Assembly (NCBI GenBank): GCA_027486675.1
Contig: JAIXOQ010000005.1
Location: 372,001-436,000, forward strand
Length of the DNA: 64,000 nucleotides
Source: Pseudomonadota bacterium
GTDB lineage: Bacteria; Bdellovibrionota; UBA1018; CAIMNF01
Direction: 5' to 3'
Part shown: piece after piece, positions 1 through 64,000 of the stretch
Layout: each line of letters begins with the position of its first letter
How positions within the stretch are numbered: the first letter of the stretch is position 1
Notes under the pieces: model-generated
The model's database searches: none
The model's input: only the letters and a program-made list of their open reading frames with translations
What the model was told of the DNA's origin: nothing
Program-made: the position numbers and the translations under genes

Positions 1-3000
1 CGGGTCCCACTTAAACTTCTGATCCAACTGAAACAGCGCAAGTGCCTTCTTAGTCTCCGCAAACGCCAGATGCTCGATCCAATTCGGGGGTGAGAGCATG
101 TTACGAACCTTCGAGTCCTTTGCAGCAAGCGGCAATAACACACGAATCAACTCATCTGCCTTATTTTGTAAAGCAGAGTCCCCTGAAAGAACGCTAGAGG
201 TGATCAGCTGAAGCAAACGAACCCGTTGATTGAGCTTGAGGTGTGCGGCCTGGTTGTTTTTTATGAGATCGCTAACTCTGTCCTGATTTTTTGATTTTAA
301 GAGGCTTTTGATCAACGAAAAATCATCTTCTGACAACTGATCAGGACGCGCGAAGTAGTCCTCAAGGTGCATTATTTTTATCGGATCGGCACTCGTCCCA
401 GTGCGCGCCTCTAATATCGCAACCACATCAGAAACGGAATGTAGCCTCCGGAGATCGGTTCCGGAAAGAAAGGACACTCCTTTGACACTATTTGACTCTT
501 GGAATCGACCTTCAAGCTCAATTAAGGTCGCAGCACTGTTCGGAGCATTCGTAGCGAAAACCTGATTCTTAATTCTTTCGATCTCATGATTGATCTTTTG
601 AACCACGGATGGGACGGCGTTCTGTGAAAACCCAAGACCACCTGTGAACCATTTCTGATGCCTGATGAACTGCCGAAGCTCTTTTTCACTGAGAGGCTGC
701 CCTTTGTTGTACAAAAAATCAGCCGTGCTGAGCGGACCATGCGCGTATTCAATGAAGGCCGATTTCGTGCTGCCATCGTAGAACCTATGATGATGCTGTA
801 TTCCGGGTTCCCCGAAGAGTTTAAAGACTCGATCCAGGGGCCCCTCAGATGCAGCACGGTCAAGCAGGTCAAGCAGCGAACCCCGTTTGTTCGATAAGGA
901 AAAATGATCAATCTTAGTCCGATTCTCTACCCCATCATCAATCAAAAACAGATGCTCAGCGAGTTCTACCTGTGCCTTCTTCAGATGAAGCCGACCCAGA
1001 TGCTTTCTAAAGTCCTCTAAATACTGCTTGCGAACGATGCCGCCCTCGGACCAGGTGTCTTGAAATGCCCAGCGACTATTGTCTTGCCCGTCAAAGCGGG
1101 TATCAAAGCGTTTTTGAAAGTCACGCGTCTTTCTTATTTGATCATCTAAAGTAATGGCTTTGGTTTTGTCGACTTCCACTGATGGATCGGTCTTAGAAGC
1201 AAGCTTTTTTCTGAGCTCTTTAGTTCTTGAATATGCAGAACCGTATCGGGAACCCCCATGTGCTTTGAGCCTTTGCGCAGCAATACTGTAGCCTGGGGAA
1301 AGCTGAACGATCGCCTCCTGCGCCGCCTTTCTTAAATCTGCAGCATCAGATTCATGCAGAAGATCAAAGGTATGTTCATCTGGCTTAAGAATTTTTCGAT
1401 GCCCTCTTTCAGTCTCCCATTCTTCCCATGCCCTATGCGCGCTGATGTCTCTTAGTAAGTCAGACTTCACCAATTTTGCGAATTCGCCTAAAAGCCGTGG
1501 TTCTAATCCCTGAAACTTTCCCCTCAGATGTTTTGTAAGATCAATGAGTCGAAAAGCTTCAAGGGAATCTTTCGTCTGAATTTTTTTTAGTAGTTTATAA
1601 AACTCATGCTCGATTTGTTTTGGAAGCGCGGATTCTTGAAAGAGTGTTCCATCAGCTTTGAAACCATCATAGGGAAGTGGATTGAAGATTGAGGCTTTTC
1701 TTTCGGATAACCAATCTTGCTGTACTTGAACCCAATCTCCATCAGCACTTTCTTTGTTGTACCGATAATTATAAACCATGTCATACACCGCATCCTCAGC
1801 AACCTTCCTTGAGAACGGCTCAAACAGGTCGAAAACATACTTTTGATGCTTCGCGTGTGCCCCCCGCACTTCGGGAAGATCAATCAATGTGAAATCATCC
1901 CTATTCAAACGTTTCTTTAAGTCACTTTTATCGAACCGGCTAAGGTCCTGACGGCGATAGGCCTTCAATCCCTCAAGTTTCTTGATTTTCTCCTGAATTT
2001 TAATTTCCAACGCTTCCTTAAGTTTTGGATCCTTGGTTTGTTTCAGTGTCTTTCGGTCGTCGGCAATATGCTTTGCTTCTATACTTATAAAGCGATCTTG
2101 GTAACGCGATATCTGGAAATCCTTAGGATCCAGATATCCCAGTTCAAAATTTGCCCAATGCCATGCAAGCCTCGGATCGTTGATTTTCGGGCTCTTTCCA
2201 AGAATGCGTATTCTAGTTGCTTCGCGCTGGCGATGAAGTGCTAAATAGAGCTGTTTTGTGAGCTCATCTTTCTCAAGTGACGATAGCTGAACACCGAGTT
2301 CGCGGACACTTTTAAAGTATTTATCCAATCGTGTTGTCACGTAGCTCAGGTTTTCAGTGAGCTTCCGCAAATCCTGATTACTCGCGCCATCGCGAATCGC
2401 TTCGTAAGTTCGTGCAATTTGATCGTCTTGCCGAAATAGCTCTTTACGAAGTGCCTTAATCGCTTCTTGGTTCTTAAATCTCTCGATCGCAATTGCGGGA
2501 GCTATCTCTTTCCGAAGACTAGGGCTCACGATCTCCTTCGCGTACTGACGGGTCATCTTTTCGCCCTTCCCACGGGCCAGGTAAGACACCGTTCCGTCCA
2601 GTGTTGCGATTCGCGATTGATGCGTGGTGTGGGTCTGGTCAATACCTAAGCCCGGTAGCCGGTTAAGAAAGTCACTCAAAGCGGATGGGTTATACCCTAA
2701 TGGCACTACCCGATTCACGATGGACTTTCCGTCCACTTCGTTTTCCACCATGCGGGTCAACATGAAGGCCTTTGCGTCGTTCTTTCCGCTCCGCATGGAC
2801 CCCGCATCCAACTCTGCGGTCAGGTGTTCCATTTCGTGGCCTAATATTGCGACTAATTCGTCGTCGTTTTTGACGAAGTCCAAGAGTCCTTGGTGAATCA
2901 AGACCACTGGATATTCGCCGCGACTGACGATCTCTGCGTTGACGCTGAGGTCATCGACAACAAACACGGCAATGTCTTTTGCTCCATCCTTTGGAAGTTT

Positions 3001-3222
3001 CATCTTCTCCATAAGCGCCAATAACTTGGCTTGGGCCTTCGCAGATTCTGGAAATTTCTTAGGGTCAACGGGCTTATGACTTCGGGAATCAAAGAACTTC
3101 TCTTCCGCCCATTTCTGCGCTTCATTCGCAGCGCAAACGGATCCAGACAGACACACGACGATCATGAGGCTTTGCAGAAGAGTCAGAAATCTGTCGCAAG
3201 TCGCATTCGGATAGGGAATCAC
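1..3222 (-). CDS. Secreted M48-family metalloprotease, giant, C-terminus off the window (partial)
   Basis: The frame stays open for 1074 codons from GTG 3222 to the window edge, so the 3' end is missing. Residues 12-32 form a hydrophobic signal peptide preceded by an Arg. GTG 3222 is preferred over ATG 3165 because the shorter form loses this charged n-region; neither has a clear Shine-Dalgarno. Residues 129-133 read HEMEH, the zinc-binding HExxH of peptidase family M48. A downstream NEVDGK segment supplies the ExxxD third-ligand motif, and THTTHQSRI resembles the conserved M48 segment after it. The protein is homologous over its length to the divergent gene at 3323: the LNQRVRLLQLI segment near residue 1000 matches LNSKEEVRLLQLI near residue 823 there, and the following residues also align. 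By inference the missing end may carry the same UbiB-like domain. It is probably periplasmic or exported; the substrate is unknown. Confidence 0.85.
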   Translation of the reverse strand, partial: MIPYPNATCDRFLTLLQSLMIVVCLSGSVCAANEAQKWAEEKFFDSRSHKPVDPKKFPESAKAQAKLLALMEKMKLPKDGAKDIAVFVVDDLSVNAEIVSRGEYPVVLIHQGLLDFVKNDDELVAILGHEMEHLTAELDAGSMRSGKNDAKAFMLTRMVENEVDGKSIVNRVVPLGYNPSALSDFLNRLPGLGIDQTHTTHQSRIATLDGTVSYLARGKGEKMTRQYAKEIVSPSLRKEIAPAIAIERFKNQEAIKALRKELFRQDDQIARTYEAIRDGASNQDLRKLTENLSYVTTRLDKYFKSVRELGVQLSSLEKDELTKQLYLALHRQREATRIRILGKSPKINDPRLAWHWANFELGYLDPKDFQISRYQDRFISIEAKHIADDRKTLKQTKDPKLKEALEIKIQEKIKKLEGLKAYRRQDLSRFDKSDLKKRLNRDDFTLIDLPEVRGAHAKHQKYVFDLFEPFSRKVAEDAVYDMVYNYRYNKESADGDWVQVQQDWLSERKASIFNPLPYDGFKADGTLFQESALPKQIEHEFYKLLKKIQTKDSLEAFRLIDLTKHLRGKFQGLEPRLLGEFAKLVKSDLLRDISAHRAWEEWETERGHRKILKPDEHTFDLLHESDAADLRKAAQEAIVQLSPGYSIAAQRLKAHGGSRYGSAYSRTKELRKKLASKTDPSVEVDKTKAITLDDQIRKTRDFQKRFDTRFDGQDNSRWAFQDTWSEGGIVRKQYLEDFRKHLGRLHLKKAQVELAEHLFLIDDGVENRTKIDHFSLSNKRGSLLDLLDRAASEGPLDRVFKLFGEPGIQHHHRFYDGSTKSAFIEYAHGPLSTADFLYNKGQPLSEKELRQFIRHQKWFTGGLGFSQNAVPSVVQKINHEIERIKNQVFATNAPNSAATLIELEGRFQESNSVKGVSFLSGTDLRRLHSVSDVVAILEARTGTSADPIKIMHLEDYFARPDQLSEDDFSLIKSLLKSKNQDRVSDLIKNNQAAHLKLNQRVRLLQLITSSVLSGDSALQNKADELIRVLLPLAAKDSKVRNMLSPPNWIEHLAFAETKKALALFQLDQKFKWDP

Positions 3223-3322
3223 ACTTACTTATCGGAAAGCTTAGAAATGAAGTTAAGTCGCGTTCCTCTTTCAGGATGGCCTGCGGTTAAGTTTTGGCTT
3301 AACCGGGCCGATCAATGAAGGA
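3223..3322. promoter_or_regulatory. Divergent intergenic region between the two M48 genes
   Basis: This 100-base gap separates the start codons of two homologous, oppositely directed genes and must hold at least one promoter for each. No convincing -35/-10 pair or operator stands out. The right-hand gene has AAGGA directly against its ATG, which is closer than a normal ribosome-binding site. Confidence 0.4.
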
Positions 3323-6300
3323 ATGACCACATTTAGGAGTGTCATATCTCTGGTTATGCTGATTGCACTCCTCTTTGAGGCCCACGCGAATGGCACCACG
3401 TGGGAACAAGCAAAGATCATATTTGAAAAACAATCTCAGATTGAGGTTATCGATCCAAACAAAGACCAACGCTTTAAGGCTCTGCAAGATCGACTTGAAA
3501 AAATGTTCCATCAACTCCTCCTCAAAAAGGACGGCGATGACCCAATCCCTCTCGTGCTACTGAAGGATGATTCTGTAAACGCATTCCTAGGTCGTTGGAA
3601 GGAGTCCGGCGAAAAAAGGGCAGTCTTCATTAATATAGGCCTACTCAGCGCAGTCCGGAATGACGACGAGCTTGCTTTTGTGCTCTCGCATGAATTGGAG
3701 CATCTCACTTCTGAAATTGAACAGAGCGTCAGAACAACTCTCAAGTCAGATCAGCTCGAGGATGGTTTAGGAAGCCTTGCCACACGTGCGGTAGAGGTCG
3801 AAGTGGATGCAAAAGCCGTAGCCAACCGGATGGTGAAGCAGGGGTATAACCCAAGAGCCGCTCGAGATTTCTCCAAACGTTTGTATGATCCATACACTGA
3901 TTTGGGGGACCATTCACATACATCATGGAGGACCCGGATAGTAGCGCTCGATTTCACAGAGTTTTACTTAAGACGTACAAAAGGAGAGATCCTTCCGCGG
4001 AGTTACCGAAACGAAGTTCTAAATCAAGACACCAAGAATCTTTTAAAAGAGACTAAAAACTCCATTCGTAATCCGGAGGCCTTCCGATCAAACGACCCAT
4101 GGGTAGAAAAAATAATAAATGAGCCAAGCGAAGTAGTGGCAGATTTTTATCGATCACCTACATGGAAGAAGGCACAAACTTCACTCGTTGATCAGTGGGT
4201 GGATGAAAAACTCGAAAAAATACTGCATGTCCTCGAGAAGCCGTCTGCCATCTACAAATACAGCAAAGAATATGTATCTGCTCTGAAAAGACTAAGCATC
4301 ATGGAGAAGCTCTACACACTCGCGCCATCAGCCGTTTGGGAAACACGTTCAAATTTTTTAAAAAAGAACTACAAACCTGGCCCTCGCGAAGCGCTCATTC
4401 TGGCTACCGCTGAGAATTTTGAAGCGAACGGGAATTACGCTGATTTTCATACAATTGAGGATCAGCTCAATGATGAACTGAGTGTTGTATTTAACGAGTA
4501 TCATGCGCTCAGGCGAATGTCGTCCAAGGCGCAGAAGTTAATTCAACAAACGGATGACATCGAAGTCCGTGCGCTACTCGAAGAGGACTTAAAGATATGG
4601 AAAACACGTACGAAGAATATTCTGAAAGAAACAGATCTTGGAAAGATGTTGAGATTCATTAAACCCGGCCAACGCAGGAAGGCGATGAGTCGATTTGAAA
4701 GAGATGTAGTTTTGTTAGAAATGAAGTTCCCGATCTCAAAATATGCCCAAGGACTGACGGACAGAGTGAAAACACTACGTTTAGAGGGTTCTGATTTTCT
4801 CTTTATAGAAAAGGCCGATGAAGCAAACAAAGCAAAATATTTGGAGAACTTACAACAGTATTCCCGAACTTGGACCGATTACATTAAAAATGCTTTTGTT
4901 GTACCCAAGCTGCGCACCTCTTTCCCTACAGAGCTTTCGTGTCCGAGACCTATGCAAAAGGCTGTTATTGAGGCGCTCTTTTCGGAGCAGCAGAAACAAA
5001 CAAAAGAATTCTTAAGATCTAAAATCTCAAGGGAAGAGTTTCTTTCAGTAACCGAATTCTTCAATCAGCAACTCCAGGGACTAAAACGAACGAAAGAAGA
5101 GATCATTTCTGCTGTCGGCGCAACGAAGTTCTCCGAGTTTACATCTTCTTGGGAATCAGCAGTATCGATGCTTCCTGAGCCAGCTTCGGCCGAGCTACTT
5201 TGGGATAAGCTGCGACAAACCAAGTCCACCGAATCAACTCAAGCTAAACCTCAGCGACTCACAAACCAGGATATCCGGGACTCCCATGTGGAATATGTGG
5301 ATACAACTTTTGAGGAAACAAAGGGTTCTATTGTCGATCGAGCTGCTCAGCTCCGCTACGCCCGACCTCAGGAACAGCGAAAGCTCTTCCGCTATCTCCT
5401 TGAAGAGGAGCAGCCGGAACTGATACCGACAATTCTCACGCGTCTACGGCGCGGATCGCCGCTTTATGATGATTTCGTCACCATAGAGGACTTTGTTTTC
5501 CTAAATGAACGCCTCCTTAAGGATACGCGTTTTCCAAATGCTCGAGAGCGGCTGGCGGCTCTTAACCAATCTGTAGTGACTTTAAGGTTCAAAGATACTA
5601 ACCAGTTACTTCAGTTTCTCGCACTTCGAGGTAAAGATCTAACCGAGCGGATCGCGAATGGAGCTCTCGACCCCAAACTCCTTCAACTCTTCGAGGACCT
5701 AGCTAGTCTGGATCAACTGAAGCCAAAAAGTTTTGTAACCAGTGATGCGATTTCACAGCTTGTTGGCGCGGTTGACTCCATAAAACTAAACTCAAAGGAG
5801 GAAGTCCGTTTACTCCAATTGATCAGTGACCTTGATCATTCACGCATAACCCCTGCGGTGGGCCGGATTGCAGGGGACACAATAGACAAACTATTAAAAA
5901 CTTCAACCACAGACGCAACGGTCAAGGCAGCACTCAAAAATGAACGACTTGTTCGTATGATATCACTTCCTGAAACTCAGATTCGCCTTGCTCAATTTCA
6001 GATCAAAGAAAGAATCGACATTCAGGCGATTCAAAAAACACTAAAAAGCAGACCTTTAGTGCCGCGCGATTCCATTAGAAAAGAGATCCTAGCGGCAAAA
6101 GAAACGATTGCGAAACAGTTCCCAAAGAATGGTTTTGCACTCAACAAGATCACTGAGTGGCTTGAGGACGAGGTCCTGACCACCAGAGCCGAAAGCAACC
6201 TTTTTGAGTCCTATAGACTCAGCACTTCTGATGTATTGAAAGATCCAAAGGTTGGGCTGATTGATCTTCCCGCTATTCTTTCCAGCCCAAGGGATCCAAT

Positions 6301-8026
6301 TCGTCAGCAGTTCTCCCTCTTAGAAATTTTACTTCGACGTCGCGATCCTAAAGACTTCATTACGACCCCTTTTCACAAAGAACTCATAAAAAAAATTAAG
6401 CTATCGTTTGGGTACAGTCATAAAACCAAGGTCAGCGACGTAGAGGTCTTAAGGAGACTCCAAGACTCATTTCAGACTTTAGACCCACCGGCAAGGACCG
6501 CAGCACTGACATACTTCTTTGAAGATCACCGCGGATTGTTAACGCATCCAGAAATCAAAGATCGCGTCATGCGACTTATCCTTGGCGAGCTGGTAGATCA
6601 AGAGCCGGTTAGGCTGTTATACACGGCGTATCTTGGTTCGGTCGGTCCGGGCGAAAGGCGAATTATTTTAGCAAATATGCTACAGAATATCGTCGGGTCC
6701 TCTGGGGCAAGCAGCGGATCGCTCAAGAGCGTTCTGGAGGGCATGGGACCATTTGGAGTAAAAGCCGGTCAATTTTTAAAGGCGAGCGGTCTTCTGCCTG
6801 CCGAGCTCAAACATGAACTCGACAGTTTTTTTGATAATGCCTTGAAACCGACGCGTGCAGAGCTCCATCAAAGCATCGATGAGATGGTAAAGTATACCGA
6901 CGCTAAATTCATAGGGACTGGAGATATCCTAGGGTCTGGCTCTGTCAATTACGGCGCAGTCGTCTACCTTCAAGATCCAAAGACTAAAGAAGTAAAGCGC
7001 TTTGTCGTTCGCATGCAAAAGGAAAACATAGAGGGCCTTGTACACAATGAGGCAAGCATTTGGACTTCCGTTGCAAAGAAACTGCGTGAGAATGGAACAG
7101 CGAAAGCAACCAAGCTCGCCAGAGTCATTGAGGAGACAGAAAAGTCGGTGACCTACGCGCTTGGGCGGGGCGGCGCAGAGTTAGACCATCGAGTCGATGC
7201 CAAGGTCCATCCGAATGTAGAGGCTGTTTACCAGCGGGTGCAAGGTCAGGACGGAAGCGAAATCAGCATCTCTGTTGCAAAACCTAGGACAGACCTCACA
7301 ACCGGTTGGCCAGACGAAATCAAGAAGACTTACTCGCTCTATCCATTCGAAGAAAGTACGAAGTTATTCGAGTCAAAAAATAAGAATGAAATATCGAAAA
7401 GGATTATCGATGTAGAACTCAAGGCAATCTTCCAAAAAGGTCAATTTGATCCAGATCCACATCCGGGCAACTGGTTAATCAGCCCGAATGAAAAGCACCT
7501 CACGAGGATCGACTACTCTCAATTTACAAAACTCACAGATTCTGAACGTCGTGGGCTCAAGAACGCTTTCGGACAACTTGCTGCAAAAGGCTTTATGGGA
7601 GATAGCAACTTTTCGAAAGAGGAAACAAAAATGCTTTCTAAAAATCTCTCCCAGATTTTTAGTTCTGATCGAAAGCTTTCCGGAATCGAACAGGACATAG
7701 AAAAAATCCTTGAAGATCCAAGCATCCATCAACTCAAAACACCGCATGAAAAGATTTATCAACTTCGTGAAAAGTTGGAGGAACAACTTGGGAAAAGACT
7801 TGGTGGAACAGCCCACGTTAATCTTAAGCCCGGACCACAAGCAGGGCTGGCCTCGATAGTAAAGCTAAACGCCTATGTCACAGACGGATATTTATCGGAA
7901 GATGAATACAGGATGCTTATTGCACAACACGTCTTCAACGAAGACGTCAAATCAGCTCCGCGCGCGCGTAAAAAAGGAAAAGCGAGTTGTGACTTGGCGT
8001 CTGTGGTCAACGTGCTGCGTGAATAG
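3323..8026 (+). CDS. Secreted M48 metalloprotease fused to a UbiB/ADCK-like kinase domain
   Basis: This 1567-aa protein has an N-terminal signal peptide (hydrophobic residues about 8-22, AHA cleavage region). The M48 zinc site is HELEH at 123-127, with E158 and D162 forming ExxxD and a SHTSWRTRI segment after it. Residues about 250-1100 are charged, mostly helical and unassigned. From about 1120 the sequence follows the UbiB/ADCK (ABC1) atypical kinase family: KAGQ at 1147-1150 (the family KxGQ motif), a GSGS loop where UbiB has its Ala-rich loop, R1230 where the ATP-binding lysine is expected, DPHPGN at 1378-1383, and DYS at 1397-1399 in place of DFG. UbiB proteins normally act on the cytoplasmic side of the membrane in quinone biosynthesis, so linkage to a secreted protease is odd. 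The Arg and DYS substitutions suggest altered or absent phosphotransfer. The gene is convergent with the next one. Confidence 0.85.
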   Translation: MTTFRSVISLVMLIALLFEAHANGTTWEQAKIIFEKQSQIEVIDPNKDQRFKALQDRLEKMFHQLLLKKDGDDPIPLVLLKDDSVNAFLGRWKESGEKRAVFINIGLLSAVRNDDELAFVLSHELEHLTSEIEQSVRTTLKSDQLEDGLGSLATRAVEVEVDAKAVANRMVKQGYNPRAARDFSKRLYDPYTDLGDHSHTSWRTRIVALDFTEFYLRRTKGEILPRSYRNEVLNQDTKNLLKETKNSIRNPEAFRSNDPWVEKIINEPSEVVADFYRSPTWKKAQTSLVDQWVDEKLEKILHVLEKPSAIYKYSKEYVSALKRLSIMEKLYTLAPSAVWETRSNFLKKNYKPGPREALILATAENFEANGNYADFHTIEDQLNDELSVVFNEYHALRRMSSKAQKLIQQTDDIEVRALLEEDLKIWKTRTKNILKETDLGKMLRFIKPGQRRKAMSRFERDVVLLEMKFPISKYAQGLTDRVKTLRLEGSDFLFIEKADEANKAKYLENLQQYSRTWTDYIKNAFVVPKLRTSFPTELSCPRPMQKAVIEALFSEQQKQTKEFLRSKISREEFLSVTEFFNQQLQGLKRTKEEIISAVGATKFSEFTSSWESAVSMLPEPASAELLWDKLRQTKSTESTQAKPQRLTNQDIRDSHVEYVDTTFEETKGSIVDRAAQLRYARPQEQRKLFRYLLEEEQPELIPTILTRLRRGSPLYDDFVTIEDFVFLNERLLKDTRFPNARERLAALNQSVVTLRFKDTNQLLQFLALRGKDLTERIANGALDPKLLQLFEDLASLDQLKPKSFVTSDAISQLVGAVDSIKLNSKEEVRLLQLISDLDHSRITPAVGRIAGDTIDKLLKTSTTDATVKAALKNERLVRMISLPETQIRLAQFQIKERIDIQAIQKTLKSRPLVPRDSIRKEILAAKETIAKQFPKNGFALNKITEWLEDEVLTTRAESNLFESYRLSTSDVLKDPKVGLIDLPAILSSPRDPIRQQFSLLEILLRRRDPKDFITTPFHKELIKKIKLSFGYSHKTKVSDVEVLRRLQDSFQTLDPPARTAALTYFFEDHRGLLTHPEIKDRVMRLILGELVDQEPVRLLYTAYLGSVGPGERRIILANMLQNIVGSSGASSGSLKSVLEGMGPFGVKAGQFLKASGLLPAELKHELDSFFDNALKPTRAELHQSIDEMVKYTDAKFIGTGDILGSGSVNYGAVVYLQDPKTKEVKRFVVRMQKENIEGLVHNEASIWTSVAKKLRENGTAKATKLARVIEETEKSVTYALGRGGAELDHRVDAKVHPNVEAVYQRVQGQDGSEISISVAKPRTDLTTGWPDEIKKTYSLYPFEESTKLFESKNKNEISKRIIDVELKAIFQKGQFDPDPHPGNWLISPNEKHLTRIDYSQFTKLTDSERRGLKNAFGQLAAKGFMGDSNFSKEETKMLSKNLSQIFSSDRKLSGIEQDIEKILEDPSIHQLKTPHEKIYQLREKLEEQLGKRLGGTAHVNLKPGPQAGLASIVKLNAYVTDGYLSEDEYRMLIAQHVFNEDVKSAPRARKKGKASCDLASVVNVLRE

Positions 8027-8073
8027 ATGAAATCGAATGGACGCCTGCCACCCATGAGCTCTAAACCATTCTC

Positions 8074-9339
8074 CTAATCCAACCTAAAATCGATCTGTTC
8101 CCGCTTCATTTTTTTTATCAGCAACCTTGAAACTTCAGTCATTCGTCTCCGCACTTCCGTAGTGCTCGTTGCCGCGGGAAGGACTCCGAGTTCCGCGCGG
8201 GAACGAAAACGACGAACATCAAAGTCTCCAAGCCCTTGGTTAATGAGGGACGATAAATAAACGGTCAAAGCGGGAACCCGTGAGTGCTCATGATCCCAAA
8301 GGAAAAAAAGACCCTCGGCGATATCTACATCCTCCGCACTGAGGCCGTTGATCACTCGATTCCACGTATCATTCCAATGCAAAAGCGCAAGCTTCGTTTT
8401 TACTGCGGCACTCGCGCGACTTTTTCGCCACTTCGTTCTCTGATGAAAAGGCCTCAGCTCCTCGCTATAATGTCCGTCATCATGAACGGTGCCTAAGATG
8501 GGACTATGAATACTTCCATCAAGCACATCACTTTGTTCGGCAATAATGTGGGGCTTAACCGGTCCGCCCCAAAAACGATTTGACTCAGAAAGAGTAAAGT
8601 TTTTAAAAACAGGTGCCCGCACATTTTTTCCATTTTCACGATTTAAGTGCAAATAGGGTGCTTCGACTCCCTGTAGAATATCCTGGGCTACAACATGCAG
8701 ATCCATTTTAAGCCCATGTTTTATTCGCGATAACGAAAGCTCACTTAAGCCTGTGTATGGAAATGCCAAGTTAGTTCTTACTACCGAGTTAGGAAAAAAG
8801 TTGTCGGGCATTAGCGCGACCAGATGAACGCCCAATTGAAAAAGACGATCCAGGTCAATGTTGTCTTCGGTCGTTGCACTGAATTGAGATGCTTTTATTG
8901 TTTCACTTAAACCACGGTGCGCAAGAACAGATGCTTCCCTCAGAAAGGCAAGGTGTTCATCTGACAGTTTATTTAAACCCTCAATACCAGGCGTCGCTTT
9001 TGCTCCCGTTTTTTTCACAAGATCCAAATGCCGTGCAATGGTCTTTCTGAGGTCTTGATCAAACGGCGGGTTTGCAGATACTTCATCAATCTTGCGCATG
9101 ATCTTCTGCGCGACATTCCATAGCCCTTTGCGTGCCTTCGCAATTGCACTTTGATTTGGCGTTTTACTATTCATGACTTCCCAAAAAGAATAGGCCGCAG
9201 TAAACGACTCATCGTCGTAGCCCGAAACTTGGGCAAGCAGAGATCCGAGGTCACACTTCGCAGGTTCTGCGGCATAGCCAACAGACCCCAAAACCGAAAG
9301 AAGTAGAATTGTCGGAAGTGAAAAAAAGTAAGGGGACAT
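8074..9339 (-). CDS. Secreted protein of unknown function, 421 aa
   Basis: The product starts with a clear Sec signal peptide (hydrophobic stretch to VGYAA, about residue 24) and has a single early Cys shortly after. The rest is soluble-looking, rich in charged helices, with several His/Asp-containing segments (DDGHYSEE, LWDHEH) that could bind metal, but no family is recognised. The gene faces the M48-UbiB gene tail to tail (47-base gap). Its start lies beside the origin region, so it is transcribed away from oriC. In B. bacteriovorus, as I recall, dnaA occupies the position upstream of dnaN; here this unrelated gene does. Confidence 0.7.
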   Translation of the reverse strand: MSPYFFSLPTILLLSVLGSVGYAAEPAKCDLGSLLAQVSGYDDESFTAAYSFWEVMNSKTPNQSAIAKARKGLWNVAQKIMRKIDEVSANPPFDQDLRKTIARHLDLVKKTGAKATPGIEGLNKLSDEHLAFLREASVLAHRGLSETIKASQFSATTEDNIDLDRLFQLGVHLVALMPDNFFPNSVVRTNLAFPYTGLSELSLSRIKHGLKMDLHVVAQDILQGVEAPYLHLNRENGKNVRAPVFKNFTLSESNRFWGGPVKPHIIAEQSDVLDGSIHSPILGTVHDDGHYSEELRPFHQRTKWRKSRASAAVKTKLALLHWNDTWNRVINGLSAEDVDIAEGLFFLWDHEHSRVPALTVYLSSLINQGLGDFDVRRFRSRAELGVLPAATSTTEVRRRMTEVSRLLIKKMKREQIDFRLD

Positions 9340-9823
9340 GAAGATGAAAACCTGGGATCAGAGATCTCATATCCAGAGTGTTTCAGTAAACCTTGCTACT
9401 TTTAAAATTGAGCTCGGAGGGTGGAAACCAGAGATTTCCACCACTTTATCCACCGGTGGAAATCTTTTGGTGAATTCCACCAGGAATTCACATTCAATTC
9501 ACCGCGAATTCCACCACTTTTGGTGGATAACTTTTCTGCTCCACTTAAAAATCAACGATTTCTTGTTAGCGGTGTGAATTGGTCTGGTGAAAATGTGGTG
9601 AAATTCTTGGTGGAAAACTCGAAAACGACCCTGAAATGCGAATTCCACCAAACGCTCCAAGTTTATCCACCGGTTTTATCCACCAGAATTCCACCAAAAA
9701 TAGTGAATGAATTTCAGAACTTAAGTGAGTTATCCACCAAATTCACAACATGATGATGACGATGAGCTTTAATTAAGTATAACTTCTGAAGCGACCTAGT
9801 AACCCCCACTGGTGGATTCACGC
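9340..9823. other. Candidate chromosomal replication origin (oriC)
   Basis: This is the only gene-free stretch above 300 bases in the window and lies immediately upstream of dnaN. It is visibly richer in A+T than its flanks and carries a dense array of DnaA-box-like 9-mers with a TCCACC core in both orientations. AT-rich tracts that could serve as unwinding sites are at about 9398-9411 and 9768-9782, and a short GATGATGAC-type trinucleotide run (about 9750-9766) follows the last box of the array. Short plus-strand open frames across it have no coding character, and their sequence is explained by the repeats. Placement beside dnaN-recF-gyrB is typical of bacterial origins; dnaA itself is not in the window. 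Confidence 0.8.
9420..9819. repeat. Array of DnaA-box-like 9-mers, consensus NN(A/T)TCCACC
   Basis: Exact TTATCCACC occurs on the plus strand at 9446, 9663, 9676 and 9730 and on the minus strand at 9522-9530. AATTCCACC occurs on the plus strand at 9473, 9507, 9641 and 9687. ATTTCCACC occurs at 9434 (+) and 9455-9463 (-). GTTTCCACC (9420-9428), TTTTCCACC (9609-9617) and GAATCCACC (9811-9819) are on the minus strand. All share TCCACC; the canonical DnaA box is TTATNCACA, so the last base is consistently C instead of A. The TTATCCACC/GGTGGAAAT pair at 9446-9463 abuts head to head. Confidence 0.8.
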
Positions 9824-10927
9824 ATGAAATGGACAATCTCAAGAGACGCGCTTCTCCAAGCGCTGACCCGAATACAAAGCGTTATCGAAAAAAAGAACAC
9901 GCTCGAAATCTTAGGTAACACCTTGTTTCAAACAACAGGGAACCAACTCATTCTCTGTGGAACGGATCTAGAAGTTGGAATGCAGATCACACTTCCTGCG
10001 GAAGTGGCCGAACAAGGGAAGCTCACTCTCTCTACCAAGAGTATTTTAGACATCACGAAAGAACTTCCGAATCAGCCGATCCACTTCAGCCGCAAAGCAA
10101 ACCAATGGGTAGAACTCACCTGTGGTCGAGCGAGATTTAATTTACTCAGTCTCCCTGCTGACACCTATCCAGTTTTGCCTGCATTTGAAACGAAGAACTA
10201 CACGCTCGCAGATGCTGAAAAACTTTCTTACATGATTGATCGCACCGAATTTGCGGTATCCACGGATGCAACCCGCTTCCATATGAATGGTGTGTTTTTA
10301 GAAATATTAGAAGGCGAACAGACACGCATGGTCGCAACCGATGGTCACCGTCTCTCGGTGGTCGATCAAAAACTTTTCGCAACAACCCCTGACTTAAAAC
10401 GCGGCATCATTATTCCTAGGAAGGGTCTGACTGAAATTAGAAAACTTCTGAGTGGGTCAAAAACCATTCAATTGTCTTTTGAAAGAGGAAGCCTCTACGC
10501 AAAAGCAGACGAAGTTTACCTCTCCACCAGGCTGATCGAAGCGGAATACGTCCCTTATAGGCAAGTCATCCCCGCTGACTTAAATGCTGTAGCCACCACT
10601 GATCGCGATGAAATGCTTCATGCCTTAAAACGCGTATCGCTGATGGCGCATGAAAAATCTCGGGGCGTTAAATTTACGTTCGCTCCAGGTTTACTCACCA
10701 TCGCATCCAGCAATCCTGAAATGGGTGAAGCGAAAGACGAACTCAATATCGATTACACAGGTGACGTGATTGAAATTGGATTCAACTCTCGTTATTTGCT
10801 CGATTGTTTAGAAGTGATGACGGCGCAGAAAATTAAAATCCGCCTCAAAGACAAAACCAAAGCGGGCATCGTTCAGGCGGAAAATGATGAAAGTCACACT
10901 TACGTCATTATGCCTATGCGCATCTAG
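9824..10927 (+). CDS. dnaN: DNA polymerase III beta subunit (sliding clamp)
   Basis: The 367-aa protein forms the ring that tethers DNA polymerase III to DNA and acts as docking site for repair and initiation-control proteins. It has the family length and the typical N-terminus MKWTISRDALLQAL, which favours ATG 9824 over the in-frame GTG 9812 twelve bases upstream. Internal landmarks include ATDGHRLSVV in the middle domain and a C-terminal YVIMPMRI, a normal clamp ending. It is the first gene right of oriC, transcribed in the leading direction, and starts the dnaN-recF-gyrB-fabH-gyrA run. A 39-base gap precedes recF. Confidence 0.96.
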   Translation: MKWTISRDALLQALTRIQSVIEKKNTLEILGNTLFQTTGNQLILCGTDLEVGMQITLPAEVAEQGKLTLSTKSILDITKELPNQPIHFSRKANQWVELTCGRARFNLLSLPADTYPVLPAFETKNYTLADAEKLSYMIDRTEFAVSTDATRFHMNGVFLEILEGEQTRMVATDGHRLSVVDQKLFATTPDLKRGIIIPRKGLTEIRKLLSGSKTIQLSFERGSLYAKADEVYLSTRLIEAEYVPYRQVIPADLNAVATTDRDEMLHALKRVSLMAHEKSRGVKFTFAPGLLTIASSNPEMGEAKDELNIDYTGDVIEIGFNSRYLLDCLEVMTAQKIKIRLKDKTKAGIVQAENDESHTYVIMPMRI

Positions 10928-10966
10928 TGTCCTGTCGTTGTTGATTCTGAAGGGACAATAAATCTC

Positions 10967-15533
<4,567 letters not shown>

Positions 15534-15539
15534 TGATTT

Positions 15540-18005
15540 ATGTCGAGTGAACAAATTCCGGCTGGAACAAGCGTCGTTTCTGTAAATATTGAAGATGAAA
15601 TGCGGGGAGCCTACCTCGATTACGCGATGAGCGTGATCATCGGCCGCGCCCTTCCTGATGTTCGGGATGGGTTAAAACCCGTGCACCGTCGCGCTTTGTA
15701 CGCGATGTATGACCTTGGGAACACCTACAGCAAAGCCTATAAAAAAAGTGCCAGGGTAGTCGGGGACGTCATCGGTAAGTATCACCCTCACGGAGATAGT
15801 GCGGTCTACGACACGATCGTTCGTATGGCGCAGGATTTTTCCCTGCGTTACCCGCTGATCGATGGCCAAGGAAACTTCGGGTCTGTGGATGGTGATGCCC
15901 CGGCCGCCATGCGTTACACCGAAATTCGCATGGAGCGGCTGACGGATGAAATCCTGGCCGACCTTGAAAAAGAAACTGTGGAGTTTGGTCCCAACTACGA
16001 CGGCTCCTTAGAAGAGCCGCTCGTTTTCCCAACCAAAGTTCCCAATCTTTTAGTGAACGGGTCCACCGGGATCGCTGTCGGGATGGCAACCAACATTCCA
16101 CCGCACAACCTGACGGAAGTCGTCGATGCAACGATCGCGCTCATCGCCGATCCGACCATGAACGTTGATCAATTGATGCAGATCGTGAAAGGTCCAGACT
16201 TTCCTACGGGCGGCATCATCATGCTGAACGGATCTTTGCAGCAGGCCTATAAGACCGGCCGTGGCGTGATCACCATTCGGTCCCGCACTGAAATTGAAAC
16301 CTTAAAGAACGACCGCGAGCGCATCGTAGTGACGGAGCTTCCTTACCAAGTCAATAAGGCTCGACTCATTGAGCGCATTGCAGACTTAGTCAACGAAGAC
16401 AAACTCGACGGCATTTCAGATATTCGGGACGAAAGCGATCGCTCTGGGATGCGAATCGTGATTGAAGTGAAGAAGGGGGACACCTCAGCTGTTGTCCTCA
16501 ATCGTCTGTATAAGATGACGCAACTTCAAGACAGCTTCGGTATTGCTCTCCTCGCAATCGATCACCACCAACCTCGCATGTTCAATCTGAAGGACATGAT
16601 TCTTGCGTTCGTGGATCACCGAAAAGACGTTGTGGTTCGTAGAACCGCGTTTGATCTTAGAAAAGCCGAAGCTCGCCTTCATATCTTAGAAGGTCTGAAA
16701 CGCGCTGTTGAAAACCTTGACGAAGTGATCCGCCTCATTCGCGCGGCACCCAATGCGGTTGTTGCTCAGGCGGGTTTGATCGAGGCCTTTGCATTCACCG
16801 AGATCCAAGCGCAAGCGATCTTAGAAATGCGTCTTCAGCGCCTAACAGGTCTTGAGCGTGAAAAGATCATCGAAGAGTACAAACAGATCGTTCTTGTGAT
16901 CGAAGACCTCCGCGATATCTTGGCCAAAGACTCTCGTGTGATGGAGATCATCGGCAAAGAGCTGCTTGATATCCGTGAGAAGTACGGCGATGAACGTCGC
17001 ACGGAACTTGTGATCGACGAAGAATCTGGTTTTGATATTGAAGACCTCATTCAAGATGAAAACACCTTGGTCACCATCACTCGAACCGGGTACGTGAAAC
17101 GCCAAGATCCTGCACAATTTAGAAGTCAGGCTAGGGGCGGAAAAGGGATCATCGGAGTGCAAACGCAGGACGATGATTTTGTAACCCAGCTCTATACAAC
17201 GACCACAAAAAGCTTCCTCTTCTGTCTGACCGATCGCGGACGTTTGCATGTGATCAAGGTCTATCAACTTCCTGAAGCTGCGCGCACAGGCAAAGGCAAA
17301 GCGATCGTAAACCTCTTGCAGCTTCAAAGCGGCGAAAAGGTGGTGAACGTTCTTCCAGTTCGCGCCTTTGAAGAGAACAAGTTCCTCGTGATGGCCACCA
17401 AAAAAGGGATCATCAAGAAGACTGCTCTGTCGGAATACAAAAACTTCCGGTCTGTCGGGATCAATGCGATTTCTGTCGACGAAGGTGATGACCTGATCGG
17501 CGCAAGAGTCACCGACGGTACCCAAGAGATCTTCCTCACAACTGCTGACGGGATGTCGATCCGTTTTGCTGAAACCGATACCCGTCCTATGGGCCGAAAT
17601 GCTTACGGGGTGAAAGGGATCAACCTCAGCACTGGGGACCATGTCGTTTCTCTTGAGGCACTGACTTCTGGGGATGTAGCCGCAGAAATTCTAACAGTGA
17701 CTGAACTTGGATATGGAAAACGAACTCCTGTTTCTGAGTACCGCTCCCAGTCTCGCGGTGGTTCAGGATTGATCACGCTGAAGGTCGCGGAAAAAACCGG
17801 TCAGATCATTTGCGCGCGTCAGGTCACTGCGAAAGATGATCTCATGTTGATTTCTAGTCGAGGGAAGCTCATCCGAATTCATATCGGGGAGATCTCGGCT
17901 TACGGCAGAAATACTTCTGGTGTGCGGCTCATGAGCATGGACGCAGGCGAAAAAGTGGTTGCGGTGGAGCACCTTCAAGATGAAGGCGCATCCCTTCCAC
18001 ATTAG
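15540..18005 (+). CDS. gyrA: DNA gyrase subunit A
   Basis: This is the DNA-cleaving subunit of gyrase. The catalytic tyrosine is Y126 in AMRYTEIRM. The quinolone-determining segment reads [11 protein letters not shown], with the Ser and Asp of susceptible enzymes. The GyrA box QARGGKG is at residues 530-536, which marks this as gyrase rather than ParC, and beta-pinwheel repeats follow. The length of 821 aa lacks the acidic E. coli tail. The 3' end overlaps the following lipoprotein gene by 26 bases. Confidence 0.97.
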
Positions 18006-18840
18006 CGCTAGAGTGAGCAACTCGGTCTGGCGGTGGCTGCTGGCCTCGGGCTTAGCGCTCTCGGTCGTTTCTTGCTCGATTCAGGGCCATTCTGAGCGAT
18101 TTCTTGAGGCGGAAGAACTGTGGTCCAAGAAAAACTATTCGGCCGCAGTTGCGGACTTTGACTGGGTGGTGAAGGAAGATCCTTCTGGATCCTTGGGGCT
18201 TCAGGCGCTTTATCGCGCATCGACGACACGGACACTCTTTCTAGGCGAACATGAACGTGCGCTGAGCGGGCTCAAGCTTGTGATTGAGCGCGCCCCCAAT
18301 TCAGATCTCGCATCTGCCAGTCGTCGCGAGGTGGCAGAAATATTGGCCAACAAGCTCAACCGCTGTTCGGCCGCGATCGAATGGATAGAGTCGATGTTGG
18401 CCGAGCAAACCTTTGGGAGTGAAACCGAGGCAGAGCTGAGACTTAAGGCGGCTCGTTGCCAGAATCGGCTTGGCCGACTGAAAGAAGCGTCTGAGTCCTA
18501 CGAAGCGTTGTTGCTGAGACCTGTACCTGCAAGCCTCCTACTTCGAGCAAAGCTTGAATTAGGGTACGTGATTTTGGGTCGAGCGAATGAGGACGTGAAG
18601 CTGATTGATCAATCCTTGTTTATTTTTCAATCGGTCGCAGACCAAGGAAAGGGACTTCCCATTGAAGCGGAAGCTCTCTTTGGAGTCGCGAATGCATACG
18701 AAGAAAAAGGAAAACTCACTGAGGCCTTAGCCGTGTATGAAAGCCTTAGAAAAAAGTTTGAACCCAAGATTGTTTTGCTCACACGCCTGGCACGAGTGGA
18801 GCAACGCATCAAACGTAAGGGCGGGGAACAAAAGAAATGA
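17980..18840 (+). CDS. TPR-repeat lipoprotein
   Basis: The start ATG 17980 gives a signal sequence with Arg/Trp in the n-region, hydrophobic residues about 19-30 and a lipobox VVSC with Cys32, so a lipid-anchored envelope protein is predicted. An upstream GTG-type start at 17959 is possible but lies deeper in gyrA. From about residue 38 to the end it shows tetratricopeptide-like helical pairs ([56 protein letters not shown]). It resembles envelope-assembly scaffolds of the BamD/YbgF type in architecture only. Overlapping its neighbours on both sides, it is probably co-transcribed with gyrA and the atp genes. Confidence 0.8.
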
Positions 18841-19019
18841 GCCCCCAAATCAGGCAAATGCTCGCATTAGGAACAGAGCTGACAATTACGCCCATGGTCC
18901 TTATTGGCGGAGCGGCACTGCTCACCACAAACAAAAGCTACCGACCCATTGCGATCTTCTGCGCACTTTTCCTGACGTTGGTCTGGTACGTGATTCGTTT
19001 GAGAAAGCTCATGAAATGA
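18837..19019 (+). CDS. Small two-TM protein, AtpZ/AtpI-like (putative ATP synthase accessory)
   Basis: This 60-aa protein has two predicted membrane helices (about 10-27 and 33-53) and a basic C-terminus. Its size, topology and position directly before an AtpI-like gene, atpB and atpE fit the AtpZ/AtpI accessory proteins that help Fo assembly or ion uptake. Sequence similarity is too short to be decisive. ATGA overlaps occur at both ends with the lipoprotein and the next gene. Confidence 0.6.
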   Translation: MSPQIRQMLALGTELTITPMVLIGGAALLTTNKSYRPIAIFCALFLTLVWYVIRLRKLMK

Positions 19020-19375
19020 ACCCAAACTGGGCACGAATCTTTGTCTTAAGCGCGCTCTACACCAGTGCCCTTTCGTTGGGTTCCGGGCAGGTCGGGGTGG
19101 CAATTTTAGCGGCCTCGGTGCAGCTCAACATGCTTGCTTTACTTGGGTTGTGTCGATTGTTGATCCGAGCCAAGCTCGGGACCCCGAAAAGCACTCAGGC
19201 GATTGTGTTTATTGGGGCTTTTAAGTTGGTTTGTCTCATGGTCTTCGCTATAACGCTTAAAAGAACCCCTGAAATAACCTTGTTTTGGCTCATGGCTTCG
19301 GTCTTGGGCTTAGTGATTGTGCCGCTTGCGGCAATGATGGGAAAAGGACGACATGCACGAGACTCATGGCTTTAA
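19016..19375 (+). CDS. AtpI-like membrane protein
   Basis: Starting at ATG 19016 (overlapping the previous stop), it encodes 119 aa with four predicted membrane helices, the topology of UncI/AtpI proteins that precede atpB and assist c-ring assembly. A longer in-frame start at 18737 would overlap the whole preceding gene and is rejected. It overlaps atpB by 23 bases. Assignment rests on topology and context rather than on strong motifs. Confidence 0.65.
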   Translation: MNPNWARIFVLSALYTSALSLGSGQVGVAILAASVQLNMLALLGLCRLLIRAKLGTPKSTQAIVFIGAFKLVCLMVFAITLKRTPEITLFWLMASVLGLVIVPLAAMMGKGRHARDSWL

Positions 19376-20075
19376 CTGGTTGAACTTCGTACCTGGCTTA
19401 GATGTTCATCACTATGGGCACGTAGCGTTGGCCATGACGATGACCGTCCTCGTTCTTGTTTTCGGCGCAGTGGCTCGCGTGCAGCTTCAGGGATCTTTTT
19501 CACGTGAAGATCAGGGCCTGATTCCTGATGCAAAACTCACGGTTCGCAACTTTTTCGAAATTTTACTCGAACGTCTCTACGGTTTAGCCGAACAAGTGAT
19601 GGGCGAAAAAACTGCTGCAAAGTATTTCCCAATCACAGCAGCAATTTTTCTTTTCGTTTTCACGAATAACTTTATTGGCCTGATCCCAGGCTTTTTGCCG
19701 CCCACAGATAACATCAACACCACCTTTGCTATCGGTGTGTTCGTATTCCTGTACTACAACTACGTTGGGATCAGAGAAAACGGCTTTGGCTACTTGAAAC
19801 ACTTCGTCGGTCCGATCTGGTGGTTGGCTCCGCTTCTTTTGGTGGTCGAGCTCGCTTCCCATCTCTTTCGCCCACTTTCCCTTGCTTTTCGTTTACGGGG
19901 AAACATCATGGGAGACCATTTAGTCCTCTCGATTTCTCAGAATATTGAGTACGTGAAGTATATTTTCCCTGTGATTTTCTACGGAATGGGTCTCTTTGTG
20001 TCCTTGGTTCAGGCCTTTGTATTCTGTCTGATGACCATGGTTTACATTTCTCTGTCAGCAAGTCATGATCACTAA
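19353..20075 (+). CDS. atpB: ATP synthase Fo subunit a
   Basis: Subunit a provides the half-channels for ion passage against the c-ring. The 240-aa protein has five to six membrane helices. The essential arginine is in [14 protein letters not shown], aligning with Arg210 of the E. coli LRLFGNM motif. The C-terminal [19 protein letters not shown] is typical. The following gene is atpE; b, delta, alpha, gamma, beta and epsilon genes are not in the window, so the ATP synthase genes are split, as I recall also for B. bacteriovorus. Confidence 0.94.
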
Positions 20076-20100
20076 ACCGCAATTCGGAAAGGAAAACGTA

Positions 20101-20415
20101 ATGAAAATCAAAGCTTTCATGTATTCGCTCGTGGGGTTATTCGCATCAACAGCAGCTTTCGCTGAAGAAGGTGCTCAAGCAGTTGCAGCAACCGGCAACA
20201 ACTCAAATCTTCTTGGCCTAGGTCTTGGTCTTGGTTTCGGGATCGCAGCTATGGGCGGCGCTTTCGGACAAGGCAAAGCAGCAGCAGCTGCTCTTGAAGG
20301 CATCACACGCAACCCACAATCCGCTGAGAAAGCGTTCACACCCATGATCTTGGGCCTCGTATTCATCGAGTCTCTCGTTCTTTTCGTGTTCGCCCTCGCG
20401 TTCTTAAAACTTTAG
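20101..20415 (+). CDS. atpE: ATP synthase Fo subunit c, with N-terminal signal-like extension
   Basis: The start ATG 20101 has GGAAAGGAAAA upstream and gives 104 aa. Residues 1-20 resemble a signal peptide ending in AFA, followed by the two c-subunit helices. Helix 1 has the Gly-rich [15 protein letters not shown], the loop has RNPQ, and helix 2 carries the ion-binding glutamate in FIESLVLF. A glutamine (FGQG) lies exactly 33 residues before that glutamate and a serine follows it, which reproduces three side-chain ligands of Na+-binding c-rings (Gln32, Glu65, Ser66 in Ilyobacter). The next position is Leu instead of Thr, so ion specificity is uncertain. It ends the run before a strong terminator. 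Confidence 0.93.
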
Positions 20416-20456
20416 TTTCTTCGATCACAGCCACACAAAGCTGATCGAAAACAAGT

Positions 20457-20511
20457 AACGCGCATCTTAGGCTGTCCTCCGATAGGACGTTTAAGGTGCG
20501 CGTTTTTTTTT
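20457..20511 (+). terminator. Rho-independent terminator after atpE
   Basis: AACGCGCATCTTA (20457-20469) pairs with TAAGGTGCGCGTT (20492-20504) apart from one G-U-type mismatch. A nested GTCCT/AGGAC stem lies in the loop, and a run of nine T follows. A second inverted repeat, TTCGATCA/TGATCGAA (20420-20449), lies just upstream. Together they close the dnaN-to-atpE transcription run. Confidence 0.9.
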
Positions 20512-20604
20512 GCTCTTTGTGCACCACAAGCCCGAGCCCATGGCCACCTCTACACTAAAAGTTGATCCATTGACCTAATCCATAATTTAGGCAAAATCCG
20601 GGTC

Positions 20605-21267
20605 GTGCAGCTTTCGGTCCTGATCTTCACCCTAACATTTTTCTTTTCCCTCTTCGGGCAGAGCTCAAGGGCTAATGACCTCCCTGAGCCGTCACTGATT
20701 TCGTCTGTTCTGGCTGAGTTTCATAAACGAAGTACGGAACTTTTCGAGGAACACGATTCAAGCTCCTGGGTGCTTTGTGAGGAGCTTGTGAACATGAATA
20801 AAGCCGGCGCATCAGTATTTATTGAGGCTAGTTTGCGAACCGAGCACATGCTCGAGTATACCCTGGGGGCATGGATCGCTGAGTTGGGTCTTCCTGACGA
20901 AGTGAGCGCAAGTGATGTCCATGAAGCGCTCTCACTTGAACCGATAGGTTCTAACCCAAGAATTGGACTTCGCTCCGCGCTCTGGTTCATTGATCAACTC
21001 TCTCAAACGCAAAGAGAGGCACTGGCGGAAATATATGGAGATCAGGAGCACCCGATCTTTCAAATCTTGTCTGAGATCTTGTTACCCTATTCAGACCCGG
21101 ATGAGGTCCTGGATGCCCTTAAGGAGCTTGAGAAGTCATCCTTCAAGCCTGAAGGTCAACTGCTGACTCGTTTCTACAATCAAATTCTTACTGTTATCGG
21201 ATCAGACACAAAGCTTCCGGTAGGTGTTTTCGGAACTCCCGTACTTTCAGAAGTCTCAGATAACTAA
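20605..21267 (+). CDS. Secreted protein of unknown function, 220 aa
   Basis: The GTG start at 20605 is followed by a hydrophobic signal peptide (about 3-18, cleavage near SSRAND). The mature protein is acidic and predicted helical, with one internal Cys and no recognised domain. It stands alone between the atpE terminator and the convergent uvrA (15-base gap at the 3' ends). No strong ribosome-binding site is seen before the GTG, so the exact start is uncertain. Confidence 0.65.
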   Translation: MQLSVLIFTLTFFFSLFGQSSRANDLPEPSLISSVLAEFHKRSTELFEEHDSSSWVLCEELVNMNKAGASVFIEASLRTEHMLEYTLGAWIAELGLPDEVSASDVHEALSLEPIGSNPRIGLRSALWFIDQLSQTQREALAEIYGDQEHPIFQILSEILLPYSDPDEVLDALKELEKSSFKPEGQLLTRFYNQILTVIGSDTKLPVGVFGTPVLSEVSDN

Positions 21268-21282
21268 GAACGATTCCTGTTT

Positions 21283-23868
21283 CTAATCCCGCTTCAGGGC
21301 TGCTGCCAAAAATGGCGCAATCTTCGATGCTTTCATCCTGGAGACGGCTTCAGGCGATCCCTCCGCCACTAAAGTTCCGCCTGCGGCTCCCGCTTCCGGC
21401 CCTAAGTCTAAGATCCAATCGCTCGCTGCGATGATGTCGATGTTGTGCTCAATCACAAGCACCGTATTGCCCTGGTCTACAAGCTTATGCAGAATTTCGA
21501 GCAACTTCGAGATGTCATCAAAATGCAGGCCAGTGGACGGTTCATCGAGCACATAAACCGTCTTACCCGTAGCGCGTTTGCTGAGTTCCCGCGAGAGCTT
21601 GATGCGCTGGGACTCTCCGCCCGAAAGGGTAGTGGAGCTTTGCCCTAGCTTTAAGTAACCCAAGCCCACTTCATTCATGAATCGGATGCGCATCGCAATC
21701 TGGGGAATGGCTTCAAAGAATGGGAGAGCCTCCTCAACCGACATTTCTAAAACTTCCGCAATACTCTTGCCCTTATATCGAACCTGCAGTGTATCTCCCT
21801 TAAAGCGAGTCCCTTTGCATTGATCGCATGTCACCTGCACATCGGGCATAAAACTCATCGTGAATTTCCGAACACCATCGCCATTACACTCGTCACACCT
21901 TCCGCCTTTGACGTTGAAAGAAAAACGACCGGGAGTGAATCCACGAAGTCTTGAATCTGGAAGTTGAGCGAACAACTGGCGAATATGAGTGAATACTTGT
22001 GTATAAGTAGCGGGGTTACTCCGAGGTGTGCGCCCGATGGGACTTTGATCCACACGGACTAATCGATCGATGGAGTCCTTTGCGTAAATGAGCTTGCCTA
22101 AGTTTTTCGGGATCTCAGAGCGATACAATTTTTCAGCAAGCAGTGGCACAAGGGTATCCATGATGAGCGTACTTTTACCGCTACCAGAAACACCAGTCAC
22201 ACAGGTCATCAGACCCATGGGGATGTCCAATGAGAGATTTTTTAGATTGTTGCCGTGAGCATTCTCAAGACGCAAAACTTCCTTTGCCTTGGGCGTACGA
22301 CGGCGTCGGTGCTGTTTGTGAGATATGCGTCCTGCAAGGTAATTCGCGGTGATACTTTGTTTCTCTTTTAAAAAATCATCGAGCGGTCCGGCTGCAACCA
22401 CTGTTCCACCATGAACCCCAGCCCCTGGACCAATATCCAAAATATAGTCGCTGGCACGCATCATCTCTTCATCGTGCTCGACGACAAGAACAGTATTACC
22501 CAGATCCCGCAGCCTTTTTAGGCTGTCGATCAGCAATGAATTGTCCCGAGGGTGAAGTCCAATACTCGGTTCATCTAATATATAAGTAATGCCCACCAAA
22601 GAACTGCCCAGTTGTGATGCAAGCCGAATGCGCTGCGATTCACCGCCGGAAAGTGTATTGAGCGGACGATCCAGGCTCAAGTAGTCCACCCCGACTCCTG
22701 CCAAGAACTGGAGTCGCTCTTTGATTTCCTTCACAATCCCGCGAGCGATTCTAAGCTCTCTTTCACTTAATTTTATGTCTAAGATCCAATTCTTCGCGGC
22801 CCCAAGATCAAGTCTGCTCACGTCAGCGATCGACTGGTTTCCAATCTTAAAGGCGCGACTGAACTTAGAAAGCCTAGTCCCGTCACACTCCGGGCACGGG
22901 CTTGCAACGTGGAACTCAAAATTTTCTTCGTCCGATGGTTCTTCATCTTCAGAGTCTAAAAGTGCATCTAAGGTCCCTAGGCCTTCACACTTCGGACATG
23001 CGCCCATAGGGCTATTGAAAGAGAAAGTGCGTGGCTCTGGCTCGGGCAAAGAGATGCCACAGTCCTGGCAAGCAAAATGCTGAGAAAAGGATTCCTCCTC
23101 TGTGCGCTCGGCGCTTAAGTGCCGAAGGAGGATCACATTCCCTTTTCCAAGTTTGAGAGCGAGCTCTACGCTTTCATAAAGACGCGATGAAGAATTGGAT
23201 TCGGCATCCTTTAAGATCAGCCGATCAATCGAAAGATCAATGGTGTGTTTAAAGTTTTTATCGAGCTTGATGTCCTCAGACAGGTCTCGGAATGATCCAT
23301 CCACCCGTGCTCGAGTGAATCCTTTTTGCCGAAACCCCAATAACTCCTTCTGGAACTCACCTTTCTTTTGCTTCGCGATTGGGGCCAGGATTGTTAGTTT
23401 TGTCCCAGCAGGAAGAGTTTGAATGGAGTCCACGATCTGTTGTGGGGTTTGAGAACGGATGGGCTTTCCGCAATCTGGGCAATGCGCTACCGAAACCCGA
23501 GCATAGAGAACACGCAGGTAGTCGTTGATCTCGGTTGCAGTTCCAACCGTCGACCTTGGATTGTGGGAGGTTGTCTTCTGGAGGATCGCTATCGTCGGCG
23601 ACAGACCCGTGAGTTCATCGACATCGGGTTTATCGACTTGGTCTAAAAATTGGCGAGCATAGGTTGAAAAACTCTCGACGTATCGGCGCTGTCCTTCAGC
23701 ATGAATGGTATCAAACGCAAGCGAAGATTTTCCGCAGCCCGAAGGTCCAGTGATTATGGACAGGGCTAAGTGCGGAATTTCTACGTCAATATTCTTAAGA
23801 TTGTGAACCCTTGCACCGCGCACCAAAATGGCGGCGTCATTGGATCTCTTCGGCTGCGAAGGTCGCAT
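21283..23868 (-). CDS. uvrA: Excinuclease ABC subunit A with shortened insertion domain
   Basis: UvrA is the damage-recognition ATPase of nucleotide excision repair and loads UvrB. Both ABC modules are complete: Walker A GPSGCGKSS and GVSGSGKST, signatures LSGGESQRIRLASQL and LSGGESQRIKLSREL, and Walker B segments YILDEPSIGLHP and YVLDEPSTGLHF. The UvrB-binding domain with CPDCG and the C-terminal zinc module (CDECNGDG, CDQCKGTRF) are present. The protein is 861 aa against about 940 normally. The loss is between C294 and C325, where about 30 mostly acidic residues replace the roughly 110-residue insertion domain. The start overlaps the preceding pgm stop by 32 bases; it is the last gene of the minus-strand run from mfd. 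Confidence 0.95.
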   Translation of the reverse strand: MRPSQPKRSNDAAILVRGARVHNLKNIDVEIPHLALSIITGPSGCGKSSLAFDTIHAEGQRRYVESFSTYARQFLDQVDKPDVDELTGLSPTIAILQKTTSHNPRSTVGTATEINDYLRVLYARVSVAHCPDCGKPIRSQTPQQIVDSIQTLPAGTKLTILAPIAKQKKGEFQKELLGFRQKGFTRARVDGSFRDLSEDIKLDKNFKHTIDLSIDRLILKDAESNSSSRLYESVELALKLGKGNVILLRHLSAERTEEESFSQHFACQDCGISLPEPEPRTFSFNSPMGACPKCEGLGTLDALLDSEDEEPSDEENFEFHVASPCPECDGTRLSKFSRAFKIGNQSIADVSRLDLGAAKNWILDIKLSERELRIARGIVKEIKERLQFLAGVGVDYLSLDRPLNTLSGGESQRIRLASQLGSSLVGITYILDEPSIGLHPRDNSLLIDSLKRLRDLGNTVLVVEHDEEMMRASDYILDIGPGAGVHGGTVVAAGPLDDFLKEKQSITANYLAGRISHKQHRRRRTPKAKEVLRLENAHGNNLKNLSLDIPMGLMTCVTGVSGSGKSTLIMDTLVPLLAEKLYRSEIPKNLGKLIYAKDSIDRLVRVDQSPIGRTPRSNPATYTQVFTHIRQLFAQLPDSRLRGFTPGRFSFNVKGGRCDECNGDGVRKFTMSFMPDVQVTCDQCKGTRFKGDTLQVRYKGKSIAEVLEMSVEEALPFFEAIPQIAMRIRFMNEVGLGYLKLGQSSTTLSGGESQRIKLSRELSKRATGKTVYVLDEPSTGLHFDDISKLLEILHKLVDQGNTVLVIEHNIDIIAASDWILDLGPEAGAAGGTLVAEGSPEAVSRMKASKIAPFLAAALKRD

Positions 23869-25252
23869 GTCCCACCTTCTTTGCTGCGCCGTTTAAAGCG
23901 CCCAAGACTAAATCCCGAATGGCATTCAATCTTTGCACAGAGTTTGCCTCAAAACGAAGCACCAGCACGGGCTGCGTATTGCTAGCACGCACTAAACCCC
24001 ATCCGCTATCCGAGTCGATGCGGACTCCGTCGATGGTATTGACTGTATAACCCGGGACAGATTTAAGTACGGCGGCTGTTTCAGTAACGAGTGCAAACTT
24101 TTTATCTTCTTCGCAATCTACGCGAATTTCAGGCGTAGCTTGTACGGGAGTGAGGTCTTTAATGAGATCAAAGACGGAACCATTCGTCTTTGAGACGATT
24201 TCATAAAGTCTTGCAGCTGAATAAATCGCGTCATCAAAGCCGTACCAACGGTCCGCAAAAAACACATGGCCCGACATTTCCCCGGCTAAAAGCGCCTTCT
24301 CTTGCTTCATTTTTGCTTTGATCAAGGAATGGCCTGTTTTCCACATGATTCCACGGCCGCCATGTTTTGCGATGTCTTGGTAAAGACGATGGGACGACTT
24401 CACCTCACTAATGATGGTCGCGCCAGGGTTCGCAGCAAGCACAGCCCGCGAAAAGACCACCATGAGTTCATCCCCATAGATGATTCTTCCGGTCTTATCT
24501 ACCGCGCCTAAGCGGTCAGCATCGCCATCAAAACCTACACCAAAGTCAGCATCGGTCTCTTTAATCTTTTCAATCAGACTTTTCAGATTCTTCGGAACCG
24601 TTGGATCTGGGTGATGGTTTGGGAATCGTCCATCTAACTCGCAGAAAAGCGGAACTACGTCTGCTCCGATGCGCTCGAATAATTCAGGGGCCACATTGCT
24701 TGCAGCCCCATTTCCCGCATCCAGTACAACACGGAGTTTTTTTGCAGGACGAATCTGTTTCACGATCGTTTCGATATAGGACGGGATCGGATCTATTTGC
24801 GTTACAACGCCTTTTTCCACGCCGGACGCGATTGGCTTTTGGGACTTTAAAATTTCTTTGAGTTTCTGAATGTCATTTCCATGCAGCGTATCTTTGCCGA
24901 TACAAATCTTAAAACCATTGTATTCCGCTGGATTATGGGAACCGGTGATCATGATTCCACCGTCGAGCGAATATTCGTACGTACTGAAGTAAGTGACAGG
25001 TGTGGGTATGACACCTAGGCGCACTACATCACAGCCGCTCGCAATAATTCCACGCGTGAGTCCACTCGCGTAAGCTTCGCTGGTAAGTCGACAGTCCTGC
25101 CCAACACCAATCTTAAGCCGCGCATTTCCCGATTGAGCTTTGGCAAAGGTACAGTAGGCGCGACCTAATTCTTCGGCAAAAGCGGCGTCGAAGTCTTTGT
25201 CGGCTAAACCGCGGATGTCGTACTCACGGAAAATATGTTCAGAGAATCCCAT
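23837..25252 (-). CDS. Phosphomannomutase/phosphoglucomutase
   Basis: This enzyme of the alpha-D-phosphohexomutase family (AlgC/ManB type) interconverts hexose 1- and 6-phosphates for sugar-nucleotide and envelope polysaccharide synthesis. The phosphoserine loop is ITGSHNPAEYNGFK, the metal-binding loop DGDADRLG, the sugar loop GEMSGH, and the phosphate-binding region RASNTQPVLVLRFEA. ATG 25252 gives MGFSEHIFREYDIRG, the usual N-terminus, five bases after the pdxA stop. An in-frame ATG at 25282 would overlap pdxA by 25 bases and is the alternative. Substrate preference (mannose versus glucose) cannot be read directly. Confidence 0.9.
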   Translation of the reverse strand: MGFSEHIFREYDIRGLADKDFDAAFAEELGRAYCTFAKAQSGNARLKIGVGQDCRLTSEAYASGLTRGIIASGCDVVRLGVIPTPVTYFSTYEYSLDGGIMITGSHNPAEYNGFKICIGKDTLHGNDIQKLKEILKSQKPIASGVEKGVVTQIDPIPSYIETIVKQIRPAKKLRVVLDAGNGAASNVAPELFERIGADVVPLFCELDGRFPNHHPDPTVPKNLKSLIEKIKETDADFGVGFDGDADRLGAVDKTGRIIYGDELMVVFSRAVLAANPGATIISEVKSSHRLYQDIAKHGGRGIMWKTGHSLIKAKMKQEKALLAGEMSGHVFFADRWYGFDDAIYSAARLYEIVSKTNGSVFDLIKDLTPVQATPEIRVDCEEDKKFALVTETAAVLKSVPGYTVNTIDGVRIDSDSGWGLVRASNTQPVLVLRFEANSVQRLNAIRDLVLGALNGAAKKVGHATFAAEEIQ

Positions 25253-25257
25253 AGGGC

Positions 25258-26190
25258 TCACAGCTTTCTTTTCTTTAACCAACCAGCAGCAAGTCTCAGT
25301 GCTGCGACCATGCTTTGCGGGTTGGCCTTGTTCTTACCTGCAATATCGAAGGCAGTTCCATGATCTACAGAAGTACGAATGAAAGGAAGCCCGAGTGTTA
25401 CGTTAACGGTGCCACTAAAGTCCATTGCTTTAAGGGGGGCCAAGCCCTGGTCGTGGTAAAGCGCAATCACTCCGTCATATCGGCGATTTTCCCTCTCCAT
25501 TGCGAAGAAAGTGTCTGCGGAAAAAGCGCCATGTACCGAGCAGTTCCTTCGAGCCTTCTGAGCCTTGATCCATGGGTCAATCACTCTCACCTCTTCCGTC
25601 CCCAAAAGGCCACCTTCACCACAGTGAGGATTTAAGCCTAAAATAGCGATTTTAGGTTTTCTGACTCCTATAGAAAGAAAATGATCCAAGAGATGCGCAA
25701 GCTTTTCATCCAAAACAGTGGCTTGAATCAATGATGCTACCGACGAGAGCGGTACATGCACCGTCGCCAAGACGACAGAATGGCATGGGTTGGTCAGCAT
25801 CATGCTGACGGGCCCGCTGCCCGACAGATCTGCTAAAAACTCTGTGTGGCCAGGAAAAGGAAACCCTGCAGCGTTGAGCCGCTCCTTACTGATCGGGCCT
25901 GTGATCAGGGCCCGCTCATTGGGGGCAGCCATCACTGCCGCAACAGCGGACATGATGGCTTGTCCAGCCTGTTTGCCCGGATCACCTGCCTCGGGTTCTA
26001 CAAAGCGGACTGAGTTTGGCACTTTTTTTCGCAGTGATTGAAAAGCATCTCTGCGGCCGTGGATCTCAATTTCAAATCCAGGAAAACGCACCAGCGAAAG
26101 CGCTTTCACGGTGACTTCAGGCCCGATGCCCTCAGGATCCCCCGGAGTAATCATCAGTGCAGGTTTTTGTTTGCTTGGCTTCTTTTTCAC
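25258..26190 (-). CDS. pdxA: 4-hydroxythreonine-4-phosphate dehydrogenase
   Basis: PdxA oxidises 4-phosphohydroxy-L-threonine in the DXP-dependent pyridoxal-5'-phosphate pathway, as a divalent-metal and NAD-dependent cytosolic dimer. The conserved ITPGDPEGIGPE, FPGHTEFLA, ALYHDQGLAPLK and TSVDHGTAFDIAG segments supply the metal-binding histidines and active site. GTG 26190, seven bases after the surA-like stop, gives 310 aa with a normal short N-terminus. The longer frame from ATG 26280 adds 30 unconserved residues inside the upstream gene. It lies in the mfd-ppiC-surA-pdxA-pgm-uvrA run. Confidence 0.92.
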   Translation of the reverse strand: MKKKPSKQKPALMITPGDPEGIGPEVTVKALSLVRFPGFEIEIHGRRDAFQSLRKKVPNSVRFVEPEAGDPGKQAGQAIMSAVAAVMAAPNERALITGPISKERLNAAGFPFPGHTEFLADLSGSGPVSMMLTNPCHSVVLATVHVPLSSVASLIQATVLDEKLAHLLDHFLSIGVRKPKIAILGLNPHCGEGGLLGTEEVRVIDPWIKAQKARRNCSVHGAFSADTFFAMERENRRYDGVIALYHDQGLAPLKAMDFSGTVNVTLGLPFIRTSVDHGTAFDIAGKNKANPQSMVAALRLAAGWLKKRKL

Positions 26191-26197
26191 GAAGGGC

Positions 26198-27121
26198 TCA
26201 TGAAGGTTTTGTCGTACGGCGTATCGAGACTGTCGCTTTTTGTCGATCGGTCCAGAGCTCAAATTGTCTTTGAATCTCAATCTGCATCATCTGCGCCCTG
26301 AGATTTTCCTTCTCGCGCTCGAAGTCAGGGTCATCATCGGTCCGAATATCGACTACCTTCACGAGGTTCAACCGATTGTTGTCTTCATAAGCGTAGCTGA
26401 CTTCACCGACCTTGAGTTGCCGGGTGACTTCTAAGAGTTTGGGCGTCATCTCTTTAATCGCAATATGTCCTAAGTCCAACCACTCTGAGCTAGGTGTTCC
26501 ATCGAGCATTCTTTTCCGCTCCGCTTCAAAAAACTCCTTGGAAGCAGTCGGAGACTTAAAAAGTTCCTTTGCTTCTGATCGCAACAAAACCTTGATCGTT
26601 CCCCGAAATTTGGCTCCTTGCGCACCAGATTTTGCAAAGTATGCTGACTTGAGTTCTTCGTCTGAGACGACCGCTTTAGATCTGAGCTCCCGCTCGACGA
26701 GGTTCTGTTTCGCGATCGCGATTCGCATCATTTCGAAGTAAGCGGTGATGGCATATCCCTCACGTCTTAGAAGTTCCGTGAGGCCTGGGCGATCAATTTT
26801 CAGTGAGCGTTGGAAGTCTTGAATCCTTTGTTCTACTTCAGCATCTGAAATTGGAAACTTTTCTAAGACCAACTGTTCTTGAATACGGGCCTCAAGGATT
26901 TCCTGATCTGTAATGTTGATCCCTTTAGCTGCGAGCGGACTCACTGAAAACAGCGGATCAATCTTGAGTCGTAGTCCGAGCTGGGCGCGGAAGTCTTTGA
27001 TCGAAGAGTGCAGGATGATCGTCTTGTTGACGACGGCCTCCATGCGATCGACGATCGTTTTCCCTAAAGAAGGGGTGGATATACCAAAGCAGAGAACAAA
27101 CAAAATAGACGTGATGTGCAC
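26198..27121 (-). CDS. SurA-like periplasmic chaperone
   Basis: The 307-aa protein has a signal-like N-terminus (about residues 4-20) followed by DRMEAVVNKTIIL, the usual opening of SurA N-terminal chaperone domains, then helical segments (ITDQEILEARIQEQLVLEK) of that fold. A later region around 170-270 resembles a single degenerate parvulin domain (HIAIKEMTPKL, VGEVSYAYEDNNRLNLVKVVD). E. coli SurA has two parvulin domains and 428 aa, so this is a short form. It probably helps outer-membrane protein folding together with the adjacent ppiC-like protein. The only canonical start, GTG 27121, lies inside a 12-bp perfect hairpin. Confidence 0.8.
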   Translation of the reverse strand: MHITSILFVLCFGISTPSLGKTIVDRMEAVVNKTIILHSSIKDFRAQLGLRLKIDPLFSVSPLAAKGINITDQEILEARIQEQLVLEKFPISDAEVEQRIQDFQRSLKIDRPGLTELLRREGYAITAYFEMMRIAIAKQNLVERELRSKAVVSDEELKSAYFAKSGAQGAKFRGTIKVLLRSEAKELFKSPTASKEFFEAERKRMLDGTPSSEWLDLGHIAIKEMTPKLLEVTRQLKVGEVSYAYEDNNRLNLVKVVDIRTDDDPDFEREKENLRAQMMQIEIQRQFELWTDRQKATVSIRRTTKPS

Positions 27122-27130
27122 GTCTATTTT
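27102..27130 (-). promoter_or_regulatory. 12-bp perfect hairpin covering the surA-like start codon
   Basis: AAAATAGACGTG (27102-27113) and CACGTCTATTTT (27119-27130) are exact reverse complements around a five-base loop. In the minus-strand transcript, the GTG start of the surA-like gene falls at the loop-proximal end of the stem, and U-rich sequence follows. It could act as an attenuator/terminator in the 37-base gap after the ppiC-like gene or occlude translation initiation. Confidence 0.6.
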
Positions 27131-27158
27131 TTCTCATGTCCCCGCGTGAAAGGGAAAC

Positions 27159-27971
27159 CTAGCGAAGTAGCTCTTGGTTCACGGAGACTTTTGATTTAGC
27201 GCGGAGGTCAGAGAGGTGCTTAGCAACGAGGTTTTCCCGCTTTTCTTCCAAAATCAGGCGTTTGATGCGAGTTCTATCCGTCTCTTTCCAGTCCCGCTTT
27301 CCAGTCAACCGGATCAGATGTAAGCCAAAGGCGGTGCGGACAATACCTGACACTTCTAAGGGACGGCCAAGCTTGAGAGCAGCCTGATAGTAGGTGGGAT
27401 CTAAACGATCTTTAGTCCGAAAATCCAAGTCTCCACCCATGGGTCCACTTGGGTCTTCGCTATAGCGCTGGGCAGCTTCCGCGAAAGAAATTTTATCAGA
27501 TTTGATCTCTTTGGCGATCTCACTCATCCGAGCTTCGACTTTCTTAAGCTCTTCAGGGGAGGGTTCTGCAGAAAGCCCTAAAAAAACATGACTTGTTCTA
27601 ATTTCTGGATTCTTTTCATACCAAGCTTTTGCATCTGAATCTGTCACGCCCAAACGCTCAAAGTCAGGTCCAAGCTTTCTTTCGATGTAGGCATAAAACA
27701 GTACGGAATTGAGGCGATCCTGCACGGCCTGATCTTGATCAAGCTTCATCTTCTTTGCTTCTTGAACCGCAACTTCCTTACGGATCATGTCCTCTAAAAC
27801 TTCCTTTTTAGAAATTCCTGCAGGCCCCACTGCGCGAAGCTGGTCTGCATAGCGTGCTGAAAACTGTTCAGAGGTAATGACATGCTCATTAATCCGAGCC
27901 GCCTCAATTGCGGCATGTGCGTTTGTCGTCAGTACTGCAACTGCAACAGTTAGGATCAGAGTCTTCGTCAT
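27159..27971 (-). CDS. Parvulin-type peptidyl-prolyl isomerase, exported
   Basis: The 270-aa protein has a Sec signal peptide ending NAHA at about residue 20, a SurA/PrsA-like helical N-terminal part, and a complete parvulin domain from about 125 to 225 (RTSHVFLG, FAEAAQRYSEDPSGPMGGDLDF, VRTAFGLHLIRLTGK). The role is proline isomerisation and chaperoning in the periplasm. Its ATG overlaps the mfd stop, so translation is coupled to mfd. It is followed by the surA-like gene, giving a chaperone pair. Confidence 0.9.
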   Translation of the reverse strand: MTKTLILTVAVAVLTTNAHAAIEAARINEHVITSEQFSARYADQLRAVGPAGISKKEVLEDMIRKEVAVQEAKKMKLDQDQAVQDRLNSVLFYAYIERKLGPDFERLGVTDSDAKAWYEKNPEIRTSHVFLGLSAEPSPEELKKVEARMSEIAKEIKSDKISFAEAAQRYSEDPSGPMGGDLDFRTKDRLDPTYYQAALKLGRPLEVSGIVRTAFGLHLIRLTGKRDWKETDRTRIKRLILEEKRENLVAKHLSDLRAKSKVSVNQELLR

Positions 27972-30900
27972 TTCTTAAAGTTATCACTAGCTTCCATTGA
28001 TTCAAATGCTTTGGGAGCAATCGTCGCGAGGATCTTCCCAAGGAGCGTCACTAGTTCGTCTGTGTTCAGATAAACCAAAGCAATCCTGAGCTTAGAGTCG
28101 GGCAAGAGTGTCAGACGATTGTCGCGCACACCTTTCGGGCCCGATAATTTTTGCATCACAAGATTGGGGTCGATTTGGTTGGGCTCTCGAGCTGTGAGCA
28201 CGGCGTGATCTTTGCCGATGGAACAAGAGTCGATACCCACCTTTTTCAGCAGAAACTTAAGCTTTGTGACCGCAAATAGATTTTTCACTGGGGCTGGAAC
28301 ATCCCCGTATCGATCGTGAAATTCGCTGGATAAATCATCGATTGCTTCTAAACTCCGGGCCGCAGATAGTCTGCGGTATTGCAAGAGTCTTGATTGTGGG
28401 AGGGGAATCACGCTTTCAGGGATTTCAGCAGCAAAAGGGACTTTGATCTCAGGTTCCCACCTGAGGTCCTCCATACGAACAGGATTTCCTCTTAAAGCAG
28501 AGACCTCTTCATGCAGAAGCTCCATGAAGAGATCTAAACCCACCGCAGCAATGTGCCCAGACTGCTCTGCACCTAAAAGTGAGCCACCTCCGCGCATCTC
28601 TAAGTCATAAGTCGCGATTTGAAAACCGCTCCCCAACTCAACAAACCTCTGAAGAACATCAAGGCGTTCCCGGGCTTCATCCGTGAGACGGCCTTCGTCA
28701 CCCACTAAAAGATAGGCATAAGCTTTTTTATTTCCACGTCCGACTCGGCCGCGAATCTGATACAGCTGTGAAAGTCCAAAAAGATCAGCTCTTTGAACAA
28801 TGATCGTACCGGCGCGCGGCACGTCAATTCCGCTCTCGATGATCGTTGTGCAAAGCAAGACCTGCGCATTTCCTTGGTAAAAGTCGAGCATTCTCGACTC
28901 GATCTCACCTTCTGGGAGCTGCCCGTGCGCGACCAGGATCCGAGCGCCGGGTAGCAGACGCCTCAGTTCTGTGGCTCGGGCCTCGATCGTTTGAACCTTG
29001 TTATAGAGGTAAAACACCTGCCCGCCGCGATCTAATTCGGTCTGCATGGCATTACGAACTAATTCATCGGAGTAACCCGATACATAGGTCGCGATCGCTT
29101 GGCGATTGGCGGGCGGACTCTTCATGATCGTGATGTCCTTGAGGCCAGACATCGCCATATGAAGCGTTCTTGGGATCGGTGTGGCAGTTAGAGTTAATGT
29201 GTGAGTGCTGCTTTGTATGCTTCTGATCTTTTCTTTGTGCTCAACACCAAAACGATGTTCTTCATCCACAATCAATAGGCCAAGCTTTGCCCACTCGACG
29301 TCCTTAGAGAGCAAACGGTGAGTACCGATCAGTATATCGACCTTCCCTTCTGCTGACTCTTTCAGGATCTTTTTCTGTTCTGTCTTCGTTTTGAATCGGC
29401 TCAGACTTTCAATGCGAATAGGGAAGTGCCTAAATCGATGGCGAAAGCTTTGCTCATGCTGAAAGGCGAGTAGTGTTGTTGGAACAAGCACTCCGACTTG
29501 ACTGCCGTTTTGAACTGCCTGAAACGCAGCACGCATCGCAACTTCGGTCTTTCCAAAACCCACGTCACCGCACACCAAACGATCCATGAGTTTCCCAGAT
29601 TCAAGGTCGTCCAATGTTTCGTCGATCGCGCGCTCTTGGCCTTCGGTCTCTGTGTACTCAAAGTCCGTCGCAAATTTCGCAAATTCTTCTCCACGACCCA
29701 AGAACTGTGTTCCTTGAACCAGGGATCGTTTGGCGTAAAGCTCGAGTAGGTTAATCGCAATCTTTCGGACCTCCGCTCGTGCTTTCTGCTTTGAGCGTTC
29801 GAAAAGATTCGATCCTAATCGATCGATGGGAGCGGAGCTTCCAGCCCCGATGTACTTGTGAATAGAGTTCAGCCGGTAGACCGGGAGATAGAGCTTGTTT
29901 TGCTCCGCATACTCGATCAGAAGGTATTCGCCTTGCAAGCCGCCTGAAGACAGATGTTTTAGCCCGAGGTACCGCCCGACGCCATGAGTCGTATGTACGA
30001 CCGTATCGCCCACTTCAATCTGCGCAAGATCCCGAAGTTCAATGAGGTCTTCCACAGCGAAGTTCGACGCCTTCGAAGGAGTCTTCTTAGTGCTTTCGCG
30101 TGCACGCCGCCCAAGTAGGTCAGACTCGCGGATGTAAAGCTCTTTTCGTGTCTCTCGTCGGACGGATTCACTGAGATCACCGTTTAGGATTTTGACCTTG
30201 TTGCCAAAAAGCCCTGAAATACGCTCGCGGTGCGTGAAAGAGCGACACCCGATCGAGATGAGGTAGCCGTCCTCAATTGCATCTTTTATGAACTTTTCCC
30301 CCACTTCCACAGCAGGAATTTCATCGTCAACAGCAACTTGAGGGTCGGGCGCATCCGATGCGCCAGACATCTGCACTAAGGACTTCGCGATTGCGGATTC
30401 GGCCCTTGAGTCTTCCGAAAAAAGATCGCCCGGAAGAGGGGAGATTTTTGGCTCATGGCTGTAGCGTTCAAAATCTTTGAAAAGTTCATCTCGAAGATGT
30501 TTGACCGAATTCACCGCAAGTTGCGGCTGAGTCGCGCCGATGATCGCCTCTGCCGGCAAGTGATCCAGAAGCAGTCCGGGTTTGCCGTGGAGTAGGGGAA
30601 TCCATGTCGTAAAATTTTCTGGCGCAAAACCGCTTCTCAGATTCTCAAAAATCGGATCCCGGGTGCGCCTCGGTACGCTTTGGCTGTCTGCATAATCTTT
30701 GATCCGCTCAAGGGCGGGTTCAGAGTTATGAAATGGAAAGATCACCTCCGATGCGGGGGGCACCAAGATGACTGAGGCCTTGCCCAAGGATTTTAGCGTG
30801 CGTTGGTTCCGTGGATCAAAAACGCGGATCGATTCGATCTCAATATCAAAAAAGTCCACGCGAATGGGCTCCGCGCCCGGTGGATAGATGTCCACCAAGT

Positions 30901-31375
30901 CTCCTCGGACTGAATATTGCCCAGGCTCTTCTACTGACTCTGCCTTTCGATATCCAATCTCTCGAAGCTGCGCTAAAAAGGGCTCCCGCTCGAATAATTC
31001 ATTCACCTGAAGCTTCAGGCTCTTTTCATCAAATAGTGCAGCAGGGATGGTGGGCTGAGCAAAACTTCCGGGATCGCAGATCACAGTGATCCTTTCCTGG
31101 GTGTCACGCTTAAGATGAGCAAGGACTGTGAGGCGATCCATCATTCGCGCAAGCGAGGGGCTCACTGGGGCGTAAGGGCTGTGATCCCATCCACCCCACT
31201 CCAAACAAAGTTCAGAACTGAGGCTTCGCAAGTTTGAAGCGAGTGTCTGCCTGCGTTCTGAAGACGACTCAATCCACACGCGGATGCGTGCGGGGTGCTC
31301 TAGAATTTTGATCGCAAGCGAGGTGAGGGAACACCAAGGCCACGATACGGTTGGTTCTTTGGGGAAATGAGTCAT
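27968..31375 (-). CDS. mfd: Transcription-repair coupling factor
   Basis: Mfd is a DNA translocase that removes stalled RNA polymerase and recruits UvrA. The 1135-aa protein has a UvrB-like N-terminal module (QYSVRGDLVDIYPPG), an RNA-polymerase-interacting domain (GDTVVHTTHGVGRYLG), helicase motifs (GDVGFGKTEVAMRAAF, VDEEHRFGVEHKE, TATPIPRTL, IIESGIDVPRAGTIIV, QIRGRVGRG) and a C-terminal TRCF domain. It is the first gene of the minus-strand run that ends with uvrA. Its start is 38 bases from the divergent complex-I-like operon. Confidence 0.96.
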   Translation of the reverse strand: MTHFPKEPTVSWPWCSLTSLAIKILEHPARIRVWIESSSERRQTLASNLRSLSSELCLEWGGWDHSPYAPVSPSLARMMDRLTVLAHLKRDTQERITVICDPGSFAQPTIPAALFDEKSLKLQVNELFEREPFLAQLREIGYRKAESVEEPGQYSVRGDLVDIYPPGAEPIRVDFFDIEIESIRVFDPRNQRTLKSLGKASVILVPPASEVIFPFHNSEPALERIKDYADSQSVPRRTRDPIFENLRSGFAPENFTTWIPLLHGKPGLLLDHLPAEAIIGATQPQLAVNSVKHLRDELFKDFERYSHEPKISPLPGDLFSEDSRAESAIAKSLVQMSGASDAPDPQVAVDDEIPAVEVGEKFIKDAIEDGYLISIGCRSFTHRERISGLFGNKVKILNGDLSESVRRETRKELYIRESDLLGRRARESTKKTPSKASNFAVEDLIELRDLAQIEVGDTVVHTTHGVGRYLGLKHLSSGGLQGEYLLIEYAEQNKLYLPVYRLNSIHKYIGAGSSAPIDRLGSNLFERSKQKARAEVRKIAINLLELYAKRSLVQGTQFLGRGEEFAKFATDFEYTETEGQERAIDETLDDLESGKLMDRLVCGDVGFGKTEVAMRAAFQAVQNGSQVGVLVPTTLLAFQHEQSFRHRFRHFPIRIESLSRFKTKTEQKKILKESAEGKVDILIGTHRLLSKDVEWAKLGLLIVDEEHRFGVEHKEKIRSIQSSTHTLTLTATPIPRTLHMAMSGLKDITIMKSPPANRQAIATYVSGYSDELVRNAMQTELDRGGQVFYLYNKVQTIEARATELRRLLPGARILVAHGQLPEGEIESRMLDFYQGNAQVLLCTTIIESGIDVPRAGTIIVQRADLFGLSQLYQIRGRVGRGNKKAYAYLLVGDEGRLTDEARERLDVLQRFVELGSGFQIATYDLEMRGGGSLLGAEQSGHIAAVGLDLFMELLHEEVSALRGNPVRMEDLRWEPEIKVPFAAEIPESVIPLPQSRLLQYRRLSAARSLEAIDDLSSEFHDRYGDVPAPVKNLFAVTKLKFLLKKVGIDSCSIGKDHAVLTAREPNQIDPNLVMQKLSGPKGVRDNRLTLLPDSKLRIALVYLNTDELVTLLGKILATIAPKAFESMEASDNFKK

Positions 31376-31413
31376 TGACGGACCTAAAGTTACTCAGTAG
31401 CGTTTTTCGAAGA

Positions 31414-31740
31414 ATGACACCAATTTCCAGTACTTACATCAGCTTTTTCATCTGGCTAGGTGTGATTTGTGGGGTGCTTTTTCTTTGGTCCCGCGCTACG
31501 CAGGCTCGGACCCAAGACTTAAGTACCACAAAACGTCCGCTCCAGCGGCTTCGTTTACGCCAAGTGAAAGAGGTTTTTGGGGGCTGGGTCGTTGCGGCTG
31601 GGGTTGTTTCGGTGTTGCCCTGGCTCGTGCTCGCGCAGCCTGATGTCGAAGAAATGTTAATCGCCTTGGTGGTTATCGTATTTCTTCTCTTTTTTACACT
31701 CGACTCATACCTTTGGAAAAGACGCCGTGAATCTGACTGA
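31414..31740 (+). CDS. Divergent NuoA-like membrane protein, first gene of a complex-I-like operon
   Basis: The 108-aa protein has three predicted membrane helices (about 8-26, 49-67, 72-93), the topology and size of NuoA. The segment VSVLPWLVLAQ followed by EEMLIALVVIVFLL and LWKRR lines up with TVFFYPWAVVYRQ, LEMIAFVAVLLVG and LRKG of the intact NuoA at 38451. The FECG motif of NuoA is absent. ATG 31414 is chosen because the longer frame overlaps the mfd start. It overlaps the next gene by 14 bases. The NuoA assignment rests mainly on gene order. Confidence 0.5.
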   Translation: MTPISSTYISFFIWLGVICGVLFLWSRATQARTQDLSTTKRPLQRLRLRQVKEVFGGWVVAAGVVSVLPWLVLAQPDVEEMLIALVVIVFLLFFTLDSYLWKRRRESD

Positions 31741-32137
31741 TCTTAAAACCCCCGCGCTGCATTATTTTTCCTCCCCTGCAATGTGTTGTGCGAACGAACT
31801 CGTGCAGGCCGAGTCCTCACGTTATGACTTAGAACGCCTGGGTTGTTATCGCACGACAACTATAGAGGATGCCGACGTGCTGGTGATTCTCGGGGCGCTG
31901 ACGGAATCCATCGCGCAAGAGCTCGTCGTGCTCTACCACAAAATGCCAAAACCACAGCGAGTGATCGTAGCTGGGACTTGCGGTTGTGGCGGAGGTCTCT
32001 TTCCATTTTTGGGCCAACAAACTTTTGTTGATCCGAAATCACTTTTCCCAATCGATCTTTACGTTCCTGGATGCCCACCACGACCAGAAGCGATGATCCG
32101 GGCCTTCGTCGATCTTAAGTCGAAGGTGTCGTCATGA
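31727..32137 (+). CDS. NuoB-like iron-sulfur subunit of the divergent complex-I-like operon
   Basis: This 136-aa relative of NuoB and group 4 hydrogenase small subunits keeps all four cysteines expected for cluster N2: the tandem MCCANEL, GTCGCGGG, and VPGCPPRPEAM (compare SCCGIELM, GACASSGG and VPGCPPAPEG in the intact NuoB at 38817). It is about 30 residues shorter and otherwise divergent. The start is GTG 31727, inside the previous gene, and the stop overlaps the next ATG. Inference: it still holds a 4Fe-4S cluster, next to a NuoD-like partner without a normal quinone site. Confidence 0.85.
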   Translation: MNLTDLKTPALHYFSSPAMCCANELVQAESSRYDLERLGCYRTTTIEDADVLVILGALTESIAQELVVLYHKMPKPQRVIVAGTCGCGGGLFPFLGQQTFVDPKSLFPIDLYVPGCPPRPEAMIRAFVDLKSKVSS

Positions 32138-33126
32138 GTTGGGTCACAGTCTTTGGCGTGTGTGATCCAGCACCCGGCGGACCGCTTCTCATTGAAGCAG
32201 ATGTCCGAGGCGGCACCGTTCACGAAGCCAGGGTGCAATTTGGATTCGCACAAAGAAAAATCTTGGAGCGAATCTCCTCTCGTCGCTGGAGTGATCATCT
32301 TTTTTTGATGGCACACCTCAGACCCGATGCAGCGCCGATCGGGGAACTTCTTTTTTCTGAGGCGGTCGAATCGGCCTCAGTAGTCGACGCCCCACTGAGG
32401 GCGCGTGGCATTCGTCAGCTCATTGCGCGATTTTCCGAGTTGTCTTTACTGCTTGCAAATTTGGCGAGCTGTTTTGAGCAAGTCGGGTTTACTCCACCCA
32501 AATTTCTCTTAATACGCATGCGTGAAGAGATTTTAGATTTTTTTGAACTCATGACCGGGTCCCGATATGCGTTTGGTTTTATCCGACCCGGCGGCGTGCG
32601 TTGGGACGTGAGTGAAGGATTTTTGTCACGTGTTGAAACTTGGGCGGAAGATTTTGAGTCCCACATGGAACTGATTCGCGATTTTGTGACCCTTTTGCAT
32701 CGCACTACGCCTGGAGTTGCAGAGTTAGGACGACTTTCGTTCTGGAAAGACAGTTGCACGACAACGGAAACCTCTGTCCTTGGCCGAATTATTCACATGG
32801 TTGAGTGTTTAGAAAAAGGTGTGGCCATTCAGAAGAGAGAAATAGGCGGCTTGGCGCCCGGGGGAGTGCTGATTCACTTAGATCACCCTGAAGGAATGGA
32901 CGCGGATAGGTCTCTTACACCCTTTTCGACTGAATACTTGGGTCTGCGTGGTTCTTGGAAGCTCTCTGGTCAAGGTTCATCTGAAGCACTCGCGGGTTTA
33001 GTGCTGCGGACCCCAAGCCATGGTGCTGCGCAATGGGTTGCAGAGGCCTGCCGCGGAGTGCGAGTGGATCAAATGGGGCTTATTTTAGCCAGCCTCGACT
33101 TTTCGGCACTGGAGATCGACCAATGA
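32134..33126 (+). CDS. NuoD-like large subunit lacking quinone-site residues
   Basis: The 330-aa protein aligns with NuoD (49-kDa subunit) in three places: FGFAQR with FGYTHR, MTGSRYAFGFIRPGGVRWDV with the GARLTTSYTRIGGLMYDAP region, and the C-terminal RTPSHGAAQ...LILASLDFSALEID with RGPSFWHYQ...VGALGSINVIAGELD of the intact copy at 39881. The quinone-pocket histidines of GPTHPAMHG become Asp11 and Gly15 (GVCDPAPGG), the FGYTHR histidine becomes Gln, and the RLNY tyrosine becomes Ala. The NiFe cysteine motifs of hydrogenases are also absent. About 100 residues of the family are missing. ATGA overlaps occur on both sides. Confidence 0.75.
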   Translation: MSWVTVFGVCDPAPGGPLLIEADVRGGTVHEARVQFGFAQRKILERISSRRWSDHLFLMAHLRPDAAPIGELLFSEAVESASVVDAPLRARGIRQLIARFSELSLLLANLASCFEQVGFTPPKFLLIRMREEILDFFELMTGSRYAFGFIRPGGVRWDVSEGFLSRVETWAEDFESHMELIRDFVTLLHRTTPGVAELGRLSFWKDSCTTTETSVLGRIIHMVECLEKGVAIQKREIGGLAPGGVLIHLDHPEGMDADRSLTPFSTEYLGLRGSWKLSGQGSSEALAGLVLRTPSHGAAQWVAEACRGVRVDQMGLILASLDFSALEIDQ

Positions 33127-33941
33127 TCCTTGACCCGGTGCTGAGCGCTTTCATTCCTCCTCTGTTTTATTTCCTCTTAGTTGCTCCATTAACTGAAGTG
33201 TGGCTTTCCCGGTTGGATGCACGCGTAGGGGTCGGAATGGTCGGCTACTTCATGCGCGTACGTGATGAACTCCTGAGGCACCGATCGAAAGGGATGTCCC
33301 GACTGGTTTCTAGCCGGGAACTTCTTGGAAGTGCGCTGTTGCTCAGCAGTTCTGCCGCGCTTTTTCTTTTGTCGACAGGTCCGCTGAGTTTAGGAATGGT
33401 TCCATTGATCTTTTTGGTGGCTGTCTTTTTGTGTCATGAAAATGAAGGCGTGCTGATCGCTGTCGCAGCAACACTGCCCGTATTCTTCTCATTCATAGGA
33501 CTCGCTGTTCTTTCTGGTTCTTGGTCCATTGAGGGCGTAGTGGCGTGGCAGCACTCGCTTCATTTGGGTGCCACCGCGCTGGAAAGCCCATTTTCGAGTG
33601 TGATGTTTCTTGCCACCCTTGTTTCTGGTCTCGCACTTTTTGAACAGAAGCCCTTTCAAGTGAGAAACGTAGGATTTTTTAAAGGTCTCCTTCGTGGCTA
33701 CGGGCTCTTTGTCTGGAGCATGCTGCTTGCGCGCACATTTTTAGGATGCGAGTTTCTTTTGAGTGAACTTTTTGTAGCGACCCTCTTGTGTTGGGTCACT
33801 ACTGTTTGTGGTGCGTTCCTCCCTCGAAATGCTTTGCCTGGGGAGCTTCGAATCCTTCTGCATTTCCTCTTCCCTGTTGCGTTGCTTGGTTTTGTCGGTG
33901 CACTGGGGTTTAAGCTCGCAGTCTTGCAGTGGGGGTTGTGA
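33123..33941 (+). CDS. NuoH-like membrane subunit, divergent
   Basis: Starting at the ATG that overlaps the previous stop, it encodes 272 aa with about eight membrane helices. RVGVGMVGYFMRVRDELLRHRSKG matches in position the RLGPNRIGPFGLLQ...KFLFKED loop of NuoH, and LFEQKPFQV stands where NuoH has FAETNRLPFDLPEG. The acidic EGESELVAGY motif of the quinone tunnel is not recognisable. The intact NuoH at 44310 is 365 aa, so this copy is about 90 residues shorter. Position after the D-like and before the I-like gene supports the call. Confidence 0.65.
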   Translation: MILDPVLSAFIPPLFYFLLVAPLTEVWLSRLDARVGVGMVGYFMRVRDELLRHRSKGMSRLVSSRELLGSALLLSSSAALFLLSTGPLSLGMVPLIFLVAVFLCHENEGVLIAVAATLPVFFSFIGLAVLSGSWSIEGVVAWQHSLHLGATALESPFSSVMFLATLVSGLALFEQKPFQVRNVGFFKGLLRGYGLFVWSMLLARTFLGCEFLLSELFVATLLCWVTTVCGAFLPRNALPGELRILLHFLFPVALLGFVGALGFKLAVLQWGL

Positions 33942-34336
33942 TGAAGACCATTTTTGATTTCTTCTTTAATCGGGACTCTTTGAGGAAAGTGGAGACTGAA
34001 CTTTATCCTGATCCAGTCTCGTCCCGAGGAGAGCAAGATCTTCCGGCTCGAACTCGCGGAGAAATAAAAAACGACCTCACTCTATGTACCGGTTGTGGTG
34101 ATTGTGTCACTCATTGTCCCACCTCTTGTATCGAACTTGTAAATGGGCCAGAGAAAGACGATCGTCCGAACGTTGAGGTATTCAACATTGATTTCTCTAA
34201 TTGCATATTTTGTGGTGAATGCGTTTCGGTTTGTGAGCCACAGTCACTCACGCAAAAGAAGCGATTTCTTCTTCCTGTAGAGAAGCCCGCTGACTTAAAG
34301 ATCCGTTTTGGGAGGCGTGATGACGCTGACGATTGA
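33941..34336 (+). CDS. NuoI-like 2x[4Fe-4S] ferredoxin subunit
   Basis: ATG 33941 overlaps the previous stop (TGATG) and gives 131 aa. Two complete 4Fe-4S motifs are present, LCTGCGDCVTHCP and NCIFCGECVSVCE (second motif ends in Glu instead of Pro), in the spacing of NuoI/HycF proteins. An in-frame GTG at 33929 is possible but deeper in the upstream gene. Inference: it can carry electrons to the NuoB-like subunit, but its electron donor is not encoded in the operon, because no E, F or G homologue is present. Confidence 0.85.
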   Translation: MKTIFDFFFNRDSLRKVETELYPDPVSSRGEQDLPARTRGEIKNDLTLCTGCGDCVTHCPTSCIELVNGPEKDDRPNVEVFNIDFSNCIFCGECVSVCEPQSLTQKKRFLLPVEKPADLKIRFGRRDDADD

Positions 34337-34769
34337 GCTGATGGGGGCGTTGTTGATATTGGTGGGCAGTCTGCTGCCAGTGGGAGAACGATTGCGCGCC
34401 CGTGCATTGGCGGAAGCGTCGCTGTTTGCTGGCTTTGTTGCCATTGGCACTTCGGTTGCGAGTGAGTCTTTGCCCACTTTCGTGATCTGCGTTGGCGCTT
34501 TAGGTTTTGGAGTGATCTTTGTATCTGAGACTCTCTCCCGAGTTACTTTGGTGAGCGTTGGCCCCAGGTTCACATTCAAGAGTTTTTTTCTGCGTGCTGG
34601 GCTTTTGATGTTGGCTGCAATTTTGTTTTGGGGCGCACGCTTCTTTCGGGAAGATGAAACCGCTTCGGTTCTTCCGCCGACAGCGTTTGAAGCAGTGGGT
34701 GCGGCATTCATTTGTGCATTTACAGTCTTCACCACTCGATTCTTAAGAGACCGCAGGAGGTGGAGATGA
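34320..34769 (+). CDS. NuoJ-like membrane protein, divergent
   Basis: ATG 34320 has a GGAGG ribosome-binding site about five bases upstream and overlaps the ferredoxin gene by 17 bases. The 149-aa product has about five membrane helices, the NuoJ topology and size. NuoJ sequence motifs are not obvious, so identification relies on topology and on its place between the I-like and K-like genes. Confidence 0.5.
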   Translation: MTLTIELMGALLILVGSLLPVGERLRARALAEASLFAGFVAIGTSVASESLPTFVICVGALGFGVIFVSETLSRVTLVSVGPRFTFKSFFLRAGLLMLAAILFWGARFFREDETASVLPPTAFEAVGAAFICAFTVFTTRFLRDRRRWR

Positions 34770-35005
34770 CTTTAGTAAACGCTTTGCTCGCGCTGAGTTT
34801 GATTATTGGCGTCTTGCGGCTTTCCTACGCGACCGATGCGCGCTCGCAACTTCATGGACTTGTCGTTACGGCTGTAACTCTCGCCGCTGGATCTTTGGTG
34901 CTCCTTCAGTCTGTTTGGATTTCTTTGGCGGTTTTAGTGGTTGGTTTTGCCTTGGTCGGAGTCTTTATTGAATCTTCCATCGAAGAGGAGGGTTCATCGT
35001 CGTGA
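34766..35005 (+). CDS. NuoK-like small membrane protein, divergent
   Basis: ATG 34766 follows CAGGAGGTGG and overlaps the previous stop. The 79-aa product has two to three membrane helices and an acidic tail (ESSIEEEG). The two membrane glutamates of NuoK (in CIELMLNA and AAAESAVG of the intact copy at 46375) have no counterparts. Size and order suggest NuoK; motif evidence is lacking. Confidence 0.45.
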   Translation: MTLVNALLALSLIIGVLRLSYATDARSQLHGLVVTAVTLAAGSLVLLQSVWISLAVLVVGFALVGVFIESSIEEEGSSS

Positions 35006-36246
35006 CTCAAGGTTGGTTCATTTGGGGTGCTTCAACTCTTCTTGCAGTGCTTGGGTATTTGCTTGAACCGCTTGGAACGGGCGCAATTCAATTCAGTGCG
35101 CCGAGATTTCTAATAGCTGCCCTCGTTTGGTTTGTCTGTTCAGAGAAGTCGCGCCGTCTTGAGCTCGTTCCGTATTTATTTTTGGGTGCCTGTTTTCAGG
35201 GCTGGTTAGCATTCAGTGCGCTCACTGTGGCATTTACTGTATTGAGTTGGGCCGACTACAAAGATGATCGTCGAGGAATTGCTTCAGCATTTATTTTAAT
35301 CGGACTCAGTAGTCTGGGCGTTTTTTCTACAGTGACTGCTTTCTCCGTTTTTGCGCCTCTAGCGGTTGCTCCTATGCTAGTTGGTTTGTCATTGAGCCCT
35401 AAGGGCCCGCTGCTTCTTGGAATTCTGATGATTCTATTACCCAAAGAATTTTCAGATCTTGGAGCAGAGAAGATCGGATTCTTCTCAGGGTTTGTTGGGC
35501 TCCTTTTTGTATTTGGTCTGACTGCGTGTATGGCGGTCCGGGATCTCGCTTGGGTGCTCGCTTTAGGTTTGCTTGCAGCCGGTAAACTTTGGTTAGGTTG
35601 GTCCAATGTGAACGCTGCGACTTTTGCATTGCTCGTATGTCGTGTGGCTTTGCCTCAAGTTCAGTGGCAGAGGATGATCGCACTCTTGTTTGTTTGCGGC
35701 GCGCTGCCGTCTTCAATGCTGTTGATCTCGTTTCAAAACGTTGCAGCAGATGGAACGCTTGTCGTAGTGATTGCGGGGGTTTATGCGCTTTTTTCCTGCC
35801 TTGCCCTGCAGGCAGCTCGTTCAGAGGAGCAGATCAAAGCGGGCGGAACTTTTCTTTTGATTACTGGTCTTTTACCCGTTTTGCCGATGGTGCATCGAGG
35901 CGGCTTGGGTCAGATCACTGCAATGGAATCTCTTTGGGATATGTCATCCGGCTGGATGCTCGGGGTGGTCGGCACTTCGTTCGTAATGATGGTGGTCGGG
36001 GTTGGTATAGGCAACCGTGAGCAAGGGCTGCCCATTCAGGGCATTTGGTTCGTCACCCTCTTTGACCGCCTCCGCCTTGCTATCGGGACGCGCGACCAGC
36101 GACTTGTAGTCGCGGTAGAGAACCGGCTTAAGACGTATAAATCGACACAGAATATGAAGCTACCAATACAGAACAGCACTGAGGTTTGGTTCTGGATTGG
36201 TGTAGCTCTTCTTGCCGCGGGCTTTTCTTTCTGGAGGGCCGCATGA
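35002..36246 (+). CDS. Large polytopic membrane protein in the NuoL/M/N position (first of three)
   Basis: The 414-aa protein starts at GTG 35002 (GTGA overlap with the previous stop) and has about 11-12 predicted membrane helices. The antiporter hallmarks of NuoL/M/N (WLPDAHxxAPTPVSA-type loop, lysine in SxxxKLGxYG) are not recognisable; a weak AAGKLWLGW segment may correspond to the VKLPLVPFHSW region. A hydrophilic stretch near the C-terminus (about 350-395) separates the last helix, as an amphipathic arm might. The call is by order and topology only. Confidence 0.45.
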   Translation: MTQGWFIWGASTLLAVLGYLLEPLGTGAIQFSAPRFLIAALVWFVCSEKSRRLELVPYLFLGACFQGWLAFSALTVAFTVLSWADYKDDRRGIASAFILIGLSSLGVFSTVTAFSVFAPLAVAPMLVGLSLSPKGPLLLGILMILLPKEFSDLGAEKIGFFSGFVGLLFVFGLTACMAVRDLAWVLALGLLAAGKLWLGWSNVNAATFALLVCRVALPQVQWQRMIALLFVCGALPSSMLLISFQNVAADGTLVVVIAGVYALFSCLALQAARSEEQIKAGGTFLLITGLLPVLPMVHRGGLGQITAMESLWDMSSGWMLGVVGTSFVMMVVGVGIGNREQGLPIQGIWFVTLFDRLRLAIGTRDQRLVVAVENRLKTYKSTQNMKLPIQNSTEVWFWIGVALLAAGFSFWRAA

Positions 36247-37247
36247 GTACATCTGGTGTGATTCTTGGTGCGAGCGGCGTTCTTCTCGGTGCGTTCATGT
36301 CCTTCCGGTTTTTTAGATCCAACGCGGTTGCAGCGACATTGAGTTTAGTAGGGGCCTGCATTCTAGTTTTAGGTCTGTTGGCGGGGCCCCTTGAGGCGAT
36401 TTTGACCGCAACCGTTCTTTCGGTCTTTTGGGCGATAGCGTTCTTAGTCTCAGGAGCATCGGCGAGCGATGCGAGGTTACATGTGATCGTTGGGATCTTT
36501 CGCCTTGGCTGTCTTTTGATTTCATTTTTCTTTGCGCGTTACGGGACAGAATTGCCGCTTGCCTCAGCGTGGGTTGGCATTTTTGCGCTTCTTTCATTTC
36601 CAATCTATACCTTTGAGTTTTCCTCAAATCTTCCCACCTGGCGCGAACACTCAGGCATGGTCGCTTTGAGTCGGGGTATTCAAATGGTGTTGGGCCTGGA
36701 GTTTTTATATCAGGCCAATCAGCCCTTACAAGGAGCCCAAGGGTTCGCCATTGCTCTTTTGGTCATTGTTCTCTTTAGATTGCTGTTAGTGGTGCGACCA
36801 CTGGAGTATCTCTTGGCTTCGACCAACGTTCTTGCGCTCTTTGCAGCAACCCTGTGCACCTTAGGAGCCATTCAAGAACATGATCTGCGCGCATTGCAAT
36901 GGACGGTCTTAGTCGCCCCTATGACTCTTTGTTTCCTGGCTGCGTTGCGCCCAGGAGCCTTAATTGTCACGAGCGCTCTCATTTGGCTCCCCATTCCAAA
37001 AAGCTGGGCATCTTTAGCGCTCACGCACGCGCTCAGCTCTAAATCGGATGTGCCACTCTTCGCATTGGCAATCGGGACTTATATTTGTCTAGGTCTCGCA
37101 CTGAGTAGAGTCCTTAAGGATTTTGAAGGCGAACGAGCTGGGCTCTCTCATGGTTGGTCTGACGGATGGCAAACGCGAGCGGCCCTTTTGATTCTCATTG
37201 TTCTCACTTTTGTAGCTCCGATCTTAATTGAGCGGGGTGCAGTATGA
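36243..37247 (+). CDS. Large polytopic membrane protein in the NuoL/M/N position (second of three)
   Basis: ATG 36243 overlaps the preceding stop and gives 334 aa with about 10 membrane helices. Charged residues within helices are scarce, and no antiporter-family motif is visible. Overlap with the next gene (ATGA) shows it is part of the same coupled operon. Function unknown; by order it corresponds to one of the NuoL/M/N proton-pumping subunits. Confidence 0.45.
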   Translation: MSTSGVILGASGVLLGAFMSFRFFRSNAVAATLSLVGACILVLGLLAGPLEAILTATVLSVFWAIAFLVSGASASDARLHVIVGIFRLGCLLISFFFARYGTELPLASAWVGIFALLSFPIYTFEFSSNLPTWREHSGMVALSRGIQMVLGLEFLYQANQPLQGAQGFAIALLVIVLFRLLLVVRPLEYLLASTNVLALFAATLCTLGAIQEHDLRALQWTVLVAPMTLCFLAALRPGALIVTSALIWLPIPKSWASLALTHALSSKSDVPLFALAIGTYICLGLALSRVLKDFEGERAGLSHGWSDGWQTRAALLILIVLTFVAPILIERGAV

Positions 37248-38413
37248 CGCCGATTGCCAAGGAAGTGATTCCTGCAGTCCTTTTGGGGTTCATTTTTCTC
37301 CATGCCGGCCTACGTGGTTTGGTCCAGTGGCGGCCATTGCACTTCGTTGGGGTCCTTGCCGCAGCGCAGTCGGCGGTTACCGCAGCGCTGATTGGGTTCT
37401 CCGAAGGACTTTCGATGCTCTGGGCGATTCCCTTCCTCAGTTTTGGTTTGCTGCCTCGTTTAGTGAACGGAGCATCCCAGGCAGAGGACGAGCGCTCGGA
37501 TGAATGGATGTTTTTTCAGTGGCTTCTGTTTGTTTTGGCCTGTTGTTTTGTATTTCCAAGCCAATGGGTGCTTTGGCTTGGGTTTATCGTCTGGTCGCTT
37601 GCCTCGATTGCGATGTCTCCCATTTCTGAGCGAAAAATCGAATTTACGCGAAGCCTTCTCCTCTTAGTCGCGCTTGCGGTTGCAGTGTCGACCCCGCTCG
37701 ACAGCTGGCAGCTTCGTTTTTCTGTGGTTTTAGGGCTGCTGATGCCTTTGCCTCTGTTACGGTCCATGGAAATTCGCATGCAGTCGCAGGCATGGGGTAG
37801 TGCCCAGTTCCTTTTAGCCGTGCGCATCCTCTTGTCCTTTGTTTTCGTAAAAAACTGGATCACTCCAGCCGTCACCCCTCCCTTCACCCAAGTTTTGGGA
37901 CTCTTTTTTGTCCTCGGATTTTTGGCTATGGCCACTTCCGCATGGGTTGCCAATGACCTACGTATTTGGTCGCTTCGAGTCTTGAGTGCATTTGGCTTCT
38001 TTGGCGCCTTTGCGTCCCTTTTTGGAAAGGATGCCGAAAATCTATTCATTCTCATCTTTTCGACGCTCACCTTTAGTCTCCTCATTGCGCCAAGCTTGAG
38101 CCGCCTTGGGCGCTTCATCGCAGTTTTTTCAGTGGGATTTGGTGCTTCCATGAGTGCTCTTTGGATCACGCTCTCGATGGCGCCCCAGTTTGGGGCTCTG
38201 GCCCCGGTATTTATCTTGCTTGCAGGGGCAGCTTTGACCTTAGTTCTGGCCTCGGTCTGGCGGCAGCTCCCCCAAGCAAACGAGTCAGTCGGGTTTGACC
38301 TCAATTCGTTTCATCAAAAGAGATCGAGGCGTCTGACTGTGCTTTTAGTGCTGGTCTGGCTTGCGGTCCTACCCATGCTTGAGCTTCTGCTGCCGATTTT
38401 CCGTGTCTCTTAG
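37244..38413 (+). CDS. Large polytopic membrane protein in the NuoL/M/N position (third of three)
   Basis: The 389-aa protein has about 11-12 predicted membrane helices and a short basic segment (HQKRSRRL) before the last one. No NuoN motif is recognised. It is the last gene of the divergent operon; 37 bases separate its stop from the ATG of the intact nuoA, so transcription may continue into the real nuo operon. Confidence 0.45.
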   Translation: MTPIAKEVIPAVLLGFIFLHAGLRGLVQWRPLHFVGVLAAAQSAVTAALIGFSEGLSMLWAIPFLSFGLLPRLVNGASQAEDERSDEWMFFQWLLFVLACCFVFPSQWVLWLGFIVWSLASIAMSPISERKIEFTRSLLLLVALAVAVSTPLDSWQLRFSVVLGLLMPLPLLRSMEIRMQSQAWGSAQFLLAVRILLSFVFVKNWITPAVTPPFTQVLGLFFVLGFLAMATSAWVANDLRIWSLRVLSAFGFFGAFASLFGKDAENLFILIFSTLTFSLLIAPSLSRLGRFIAVFSVGFGASMSALWITLSMAPQFGALAPVFILLAGAALTLVLASVWRQLPQANESVGFDLNSFHQKRSRRLTVLLVLVWLAVLPMLELLLPIFRVS

Positions 38414-38450
38414 CTAGATTGCTTATGCTACTTTGGTGGATCATTCACTC

Positions 38451-38813
38451 ATGGAATATCTGCCAGTACTCATCTTGATGTCCGCTGGTCTATTGATCGG
38501 GGGCACGGTTATTTTCCTCTCTTGGTATCTTGGGCCCAAGCTCCCCAACACCACGAAGGACTCTGCATTTGAATGTGGTGCGCCCGCTCTAGACGACGCG
38601 AAGTCTCGACGGATGTCAGTGCGCTTTTATCTGATCGCCATATTGTTTCTGTTGTTTGATGTTGAAACTGTATTTTTTTATCCTTGGGCCGTTGTTTACC
38701 GCCAGTACTTGACCCAAGGGCAATTCATTTTTCTCGAGATGATCGCCTTCGTGGCCGTTCTTCTTGTGGGGTACGTCTATATTTTGCGCAAGGGCGCATT
38801 GGAGTGGGAGTAA
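38451..38813 (+). CDS. nuoA: NADH-quinone oxidoreductase subunit A
   Basis: The 120-aa three-helix membrane subunit is at the quinone-channel end of complex I. The conserved FECG motif, the RFYLIAILFLLFDVETVFFYPWA helix region and the C-terminal LEMIAFVAVLLVGYVY...KGALEW are all present. ATG 38451 gives the usual N-terminus MEYLP; in-frame TTG 38433 and GTG 38436 are alternatives. It is the first gene of the canonical 14-gene operon. Confidence 0.94.
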   Translation: MEYLPVLILMSAGLLIGGTVIFLSWYLGPKLPNTTKDSAFECGAPALDDAKSRRMSVRFYLIAILFLLFDVETVFFYPWAVVYRQYLTQGQFIFLEMIAFVAVLLVGYVYILRKGALEWE

Positions 38814-38816
38814 TCG

Positions 38817-39323
38817 ATGTCTAAAGACGGATCCGCAGATTTTTTCACAACAAAGCTGGATGCTTTCGTGAGTTTTGCTCGGAAGAATTCCTTGTTTCCT
38901 CTCCCTTTCGGCACCAGCTGTTGTGGGATCGAGCTGATGTCTACATTGGCGTCGGGCTATGACATGGCACGATTTGGCGCAGAGGTTGTTCGATTCTCGC
39001 CACGCCAAAGTGACTTGCTGATCTGTGCAGGGATAGTCACACAGAAGATGGCTCCTGTTCTTCGAAATATTTATGATCAAATGGCAGATCCAAAATGGGT
39101 GATGAGTTTTGGTGCCTGCGCATCTTCAGGCGGGATTTTTAACGTCTACAGCGTGACTCAAGGAATCGACACCGTTATCCCAGTGGACGTTTATGTTCCT
39201 GGATGTCCGCCCGCACCCGAAGGCGTACTCAATGCGTTGCTCGTCCTGCAGGACCGCATTCAAAGGGGGGATACATTCGCCCAGCGCCGTGAAAAGGCAT
39301 CTCGCCAGGGGTTGGTGGTGTAA
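38817..39323 (+). CDS. nuoB: NADH-quinone oxidoreductase subunit B
   Basis: This 168-aa peripheral-arm subunit carries cluster N2, which reduces quinone. The ligands are in GTSCCGIELM, FGACASSGG and VPGCPPAPEG. The start is three bases after the nuoA stop, and nuoC follows with no gap. It is clearly more conventional than the paralogue at 31727. Confidence 0.96.
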   Translation: MSKDGSADFFTTKLDAFVSFARKNSLFPLPFGTSCCGIELMSTLASGYDMARFGAEVVRFSPRQSDLLICAGIVTQKMAPVLRNIYDQMADPKWVMSFGACASSGGIFNVYSVTQGIDTVIPVDVYVPGCPPAPEGVLNALLVLQDRIQRGDTFAQRREKASRQGLVV

Positions 39324-39884
39324 ATGGATATTCGCACGCGCATCCCGACAAATTATGGTTCGTGGGTCGACCTATTCGGCGCTCTTTGGTCAGACCAAGT
39401 CACCAAGATTCAAGCACGGTTTGGCGAGGCAACTCTTTCGGTACAGATGCCGGAAACAGATCCAACAGATGTACCTACTTTTGTTTTTTCCAGTCACGCC
39501 AATCTTGAGGTGCTTCAGTTTTTTAAGGTGGACCTTGGTTACGATTTTCTTGTGGATTACACAGCGACCGACGAAGAACTAGAGCCTCGCTTTCTTTTGG
39601 TCTTTCAGCTGATGTCGCGCGAAACCAAAGCGCGGGTGCGGGTAAAGTTTCAGGTTTCAGAGGGAACGTCAGTAGAAAGTATTGTTTCTCTTTGGCCCGG
39701 TGCTAATTGGGCAGAGCGGGAAATCTTCGACATGTTCGGAGTCCAGTTCTTAAATCACCCGGATCTTAGGCGCATTTTGTTAGATATCCGGTGGGAGGGG
39801 CACCCCCTTCGGAAAGATTACCCACTCCGTGGATACCAGTCTTTTATAACCCCTGAAGAAATAGATCCGGAGCTACTCAAGTGA
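39324..39884 (+). CDS. nuoC: NADH-quinone oxidoreductase subunit C
   Basis: The 186-aa 30-kDa subunit forms the connecting module with NuoD. WPGANWAEREIFDMFGVQFLNHPDLRRIL and GHPLRKDYPL are the family signature. It is encoded as a separate gene, not fused to nuoD, and its stop overlaps the nuoD GTG. No counterpart exists in the upstream divergent operon. Confidence 0.96.
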   Translation: MDIRTRIPTNYGSWVDLFGALWSDQVTKIQARFGEATLSVQMPETDPTDVPTFVFSSHANLEVLQFFKVDLGYDFLVDYTATDEELEPRFLLVFQLMSRETKARVRVKFQVSEGTSVESIVSLWPGANWAEREIFDMFGVQFLNHPDLRRILLDIRWEGHPLRKDYPLRGYQSFITPEEIDPELLK

Positions 39885-41170
39885 GCGACGAACAAAACTC
39901 AGTAAAAGAATCATCGAGTAGAGACATTCCAATCGACGTTTCGCGCTGGGGATTCCCCGGTTCGATGAATGTTTCGTTCAAGGACGATAAAGATGATCTC
40001 TTTGATGATTCTAAAGTGATTATCAACATCGGACCCACGCACCCGGCGATGCATGGTGCTTTTCGCTGCATGGCGAAGCTCAACGGTGAGGTGATCGAAA
40101 GCTCCTACTCTGAATTTGGCTATACCCACCGAGCAAAAGAGAAACTGGGAGAAAATCGGACGTACCACCAATTCATCGTCTACACGGACCGTCTCAATTA
40201 TTGTTCCGCGCTGATCAATAACGTGGCTTATGCGCTCTCTGTGGAACGGTTAATGGGAATTGAAGTGCCAACACGTGCAACATGGATTCGCATGATGGCC
40301 GCAGAAATTGCGCGTGTGACCGATCACTTGATCTGTGTCGGCATCAATGCCGTGGACTTAGGTGCGTTTTCTTTCTTTCTTTACGGATACCAACAACGTG
40401 AACGTGCCTACACATTAATTGAAAAGCTGTGTGGCGCGAGGTTAACCACCTCTTACACTCGCATCGGCGGCTTAATGTACGACGCTCCGGAGGGCTGGGA
40501 GCAAGAAGTCAAAACCTGGGCATTGAAAACTCGCGAAGTCATCGATGAGATGGACTCATTGCTGACCAATAATCGCATTTGGCATAAACGCACAAAAGAA
40601 GTGGCCATTTTTAATAAAGAGCAGTGCATGAAATACAGCTTCACCGGCCCTAACGCGCGCGCGGCTGGGATTGACCTGGATCTGCGCCGTGATCAGCCTG
40701 TCTTGTTCTACGACCGAGTGGATTTTGATGTACCGACAGCTCAGATTGGGGATGTTTTTGACCGATACGCGGTGCGCATCGAAGAAATGCGGCAGTCACT
40801 TTCGATTTTGATTCAGTGTGCTGAGAAAATAAAGAAAGGTCCGATTTGGGCTGACGATAAACGCACCCGTATTCCGGATAAAGAAGTGGTGCACAACACG
40901 ATGGAAGGAATGATCCATCATTTCAAATTCTTCATGACTGGCTTTGACGTTCCAGAGGGCGAGGCTTACACGCCATTTGAAGCCGCGAACGGTGAGTTAG
41001 GATTTTATATTGTGAGCAGGGGCGGACCTAAAGCCCATCGGATGCGCATTCGTGGCCCATCTTTTTGGCATTACCAGGGCTTAGATCCAATGATTAAGGG
41101 CGCTTATGTCGGGGACTTAGTCGGTGCATTAGGGTCGATCAACGTGATTGCCGGGGAGCTGGATCGGTAA
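39881..41170 (+). CDS. nuoD: NADH-quinone oxidoreductase subunit D
   Basis: The 429-aa 49-kDa subunit forms the quinone pocket with NuoB. It retains GPTHPAMHG with His54 and His58, FGYTHRAKEKL, the RLNY tyrosine, and the C-terminal INVIAGELDR. It starts with GTG inside the nuoC stop. A 40-residue N-terminal extension precedes the conserved core. Confidence 0.96.
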   Translation: MSDEQNSVKESSSRDIPIDVSRWGFPGSMNVSFKDDKDDLFDDSKVIINIGPTHPAMHGAFRCMAKLNGEVIESSYSEFGYTHRAKEKLGENRTYHQFIVYTDRLNYCSALINNVAYALSVERLMGIEVPTRATWIRMMAAEIARVTDHLICVGINAVDLGAFSFFLYGYQQRERAYTLIEKLCGARLTTSYTRIGGLMYDAPEGWEQEVKTWALKTREVIDEMDSLLTNNRIWHKRTKEVAIFNKEQCMKYSFTGPNARAAGIDLDLRRDQPVLFYDRVDFDVPTAQIGDVFDRYAVRIEEMRQSLSILIQCAEKIKKGPIWADDKRTRIPDKEVVHNTMEGMIHHFKFFMTGFDVPEGEAYTPFEAANGELGFYIVSRGGPKAHRMRIRGPSFWHYQGLDPMIKGAYVGDLVGALGSINVIAGELDR

Positions 41171-41646
41171 TGGAAAAAGTACTTTCACAAAAATTCTACG
41201 ACAAGATGTCCAAGCTGGAGCAGCGCTACCCTATTCGTAACGCGCTGATCCTTCCTGCGCTTCATGCAGCACAAGAAGAGTTTGGATGGTTGCCCAAAGA
41301 AGCTATGGATGAAGTTGCTGTTTTCATCGGCGTGCACCCTGCGCAGATCCGTGAAGTCGCAAGCTTTTACACGATGTACAACCTGAGCCCGGTTGGCGAA
41401 AAGCATCTGAAGATCTGCACTAATGTTTCGTGTATGTTGCGAGGTGCATACGACCTTGTAACTCATTGCGAAAAAAAGCTTCAGATCAAGACCGGGGAAA
41501 CCACAGTAGACGGAAAATTCACTCTTTCAGAAGAGGAGTGTTTAGGAGCCTGCGGTACAGCACCAGCGATGATGGTGAATGATGATTACCACGAAAATTT
41601 AAGCATTGAGCGCATCAATCAAATCTTAGAAGGGCGTGCACCATGA
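41170..41646 (+). CDS. nuoE: NADH-quinone oxidoreductase subunit E
   Basis: The 158-aa 24-kDa subunit binds a 2Fe-2S cluster (N1a) through CTNVSC and ECLGAC. The thioredoxin-like fold start (IRNALILPALHAAQEEFGWL) is typical. The start shares one base with the nuoD stop, and its stop overlaps nuoF. Confidence 0.95.
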   Translation: MEKVLSQKFYDKMSKLEQRYPIRNALILPALHAAQEEFGWLPKEAMDEVAVFIGVHPAQIREVASFYTMYNLSPVGEKHLKICTNVSCMLRGAYDLVTHCEKKLQIKTGETTVDGKFTLSEEECLGACGTAPAMMVNDDYHENLSIERINQILEGRAP

Positions 41647-42911
41647 ATACACTTTTTGTGCAGCACTTTGGCAACGATGAAAACCGAAAGCTGAGTTATT
41701 ACACCGCTCAGATGATGGGATATCAGGCTGCGCGGCGCGCCATTCTAGAGATGAAGCCAGAGCAGATCATCGAGGATGTAAAGAAAAGTAGCATCCGTGG
41801 TCGTGGGGGAGCTGGCTTTCCTACGGGCATGAAGTGGGGCTTTCTCCCAAAGGAAAGTGCGAAGCCAAAGTACTTGGTTTGCAACGCCGATGAATCAGAG
41901 CCGGGTACATTTAAAGACCGAGATATCATCCGCTATACGCCGCATTTGTTGATTGAAGGGATGATCATCGGTTCTTATGCGATTGGCTGCACTCATGCAT
42001 ATATTTACATTCGGGGTGAATACACGCGCGAAGCAAAGATCCTTCAAGAAGCGATTGACGAAGCCTATAAAAATGGTTTCTTAGGTAAGGGGATCTTCAA
42101 CTCTTCTTTCAATCTTGATGTCACCCTGCACCGAGGTGCTGGTGCCTATATTTGCGGTGAAGAAACCGCACTCTTAAACTCTTTGGAAGGGAAGCGCGGC
42201 GAGCCTCGCGTTAAGCCCCCGTTTCCAGCTCTTGTGGGTGCGTTTAGTTGTCCGACTGCGGTGAACAATGTGGAAACGATTGCAACGGTTCCCCATATTT
42301 TAAATCGTGGGGCGGAATGGTACGCAAAGTTAGGGCGAATAGAGAAATCGGGCGGCACTCGCTTAATGAGTGTCTCTGGCCACGTGAAGAATCCCGGTGT
42401 CTACGAAGTGGAGGCTGGGAGCATTACTCTGCGTCAGCTGATCGAAGATCACGCCGGCGGCTGCTGGAAAGACAAAAAAATTAAAGCAGTGATTCCTGGA
42501 GGATCCTCGGCTCCGGTTCTGACTGCGGATGAAATCGATGTGGTATTAGACATTGAGCCCTTTCAGAAAATTGGAACCATGATGGGTTCTGGCGCTGTGA
42601 TGGTGTGTGATGAAGACACCGACATGGTCCAGCTCATCTGGCGCATTACGAAATTCTACGCGCACGAGTCCTGCGGACAGTGCACCCCTTGTCGTGAAGG
42701 CTGTCATTGGATGGAGGCCATTCTCCACCGCATACTGCACGGAGCAGGGGCAGAGAAAGACCTAGATATGTTGCTGGATATAGCCAACAACATTGGCGGA
42801 AAAACACTCTGTGCTTTAGGGGATGCAGCAGCAGGTCCCGTGATTAGTTTTGTAAAGAAATTCCGCACTGAGTTTGAGTCGTATATCCGAGGTCAAAAGA
42901 AATATGCCTAA
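41643..42911 (+). CDS. nuoF: NADH-quinone oxidoreductase subunit F
   Basis: The 422-aa NADH-binding 51-kDa subunit carries FMN and 4Fe-4S cluster N3. RGRGGAGFPTGMKW is the NADH/FMN glycine-rich loop, GAGAYICGEETALLNSLEG the FMN site, and ESCGQCTPCREGC plus a later Cys (GGKTLCALG) the cluster ligands. It overlaps nuoE at the start and nuoG at the end. Confidence 0.96.
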   Translation: MNTLFVQHFGNDENRKLSYYTAQMMGYQAARRAILEMKPEQIIEDVKKSSIRGRGGAGFPTGMKWGFLPKESAKPKYLVCNADESEPGTFKDRDIIRYTPHLLIEGMIIGSYAIGCTHAYIYIRGEYTREAKILQEAIDEAYKNGFLGKGIFNSSFNLDVTLHRGAGAYICGEETALLNSLEGKRGEPRVKPPFPALVGAFSCPTAVNNVETIATVPHILNRGAEWYAKLGRIEKSGGTRLMSVSGHVKNPGVYEVEAGSITLRQLIEDHAGGCWKDKKIKAVIPGGSSAPVLTADEIDVVLDIEPFQKIGTMMGSGAVMVCDEDTDMVQLIWRITKFYAHESCGQCTPCREGCHWMEAILHRILHGAGAEKDLDMLLDIANNIGGKTLCALGDAAAGPVISFVKKFRTEFESYIRGQKKYA

Positions 42912-44313
42912 GTGCACAATCGACGGTAGAGAAGTCGAATTTCAGGCTGGAGAAAATATTGTCAACATCGCCAAGAGGGTTGGAGTTGACGTGCCTGTGT
43001 TTTGTTATCACCCAGGCTTGAGTGTTGTCGCGCAATGTCGCATGTGCCTGGTTGAAGTTGAAAAAATGCCAAAGCTTCAGACCGCTTGCTCAACTCCCGC
43101 TACAGACGGCATGGTCGTTCGAACGACCAGCGATAGCGTGAAGAAGGCTCGCGCTTCCACCATGGAATTTCTATTGGTCAATCACCCACTCGATTGTCCA
43201 GTGTGCGACAAATCAGGCGAGTGCGATTTGCAGGATAATTCTTTTGCGCATGGCAGTGCGTATATGCGCTCCACAGAAGAGCGCCGCACCTTTGTGGATG
43301 TCGACATGGGTCCTGTGATTCAGAAGAACATGAATCGCTGCATTCACTGCACCCGGTGCATACGATTCGGGGACGAAGTTGCCGGCGTCCGCGAAATGGT
43401 CGCGATTCAGCGCGGGAATATGACCGATATTACGACGATCGACGGTCTTCCGCTGTCTACACAATATGCGGGGAACTATGCGGACATCTGCCCAACCGGG
43501 GCTCTGACGCTGAAAGACTTCCGCTTCAAGAAGCGCGCTTGGTTTCTTAAGAAGACGCCTTCTGTCTGCGGAGGGTGTTCCAAGGGTTGTGCGACGGAAG
43601 TGCATCACGAAAACGGAAGCATCTACAGAACATTGCCTCGCGTTAGTCCTGGTGTGAATAAGTACTGGCTTTGTGACGAAGGCCGATTTTTATTTAATCA
43701 TGCGCAGGAAGAGGATCGAGTCCGTGAGGTTTGGACAAAAACTTCCTCTGAGGCAACTTGGGCGGAAGAGATTCAGAAATTCCGCAGCACCCTCGCTCAG
43801 GCTGGTTCAGTCGTTTTTGCTGTGGGCTCTGATCTGACGCTTGAAGAAATGAAAGCGATTCAGGTCTTTGTGAGCCAGCACGCACCGAGTGCAGTCTTGG
43901 GACATTTTGGAACTCCGGGAATACTCACCTCAAGTGAGGATGGCCCTGAAGATTCCATACTCAGGATGAAGTCAAAGACTGCAAATCTAATGGGCGCGGA
44001 AAAGCTTGGGTTTAAGCCGCTTCAGAAAGCCAGCTTTGACGTGGCAATCGTATTTACTGCGGGACGCGCAGTTTTACCTGAGCTCCAGGCCAAACATAAG
44101 ATTGGTGTCGGACTCTTTATAACGAAGGAAGCAGAACGCTTTGACGTTGTTCTTCCTAGTCTCTCCATGTTTGAAAAAGACGGCACCATCGTTAATCACG
44201 CTGGGATAGAGCAACGTTTGCGCCGAGTGGTCCCACCCCGTGGTCATTGCAAGTCAATTTCTGAAGTTCTGATGCTGCTTGCAAATACCGGCAAGAAACA
44301 AGGTGTCGCGTGA
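42904..44313 (+). CDS. nuoG: NADH-quinone oxidoreductase subunit G, short form
   Basis: ATG 42904 gives 469 aa; bacterial NuoG proteins are usually about 680-900 aa. The 2Fe-2S domain (VFCYHPGLSVVAQCRMCLVE), His-ligated cluster region (HPLDCPVCDKSGECDLQ) and paired 4Fe-4S domain (NRCIHCTRCIRF, DICPTGALT) are complete. The CGGCSKGC...WLCDEGR set of cluster N7 is also retained. The C-terminal molybdopterin-oxidoreductase-like part is reduced to about 220 residues. The stop overlaps the nuoH start (GTGA). Confidence 0.93.
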   Translation: MPKCTIDGREVEFQAGENIVNIAKRVGVDVPVFCYHPGLSVVAQCRMCLVEVEKMPKLQTACSTPATDGMVVRTTSDSVKKARASTMEFLLVNHPLDCPVCDKSGECDLQDNSFAHGSAYMRSTEERRTFVDVDMGPVIQKNMNRCIHCTRCIRFGDEVAGVREMVAIQRGNMTDITTIDGLPLSTQYAGNYADICPTGALTLKDFRFKKRAWFLKKTPSVCGGCSKGCATEVHHENGSIYRTLPRVSPGVNKYWLCDEGRFLFNHAQEEDRVREVWTKTSSEATWAEEIQKFRSTLAQAGSVVFAVGSDLTLEEMKAIQVFVSQHAPSAVLGHFGTPGILTSSEDGPEDSILRMKSKTANLMGAEKLGFKPLQKASFDVAIVFTAGRAVLPELQAKHKIGVGLFITKEAERFDVVLPSLSMFEKDGTIVNHAGIEQRLRRVVPPRGHCKSISEVLMLLANTGKKQGVA

Positions 44314-45407
44314 CACCTGAAGTCATGGATTTTCCAATCTTGTGGATGAAAATTGCAGTCGTGCTGGTGGGTCTGCTTGCCACTGTGCCGATTATGCTCT
44401 TTGTGGAGCGCCGTGGATCGGCCTTGATGCAAGATCGTCTAGGCCCCAATCGCATCGGGCCGTTTGGTCTATTGCAGGCTGCTTTAGATGTCGTGAAGTT
44501 CCTCTTCAAAGAGGATCGTGCGCTGAGACACACCAACCAGGCCTACTTCACATTGGCGCCATGGATTGCAGTCGTCCCCGCATTCATGACTTTTGCAGTG
44601 ATCCCCTTTGCCAGCTCTATGGACTGGGACGGCCGACACGTCTCATTTCAGATTGCGAATCTCGACGTAGGTATTCTTTATTGCTTCGCGATCGCCTCAC
44701 TCGGCGTTTACGGGATTATTATTGCGGGCTGGGCTTCGAACAATAAGTACTCGCTCATGGGTAGCCTTCGAAGTTCTGCGCAGATGATTAGTTATGAACT
44801 TTCGATGGGCCTTTCCGTCATCGGGATCATTCTTTCATTTTCCAGTCTCAAGTTAGGCGACATCGCGCTCGGCCAGGGCCAAGCTTTTTTTACCGTCTTT
44901 GGACACACCATTCCTAAGTGGGGGGTCTTGATCCAGCCTTTAGGATTTATTCTCTTTTTAATCTCTGTTTTCGCAGAAACAAATCGCCTTCCTTTTGATT
45001 TGCCGGAGGGCGAATCAGAACTGGTAGCGGGTTATCACCTGGAATACGGCTCGATGAAGTTCGCTCTTTTCTTTATGGCGGAATACATCAACATGGCCGT
45101 GGCAAGTGCCTTGGTGACAACACTGTTTTTTGGCGGCTGGCAGATGTTGCCCGGGTTCCCATATTTACATCATGTGCTCTTTGGTAGCGCGGAATTTCAG
45201 ACTCAAGAAATTGCGCGAGTGGGTTTTGAAGCTCTGTCCTTCTTATCGAAGATTGCTTTCTTCATGTGGCTTTTTGTTTGGGTGCGATGGACCATTCCGC
45301 GCTTCCGTTTTGATCAGTTGATGCACTTTGGTTGGAAAGTGATGTTCCCTCTTTCGTTGCTCAATGTTGTTCTAACCGCTTATTTAGTGATGAAAGGAGT
45401 GCTCTAG
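44310..45407 (+). CDS. nuoH: NADH-quinone oxidoreductase subunit H
   Basis: The 365-aa membrane subunit forms the quinone tunnel and links the arms. RLGPNRIGPFGLLQ, FAETNRLPFDLPEGESELVAGYHLEYG and C-terminal PRFRFDQLMHFGWK are canonical. The start is GTG 44310, overlapping the nuoG stop. Confidence 0.96.
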   Translation: MTPEVMDFPILWMKIAVVLVGLLATVPIMLFVERRGSALMQDRLGPNRIGPFGLLQAALDVVKFLFKEDRALRHTNQAYFTLAPWIAVVPAFMTFAVIPFASSMDWDGRHVSFQIANLDVGILYCFAIASLGVYGIIIAGWASNNKYSLMGSLRSSAQMISYELSMGLSVIGIILSFSSLKLGDIALGQGQAFFTVFGHTIPKWGVLIQPLGFILFLISVFAETNRLPFDLPEGESELVAGYHLEYGSMKFALFFMAEYINMAVASALVTTLFFGGWQMLPGFPYLHHVLFGSAEFQTQEIARVGFEALSFLSKIAFFMWLFVWVRWTIPRFRFDQLMHFGWKVMFPLSLLNVVLTAYLVMKGVL

Positions 45408-45409
45408 CG

Positions 45410-45853
45410 ATGTTGATCAAACGCAAAGCACCATGGTGGAATGTTTTCTATCTGATCGAAGTCATTTCTGGACTTTTGATCACGATGAAGCACTTCTTGT
45501 TTAAGAAGACGGCAACACTTCAGTTTCCAGAAGAGCGCCGCGAGTACTCAGACAGGTACCGAGGTCTGCACTACATCAAGACGGTAAATAATGTAGAGAA
45601 CTGCACAGCTTGCATGCTGTGCCCGACCGTGTGTCCCGCAGAGTGCATTCACATTGTTGCAGAGGAACGCGCTGATAAAGAAAAGTACCCTGCGCGTTTT
45701 GAAATTGACCTCCTCCGTTGCTGCTTTTGTGGGATGTGTGAGGAAGCTTGCCCTAAGGACGCCATCAAGCTCTCTAATATTTATGAGATGGCCCAGGTTG
45801 AACGTATCGTCTTAGAAAAAGATGTTTTGCTGGATCAAAGAGGTGGCAAGTGA
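45410..45853 (+). CDS. nuoI: NADH-quinone oxidoreductase subunit I
   Basis: The 147-aa 23-kDa ferredoxin-like subunit holds clusters N6a and N6b through ENCTACMLCPTVCP and CCFCGMCEEACP. ATG 45410 is chosen over the longer in-frame start at 45332, which lies inside nuoH; GGAG at about 45395 may serve as ribosome-binding site. The stop overlaps the nuoJ GTG. Confidence 0.95.
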   Translation: MLIKRKAPWWNVFYLIEVISGLLITMKHFLFKKTATLQFPEERREYSDRYRGLHYIKTVNNVENCTACMLCPTVCPAECIHIVAEERADKEKYPARFEIDLLRCCFCGMCEEACPKDAIKLSNIYEMAQVERIVLEKDVLLDQRGGK

Positions 45854-46374
45854 ACGCAGAGATTATCGCTTTTATAGCCCTCTCTACGATCGCTTTGGTC
45901 TCAGCCTTACTGGTGGTTCTTCGTGAGAATCCAGTCGGTTCTGCATTCTCTTTAATTCTTTCTTTTTTTGCAGTCGCTGGTCTTTACGCCCTGGTCGGTG
46001 CGCACTTTGTGGCCGCATTACAGATCTTGGTCTACACCGGTGCCATCATGGTGCTGTTCGTCTTTGTTGTGATGTTGCTCAATGCAGATAAGCCAGTCTT
46101 AGATTTTCTAAAGACCTCAAAATGGATCAAGATGACTGGCGCAGCTGCGGGGATCATACTTCTGATCGTCACGGGCATCGCACTCCAGCCAGCACGGACC
46201 ATTCAAGCAACTGGGCCATGGTCAACCGAACAACTTATTGCAAGTGGTGGCCACACGAGGGTGCTCTCACTCTCTATGTTTAGTGATCACCTTTTTGCTT
46301 TTGAACTGACATCCTTTCTATTGTTGGCTGCCATCGTAGCAACCATTGCACTCGCGAAGCGGAGGCGTTCTTAA
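45850..46374 (+). CDS. nuoJ: NADH-quinone oxidoreductase subunit J
   Basis: The 174-aa protein has five membrane helices; the YTGAIMVLFVFVVMLLN segment is the conserved TM3 with its pi-bulge region. The GTG start overlaps the nuoI stop, and nuoK begins immediately after its stop. Confidence 0.94.
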   Translation: MNAEIIAFIALSTIALVSALLVVLRENPVGSAFSLILSFFAVAGLYALVGAHFVAALQILVYTGAIMVLFVFVVMLLNADKPVLDFLKTSKWIKMTGAAAGIILLIVTGIALQPARTIQATGPWSTEQLIASGGHTRVLSLSMFSDHLFAFELTSFLLLAAIVATIALAKRRRS

Positions 46375-46680
46375 ATGCAGTTTCATCCCTGGATGTTGCT
46401 TTCAGTCGGAACGGCTATGTTCTTCATTGGGTTGATTGGCGTCGTCGTGCGCCGCAACTTGCTTGTGATCCTGATGTGTATCGAACTGATGTTAAATGCA
46501 GGAAATATCTGTTTTGTGGCGTTTTCAAGAATGCATCAGAATTTAAATGGGGATTTGGTCGCTGTGTTTGTCATGACTGTGGCCGCTGCCGAAAGTGCAG
46601 TGGGTTTAGGTTTGATCATAGCCCTCTATCGCACGTTAAAAACGGTCGAGTCTGAAAAGCTCCAACTCTTGAGGGACTAG
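46375..46680 (+). CDS. nuoK: NADH-quinone oxidoreductase subunit K
   Basis: The 101-aa three-helix, MnhC-like subunit keeps both proton-pathway glutamates, in CIELMLNA and AAAESAVGLGL. It is the conserved comparison for the divergent 79-aa protein at 34766, which has neither. Confidence 0.95.
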   Translation: MQFHPWMLLSVGTAMFFIGLIGVVVRRNLLVILMCIELMLNAGNICFVAFSRMHQNLNGDLVAVFVMTVAAAESAVGLGLIIALYRTLKTVESEKLQLLRD

Positions 46681-46682
46681 TG

Positions 46683-48554
46683 ATGACCTTTTCTTGCATA
46701 ATCTGTTTTCCGCTCCTAGGTGCACTCATACTCGGCATCTTGGCTCTGAATGAGTCCAGCACCGATCGCTCTCAGTCGGGCACTGCAATAGCAGGCACCA
46801 TTGGCACGCTTGCCCTAGTCGGCGCGTTTATCGCTGCCTTGGTGTCCTTCTTCCAGCTGATGCATGGGGAGCCTACGATCGACCAAACACTCTTCACCTG
46901 GATTGCTCTGGCGGATCTGAAAATAGATTTTGCGCTCCGACTCGATCATTTGAGCGGCATTTTTTCTTTAGTGATCACGGGAGTCGGGGCACTGATTCAT
47001 CTTTTCTCTGTGGGTTACATGAAGAATGACGCAACTCCATTTAGGTACTTTGCCTATCTCAATCTGTTTTGCTTCATGATGCTCGTACTTGTTTTAGGTT
47101 CTTCCTTGCCCGTTGTTTTCTTGGGTTGGGAAGGGGTAGGGCTTTGCAGTTACCTTTTGATCGCCTACTGGTTTCAGGATCCAAGCAAAGCGATGGCGGG
47201 TCAAAAAGCTTTCATCATGAATCGCATCGGTGATGTTGGTTTTCTGCTCGGTGCATTTTTGTTGTTCAAGATTTTTGGAACATTTGAACTTGCAGGGATT
47301 CAAGAGCAAGCGACTTCTATCTCTGGCCCAATCGTAACTGCTGCCGCACTGCTTTTATTCATTGCCTGCACGGGCAAGAGTGCTCAGTTCCCATTGTTTA
47401 CTTGGCTGCCGGATGCCATGGCGGGGCCGACGCCAGTCTCTGCGCTCATCCATGCTGCAACCATGGTTACGAGCGGCATCTACCTGATGGCCAGGTTATC
47501 CAATGTTTTCCTAGCGAGCCCCATCGCGATGGCGACTGTAGCGTTGGTTGGGTTCTTAACGGCCGTGATCGCAGCTACCGCGGCATTGGCCCAGAATGAT
47601 ATTAAGAAAGTTTTGGCCTACAGCACTGTGTCTCAGCTGGGCTTGATGTTCATGGCCTGCGGTGTGGGAGCCTTTGATGCTGCGGTTTTTCATGTTGTGA
47701 CCCACGCTTTCTTTAAAGCTCTGATGTTCTTAGGCGCGGGTAGTGTGATTCATGCCATGCATGAAGAACAAGACATCACCCGCATGGGTGGTCTTAAGGC
47801 TAAGCTGCCGATTACTTTTGCGACGTTTGCAGCAGGATGGCTCGCAATTATTGGGATGCCTCCTTTTGCGGGTTTCTTTTCGAAGGACGAAATTCTCTGG
47901 AAGCTGGTCTCGTCTCAGTATGGCGGATGGCTGTATTGGTCGGGCGGTGCTGTGGTTGCGGCCTTAACTGCGATCTACATGACACGGCTCTTTATTCTGA
48001 CCTTCTTGGGAAAGACTCGCGCGGAGAAGAAGACTTTTTCTTCTGCCCATGAGGGCCCTTGGACTATGGCGCTTCCGCTCCTGTTGCTGGCAATTTTGAG
48101 CACGATTGGCGGTTTCTTAGGTGTGCCACATTCCTCTTGGATTGAACATTGGCTCTCCCTTCCTTCTGCCGGGAGCGTACTTTCCGGCAACTTGGAATGG
48201 GTCCTCATGGCGGTCAGCACTGTTGTGGGAATCGGGTTTGCCTTCTATGGATACTCCCGAGTAAAAACTGGGCCAGAGAAATCGAATTCAGGCTTTTTGA
48301 AAAACGCCTGGGGAATCGATACCTTTTACACCAACGGTGTTGTCGTTTGGATTTCAAGAAGCGCGCAGTCTCTAGATCGGTTTTTTGAGGAGGCTGTCTT
48401 AAGTCGATTTGTGAATGGAATGGGCACCCTCGCTCAGGTTTCTGGGGGTGCATTTCGCACTTTATCCTCAGGTTCATTGCAGAGTTATTCGTTAATTTTT
48501 GCACTCGCCCTCGCGGTGGTGCTGGGAGTGGTGGGTTATGGCTGGATCAAGTGA
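46683..48554 (+). CDS. nuoL: NADH-quinone oxidoreductase subunit L
   Basis: The 623-aa distal antiporter-like subunit has about 16 helices and a C-terminal amphipathic arm. WEGVGLCSYLLI, FTWLPDAMAGPTPVSALIHAATMV, STVSQLGLMF and HAFFKALMFLGAGSVIH are the family hallmarks. ATG 46683 is used; GTG 46680 is one codon earlier. It overlaps nuoM by 17 bases. Confidence 0.95.
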   Translation: MTFSCIICFPLLGALILGILALNESSTDRSQSGTAIAGTIGTLALVGAFIAALVSFFQLMHGEPTIDQTLFTWIALADLKIDFALRLDHLSGIFSLVITGVGALIHLFSVGYMKNDATPFRYFAYLNLFCFMMLVLVLGSSLPVVFLGWEGVGLCSYLLIAYWFQDPSKAMAGQKAFIMNRIGDVGFLLGAFLLFKIFGTFELAGIQEQATSISGPIVTAAALLLFIACTGKSAQFPLFTWLPDAMAGPTPVSALIHAATMVTSGIYLMARLSNVFLASPIAMATVALVGFLTAVIAATAALAQNDIKKVLAYSTVSQLGLMFMACGVGAFDAAVFHVVTHAFFKALMFLGAGSVIHAMHEEQDITRMGGLKAKLPITFATFAAGWLAIIGMPPFAGFFSKDEILWKLVSSQYGGWLYWSGGAVVAALTAIYMTRLFILTFLGKTRAEKKTFSSAHEGPWTMALPLLLLAILSTIGGFLGVPHSSWIEHWLSLPSAGSVLSGNLEWVLMAVSTVVGIGFAFYGYSRVKTGPEKSNSGFLKNAWGIDTFYTNGVVVWISRSAQSLDRFFEEAVLSRFVNGMGTLAQVSGGAFRTLSSGSLQSYSLIFALALAVVLGVVGYGWIK

Positions 48555-49989
48555 AATTCTATTTCTACTGTTAGCCCCTTGGGGTCTAGGTTTAGCACTC
48601 CTGTTTCTTCCAGCCCGGTTTCAGCAGTATTTTGCGAATCTAGCGGCTGTGATATACACGATCTCGGCTGGGAAGAATATTGCGTCAGTACTCTTCGCGC
48701 ATGGTTCATCCCAGGTTTCCTCATCTCATTTGACTATTGATGCTTGGTCTTCGCTGGGGTGGGCGCCTTTGTTCGTTTTGGATGGCGTTTCTGCAGCCTT
48801 TATCTTGATGTCAGGTCTTGTTGCACTTGTTGCGATCAGTGCAGGCGGCGGGTGGGTGAGAAACAACGCAAAACTTTTTACTGTCAGTTCGTTTGCGACA
48901 CTAGGTTTAGTGAACGGAGCGTTCCTGGCGCGGGATACCCTTGTCTTCTATCTCTTCTTTGAGGCCGTATTGATTCCAGCATTCTTGATGCTTGGCGTTT
49001 TGGGAAAGCCCGGAAAAGGTACGGCTGCACTTCGATTCATGCTGATGAGCTTTGCTGGGTCCTTCGCCATGCTTGCTTCTATGATCGGTTTAGGCTGGGC
49101 AGCATTCCATTTGAATGGTGATTTCAATCTTTCCATCGACGCGGTCGCAGTCGCTGTTCAGAATCTGGATCCACAGTTACAGCTCCTTTTGCTCGGCGGG
49201 TTTCTTCTTGCGTTTGCAGTAAAACTTCCGCTGGTTCCATTTCACTCGTGGCTTCCCGACACTTACACGCTTGCGCCTACGGGTGGGACAATATGGATGT
49301 CTTCGGTTCTATCTAAGCTCGGAGCGTATGGCTTTGTACGCATCGTATTGCCGATTTTTCCAGATGCTATGCATCAAGCTCAAGCTCCGCTCATGTTTCT
49401 TTCGGCGATCAGTGTAGTCTACGCAGCACTTCTTGCGATGAAACAGACGGACGCAAAACGAATGCTCGCCTACTCATCGATCTCTCATCTTGGGTTTGTG
49501 GCACTAGGTGCTTTCGCGGGTGGAACTGAAGGGGCAACAGGAGCTTTATTTCTAGCGCTAGCGCATTCCTTTTCAAGTGCCGGTCTTTTTGCAGCCCAAA
49601 GTTTTTCTTTAGACCATGGCGTCTTTTCCGCTGGCCGTTCTTTGCGGGTCATGACCTTCTTGCTTCTCCTTGCAGGCGTGGCTCTGCCATTGTCTGCAAA
49701 TTTCGTGGGTGAGTTTCTTGTGCTTAAGGCTGCATTTGCCGTGTCCCCTTTTGCGGGAGCAATCGCAGCCTTAGGGGTGATACTCGGCGCTGTGTATATG
49801 TTTACTTTCTACCGCACTCGATACTATGGCGCGGCCTTAGGCTCCGGTTCGTCGGCAAAACTACTTCCGATGCAGTGGCTTTCGCTCGCCCCATGTTTTG
49901 TAGTGCTTCTCTATTTTGGAGTTCAACCTTCGGGACTTCTCAACCTTCTTGGAGGCGTCTTAGATGCAGCCCTTGTTTCAACTCGCTGA
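48538..49989 (+). CDS. nuoM: NADH-quinone oxidoreductase subunit M
   Basis: The 483-aa antiporter-like subunit has the conserved FEAVLIPAFLML glutamate segment, VKLPLVPFHSWLPDTYTLAPTGG, SKLGAYGFVRI and YSSISHLGFV. ATG 48538 gives MAGSSEILF; the longer in-frame start lies further into nuoL. The 3' end overlaps nuoN by 26 bases. Confidence 0.94.
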   Translation: MAGSSEILFLLLAPWGLGLALLFLPARFQQYFANLAAVIYTISAGKNIASVLFAHGSSQVSSSHLTIDAWSSLGWAPLFVLDGVSAAFILMSGLVALVAISAGGGWVRNNAKLFTVSSFATLGLVNGAFLARDTLVFYLFFEAVLIPAFLMLGVLGKPGKGTAALRFMLMSFAGSFAMLASMIGLGWAAFHLNGDFNLSIDAVAVAVQNLDPQLQLLLLGGFLLAFAVKLPLVPFHSWLPDTYTLAPTGGTIWMSSVLSKLGAYGFVRIVLPIFPDAMHQAQAPLMFLSAISVVYAALLAMKQTDAKRMLAYSSISHLGFVALGAFAGGTEGATGALFLALAHSFSSAGLFAAQSFSLDHGVFSAGRSLRVMTFLLLLAGVALPLSANFVGEFLVLKAAFAVSPFAGAIAALGVILGAVYMFTFYRTRYYGAALGSGSSAKLLPMQWLSLAPCFVVLLYFGVQPSGLLNLLGGVLDAALVSTR

Positions 49990-51439
49990 TACGATTCCGT
50001 CCTCCCTCCACTGGCAGGCACTATCCCCGCTCACGCTCCTCGCTGTTGGCACTCTGCTGACCATGGTGCTCAGCGTGGTTCGAATCCAAACGCGGAGGCC
50101 CGCACAAATTGCTGCGATGACTACGCTGGTATTTGCCTTAATCGCGGTGTTTGGCTCGGCGTCTATTCCAAGTGCCGATCTTTTTCGCGGGGCACTTGAG
50201 GTATCCCCATTAACGAGGACCGCATGGGCGATCATGATTTCATCCGTACTTGCACTCATGGTGGGCTGTTCGCGTTACCTAACGCGCGAGCGTATTCACC
50301 TCAGTGACTATTACCACCTTCTTTTGTTAGCCCTGCTTGGGGCATGTGTACTCGCAAGTGCGCGGGACTTGTTGGTGCTCTTTGTCAGCCTTGAGTTGTT
50401 ATCCCTTCCGATCTACACCTTGGTTGCGTTCCGACGGAATGATCCGAGGTGCAATGAAGCTTCGATTAAATATTTTGTGCTTGGGGGCGTAGGCGGAGCC
50501 ATCCTGCTCTTTGGTTCAAGTTTTGTCTATGGAGCAACCGGGACGATACGACTCGCCGAAATCGCCGCAAGAATCCCAGGCTTAGGTCCTGAGATGTCGC
50601 CTCTTTTTTTAATGGGTTGGCTTCTCGTGCTGGCGGCCTTGCTCTTTAAGGTTGCGAGTGTCCCGTTTCAGATGTGGAAGCCCGACGTCTACGAGGGGGC
50701 CCCTGTTCCAGTTGCGGGTGTGATGGCTACGTTGGTAACCACCGCAAGTTTTTTTGCTTTAGCGCGTTGGTGCCTTTTGATTCCAGCGGGCTTCATGAAT
50801 GGCGTCGCCGATCACCTGCTCTTTGCGTCAGCGATGCTCAGCATGGTGCTCGGTAGCTTTGTAGTCATCGGCCAGACCAATCTCAAAAGATTGTTCGCCT
50901 ACTCTTCGATCGCAAACACGGGGACGATGATGCTTGCGATAAGTGCTGCGCGTTCCGATGCTTCAGTCATTGGTGCGCTCTGGGTTTACCTTGCAGCCTA
51001 TGCGATTGCAAATGTGGGCGCGTTTATCCTTCTTTCGCTTTCACAGACAGAAGCAGACCAGGGTGTGGAGCTTGTGGATCTGGCCGGTCTTTGGTCTAAG
51101 AAGCCATGGATCGTCATGTTCTGGAGTATCTTTCTGCTTTCCATGGCGGGCTTTCCCTTCACCTTTGGATTTTGGGGGAAGTGGTTAGTTCTTAAGTCCT
51201 TCGCCGCTCAAGCAGGGCTCGGTTGGGTCTTAGTTGTTCTTGGATGCAGTGTCGTATCAGGTTTTGCGTATCTGCGGCCGATCGCAGTCATGACGATGCG
51301 TGCACCGGATGAAACCTCGGCAAAATGGCAGTGGTCGGTGGCTGGGCTCGTAGCATCCACAGTAGCTGCCCTTGCTACGCTGGGATTCGGGATCTATCCC
51401 AAGCACATGGTAGAATTGCTCAAGAGGATCAGCCTCTAG
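49964..51439 (+). CDS. nuoN: NADH-quinone oxidoreductase subunit N
   Basis: The 491-aa third antiporter-like subunit includes SLELLSLPIYTLVAF, KVASVPFQMWKPDVYEGAPVPV and YSSIANTGTMML, all typical of NuoN. It ends the canonical operon. The next gene starts nine bases after its stop and may be co-transcribed. Confidence 0.94.
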   Translation: MQPLFQLADTIPSSLHWQALSPLTLLAVGTLLTMVLSVVRIQTRRPAQIAAMTTLVFALIAVFGSASIPSADLFRGALEVSPLTRTAWAIMISSVLALMVGCSRYLTRERIHLSDYYHLLLLALLGACVLASARDLLVLFVSLELLSLPIYTLVAFRRNDPRCNEASIKYFVLGGVGGAILLFGSSFVYGATGTIRLAEIAARIPGLGPEMSPLFLMGWLLVLAALLFKVASVPFQMWKPDVYEGAPVPVAGVMATLVTTASFFALARWCLLIPAGFMNGVADHLLFASAMLSMVLGSFVVIGQTNLKRLFAYSSIANTGTMMLAISAARSDASVIGALWVYLAAYAIANVGAFILLSLSQTEADQGVELVDLAGLWSKKPWIVMFWSIFLLSMAGFPFTFGFWGKWLVLKSFAAQAGLGWVLVVLGCSVVSGFAYLRPIAVMTMRAPDETSAKWQWSVAGLVASTVAALATLGFGIYPKHMVELLKRISL

Positions 51440-51448
51440 AGCAAAGGG

Positions 51449-54292
51449 ATGCCAGAATATAAAATTCGCCTCAGAACAGGGAGAGTCTTAGGGCCAATTG
51501 GGATTGAACCCATGCGGAAGCTCTTGGAGATGGGGCACGCGGATGGTTCTGAATCCGTTCGCATCATGCCTAGCCGTGACTGGGTTCCCTTTTCTTCGGT
51601 CGAGGCACTTAAGGCACTGTTACCAAACAGTGGTCAAGATCTTGAGAAAACAAGCCTGTTTTCGATGACAGAAAAATCTTCAGTGATCGAAGAACAGCAC
51701 TTAGGGGATAAGACAGCCCTCTTTGACGCGCGGACCTCACTGATTGATCTGGCAGATGCGAACAAGGATGGTCCGGCCACCCCAATTGCGGACGTGATTG
51801 AAAATCCTCTTCTTCATCGAGAAAAAACCCAGAGCATACTCATCCCTGAAGAGTTCCGTCCCAAAGACCTAAAGCCGAAGAAGGGCAAGGTGCCCAGAAA
51901 ATCCTTTTTAGTTCTCTTGGTATTAGCTCTTTTGGTCTACGACGAATTTTTTGAAGACAAAGATTCAAGTGGGTCAGGTCGCTCGATCTTTGATGCTCCT
52001 TCCGCAATGAAGCCGATTCGGCCACGCCTCCCGGAGGCACTGGTGGGCCCTGCGAATCCGGAACGGAGTACTAAACTCTATAATTCAGGGATGGTCTATT
52101 ACCTCCAGGATACCGTGCAAGGATACCGTAAAGCCGTCGAGAGCTTTCACCGAGCAATTGCACTGGATACGGAGAATGTGAAAGCGCTTGCGATGCTTGC
52201 GTCGTCTTACCTAAACCTGATTGACGCATCCAACAAAGATGAAAACACCTACAGCGTCATTAATAAACTGATCGAGCTTTCGCGTGCAAAGCAGATCGAC
52301 TTAGTTGAGACGTTGATTGCAGAATCCGAGTTCTACTCGGTGTTAAACCGGAATGACGCAGCAATTCAGCGTATTATCACGCACTGGAAGACCTTTGGTA
52401 AATTGGATACGGCTTTATATTTTGTTTTAGCGAGTCTCTACGTTCAGAAGAACGATGTGGCGTCAGCTGCTAAGTTCTTAGCCCAGATTCCGGCCGATTC
52501 GGTACCGATGCCTAAGCTCTTTGCTCTGCGTGGTTTGCTTGCGGAAGATGCTGGGAATCTCACCGATGCCTACAATGAATATATGCGGGCTTTAAAGCTC
52601 AATAAAATGCATGCAGGAGCATTGTTAGGATTAGTGCGTGTTCAGGAGAAGAAGGGAGATCTAAAAAACGCGACGCCATTCTTAGAAGCACTTCTTTCTA
52701 ATCCCTCACTCATGAATCCCAAACAGATGGTTGAGGCCTATTTGGCGCTGTCTCGGGTAGCGCTTCTCAAGAAGAATTCCCTGGCTGCATTAAAGTCTTT
52801 AGCCAATGCGCGAATGATTGAGCCTAAGAATGAACAGGTTCTACTTGAATATTATACAGTGGCTTCCCAGATCGAGGGCGGGGAAGACACTAAAAAGTAT
52901 CAAGCGTTAGCCAAGATGTACGCCTACGTACTTGAAGCCGACCGAGCTCTGAAGGCCGGAAAAATACACGATGCAACTACGGTGCTGATCGCTGCAAAAG
53001 ATGCATTCCCAAGATCCGCGATTCCAAGTGAGCGCATGGGAGACCTCTTTTATGCAGAGGAAGACTACATTCGGGCAGAGCGAAACTATAAGAACGCCAT
53101 AGAGATTGATGTCTCTGATCCCCAGGTCGTCGTGAAATATGCAGACACGCTTCTTAAGCTCTTTGAATGGGAGGATGCAAAGAAAGTCGTACAGAGATTT
53201 GTAAACCGCAAAGAGATCGTGAGTGCGCTTGATCGTGTCGCAGGGGATCTGGCTACACTACAAGGTGCCTATGGCCCGGCCCTTGGACTCTATAAGAAGG
53301 CGATGTCGCGGGAACAAATTGATCCTGAAGTGTATTTGGCTTATGCAGAAGTGCTGTCTAAGACAGACGACTGCAAAAATGCACAGTTCTTCTTTTCCTT
53401 AGCGACAAGATTTGACCCTCAAAGTGAACGCGCACTGTTCGGCACCGCACTTTGTTTACTCAAAACCGACGGCCTACCGGTCGCGGTAGCGAAAGTTCAG
53501 GAAGTGCTTCAAGCAGGGAAGCGAGTTTCCCCAGGGCTTCTTGTTTTATTGGCAAGGATCTATTGGCGCGGGAATGATCGTACTCACGCGCTTCAATTTA
53601 TTGAACAGGCTAGGGAATTAGATCCAAGCAATGCGGCAGCCTATGCTTTGTTGTCTGAGGTTCAGTCAGCCCAGATTCCGACCGAGCCCAAGATGCTGAG
53701 GCTCGCGATTGAAGCCGCAAGCCGATACTGCGAACTCAAGCCCAATGATCCGGCTGGATTTTCGAAACGTCATGAGCTTTGGTTATTGGTCCCTGATTTT
53801 GAACAGGCGGCACTTGATTTGAATCGTGTGTTTGAGTTGTCTCCACGCTACCCAGATCTTCACCTCAAGCGTGCAAGAGTGCTGATTCGTTTGGGGCGGG
53901 CTTCCGACGCGGTGGTGGAGCTTCGGGATGAAGTGAAGTTAAATCCGAGAAATTCTAAAGCTTGGGCAGAGCTCGGCGAACAATTATCTGCGATCGGAAG
54001 TTATTCGGATTCGATTCAGGCCTTTAGCCAAGCTGGCGAAATTGATCCTAGGAATGCTGATGCAAAAAGTGGGGCCGGGTATGTGAATTTTTTAAAGCGC
54101 AATTACCCTGCGGCCATTTCGCTGCTACAAACTGCGATCGCGTTAGATAAGGGAAATCCTAAGCACTACAAACGCCTGGGTGACGCACTCAAAGCTTCCG
54201 GCGATCGTGAGGGCGCCAGGCGTGCATATCAAAGTTACCTCGATCTTTACCCCGATGCTCCAGATCGTGCGGAAGTGCAGTCAGGGATGTGA
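51449..54292 (+). CDS. Large TPR membrane protein with N-terminal GYF_2-like domain
   Basis: The 947-aa protein begins with a short domain (residues 1-60; GPIGIEPMRKLLEMG...DWVPFSSVEAL) resembling GYF_2/DUF4339-type modules. It continues with a charged linker and one membrane helix at about 151-165. The remainder is a long array of tetratricopeptide repeats (for example FHRAIALDTENVKALAMLASSYLN at about 230 and AISLLQTAIALDKGNPKHYKRLGDAL at about 895). The GYF_2-like part is predicted cytoplasmic and the TPR part periplasmic, or the reverse. Similar one-helix TPR proteins occur in predatory and gliding deltaproteobacteria. Position nine bases after nuoN suggests co-expression, but no functional link to complex I is shown. 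Confidence 0.8.
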   Translation: MPEYKIRLRTGRVLGPIGIEPMRKLLEMGHADGSESVRIMPSRDWVPFSSVEALKALLPNSGQDLEKTSLFSMTEKSSVIEEQHLGDKTALFDARTSLIDLADANKDGPATPIADVIENPLLHREKTQSILIPEEFRPKDLKPKKGKVPRKSFLVLLVLALLVYDEFFEDKDSSGSGRSIFDAPSAMKPIRPRLPEALVGPANPERSTKLYNSGMVYYLQDTVQGYRKAVESFHRAIALDTENVKALAMLASSYLNLIDASNKDENTYSVINKLIELSRAKQIDLVETLIAESEFYSVLNRNDAAIQRIITHWKTFGKLDTALYFVLASLYVQKNDVASAAKFLAQIPADSVPMPKLFALRGLLAEDAGNLTDAYNEYMRALKLNKMHAGALLGLVRVQEKKGDLKNATPFLEALLSNPSLMNPKQMVEAYLALSRVALLKKNSLAALKSLANARMIEPKNEQVLLEYYTVASQIEGGEDTKKYQALAKMYAYVLEADRALKAGKIHDATTVLIAAKDAFPRSAIPSERMGDLFYAEEDYIRAERNYKNAIEIDVSDPQVVVKYADTLLKLFEWEDAKKVVQRFVNRKEIVSALDRVAGDLATLQGAYGPALGLYKKAMSREQIDPEVYLAYAEVLSKTDDCKNAQFFFSLATRFDPQSERALFGTALCLLKTDGLPVAVAKVQEVLQAGKRVSPGLLVLLARIYWRGNDRTHALQFIEQARELDPSNAAAYALLSEVQSAQIPTEPKMLRLAIEAASRYCELKPNDPAGFSKRHELWLLVPDFEQAALDLNRVFELSPRYPDLHLKRARVLIRLGRASDAVVELRDEVKLNPRNSKAWAELGEQLSAIGSYSDSIQAFSQAGEIDPRNADAKSGAGYVNFLKRNYPAAISLLQTAIALDKGNPKHYKRLGDALKASGDREGARRAYQSYLDLYPDAPDRAEVQSGM

Positions 54293-54308
54293 GTGAGCCG
54301 GGGGGAGG

Positions 54309-55598
54309 TTATTTCTTGGGCTTAGTGAGCGCGGGATCATCCAGGTGGCTGTGCGCTTTAAAACCGGATCCATAAGAATCCTTCCATTGATCCCAGATAT
54401 CGTTCCTCTGATGGGGCGGTAGCGTCCATAAAAGCTCGGGTACCCAATCTCTGCGGAAAGAAGCTATGAGTAACTTCATGATTAGATTCGTTTTAGAGAG
54501 TTCATCCAATTGCCCAATGGTTAGCTTATTCAAAGCGTCTGAAAGGGGCTCAAGCCGTTCTAATTTACGGAGGACACCGATGGTCTCATTCATAGTGAAA
54601 CTATTAAGAGGTCGGTCTTTCACGACCTGGAATTTTGAATCTAGGCTACTGAGTGAATCTTCATGAAGCTGTTTCAGGAGTTTTTCAATTTTGTTGGCCC
54701 AAAAATTTGCAACTCTTTGCTCCTTCCCAGCCGGGAAAGTTGCAATGAGCGGTCCTCTCAGTTTTTGAAAAGCATCTAAGCTCGATCTGAATTCGTTCTC
54801 ATAAGCTAGGCCATCTTTAAAGTTGTTCTCGTGTATTTGTGTCAGAGTTGCTTCTATCTTTTCCAGCGCCCGGGACTGGGAAGCGCTCAGAATGTTTCTG
54901 TCGTTTAGGTCATCTAAGCGGTCAAAGATACCCAACTTTGCAGTCAGGTCCATGAAGCTGAGTCGTGCATCACTGATTCTTTGGTTGAGGTTATAGAGCT
55001 CCTCGATACGTTCCTTAAATTTGACTAGGATCCTCTTCTGTGCCAGTGTGGCATCGCCTTTGAAATTTGCTATTTCAGCGAGCAAGACATGATCTAAGTA
55101 AAATGCGTCTTCTTCAATGAATCGTCCAAAAAGATCTGGATAACGCGCCCGCGTGTGGCTGGATGAAAGATCACTGATCAACCGCTCAGCTGCTGCTTCG
55201 ATTTTATTAAGTCTGAGTTCAAAATCTTCGATTGTTGTCCCACTTGCAGTACGCGCAAGTTCGCTGCGTTGTTGTTCGATTTGCTCCTTTGAAAAAATTC
55301 TCTCAATCCCGAGCTCTTTCATCGCAACTTGGATGCACGAACGCTCGTATGCGTTTACATCGTCGATCTGGATTGTTTCCGAAACATCCTTGCAGACGTC
55401 TTTTCCCAGTTTAAGCCACTGAAGCTCCGCCTTGCCTGATTTATCTAAACTGTGACGCACGGAGTTGATTGCACAGGAGATCGGATTCACCTTTGCTGCA
55501 AAAGCTTGATTCGGCACAACCGCCGCGGTCACAGCCACTAAAAGTGTGGCACCAAGAACAGCGCGAGTTAGGCCAATGGACAGGGTTAAAGTTTTCAT
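54309..55598 (-). CDS. Secreted helical protein, paralogue of the 55854-57119 gene
   Basis: ATG 55598 gives 429 aa with a signal peptide that ends near NQAFA. The mature protein has four early cysteines (ISCAIN, KDVCKDVS, RSCIQV) and is otherwise a charged, helical protein of unknown family. The N-terminal 60 residues and the leader upstream of the ATG are nearly the same as in the neighbouring paralogue, and LLAEIANFKGDATLAQ and KTNLIMKLLIASFRRDW have counterparts there. An in-frame start at 55628 exists but would include the conserved leader. It is convergent with the TPR gene (16-base gap). Confidence 0.8.
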   Translation of the reverse strand: MKTLTLSIGLTRAVLGATLLVAVTAAVVPNQAFAAKVNPISCAINSVRHSLDKSGKAELQWLKLGKDVCKDVSETIQIDDVNAYERSCIQVAMKELGIERIFSKEQIEQQRSELARTASGTTIEDFELRLNKIEAAAERLISDLSSSHTRARYPDLFGRFIEEDAFYLDHVLLAEIANFKGDATLAQKRILVKFKERIEELYNLNQRISDARLSFMDLTAKLGIFDRLDDLNDRNILSASQSRALEKIEATLTQIHENNFKDGLAYENEFRSSLDAFQKLRGPLIATFPAGKEQRVANFWANKIEKLLKQLHEDSLSSLDSKFQVVKDRPLNSFTMNETIGVLRKLERLEPLSDALNKLTIGQLDELSKTNLIMKLLIASFRRDWVPELLWTLPPHQRNDIWDQWKDSYGSGFKAHSHLDDPALTKPKK

Positions 55599-57141
55599 GT
55601 CCGACTCTTTTACATTAGTAACCAGCAAGGTGCAAGTGACCTATTCTAAGCGGTACTTACACAACGAACTGAGTTTGCATGGCCGTGCTTCGGCCCATGA
55701 AAATCTCGTCTGGACGGGATTTTGTAGTGGGGCATGCGTCGCCACATTCGCTTGGGTTGTTGGGTCTTGCTTTTTCGACTGAACGCACTGTGCCGGACCT
55801 TAATCTACCCTGGAAAAGAGAAAATCGTTGCCAGCGGCACTGAAGGGAGCAAGCTAATTGCTCAAAGAAAACCTCTCCCACCCACCTTGGTATGACCTTA
55901 CAAATAATCCCAACGTTGAATTCTTCGCTGCTAATTCAGCCAAGTCTTGCTCAGTCAGTTGATTGAATGCTGTAAAAATACTTCGAAGACGACCGTCCGC
56001 ATTTAAGGACTGAAGGGTTGAGGGGAGTTCTTTGACCTCACGCAGACGCATTTTAATGATGCTGTATTTGGAGCTCTGGAGTTCGTCGTACAGAGCTTTT
56101 AATTCGACGAGGCGACGTTCAGTTTCATTTACAACGAAAACAAGCCGATCTCGTTGATTACCTACCGGTGTTATATCCAGTAAATAAACTTTGAACTCAC
56201 GGAAGTGTTGTAGCCATGGAGTGATCGGAGCTGTCTGCATTTTATTCCAATTTTTAAGTGACGAAATCATTCCTCTTACACCGATCTCAGGGATCAGCTC
56301 ACTTTTGGTGAGAAAGAGTCGATTGAAAGAAAGTTTGAGGCTGTCTAGTTCCAACTCTTGAGCGGTTTGTAATAAGTTAAATTGCGCATTACTGATCTGA
56401 TCGATGAGAGCGGAATACTGTTTTTTTAGCCAAGCCGCCTTATGCAAAATTTTTGTCTGCTGAAGAGTTGAATTCCCCTTGAATTCTGCAAGCTCGGCAA
56501 GCAACACATCGCTAAAATGTATAGGTTCTTCGATCTGAGGGGCTGGATCTAGGGTTGGTTCACTTGGGGATAGCAAGGAAATGACAGGACTGCCATCAGC
56601 AAGACGAATGGGCTGGTCCGCTGATCCGGTCAACAATAGATCTTCTCCGCTAACCACCGCCGCGACAGCCGGCCATTGGTCCCCTTCCGTTAGGGGTTCT
56701 GGAGTTGTCCCTTCAATTCTTTTGGGTCCAAGTTCAACGTCCTCAGGTGGACTCCTGTTTACACTGCGTTCAGGTTGACCGCGTATGTCTTCGATATCTT
56801 TAGGAGAAAAATTAAGAATCTTCTGAACTTCAAGAGTGTTCGTCGGGTCTTGAGCACAGGTGCGTTTGAATGTTGCAACATCGGGAATTATTTCTGTATC
56901 CGAGACTTCGCCACATGCGCGTTTTCCGAGTGAAAAAATGTACCTCAGCGCCGTACCTGATTTATCTAACCCCAGGCGCGCGTAATTGATTAAGCAGGAT
57001 AGCGGTCCTGGTTTTTCAGCAAAGGCTTCATTTGGCACAACAGCCGCAGTCATTGCCACCAAAAGTGAGACCCGAAGAACAGCGTGATTGAGCTTGAGGC
57101 GCCCGGTTAAAGTTTTCATGTCCGACTCTTTTACATTAGTA
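55591..57141. repeat. Identical 30-bp start-site/leader repeat in front of two paralogues (55591-55620 and 57112-57141)
   Basis: The same 30 bases, from inside the fourth codon outward through the ATG to CATTAGTA, occur at both positions. On the minus strand this reads TACTAATG, AAAAGAG, then CGGACATG. The second copy is preceded by TATACT, a possible -10. The identity beyond the start codon suggests a recent duplication or conserved common regulation. The 255-base gap 55599-55853 holds the first copy, an inverted repeat GGCCG/CGGCC near 55682, and nothing else recognised. Confidence 0.75.
55854..57119 (-). CDS. Secreted helical protein, paralogue of the 54309-55598 gene
   Basis: The 421-aa product has a signal peptide almost identical to that of its neighbour (AAVVPNEAFA), the same cysteine pattern (LSCLIN, RACGEVS, RTCAQD), and the counterpart segments LLAELAEFKGNSTLQQTKIL and LTEQDLAELAAKNSTLGLFV. 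A Pro/Glu-rich low-complexity insert (about 115-200) replaces part of the neighbour's sequence. Function unknown; probably periplasmic or outer-surface. Confidence 0.8.
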   Translation of the reverse strand: MKTLTGRLKLNHAVLRVSLLVAMTAAVVPNEAFAEKPGPLSCLINYARLGLDKSGTALRYIFSLGKRACGEVSDTEIIPDVATFKRTCAQDPTNTLEVQKILNFSPKDIEDIRGQPERSVNRSPPEDVELGPKRIEGTTPEPLTEGDQWPAVAAVVSGEDLLLTGSADQPIRLADGSPVISLLSPSEPTLDPAPQIEEPIHFSDVLLAELAEFKGNSTLQQTKILHKAAWLKKQYSALIDQISNAQFNLLQTAQELELDSLKLSFNRLFLTKSELIPEIGVRGMISSLKNWNKMQTAPITPWLQHFREFKVYLLDITPVGNQRDRLVFVVNETERRLVELKALYDELQSSKYSIIKMRLREVKELPSTLQSLNADGRLRSIFTAFNQLTEQDLAELAAKNSTLGLFVRSYQGGWERFSLSN

Positions 57142-57202
57142 TAGGAGGTACCGTCAAGAGGGGGCGAATCAGCAACTTAAAAGCTTGCTGAGCCTCAAGA
57201 CT

Positions 57203-57865
57203 CTAACTCTGAATGATAATCTCGGTTGGCTCGCCTAGGCCTTGTTCGTGAATTTTAAAGAATGCGTCTGCGATTTTCTTGGGCGAAAAGGGGCCATTCT
57301 CGTTCACAAATCCGCAGATCGTCACTGTACCCACCCGGATCCCATCCTTTTTCACTGCCTTGGCTAAAGCTTTTGTAAAATTTAAGATTGCGGCCTTACC
57401 GATGCCCAGTGACAGCAATTCTGGAGAAGGATTGAGAGCTAATCCTCCGCCCGTGAAAAGTAAGGTTCCTTTCCTCGCTAACTTCATTTTTGGCAAGAGA
57501 GCTTGTGCCATGGTGACCGCGCCGACCAGGTTCACTTTGAAGTCTGAAATAAGAACTTCCGTAGAGACATCAACGACGGAGGACTTGCTTAAGGCCGCAG
57601 CATTATAAAGAGCCACCTCGATCGAGCCCCATTCTTCCTGAACCTTAGAGATCGCCTTGATCAATGCCGCCTCGTCAGCAACATCAACCGAGAATCCCTT
57701 CGCCTCGACGCCTTCCTCAGACAATGATTTTTCGAACTCAGCAAGTCTCGCCGCATTGCGGGCCATCATCGCGATCCGGTACCCGGCTTGGGAAAATCTC
57801 TTCGCAGCGCCGAGCGCTACTCCTGGACCCATTCCAACAACTAGAAAAACTGGTTTTGTGCTCAT
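57203..57865 (-). CDS. Short-chain dehydrogenase/reductase-like protein without the catalytic Tyr
   Basis: The 220-aa protein has the SDR Rossmann fold: the N-terminal glycine-rich GMGPGVALG, the VDVADEAAL acidic site, and NAAA at the NNAG position. At the active site the lysine in SLGIGKAAIL is present, but the YxxxK tyrosine is Leu. The preceding catalytic serine region reads FTGGGLAL, without the expected Ser. It may bind NAD(P) without oxidoreductase activity. It has its own start with an 82-base gap from the upstream divergent-leader region, and no operon partner is evident. Confidence 0.85.
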   Translation of the reverse strand: MSTKPVFLVVGMGPGVALGAAKRFSQAGYRIAMMARNAARLAEFEKSLSEEGVEAKGFSVDVADEAALIKAISKVQEEWGSIEVALYNAAALSKSSVVDVSTEVLISDFKVNLVGAVTMAQALLPKMKLARKGTLLFTGGGLALNPSPELLSLGIGKAAILNFTKALAKAVKKDGIRVGTVTICGFVNENGPFSPKKIADAFFKIHEQGLGEPTEIIIQS

Positions 57866-57923
57866 TTTTTAATCCTTATTTCTCTAAATCTGCTTCGCTA
57901 TGCGAACCCTGTTCAGCGCCCCT

Positions 57924-57951
57924 AAATAAAAGCCCCAATGGATTCTGGGCT
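57924..57951 (-). terminator. Possible rho-independent terminator after the 57957-58490 gene
   Basis: On the minus strand, AGCCC (57951-57947) pairs with GGGCT (57935-57931) around an 11-base loop, and TTTTATTT follows. It lies just downstream of the stop of the minus-strand gene. The stem is short. Confidence 0.45.
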
Positions 57952-57956
57952 CGGTG

Positions 57957-58490
57957 TTATCGGGCAGTCAGCTTGTCACAGCTAGGATTCAAAATCCTCA
58001 TCTCCCGGTTCACAGCGCCAGGGTCCCAAGCACTTTCAGGGACACTGATGTCTCTGTTTGAGAAATAGCTTTTGAGATAGTTCAAATACGCAGGCGGATG
58101 CCGAAAGTGACTACTTGTGAGGTCGATCGCAAGGATACGACCATCGACGAGAATAATTTGACCTGCAGCACGGGCGATGCGGGATAAAGATGAATGCTGA
58201 ATGAAGTTGTGTTGGGGGAAGGGGATAAAATAAAAAGACTCTTCTGAATCAATAACAAAAATCGAGGGCGTGTTTAGAAACGTATTTAGAACCTTTCCCA
58301 CTCGATCAAAGGCGCGTCCATCCACAAAATAGACTTTGTAATCCTCCAAGTTTTCATCTGAAAAATGGTGGACTCTGCCCTTCTCGCGCTGGTCTTCGCC
58401 AATATAAGCTGAGCGCATGGGCAGTGGATCGTAATCTTGCGCCGCACAAAAATGTGCCGCAGCAAGGAATAGTAATAAAATTGATTGCAC
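57957..58490 (-). CDS. Secreted protein of unknown function, 177 aa
   Basis: A signal peptide (hydrophobic residues 3-17, FCAAQ) precedes a 160-residue mature domain rich in aromatic residues and histidine (HHFSDEN, FPQHNFIQHSSLSR, HFRHPPAYLNYLKSYF). No family is recognised. It is divergent from the next gene, also secreted; their starts are 138 bases apart. Confidence 0.65.
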   Translation of the reverse strand: MQSILLLFLAAAHFCAAQDYDPLPMRSAYIGEDQREKGRVHHFSDENLEDYKVYFVDGRAFDRVGKVLNTFLNTPSIFVIDSEESFYFIPFPQHNFIQHSSLSRIARAAGQIILVDGRILAIDLTSSHFRHPPAYLNYLKSYFSNRDISVPESAWDPGAVNREMRILNPSCDKLTAR

Positions 58491-58628
58491 CCCGATACCC
58501 CAGCAGAAAAATAGCTGAAAAATCCCCTATAGGTCAATGGACGGGTCTCACCTAAAGATCTCCCGTGCTTAAGTGGACTGTGTTCTTGACTAAATCAGTA
58601 CAATAACGCTAGGGTGTCGGATCGCGCT

Positions 58629-60101
58629 ATGAACCTGAGGCTATTTTACTCACTATTCTGCATTGTTTGGACCCTTTGTGGAGTTAGTCCATCTCACGCC
58701 TCAACTGCAATCGAGTGCACGTGGATCGCTGATCATCCTGCCTTCGTCCGCCTGGATGAAATCTTCCAAAAGAACCCATGGATTCAAGGCTGGAATAAAC
58801 CCGTACTTTACACAGATTTTGGGATTATCCAAAACTCGGGAGAGCAGCTGGCCCGAAGACTTCATTCACCCCATGACGATCACGTGCATGCACTTGTGCG
58901 CCTAGGATTCACGCTAGAAACAATCGGAGCAAATCCTTCGCTTCAGCCTGGTTCGCAAATCACGTTTATTAAAAATTACAACGGCGAGATCTTGAAACTC
59001 ATTCAGTCAGGTCAGCGAAAAGAAGACGAAGTGTTCTGGTACACGCTCTTGATCAAAGACACGCGCACTGGAGAGACAAAGTACCTGAGGCCTGGAATCG
59101 ACGCGCTTCCGCCCGCTCCATTTATTGAAGTGGAGACGATTAATCAAATCTCCCATTTGAAGTGGGAGGAGCTTGCAGCGCTGGGATTCTTCGTGGGTGA
59201 CTTTAAAATGTTTGATCATTTTACGGCCCATCTCACGGAACTTCTTCTTTACCAAAGAAAGTCAGCCCTCTTACGAAAATATTACAGAAGCCGTGTTGAT
59301 CCTGAACGAGATATGTCATATGCCGCTTCCGATGAGAAAAGAATGCAGATTGCCGATGAATCTTTAGCACTTCCAAGACCGGAGCTTGAAGCCGAGTACC
59401 GAAAGAGTTTGCCCTTTGTGTTTCATCGTAACGACCGGGGAGATCTGTCTGGACGCAAACAAACGCTTCGCTTAGATGCAGTGATCGATCTAAGTTTATT
59501 TTTGAAGCAGACTGAGGCGCTTTTTATAAATCTAGAGCCAACGCTTAGGCTCTCTGGCGGATCGGTAAGAGACTCGTATAACCGCTTCAAACTGCTTATT
59601 CCTAAAAATGATCGTAACTACACTCCCATAGCACCTCAGACCAAGAAGGGGCGCAAACTCTTACTTAACATCCGGGAAGGTCTTGTGATCGGGAATACGG
59701 TCCATAGTGATCACTTGCTGGCTCATCTTGAGTATTTAAAAATTGCTTTGAATGAATTAAAAGTCCGATTCCCCACACTTTTTCAGGATGAGCTGCACCC
59801 GGATATTTCAAGCCCACTCTATCCAGTGTATGGAGTCATCCCACAGGATTATTCCAAGGCGGAAGCACTCGAACTGATCGCAGGAATGCGAGCACACGTT
59901 GAAGTTGTATTGCTCCAAACGCTTCGACTGAAGATGAGCCCTGAGCAAATGCTGCAAGATTTGATCGATGATATTCCTGAAGAATCTGTGACCCGAGAGT
60001 TTGTTGAAAAGGTCTATGACGAGCGCTCACCGACGTATTCGGCTCTTTTAGAACCCGAGTCGAAGCTCACTCAGCCTTCTTATCGCAAAGGATACCCTTA
60101 G
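58629..60101 (+). CDS. Secreted protein of unknown function, 490 aa
   Basis: ATG 58629 gives a signal peptide (MNLRLFYSLFCIVWTLCG, cleavage near SHA); GTG 58614 is the alternative. The mature protein has an early HSPHDDHVHAL cluster, a central DHFTAHLTELLLYQRKS helix and a later NTVHSDHLLAHLEYL segment, all rich in His/Asp and possibly metal-binding. No known domain could be assigned. The 3' end overlaps the convergent 60067 frame by 35 bases. Confidence 0.7.
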   Translation: MNLRLFYSLFCIVWTLCGVSPSHASTAIECTWIADHPAFVRLDEIFQKNPWIQGWNKPVLYTDFGIIQNSGEQLARRLHSPHDDHVHALVRLGFTLETIGANPSLQPGSQITFIKNYNGEILKLIQSGQRKEDEVFWYTLLIKDTRTGETKYLRPGIDALPPAPFIEVETINQISHLKWEELAALGFFVGDFKMFDHFTAHLTELLLYQRKSALLRKYYRSRVDPERDMSYAASDEKRMQIADESLALPRPELEAEYRKSLPFVFHRNDRGDLSGRKQTLRLDAVIDLSLFLKQTEALFINLEPTLRLSGGSVRDSYNRFKLLIPKNDRNYTPIAPQTKKGRKLLLNIREGLVIGNTVHSDHLLAHLEYLKIALNELKVRFPTLFQDELHPDISSPLYPVYGVIPQDYSKAEALELIAGMRAHVEVVLLQTLRLKMSPEQMLQDLIDDIPEESVTREFVEKVYDERSPTYSALLEPESKLTQPSYRKGYP

Positions 60102-60396
60102 ACTTATCCATGTCCGTTTGATAATCGCCGCGCGCTTTAGGAAGTTTTTTTGTAAGCCCAACGATCGCACCCATCCATGAAGTGAGCCCCTTTTTTCCAC
60201 CCTCTAATACCTGAAGTTTTGGCGGGCTTGTGCTCGGCGCGTCATCGGTCGGGGTGGCAGCAGTATCGGCAGAAGCCGGCTCTTTCTCCCCATAGACGCG
60301 CAGCGGCTCATAGAAATTCCCACTTCCCCCGGACCCTCCTGGATCGTTCTGGGCGGCGGCTGGTGGCGGAGTGGAACGTAAGATGCTTCTAATCAC
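60067..60396 (-). CDS. Small low-complexity hypothetical protein
   Basis: A 109-aa frame from GTG 60396, with GAGGG about eleven bases upstream. The product is rich in Pro, Gly, Ala, Ser and Asp, predicted disordered, with no membrane segment and one Cys near the end. It overlaps the preceding gene tail to tail by 35 bases. Coding status is plausible because otherwise the stretch 60102-60513 would be empty, but it is not certain. Confidence 0.5.
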   Translation of the reverse strand: MIRSILRSTPPPAAAQNDPGGSGGSGNFYEPLRVYGEKEPASADTAATPTDDAPSTSPPKLQVLEGGKKGLTSWMGAIVGLTKKLPKARGDYQTDMDKSKGILCDKKAE

Positions 60397-60463
60397 GGTT
60401 CAACGGCCCTCTATGTAATAGTTTATCAAAATGGTTGTATATTGGGAAGGGCTATTCCTTGAC

Positions 60464-60492
60464 TTGCAAGGTCGGCCTAAATTCCGTATAAA
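60464..60492 (+). promoter_or_regulatory. Possible promoter of the alpha-oxoamine synthase gene
   Basis: TTGCAA (60464-60469) and TATAAA (60487-60492) are separated by 17 bases, a sigma-70-type arrangement. AAGAGGGAC, a ribosome-binding site, follows before ATG 60514. Confidence 0.4.
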
Positions 60493-60513
60493 TCATTGTA
60501 AAGAGGGACTTTT

Positions 60514-61782
60514 ATGGCTTCCACCGGGGATATCTTCAGCAAGGCGTACCGTTTTGAGGACGCAAAGCGTTTTATGTCGCTTGGGCTCTATCCGTATTTT
60601 CGTAAAATTACGGGATCCACGGGTAACAACGTCATCACCGGCGGCAAGCGCCAGGTCATGATCGGTTCCAATAACTATTTGGGCCTCACCCACGATCCGC
60701 GCGTTATGGAAGCTGCAAAGTCCGCTGTGGATAAGTATGGCACCGGCTGTACTGGCTCCCGTTTCCTAAACGGCAATTTAGACATTCACGAAGAGTTGGA
60801 AGAACGACTCGCAAAATTTGTAAACAAAGAAGCAGCACTTTGTTTCTCGACGGGTTTTTTCGTAAACCAAGGCACTTTGGGCTGTTTGGTCGGCCGCAGT
60901 GACGTCATCTATTCCGATCGTGAAAACCACGCTTCGATCGTTGAAGGTACGCAAGTCGCGCTTGGCGCCACCGTGCGATTCCGCCACAACGATATGGCGG
61001 ATCTTGAAAGAGTGATCACCAATACCCGCGAAAAGTACGACGGCGCGATCATCGTTGCAGACGGCGTATTTTCAATGTCCGGCGATATTCTGAAACTGGA
61101 TCAACTTGTCCAAGTTGCAAAACGGCACAACTGTCGAGTCTACGTAGACGATGCCCACAGCCTTGGCGTTCTTGGACCGCTGGGTCAAGGAACTGGAATT
61201 CATTTTGGTCTTCAGAATGATGTGGATCTTGTGATGGGGACCTTTTCTAAGTCCTTTGCATCCATTGGCGGGTTTATCGCCGGTGATGCTGACATCGTTC
61301 ACTACATCAAACACCGCGCGCGCCCTCTGATTTTTAGCGCTGCAATGGCTCCATCGGCTACAGCCACTGTGCTGAAGTGTTTAGACATCATGGAAACTGA
61401 GCCCGAGCACATCGCCCAATTGCGCGAAAATTCGGCCTATATGTCTCAGAATCTGAAGGCCATGGGTTACAACACCTTGGGCAGCAGAACTCCAATTATT
61501 CCACTTTTGGTGGGCGATGATTTGGCGGCTTTTGCGCTAACAAAACGCCTCACCGAAGAGGGTGTGTTTGTGACACCTGTGATTCGTCCAGCAGTTCCAG
61601 AAGGTTGCGCGCTGATTCGCACCAGCTACATGGCATCACACACGAAGGCGGACTTGGACTACGCTCTCGAGCATTTAGAGAAACTCGGCCGAGAGTTTGG
61701 CGTTCTTGGAAACTCAGAAACGACCGAAAAGCTCAACGCGCTCGCCAAAGATCATTTCAGCTACGACGTAGCGACGGCTTAG
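60514..61782 (+). CDS. Alpha-oxoamine synthase, probably serine palmitoyltransferase
   Basis: A 422-aa PLP-dependent fold-type I enzyme that condenses an amino acid with an acyl-CoA. The PLP lysine is in GTFSKSFASIGGF, the cofactor-binding Asp/His in VDDAHSLG, and the phosphate-contacting region is STGFFVNQG. The N-terminal GLYPYFRKITGS and GSNNYLGLTHDPRVMEAA...GTGCTGSRFLNGNLDIHEELE follow bacterial serine palmitoyltransferases, the first enzyme of sphingolipid synthesis. 8-Amino-7-oxononanoate synthase and 2-amino-3-ketobutyrate-CoA ligase belong to the same family and cannot be excluded. No neighbouring biotin or threonine-catabolism gene is present. ruvC begins four bases after its stop. 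Confidence 0.85.
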   Translation: MASTGDIFSKAYRFEDAKRFMSLGLYPYFRKITGSTGNNVITGGKRQVMIGSNNYLGLTHDPRVMEAAKSAVDKYGTGCTGSRFLNGNLDIHEELEERLAKFVNKEAALCFSTGFFVNQGTLGCLVGRSDVIYSDRENHASIVEGTQVALGATVRFRHNDMADLERVITNTREKYDGAIIVADGVFSMSGDILKLDQLVQVAKRHNCRVYVDDAHSLGVLGPLGQGTGIHFGLQNDVDLVMGTFSKSFASIGGFIAGDADIVHYIKHRARPLIFSAAMAPSATATVLKCLDIMETEPEHIAQLRENSAYMSQNLKAMGYNTLGSRTPIIPLLVGDDLAAFALTKRLTEEGVFVTPVIRPAVPEGCALIRTSYMASHTKADLDYALEHLEKLGREFGVLGNSETTEKLNALAKDHFSYDVATA

Positions 61783-61786
61783 AGGA

Positions 61787-62386
61787 ATGCGAATACTCGG
61801 GATAGACCCGGGCTCACGAAATCTGGGTTATGCAGTGATTGAAGTCGGCGCGAACCGTTCCGACGTCAAGATCATCGAGCATGGCACTTTGCGGCTCATG
61901 ACTTCCGATCTCGCAAAACTTGCTCCAGACGAATCGATGCCGCTCAGATTGCGGGAAGTTTTCTGCACACTGCGGGAAATCATCGAAATGCACAAACCTA
62001 CGGCGCTTTCTGTCGAGCGGGCTTTTTTCGCAAAAAATGTGAATTCAGCGATGAAGCTCGGCCAGGTGCGCGGAGTGATTTTAGTCTTGGGCGCTTTGCA
62101 TGGCATGACGATCCATGAGTACAGCGCGACTGAGGTGAAGCGTGCGATCACAGGCCACGGGGGCGCAGAAAAAGAATCTGTCGCAAAGATTTTGCAGATC
62201 CTTCTTGGAAGGCAGGATTTTCAATCGGCCGATGCCAGTGATGCGTTGGCGTTAGCCCTAGCGCATTCCCTGCTTTCGCACTCTCCACTTGTGGCTGGCC
62301 ACGGCAAGGGTGGCGGTACGGGGCGCAGTAAGACCAAACGGGGATCCATGGCTGAGGCGGTCGCGCATCGGGTCGGGAAGCGTTAG
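61787..62386 (+). CDS. ruvC: Holliday junction resolvase RuvC
   Basis: The 199-aa endonuclease cuts Holliday junctions with RuvAB. Acidic catalytic residues are visible: Asp7 in LGIDPGSRNLGYA, Glu in SVERAFF, and the C-terminal DASDALALALAH. A basic Gly/Lys-rich tail of about 30 residues after the core is longer than usual. It probably shares a transcript with the upstream synthase gene. ruvA and ruvB are not in the window. Confidence 0.95.
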   Translation: MRILGIDPGSRNLGYAVIEVGANRSDVKIIEHGTLRLMTSDLAKLAPDESMPLRLREVFCTLREIIEMHKPTALSVERAFFAKNVNSAMKLGQVRGVILVLGALHGMTIHEYSATEVKRAITGHGGAEKESVAKILQILLGRQDFQSADASDALALALAHSLLSHSPLVAGHGKGGGTGRSKTKRGSMAEAVAHRVGKR

Positions 62387-62455
62387 CTCGCTGACCTATT
62401 TTCTTGGCACTCAACTTAGCATGTAGATAATAGGATTAACTGGATCAAGAGTTAG

Positions 62456-63366
62456 TTATTTGCTAACTTCCGAGGCATGTTTAGATTAGAAGTTCGTTTT
62501 TTGTTTGGCAGTCTGTCTGCCGTTTTATTGGTATTTGGATTTCAAGCTTTAGGGGCTAAAAAAGAGAAAGATCCTTGCGTCGACATGTCGGTCGGCGGAT
62601 TCCCCTCCCTGAGAGAAGTCACTATTTCCGATCCGTTTTCTCATCATAACCAACAGCTCGCCTTGGGCGCAGTGAAAGACTTGTCTAAAGGAGATCCTGA
62701 AAAGGTTGCGCAAACTCTTGATAACTTGATCGGTTATATCGCTTTCTTAAAAATTACGGGCGGCGTTCCAAATCAATTGAAGCGCGCCATCCGTTATGAG
62801 GCTTCCGTCCGTAAGGGGGTCACGCTTTCCCCAAGCATAGCGGCCGCCAGACTTCTTTTGGCCGCGACGGCCCGTGAAAATTCAGCAAATCAAAAAATGG
62901 CTATAGATTTACTCTTCAATCCTTCACGGGACATTGCTTGGAACGCTTTTAAACTTCTCGCTGAGGTTAAAAAAAAGACGCCAAAGATCATCAATTATCT
63001 TCGAACTAAAAGTGCGTACCTCAATGAGTTGAGCGATGAAAAGAATTCTGTGATGGATAGTCCTGGAATAGCCTACGGGCGTCTGTTGCTTGGTTTCTTG
63101 GAGCCAGACACTAAAGCTGCACAACTCAATATCTCTTCTGTACTAACGGTCGACGACAAGCGGATCAATTACGTTGCTTCTCAGGCTCTGATTGCGATTG
63201 GAGTGGCTGTCCCCGGGAACGAGGCCTTAAAGAGAGAGCAGTTGATTCGCGATGGAGTTGACCCAAGCTGGTTTAAGTCTAAGTGGATCCGTTTTTTCGA
63301 CTGAGCTAAGCTTCTGATAAAAACGATCAGAACAGTCTGGTAATGGATATATTTATTTGCTAACTT
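62456..63366 (+). repeat. 14-bp motif repeated in front of both tandem paralogues (62456-62469 and 63353-63366)
   Basis: TTATTTGCTAACTT occurs exactly seven bases before the ATG in both genes. At the first site it is part of AGTTAG...CTAACT, a 6-bp inverted repeat. It is either a shared regulatory or translation-initiation element, or sequence carried along by duplication. Confidence 0.65.
62477..63304 (+). CDS. Secreted protein, first of a tandem paralogous pair
   Basis: A 275-aa protein with a signal peptide (MFRLEVRFLFGSLSAVLLV, cleavage near ALGA) and one Cys near the mature N-terminus (KDPCVDM). The rest is helical and alanine/leucine-rich, with a repeat-like, HEAT-type appearance. Its neighbour at 63374 matches it throughout: GGVPNQLKRAIRYEASV with GGVPLEVKKVIRYEAAV, SRDIAWNAFKLLA with TRDIAWGAFTMLA, and GIAYGRLLLGFLEP with GVAYGRLLLAFHEP. 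Function unknown. Confidence 0.8.
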   Translation: MFRLEVRFLFGSLSAVLLVFGFQALGAKKEKDPCVDMSVGGFPSLREVTISDPFSHHNQQLALGAVKDLSKGDPEKVAQTLDNLIGYIAFLKITGGVPNQLKRAIRYEASVRKGVTLSPSIAAARLLLAATARENSANQKMAIDLLFNPSRDIAWNAFKLLAEVKKKTPKIINYLRTKSAYLNELSDEKNSVMDSPGIAYGRLLLGFLEPDTKAAQLNISSVLTVDDKRINYVASQALIAIGVAVPGNEALKREQLIRDGVDPSWFKSKWIRFFD

Positions 63367-63373
63367 TCCAGCA

Positions 63374-64000
63374 ATGTTTCCCTCCCAGGCCCCGACGATG
63401 CTCTTTCTGATTTCCTCCTTATTATTGTTGCCTGCGCTGCAAGCGTTTAGCGCTAAAAAGCATCCTTGTGTAGAAGTCTCTGAAGGGACGCTCCCTAACC
63501 TCGGGGAGGTCAAATTTGATGACCCGCTCTCTCGCAACAACCAAGTGTTGGCTTTAAATGAGTTAAGAATTCTTATAGGCGAGGATTCCGAAAAGTCAGA
63601 AGCCGCATTTCTCAACCTGAAGAGATACGTTTCCCTAGCTCGGCGCGCTGGGGGGGTGCCCTTAGAAGTGAAGAAAGTAATTCGCTATGAGGCTGCTGTT
63701 AAGGGTGGAATTGCCAGCTCGAACAAGGTGGCCTATTCAAGACTATTGCTTGCTTCCATGTCACCTGAGAAACCAGCCAGTCAAAAAATGTTAGTTGATC
63801 TTCTGTTCTTTCCAACACGCGATATCGCGTGGGGGGCATTCACGATGCTTGCATTGGCGGAGAAAGAGTCTCCTCAAATTCTTCAATATCTTCGGGAAAG
63901 ATGTGCATATCTTGATCCATCAGAAGATGGAAAAAATACGATGGTGATTGGGGCCGGAGTTGCCTATGGACGTCTTTTGCTTGCATTCCATGAGCCCAGG
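63374..64000 (+). CDS. Secreted protein, second of the tandem paralogous pair (partial)
   Basis: Open for 209 codons to the window edge, starting at ATG 63374. It has a signal peptide (LFLISSLLLLPALQAFSA), the conserved KHPCVEV cysteine, and full-length similarity to the 62477 gene. About 60 residues of the expected C-terminus lie outside the window. The 69-base gap to the upstream copy contains a TTCTGAT/ATCAGAA inverted repeat (63312-63332) without a T-run. Confidence 0.8.
   Translation, partial: MFPSQAPTMLFLISSLLLLPALQAFSAKKHPCVEVSEGTLPNLGEVKFDDPLSRNNQVLALNELRILIGEDSEKSEAAFLNLKRYVSLARRAGGVPLEVKKVIRYEAAVKGGIASSNKVAYSRLLLASMSPEKPASQKMLVDLLFFPTRDIAWGAFTMLALAEKESPQILQYLRERCAYLDPSEDGKNTMVIGAGVAYGRLLLAFHEPR

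Follow-up and report, generated by a model that had tools for sequence, protein, structure and literature searches.

A reduced second complex I operon beside nuo in the Bdellovibrionota, apparently stripped of its pump

In a bacterium of the Bdellovibrionota, a ten-gene operon that adjoins the genes for complex I represents, on sequence comparison, the most strongly reduced version of a second complex I of ancient origin. A whole respiratory complex has apparently been stripped of its pump in this lineage and kept for another job. The operon is designated X here (its genes xA to xN, after their nuo counterparts), and "the window" denotes the whole 64,000-nucleotide stretch of DNA that was analysed.

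The ten-gene operon and its setting

The X operon comprises ten plus-strand open reading frames at window positions 31414-38413, in the nuo order A-B-D-H-I-J-K-L-M-N (Table 1). C, E, F and G are missing, and all internal junctions overlap. The coordinates thus bear out a preliminary description, made from the DNA sequence alone, of ten coupled frames in nuo order without C, E, F and G, and they also place the operon where it had been placed, immediately 5' of a complete nuo operon, with 37 bp between the two. Family models likewise recover the three proteins that had been called recognisable at the outset, those like NuoB, NuoD and NuoI: xB (3.9e-19) and xD (9e-15; Pfam match confined to residues 117-186) are recognised by Pfam/NCBIfam, and xI is recognised through several 4Fe-4S models. 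No Pfam/NCBIfam family match above cut-off was obtained for xA, xH, xJ, xK, xL, xM or xN. These seven had been named from topology, size and position; for H, M and N that assignment is now joined by a sequence link through orthologues of another family (f5, see below), while J has a weak link and A, K and L keep their names by position. Modelled from single sequences, xL and xN come out all-helical, at low confidence (pLDDT 44.7 and 52.1, pTM 0.25 and 0.28, respectively).

Table 1. Features of the X operon and its neighbours (window coordinates)
Feature	Position	Strand	Description
mfd	27968..31375	-	Divergent upstream neighbour; marks the conserved site
xA	31414..31740	+	NuoA-position membrane protein, 108 aa; position-based
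xB	31727..32137	+	NuoB-like, 136 aa; family-model match
xD	32134..33126	+	NuoD-like, 330 aa; family-model match; C-terminal half shortened
xH	33123..33941	+	NuoH-like, 272 aa; linked via f5 orthologues
xI	33941..34336	+	NuoI-like ferredoxin; alternative GTG start at 33929
xJ	34320..34769	+	NuoJ-position membrane protein, 149 aa; weak link to f5
xK	34766..35005	+	NuoK-position membrane protein, 79 aa; position-based
xL	35002..36246	+	NuoL-position membrane protein, 414 aa; position-based in the window's family f1
xM	36243..37247	+	NuoM-like membrane protein, 334 aa; linked via f5 orthologues
xN	37244..38413	+	NuoN-like membrane protein, 389 aa; linked via f5 orthologues
nuo operon	38451..51439	+	Canonical 14 genes A-N; begins 37 bp 3' of xN

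Elsewhere in the window, a 947-aa TPR protein (51449-54292) is encoded directly 3' of nuoN on the same strand, a 1567-aa protein (3323-8026) combines a terminal M48 peptidase domain with an ABC1 kinase-like match at the opposite end, and dnaN, gyrB and gyrA are clustered at 9812-18005, as near many replication origins. A scan of the genome contigs with the xB protein found no relative; a second scan, with the true NuoB, returned canonical operons and named Bdellovibrionota relatives.

The 55 genomes of the order were searched with xB, and the loci were then read. Nearly all hold two NuoB copies, the second of which is accounted for by a second operon located upstream of the true nuo operon, and the X copy is present in 51 of the 55. 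It was not seen in G029 and G038, both incomplete assemblies. In G007 and G009 the operon is cleanly absent, mfd directly abutting nuoA with a gap of about 120 and 200 bp; these are sister species (support 100), so that one loss suffices, and both retain an intact nuo operon. The X operon also occurs in two further families of the class (G056 and G057). At every upstream junction retrieved from the order, mfd stands to the left on the opposite strand, and at the other end the gap between xN and nuoA has a median of about 37 bp (30 readable loci). The same gene order at the same place recurs in 30 loci with at least 10 genes in order, which argues against chance, and 220 of 287 internal junctions overlap. 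No terminator was reported from a scan of the window's xN-nuoA gap. The X and nuo genes, as laid out, probably form one transcript. The best explanation of the distribution is that X has been present since the ancestor of the class and has been inherited vertically beside the true nuo operon. Horizontal gain as the main story was rejected: the X proteins form one clade, the site beside mfd is fixed, and GC content is usual (0.51, vs 0.49-0.51 in the neighbourhood).

Full-size relatives and selection

Ten genes, the number first described, are not the natural size of this unit. In sister families f3, f5 and f6 the X operon consists of 11 normal-sized genes, A-B-C-D-H-I-J-K-L-M-N, with no E, F or G, and in f2 the available parts, on two contigs, fit that layout, so the window displays a reduced form. 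These orthologues, together with the purifying selection described below, do sustain the companion proposal of a retained paralogous membrane complex that has no NADH module. The C gene is missing from one f5 genus, from f4 and from the window's family f1, the last two thus having ten genes. L measures 623-662 aa in most f5 members (544 in one), 529 in f4 and 277-458 in f1 (277-281 in most), and from full-size to reduced forms M passes from about 500 to 322-336 aa and D from about 377 to 330-342 aa.

Profile searches and a phylogeny of the B and D proteins had been suggested as checks in the preliminary description. The first gave canonical Nuo matches by way of the f5-type orthologues, whose A, H, J, K, L, M and N match canonical profiles at 97.7-100% probability in hhalign, mostly subunit-specifically (A to NuoA at 97.7%, J to NuoJ at 99.3%). 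The L, M and N profiles also match one another, as expected for homologues, and at one f5 locus seven proteins (C, H, J, K, L, M and N) pass Pfam cut-offs. Between f1 and f5 the comparison connects H (98.7%), M (93.6%) and N (95.4%), and J weakly (14.6%, E=0.0019); for the A, K and L of f1, profile comparison gave no sequence link to the f5 orthologues. In a concatenated NuoB+NuoD tree all 22 X rows form a clade, set off by a branch with support 100 from the neighbouring nuo operon, from the canonical 11-subunit complex and from a B-C-D-I cluster of other families. The window's X has a branch length of 1.99, vs 0.086 for the window's own nuo, which clusters with a Bacteriovoracaceae MAG (Bdellovibrionota); with X branches this long, the branching order within the X clade is uncertain. 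Gene content, profiles and phylogeny show that the X operon derives from a whole complex I, probably an 11-subunit one free of the NADH module. The B-C-D-I set itself is a four-gene complex I cluster in other families of the phylum (L174-L181, L186-L188), with no adjoining membrane genes; at the loci that were read (L175, L179) both the His and the Tyr of the quinone site are preserved.

Substitution rates, another of the suggested checks, were estimated in the species trio G003/G008/G011. For all ten X genes dN/dS lies at 0.02-0.055 in the nearest pair and is mostly below 0.06 in the other two (range 0.02-0.12, maximum 0.117, for J), and for the nuo genes of the trio it is about 0.007-0.06; the ratios are approximate, synonymous sites being near saturation, and non-synonymous change is clearly restrained. 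Such values, mostly 0.02-0.06, show strong purifying selection on all ten genes in close relatives of the window's species, and for the window's own genes we infer constraint from this sister genus. A pseudogene was rejected for the window's family on the basis of dN/dS and open frames. Family f6 shows higher ratios (0.16-0.54 between G051 and G053); G051 has an in-frame TAG between conserved Cys of its NuoI-like gene (L051, near 6300-6660), and in G053 the frame changes inside the NuoL-like gene (L147, near 5600). Both are draft assemblies, and the breaks may be assembly errors or real decay. The original proposal had been staked against frameshifted copies in relatives, and broken copies are found to a limited extent, one gene being interrupted in each of two of the four genomes of early-branching f6; no broken X genes were seen in the other loci examined. 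A relict on its way to loss would fit these breaks, the progressive shrinkage, the missing C, the long branches and the clean loss in the sister pair G007/G009. It is very hard to reconcile with the restraint measured in the closest trio (near-saturated synonymous sites notwithstanding), with the open frames of the other loci examined or with persistence across the whole class, and is considered highly improbable.

Iron-sulfur ligands and coupling residues

The four N2 Cys of NuoB are invariant in 20 of 20 aligned rows (C20, C21, C85 and C116 in the window's xB) and are also present in the proteins of G056 and G057. The eight NuoI Cys that serve two 4Fe-4S clusters were found by pattern in 32 of 34 X proteins, xI of the window included; of the two misses, one has them all in the correct frame and the other is the interrupted G051 gene. 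These alignments show the ligands of clusters N6a, N6b and N2 to be kept in the predicted X complex. Between loci L034 and L037, identity of the X proteins is 0.69 for B, 0.57 for D and 0.73 for I, and 0.36-0.38 for L, M and N; the true nuo proteins show the same direction (0.90-0.95 vs 0.58-0.62 for L, M and N), so that the difference between the arms is partly general. The X genes evolve faster than nuo throughout at this distance.

The quinone-site positions of NuoD, which we take to be bovine His59, Tyr108 and Asp160, were fitted by alignment to solved 49-kDa subunits. None of 36 X NuoD-like proteins has the His or the Asp, and 32 lack the Tyr (the four keepers include f6 and f8), its position being Pro in 28 of the 36; in the window's xD the three positions are G15, P64 and Q116. 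The membrane subunits tell a similar story. The FECG loop and FDVE acids of NuoA and both conserved Glu of NuoK are gone in all rows compared, xA and xK included, and the acidic quinone-chamber loop of NuoH is gone, in xH as well, with remnants in f6 only. The WE, GKSAQ and HxxTHAFFK motifs are missing from NuoL. No member has the TM5 Glu or TM7 Lys of NuoM, the TM8 Lys surviving in f6 only. In NuoN the TM7 Lys is gone throughout, the TM5 Glu is kept in f6 only, and most f5 members retain a KR pair further on. The pump Glu and Lys are lost from the window's xM and xN. The coupling role of these positions is established for the E. coli and Thermus enzymes. Since the losses are near-complete already in the full-size members, they preceded the shortening. 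A complex with such subunits appears unable to pump.

By descent, the X operon belongs with the 11-subunit complex I of Desulfitobacterium and of the cyanobacterial NDH-1 type. The versions in f3, f5 and f6 share its gene set and order, A-B-C-D-H-I-J-K-L-M-N without an NADH module, and its Fe-S ligands in NuoB (N2) and NuoI (N6a/N6b). X is not classed as a working example, because the quinone site and the proton path both fail: it has lost the quinone His and Asp, mostly also the Tyr, together with the NuoH, NuoA and NuoK acids and the L and M pump residues. Further unlike the canonical enzyme, X is linked to another nuo operon that is complete; the window's family has, in addition, lost C and shortened most of the membrane subunits. 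The neighbouring 14-subunit complex I has a common subunit ancestry with X and is adjacent and probably co-transcribed; X differs from it in lacking E, F, G and the coupling residues and in having its B and D in a separate clade.

For 11-subunit enzymes the donor has been proposed to be ferredoxin (PMC11238625), and the X gene set, which equals theirs in having no N-module, invites the reading of a ferredoxin-driven, energy-conserving complex of the same kind. The loss of quinone-site and pump residues argues against it, as does the distribution of donor systems: 2-oxoacid:ferredoxin oxidoreductase (POR-type) occurs in 14 of the order's 55 genomes and is lacking from 39 of the 51 X carriers, the window's genome included, and Rnf-type matches are few (RnfC-type above cut-off in 7). 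This reading is thus left with very little probability; the ferredoxin-linked role floated in the preliminary description is weakened by the same observations and retains the match in gene set. Ten genomes of the order have a third set, a separate canonical 11-subunit operon (e.g., L168-L171, in G045, G031, G051 and G050), and all ten carry POR, usually 4-5 kb away.

Within the complex I superfamily, X also resembles MBS and the Ehr (energy-converting hydrogenase-related) complexes, which are without the metal ligands of the hydrogenase active site. Those are relatives of group 4 hydrogenases and are believed to move ions across the membrane, whereas X appears unable to pump, has counterparts of NuoA, J, K and N, and belongs with NuoB/NuoD. 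A group 4 [NiFe] hydrogenase was rejected for X itself, xD having no CxxC pair and matching NuoD/FpoD in NCBIfam. Distant clusters of NuoB/NuoD-like and NuoL-like genes that resemble group 4 hydrogenase operons were seen at L172 and L173 (G044 and G051).

What the X complex may do

The reading we prefer, by a little better than an even chance, is that the X operon specifies a membrane-anchored Fe-S conduit that is uncoupled and is expressed together with complex I. It is favoured because the N6a-N6b-N2 chain is kept while quinone reduction in the normal pocket and proton coupling are lost. The X proteins would assemble into a membrane-anchored complex, produced together with complex I; electrons from a soluble donor would pass through NuoI to NuoB and on to an acceptor other than quinone in the usual pocket, with no pumping; and the shrunken L/M/N arm would be mainly an anchor, perhaps also a docking surface for complex I. 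Several observations count against the conduit. The candidate donor systems POR and Rnf are absent from most carriers, the window's genome among them; the pair G007/G009 indicates that certain settings allow life without X; Fe-S clusters can be retained for folding alone; assembly is putative, and xA, xK and xL of the window are assigned by position; and there are the elevated dN/dS and the two broken genes in f6.

The main rival of the conduit is a catalytically dead structural partner that assembles with or beside complex I and stabilises or regulates it, its Fe-S clusters kept for folding only. The conserved immediate linkage to nuo, the probable co-transcription and the loss of all known catalytic and coupling residues speak for such a partner, and there is a precedent: the "deranged" bc1 complex of Acetobacteraceae has lost conserved cofactor ligands and is believed to have been retained as a stabiliser of complex I (PMC10715153). 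As in X, a respiratory complex has been kept after catalytic loss, possibly in support of complex I. It is a different complex, however, and the dead bc1 complexes lost their ligands whereas X kept its own, which are its best-conserved feature even where half the protein is missing. Moreover, G007 and G009 lack X and yet have their nuo operon intact. On balance a dead partner seems rather unlikely, if still the strongest of the competitors.

Replacement of the quinone residues (notably by Pro at the Tyr position) with N2 kept could instead point to a redox enzyme in which N2 is the catalytic cluster and a new acceptor occupies the former quinone site, by analogy with the archaeal sulfane-sulfur reductase MBS. 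The published account of MBS (PMC7684303) offers a precedent for reduction catalysed by an Fe-S cluster within the complex I superfamily, but it also describes MBS as a respiratory complex, and X has lost its pump residues. The sequence survey gave no clue to a substrate or pathway, and no new strictly invariant catalytic residue stands out in the alignment of X NuoD. An enzyme of this kind is improbable.

The permanent linkage to nuo favours a role as partner or in a supercomplex with complex I, as far as gene arrangement can indicate, and the X complex may share E, F and G of the neighbouring operon. A more far-reaching version is put forward tentatively, with the chances leaning against it: that a complete second complex I has been kept over the whole history of the class as a dedicated Fe-S electron-transfer partner, on the same transcript as complex I, its electron wiring split from pumping and from the usual reduction of quinone. 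In the openly accessible literature that was searched, no description of such an operon was found, in keeping with the impression first recorded for this DNA.

How quinone chemistry drives proton pumping by complex I is still debated. The X operons constitute a natural series in which the coupling residues have been removed and the Fe-S wire and subunit set kept. Its surviving stages run from full-size 11-gene versions to the ten shortened genes of the window, and the series reveals which components of complex I can disappear together. The X complex, as an apparently non-pumping relative, is a means of asking what the membrane arm is for, and the pair G007/G009 provides a natural knock-out for comparison. 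The finding also adds to the idea that respiratory complexes can persist after their original activity has been lost.
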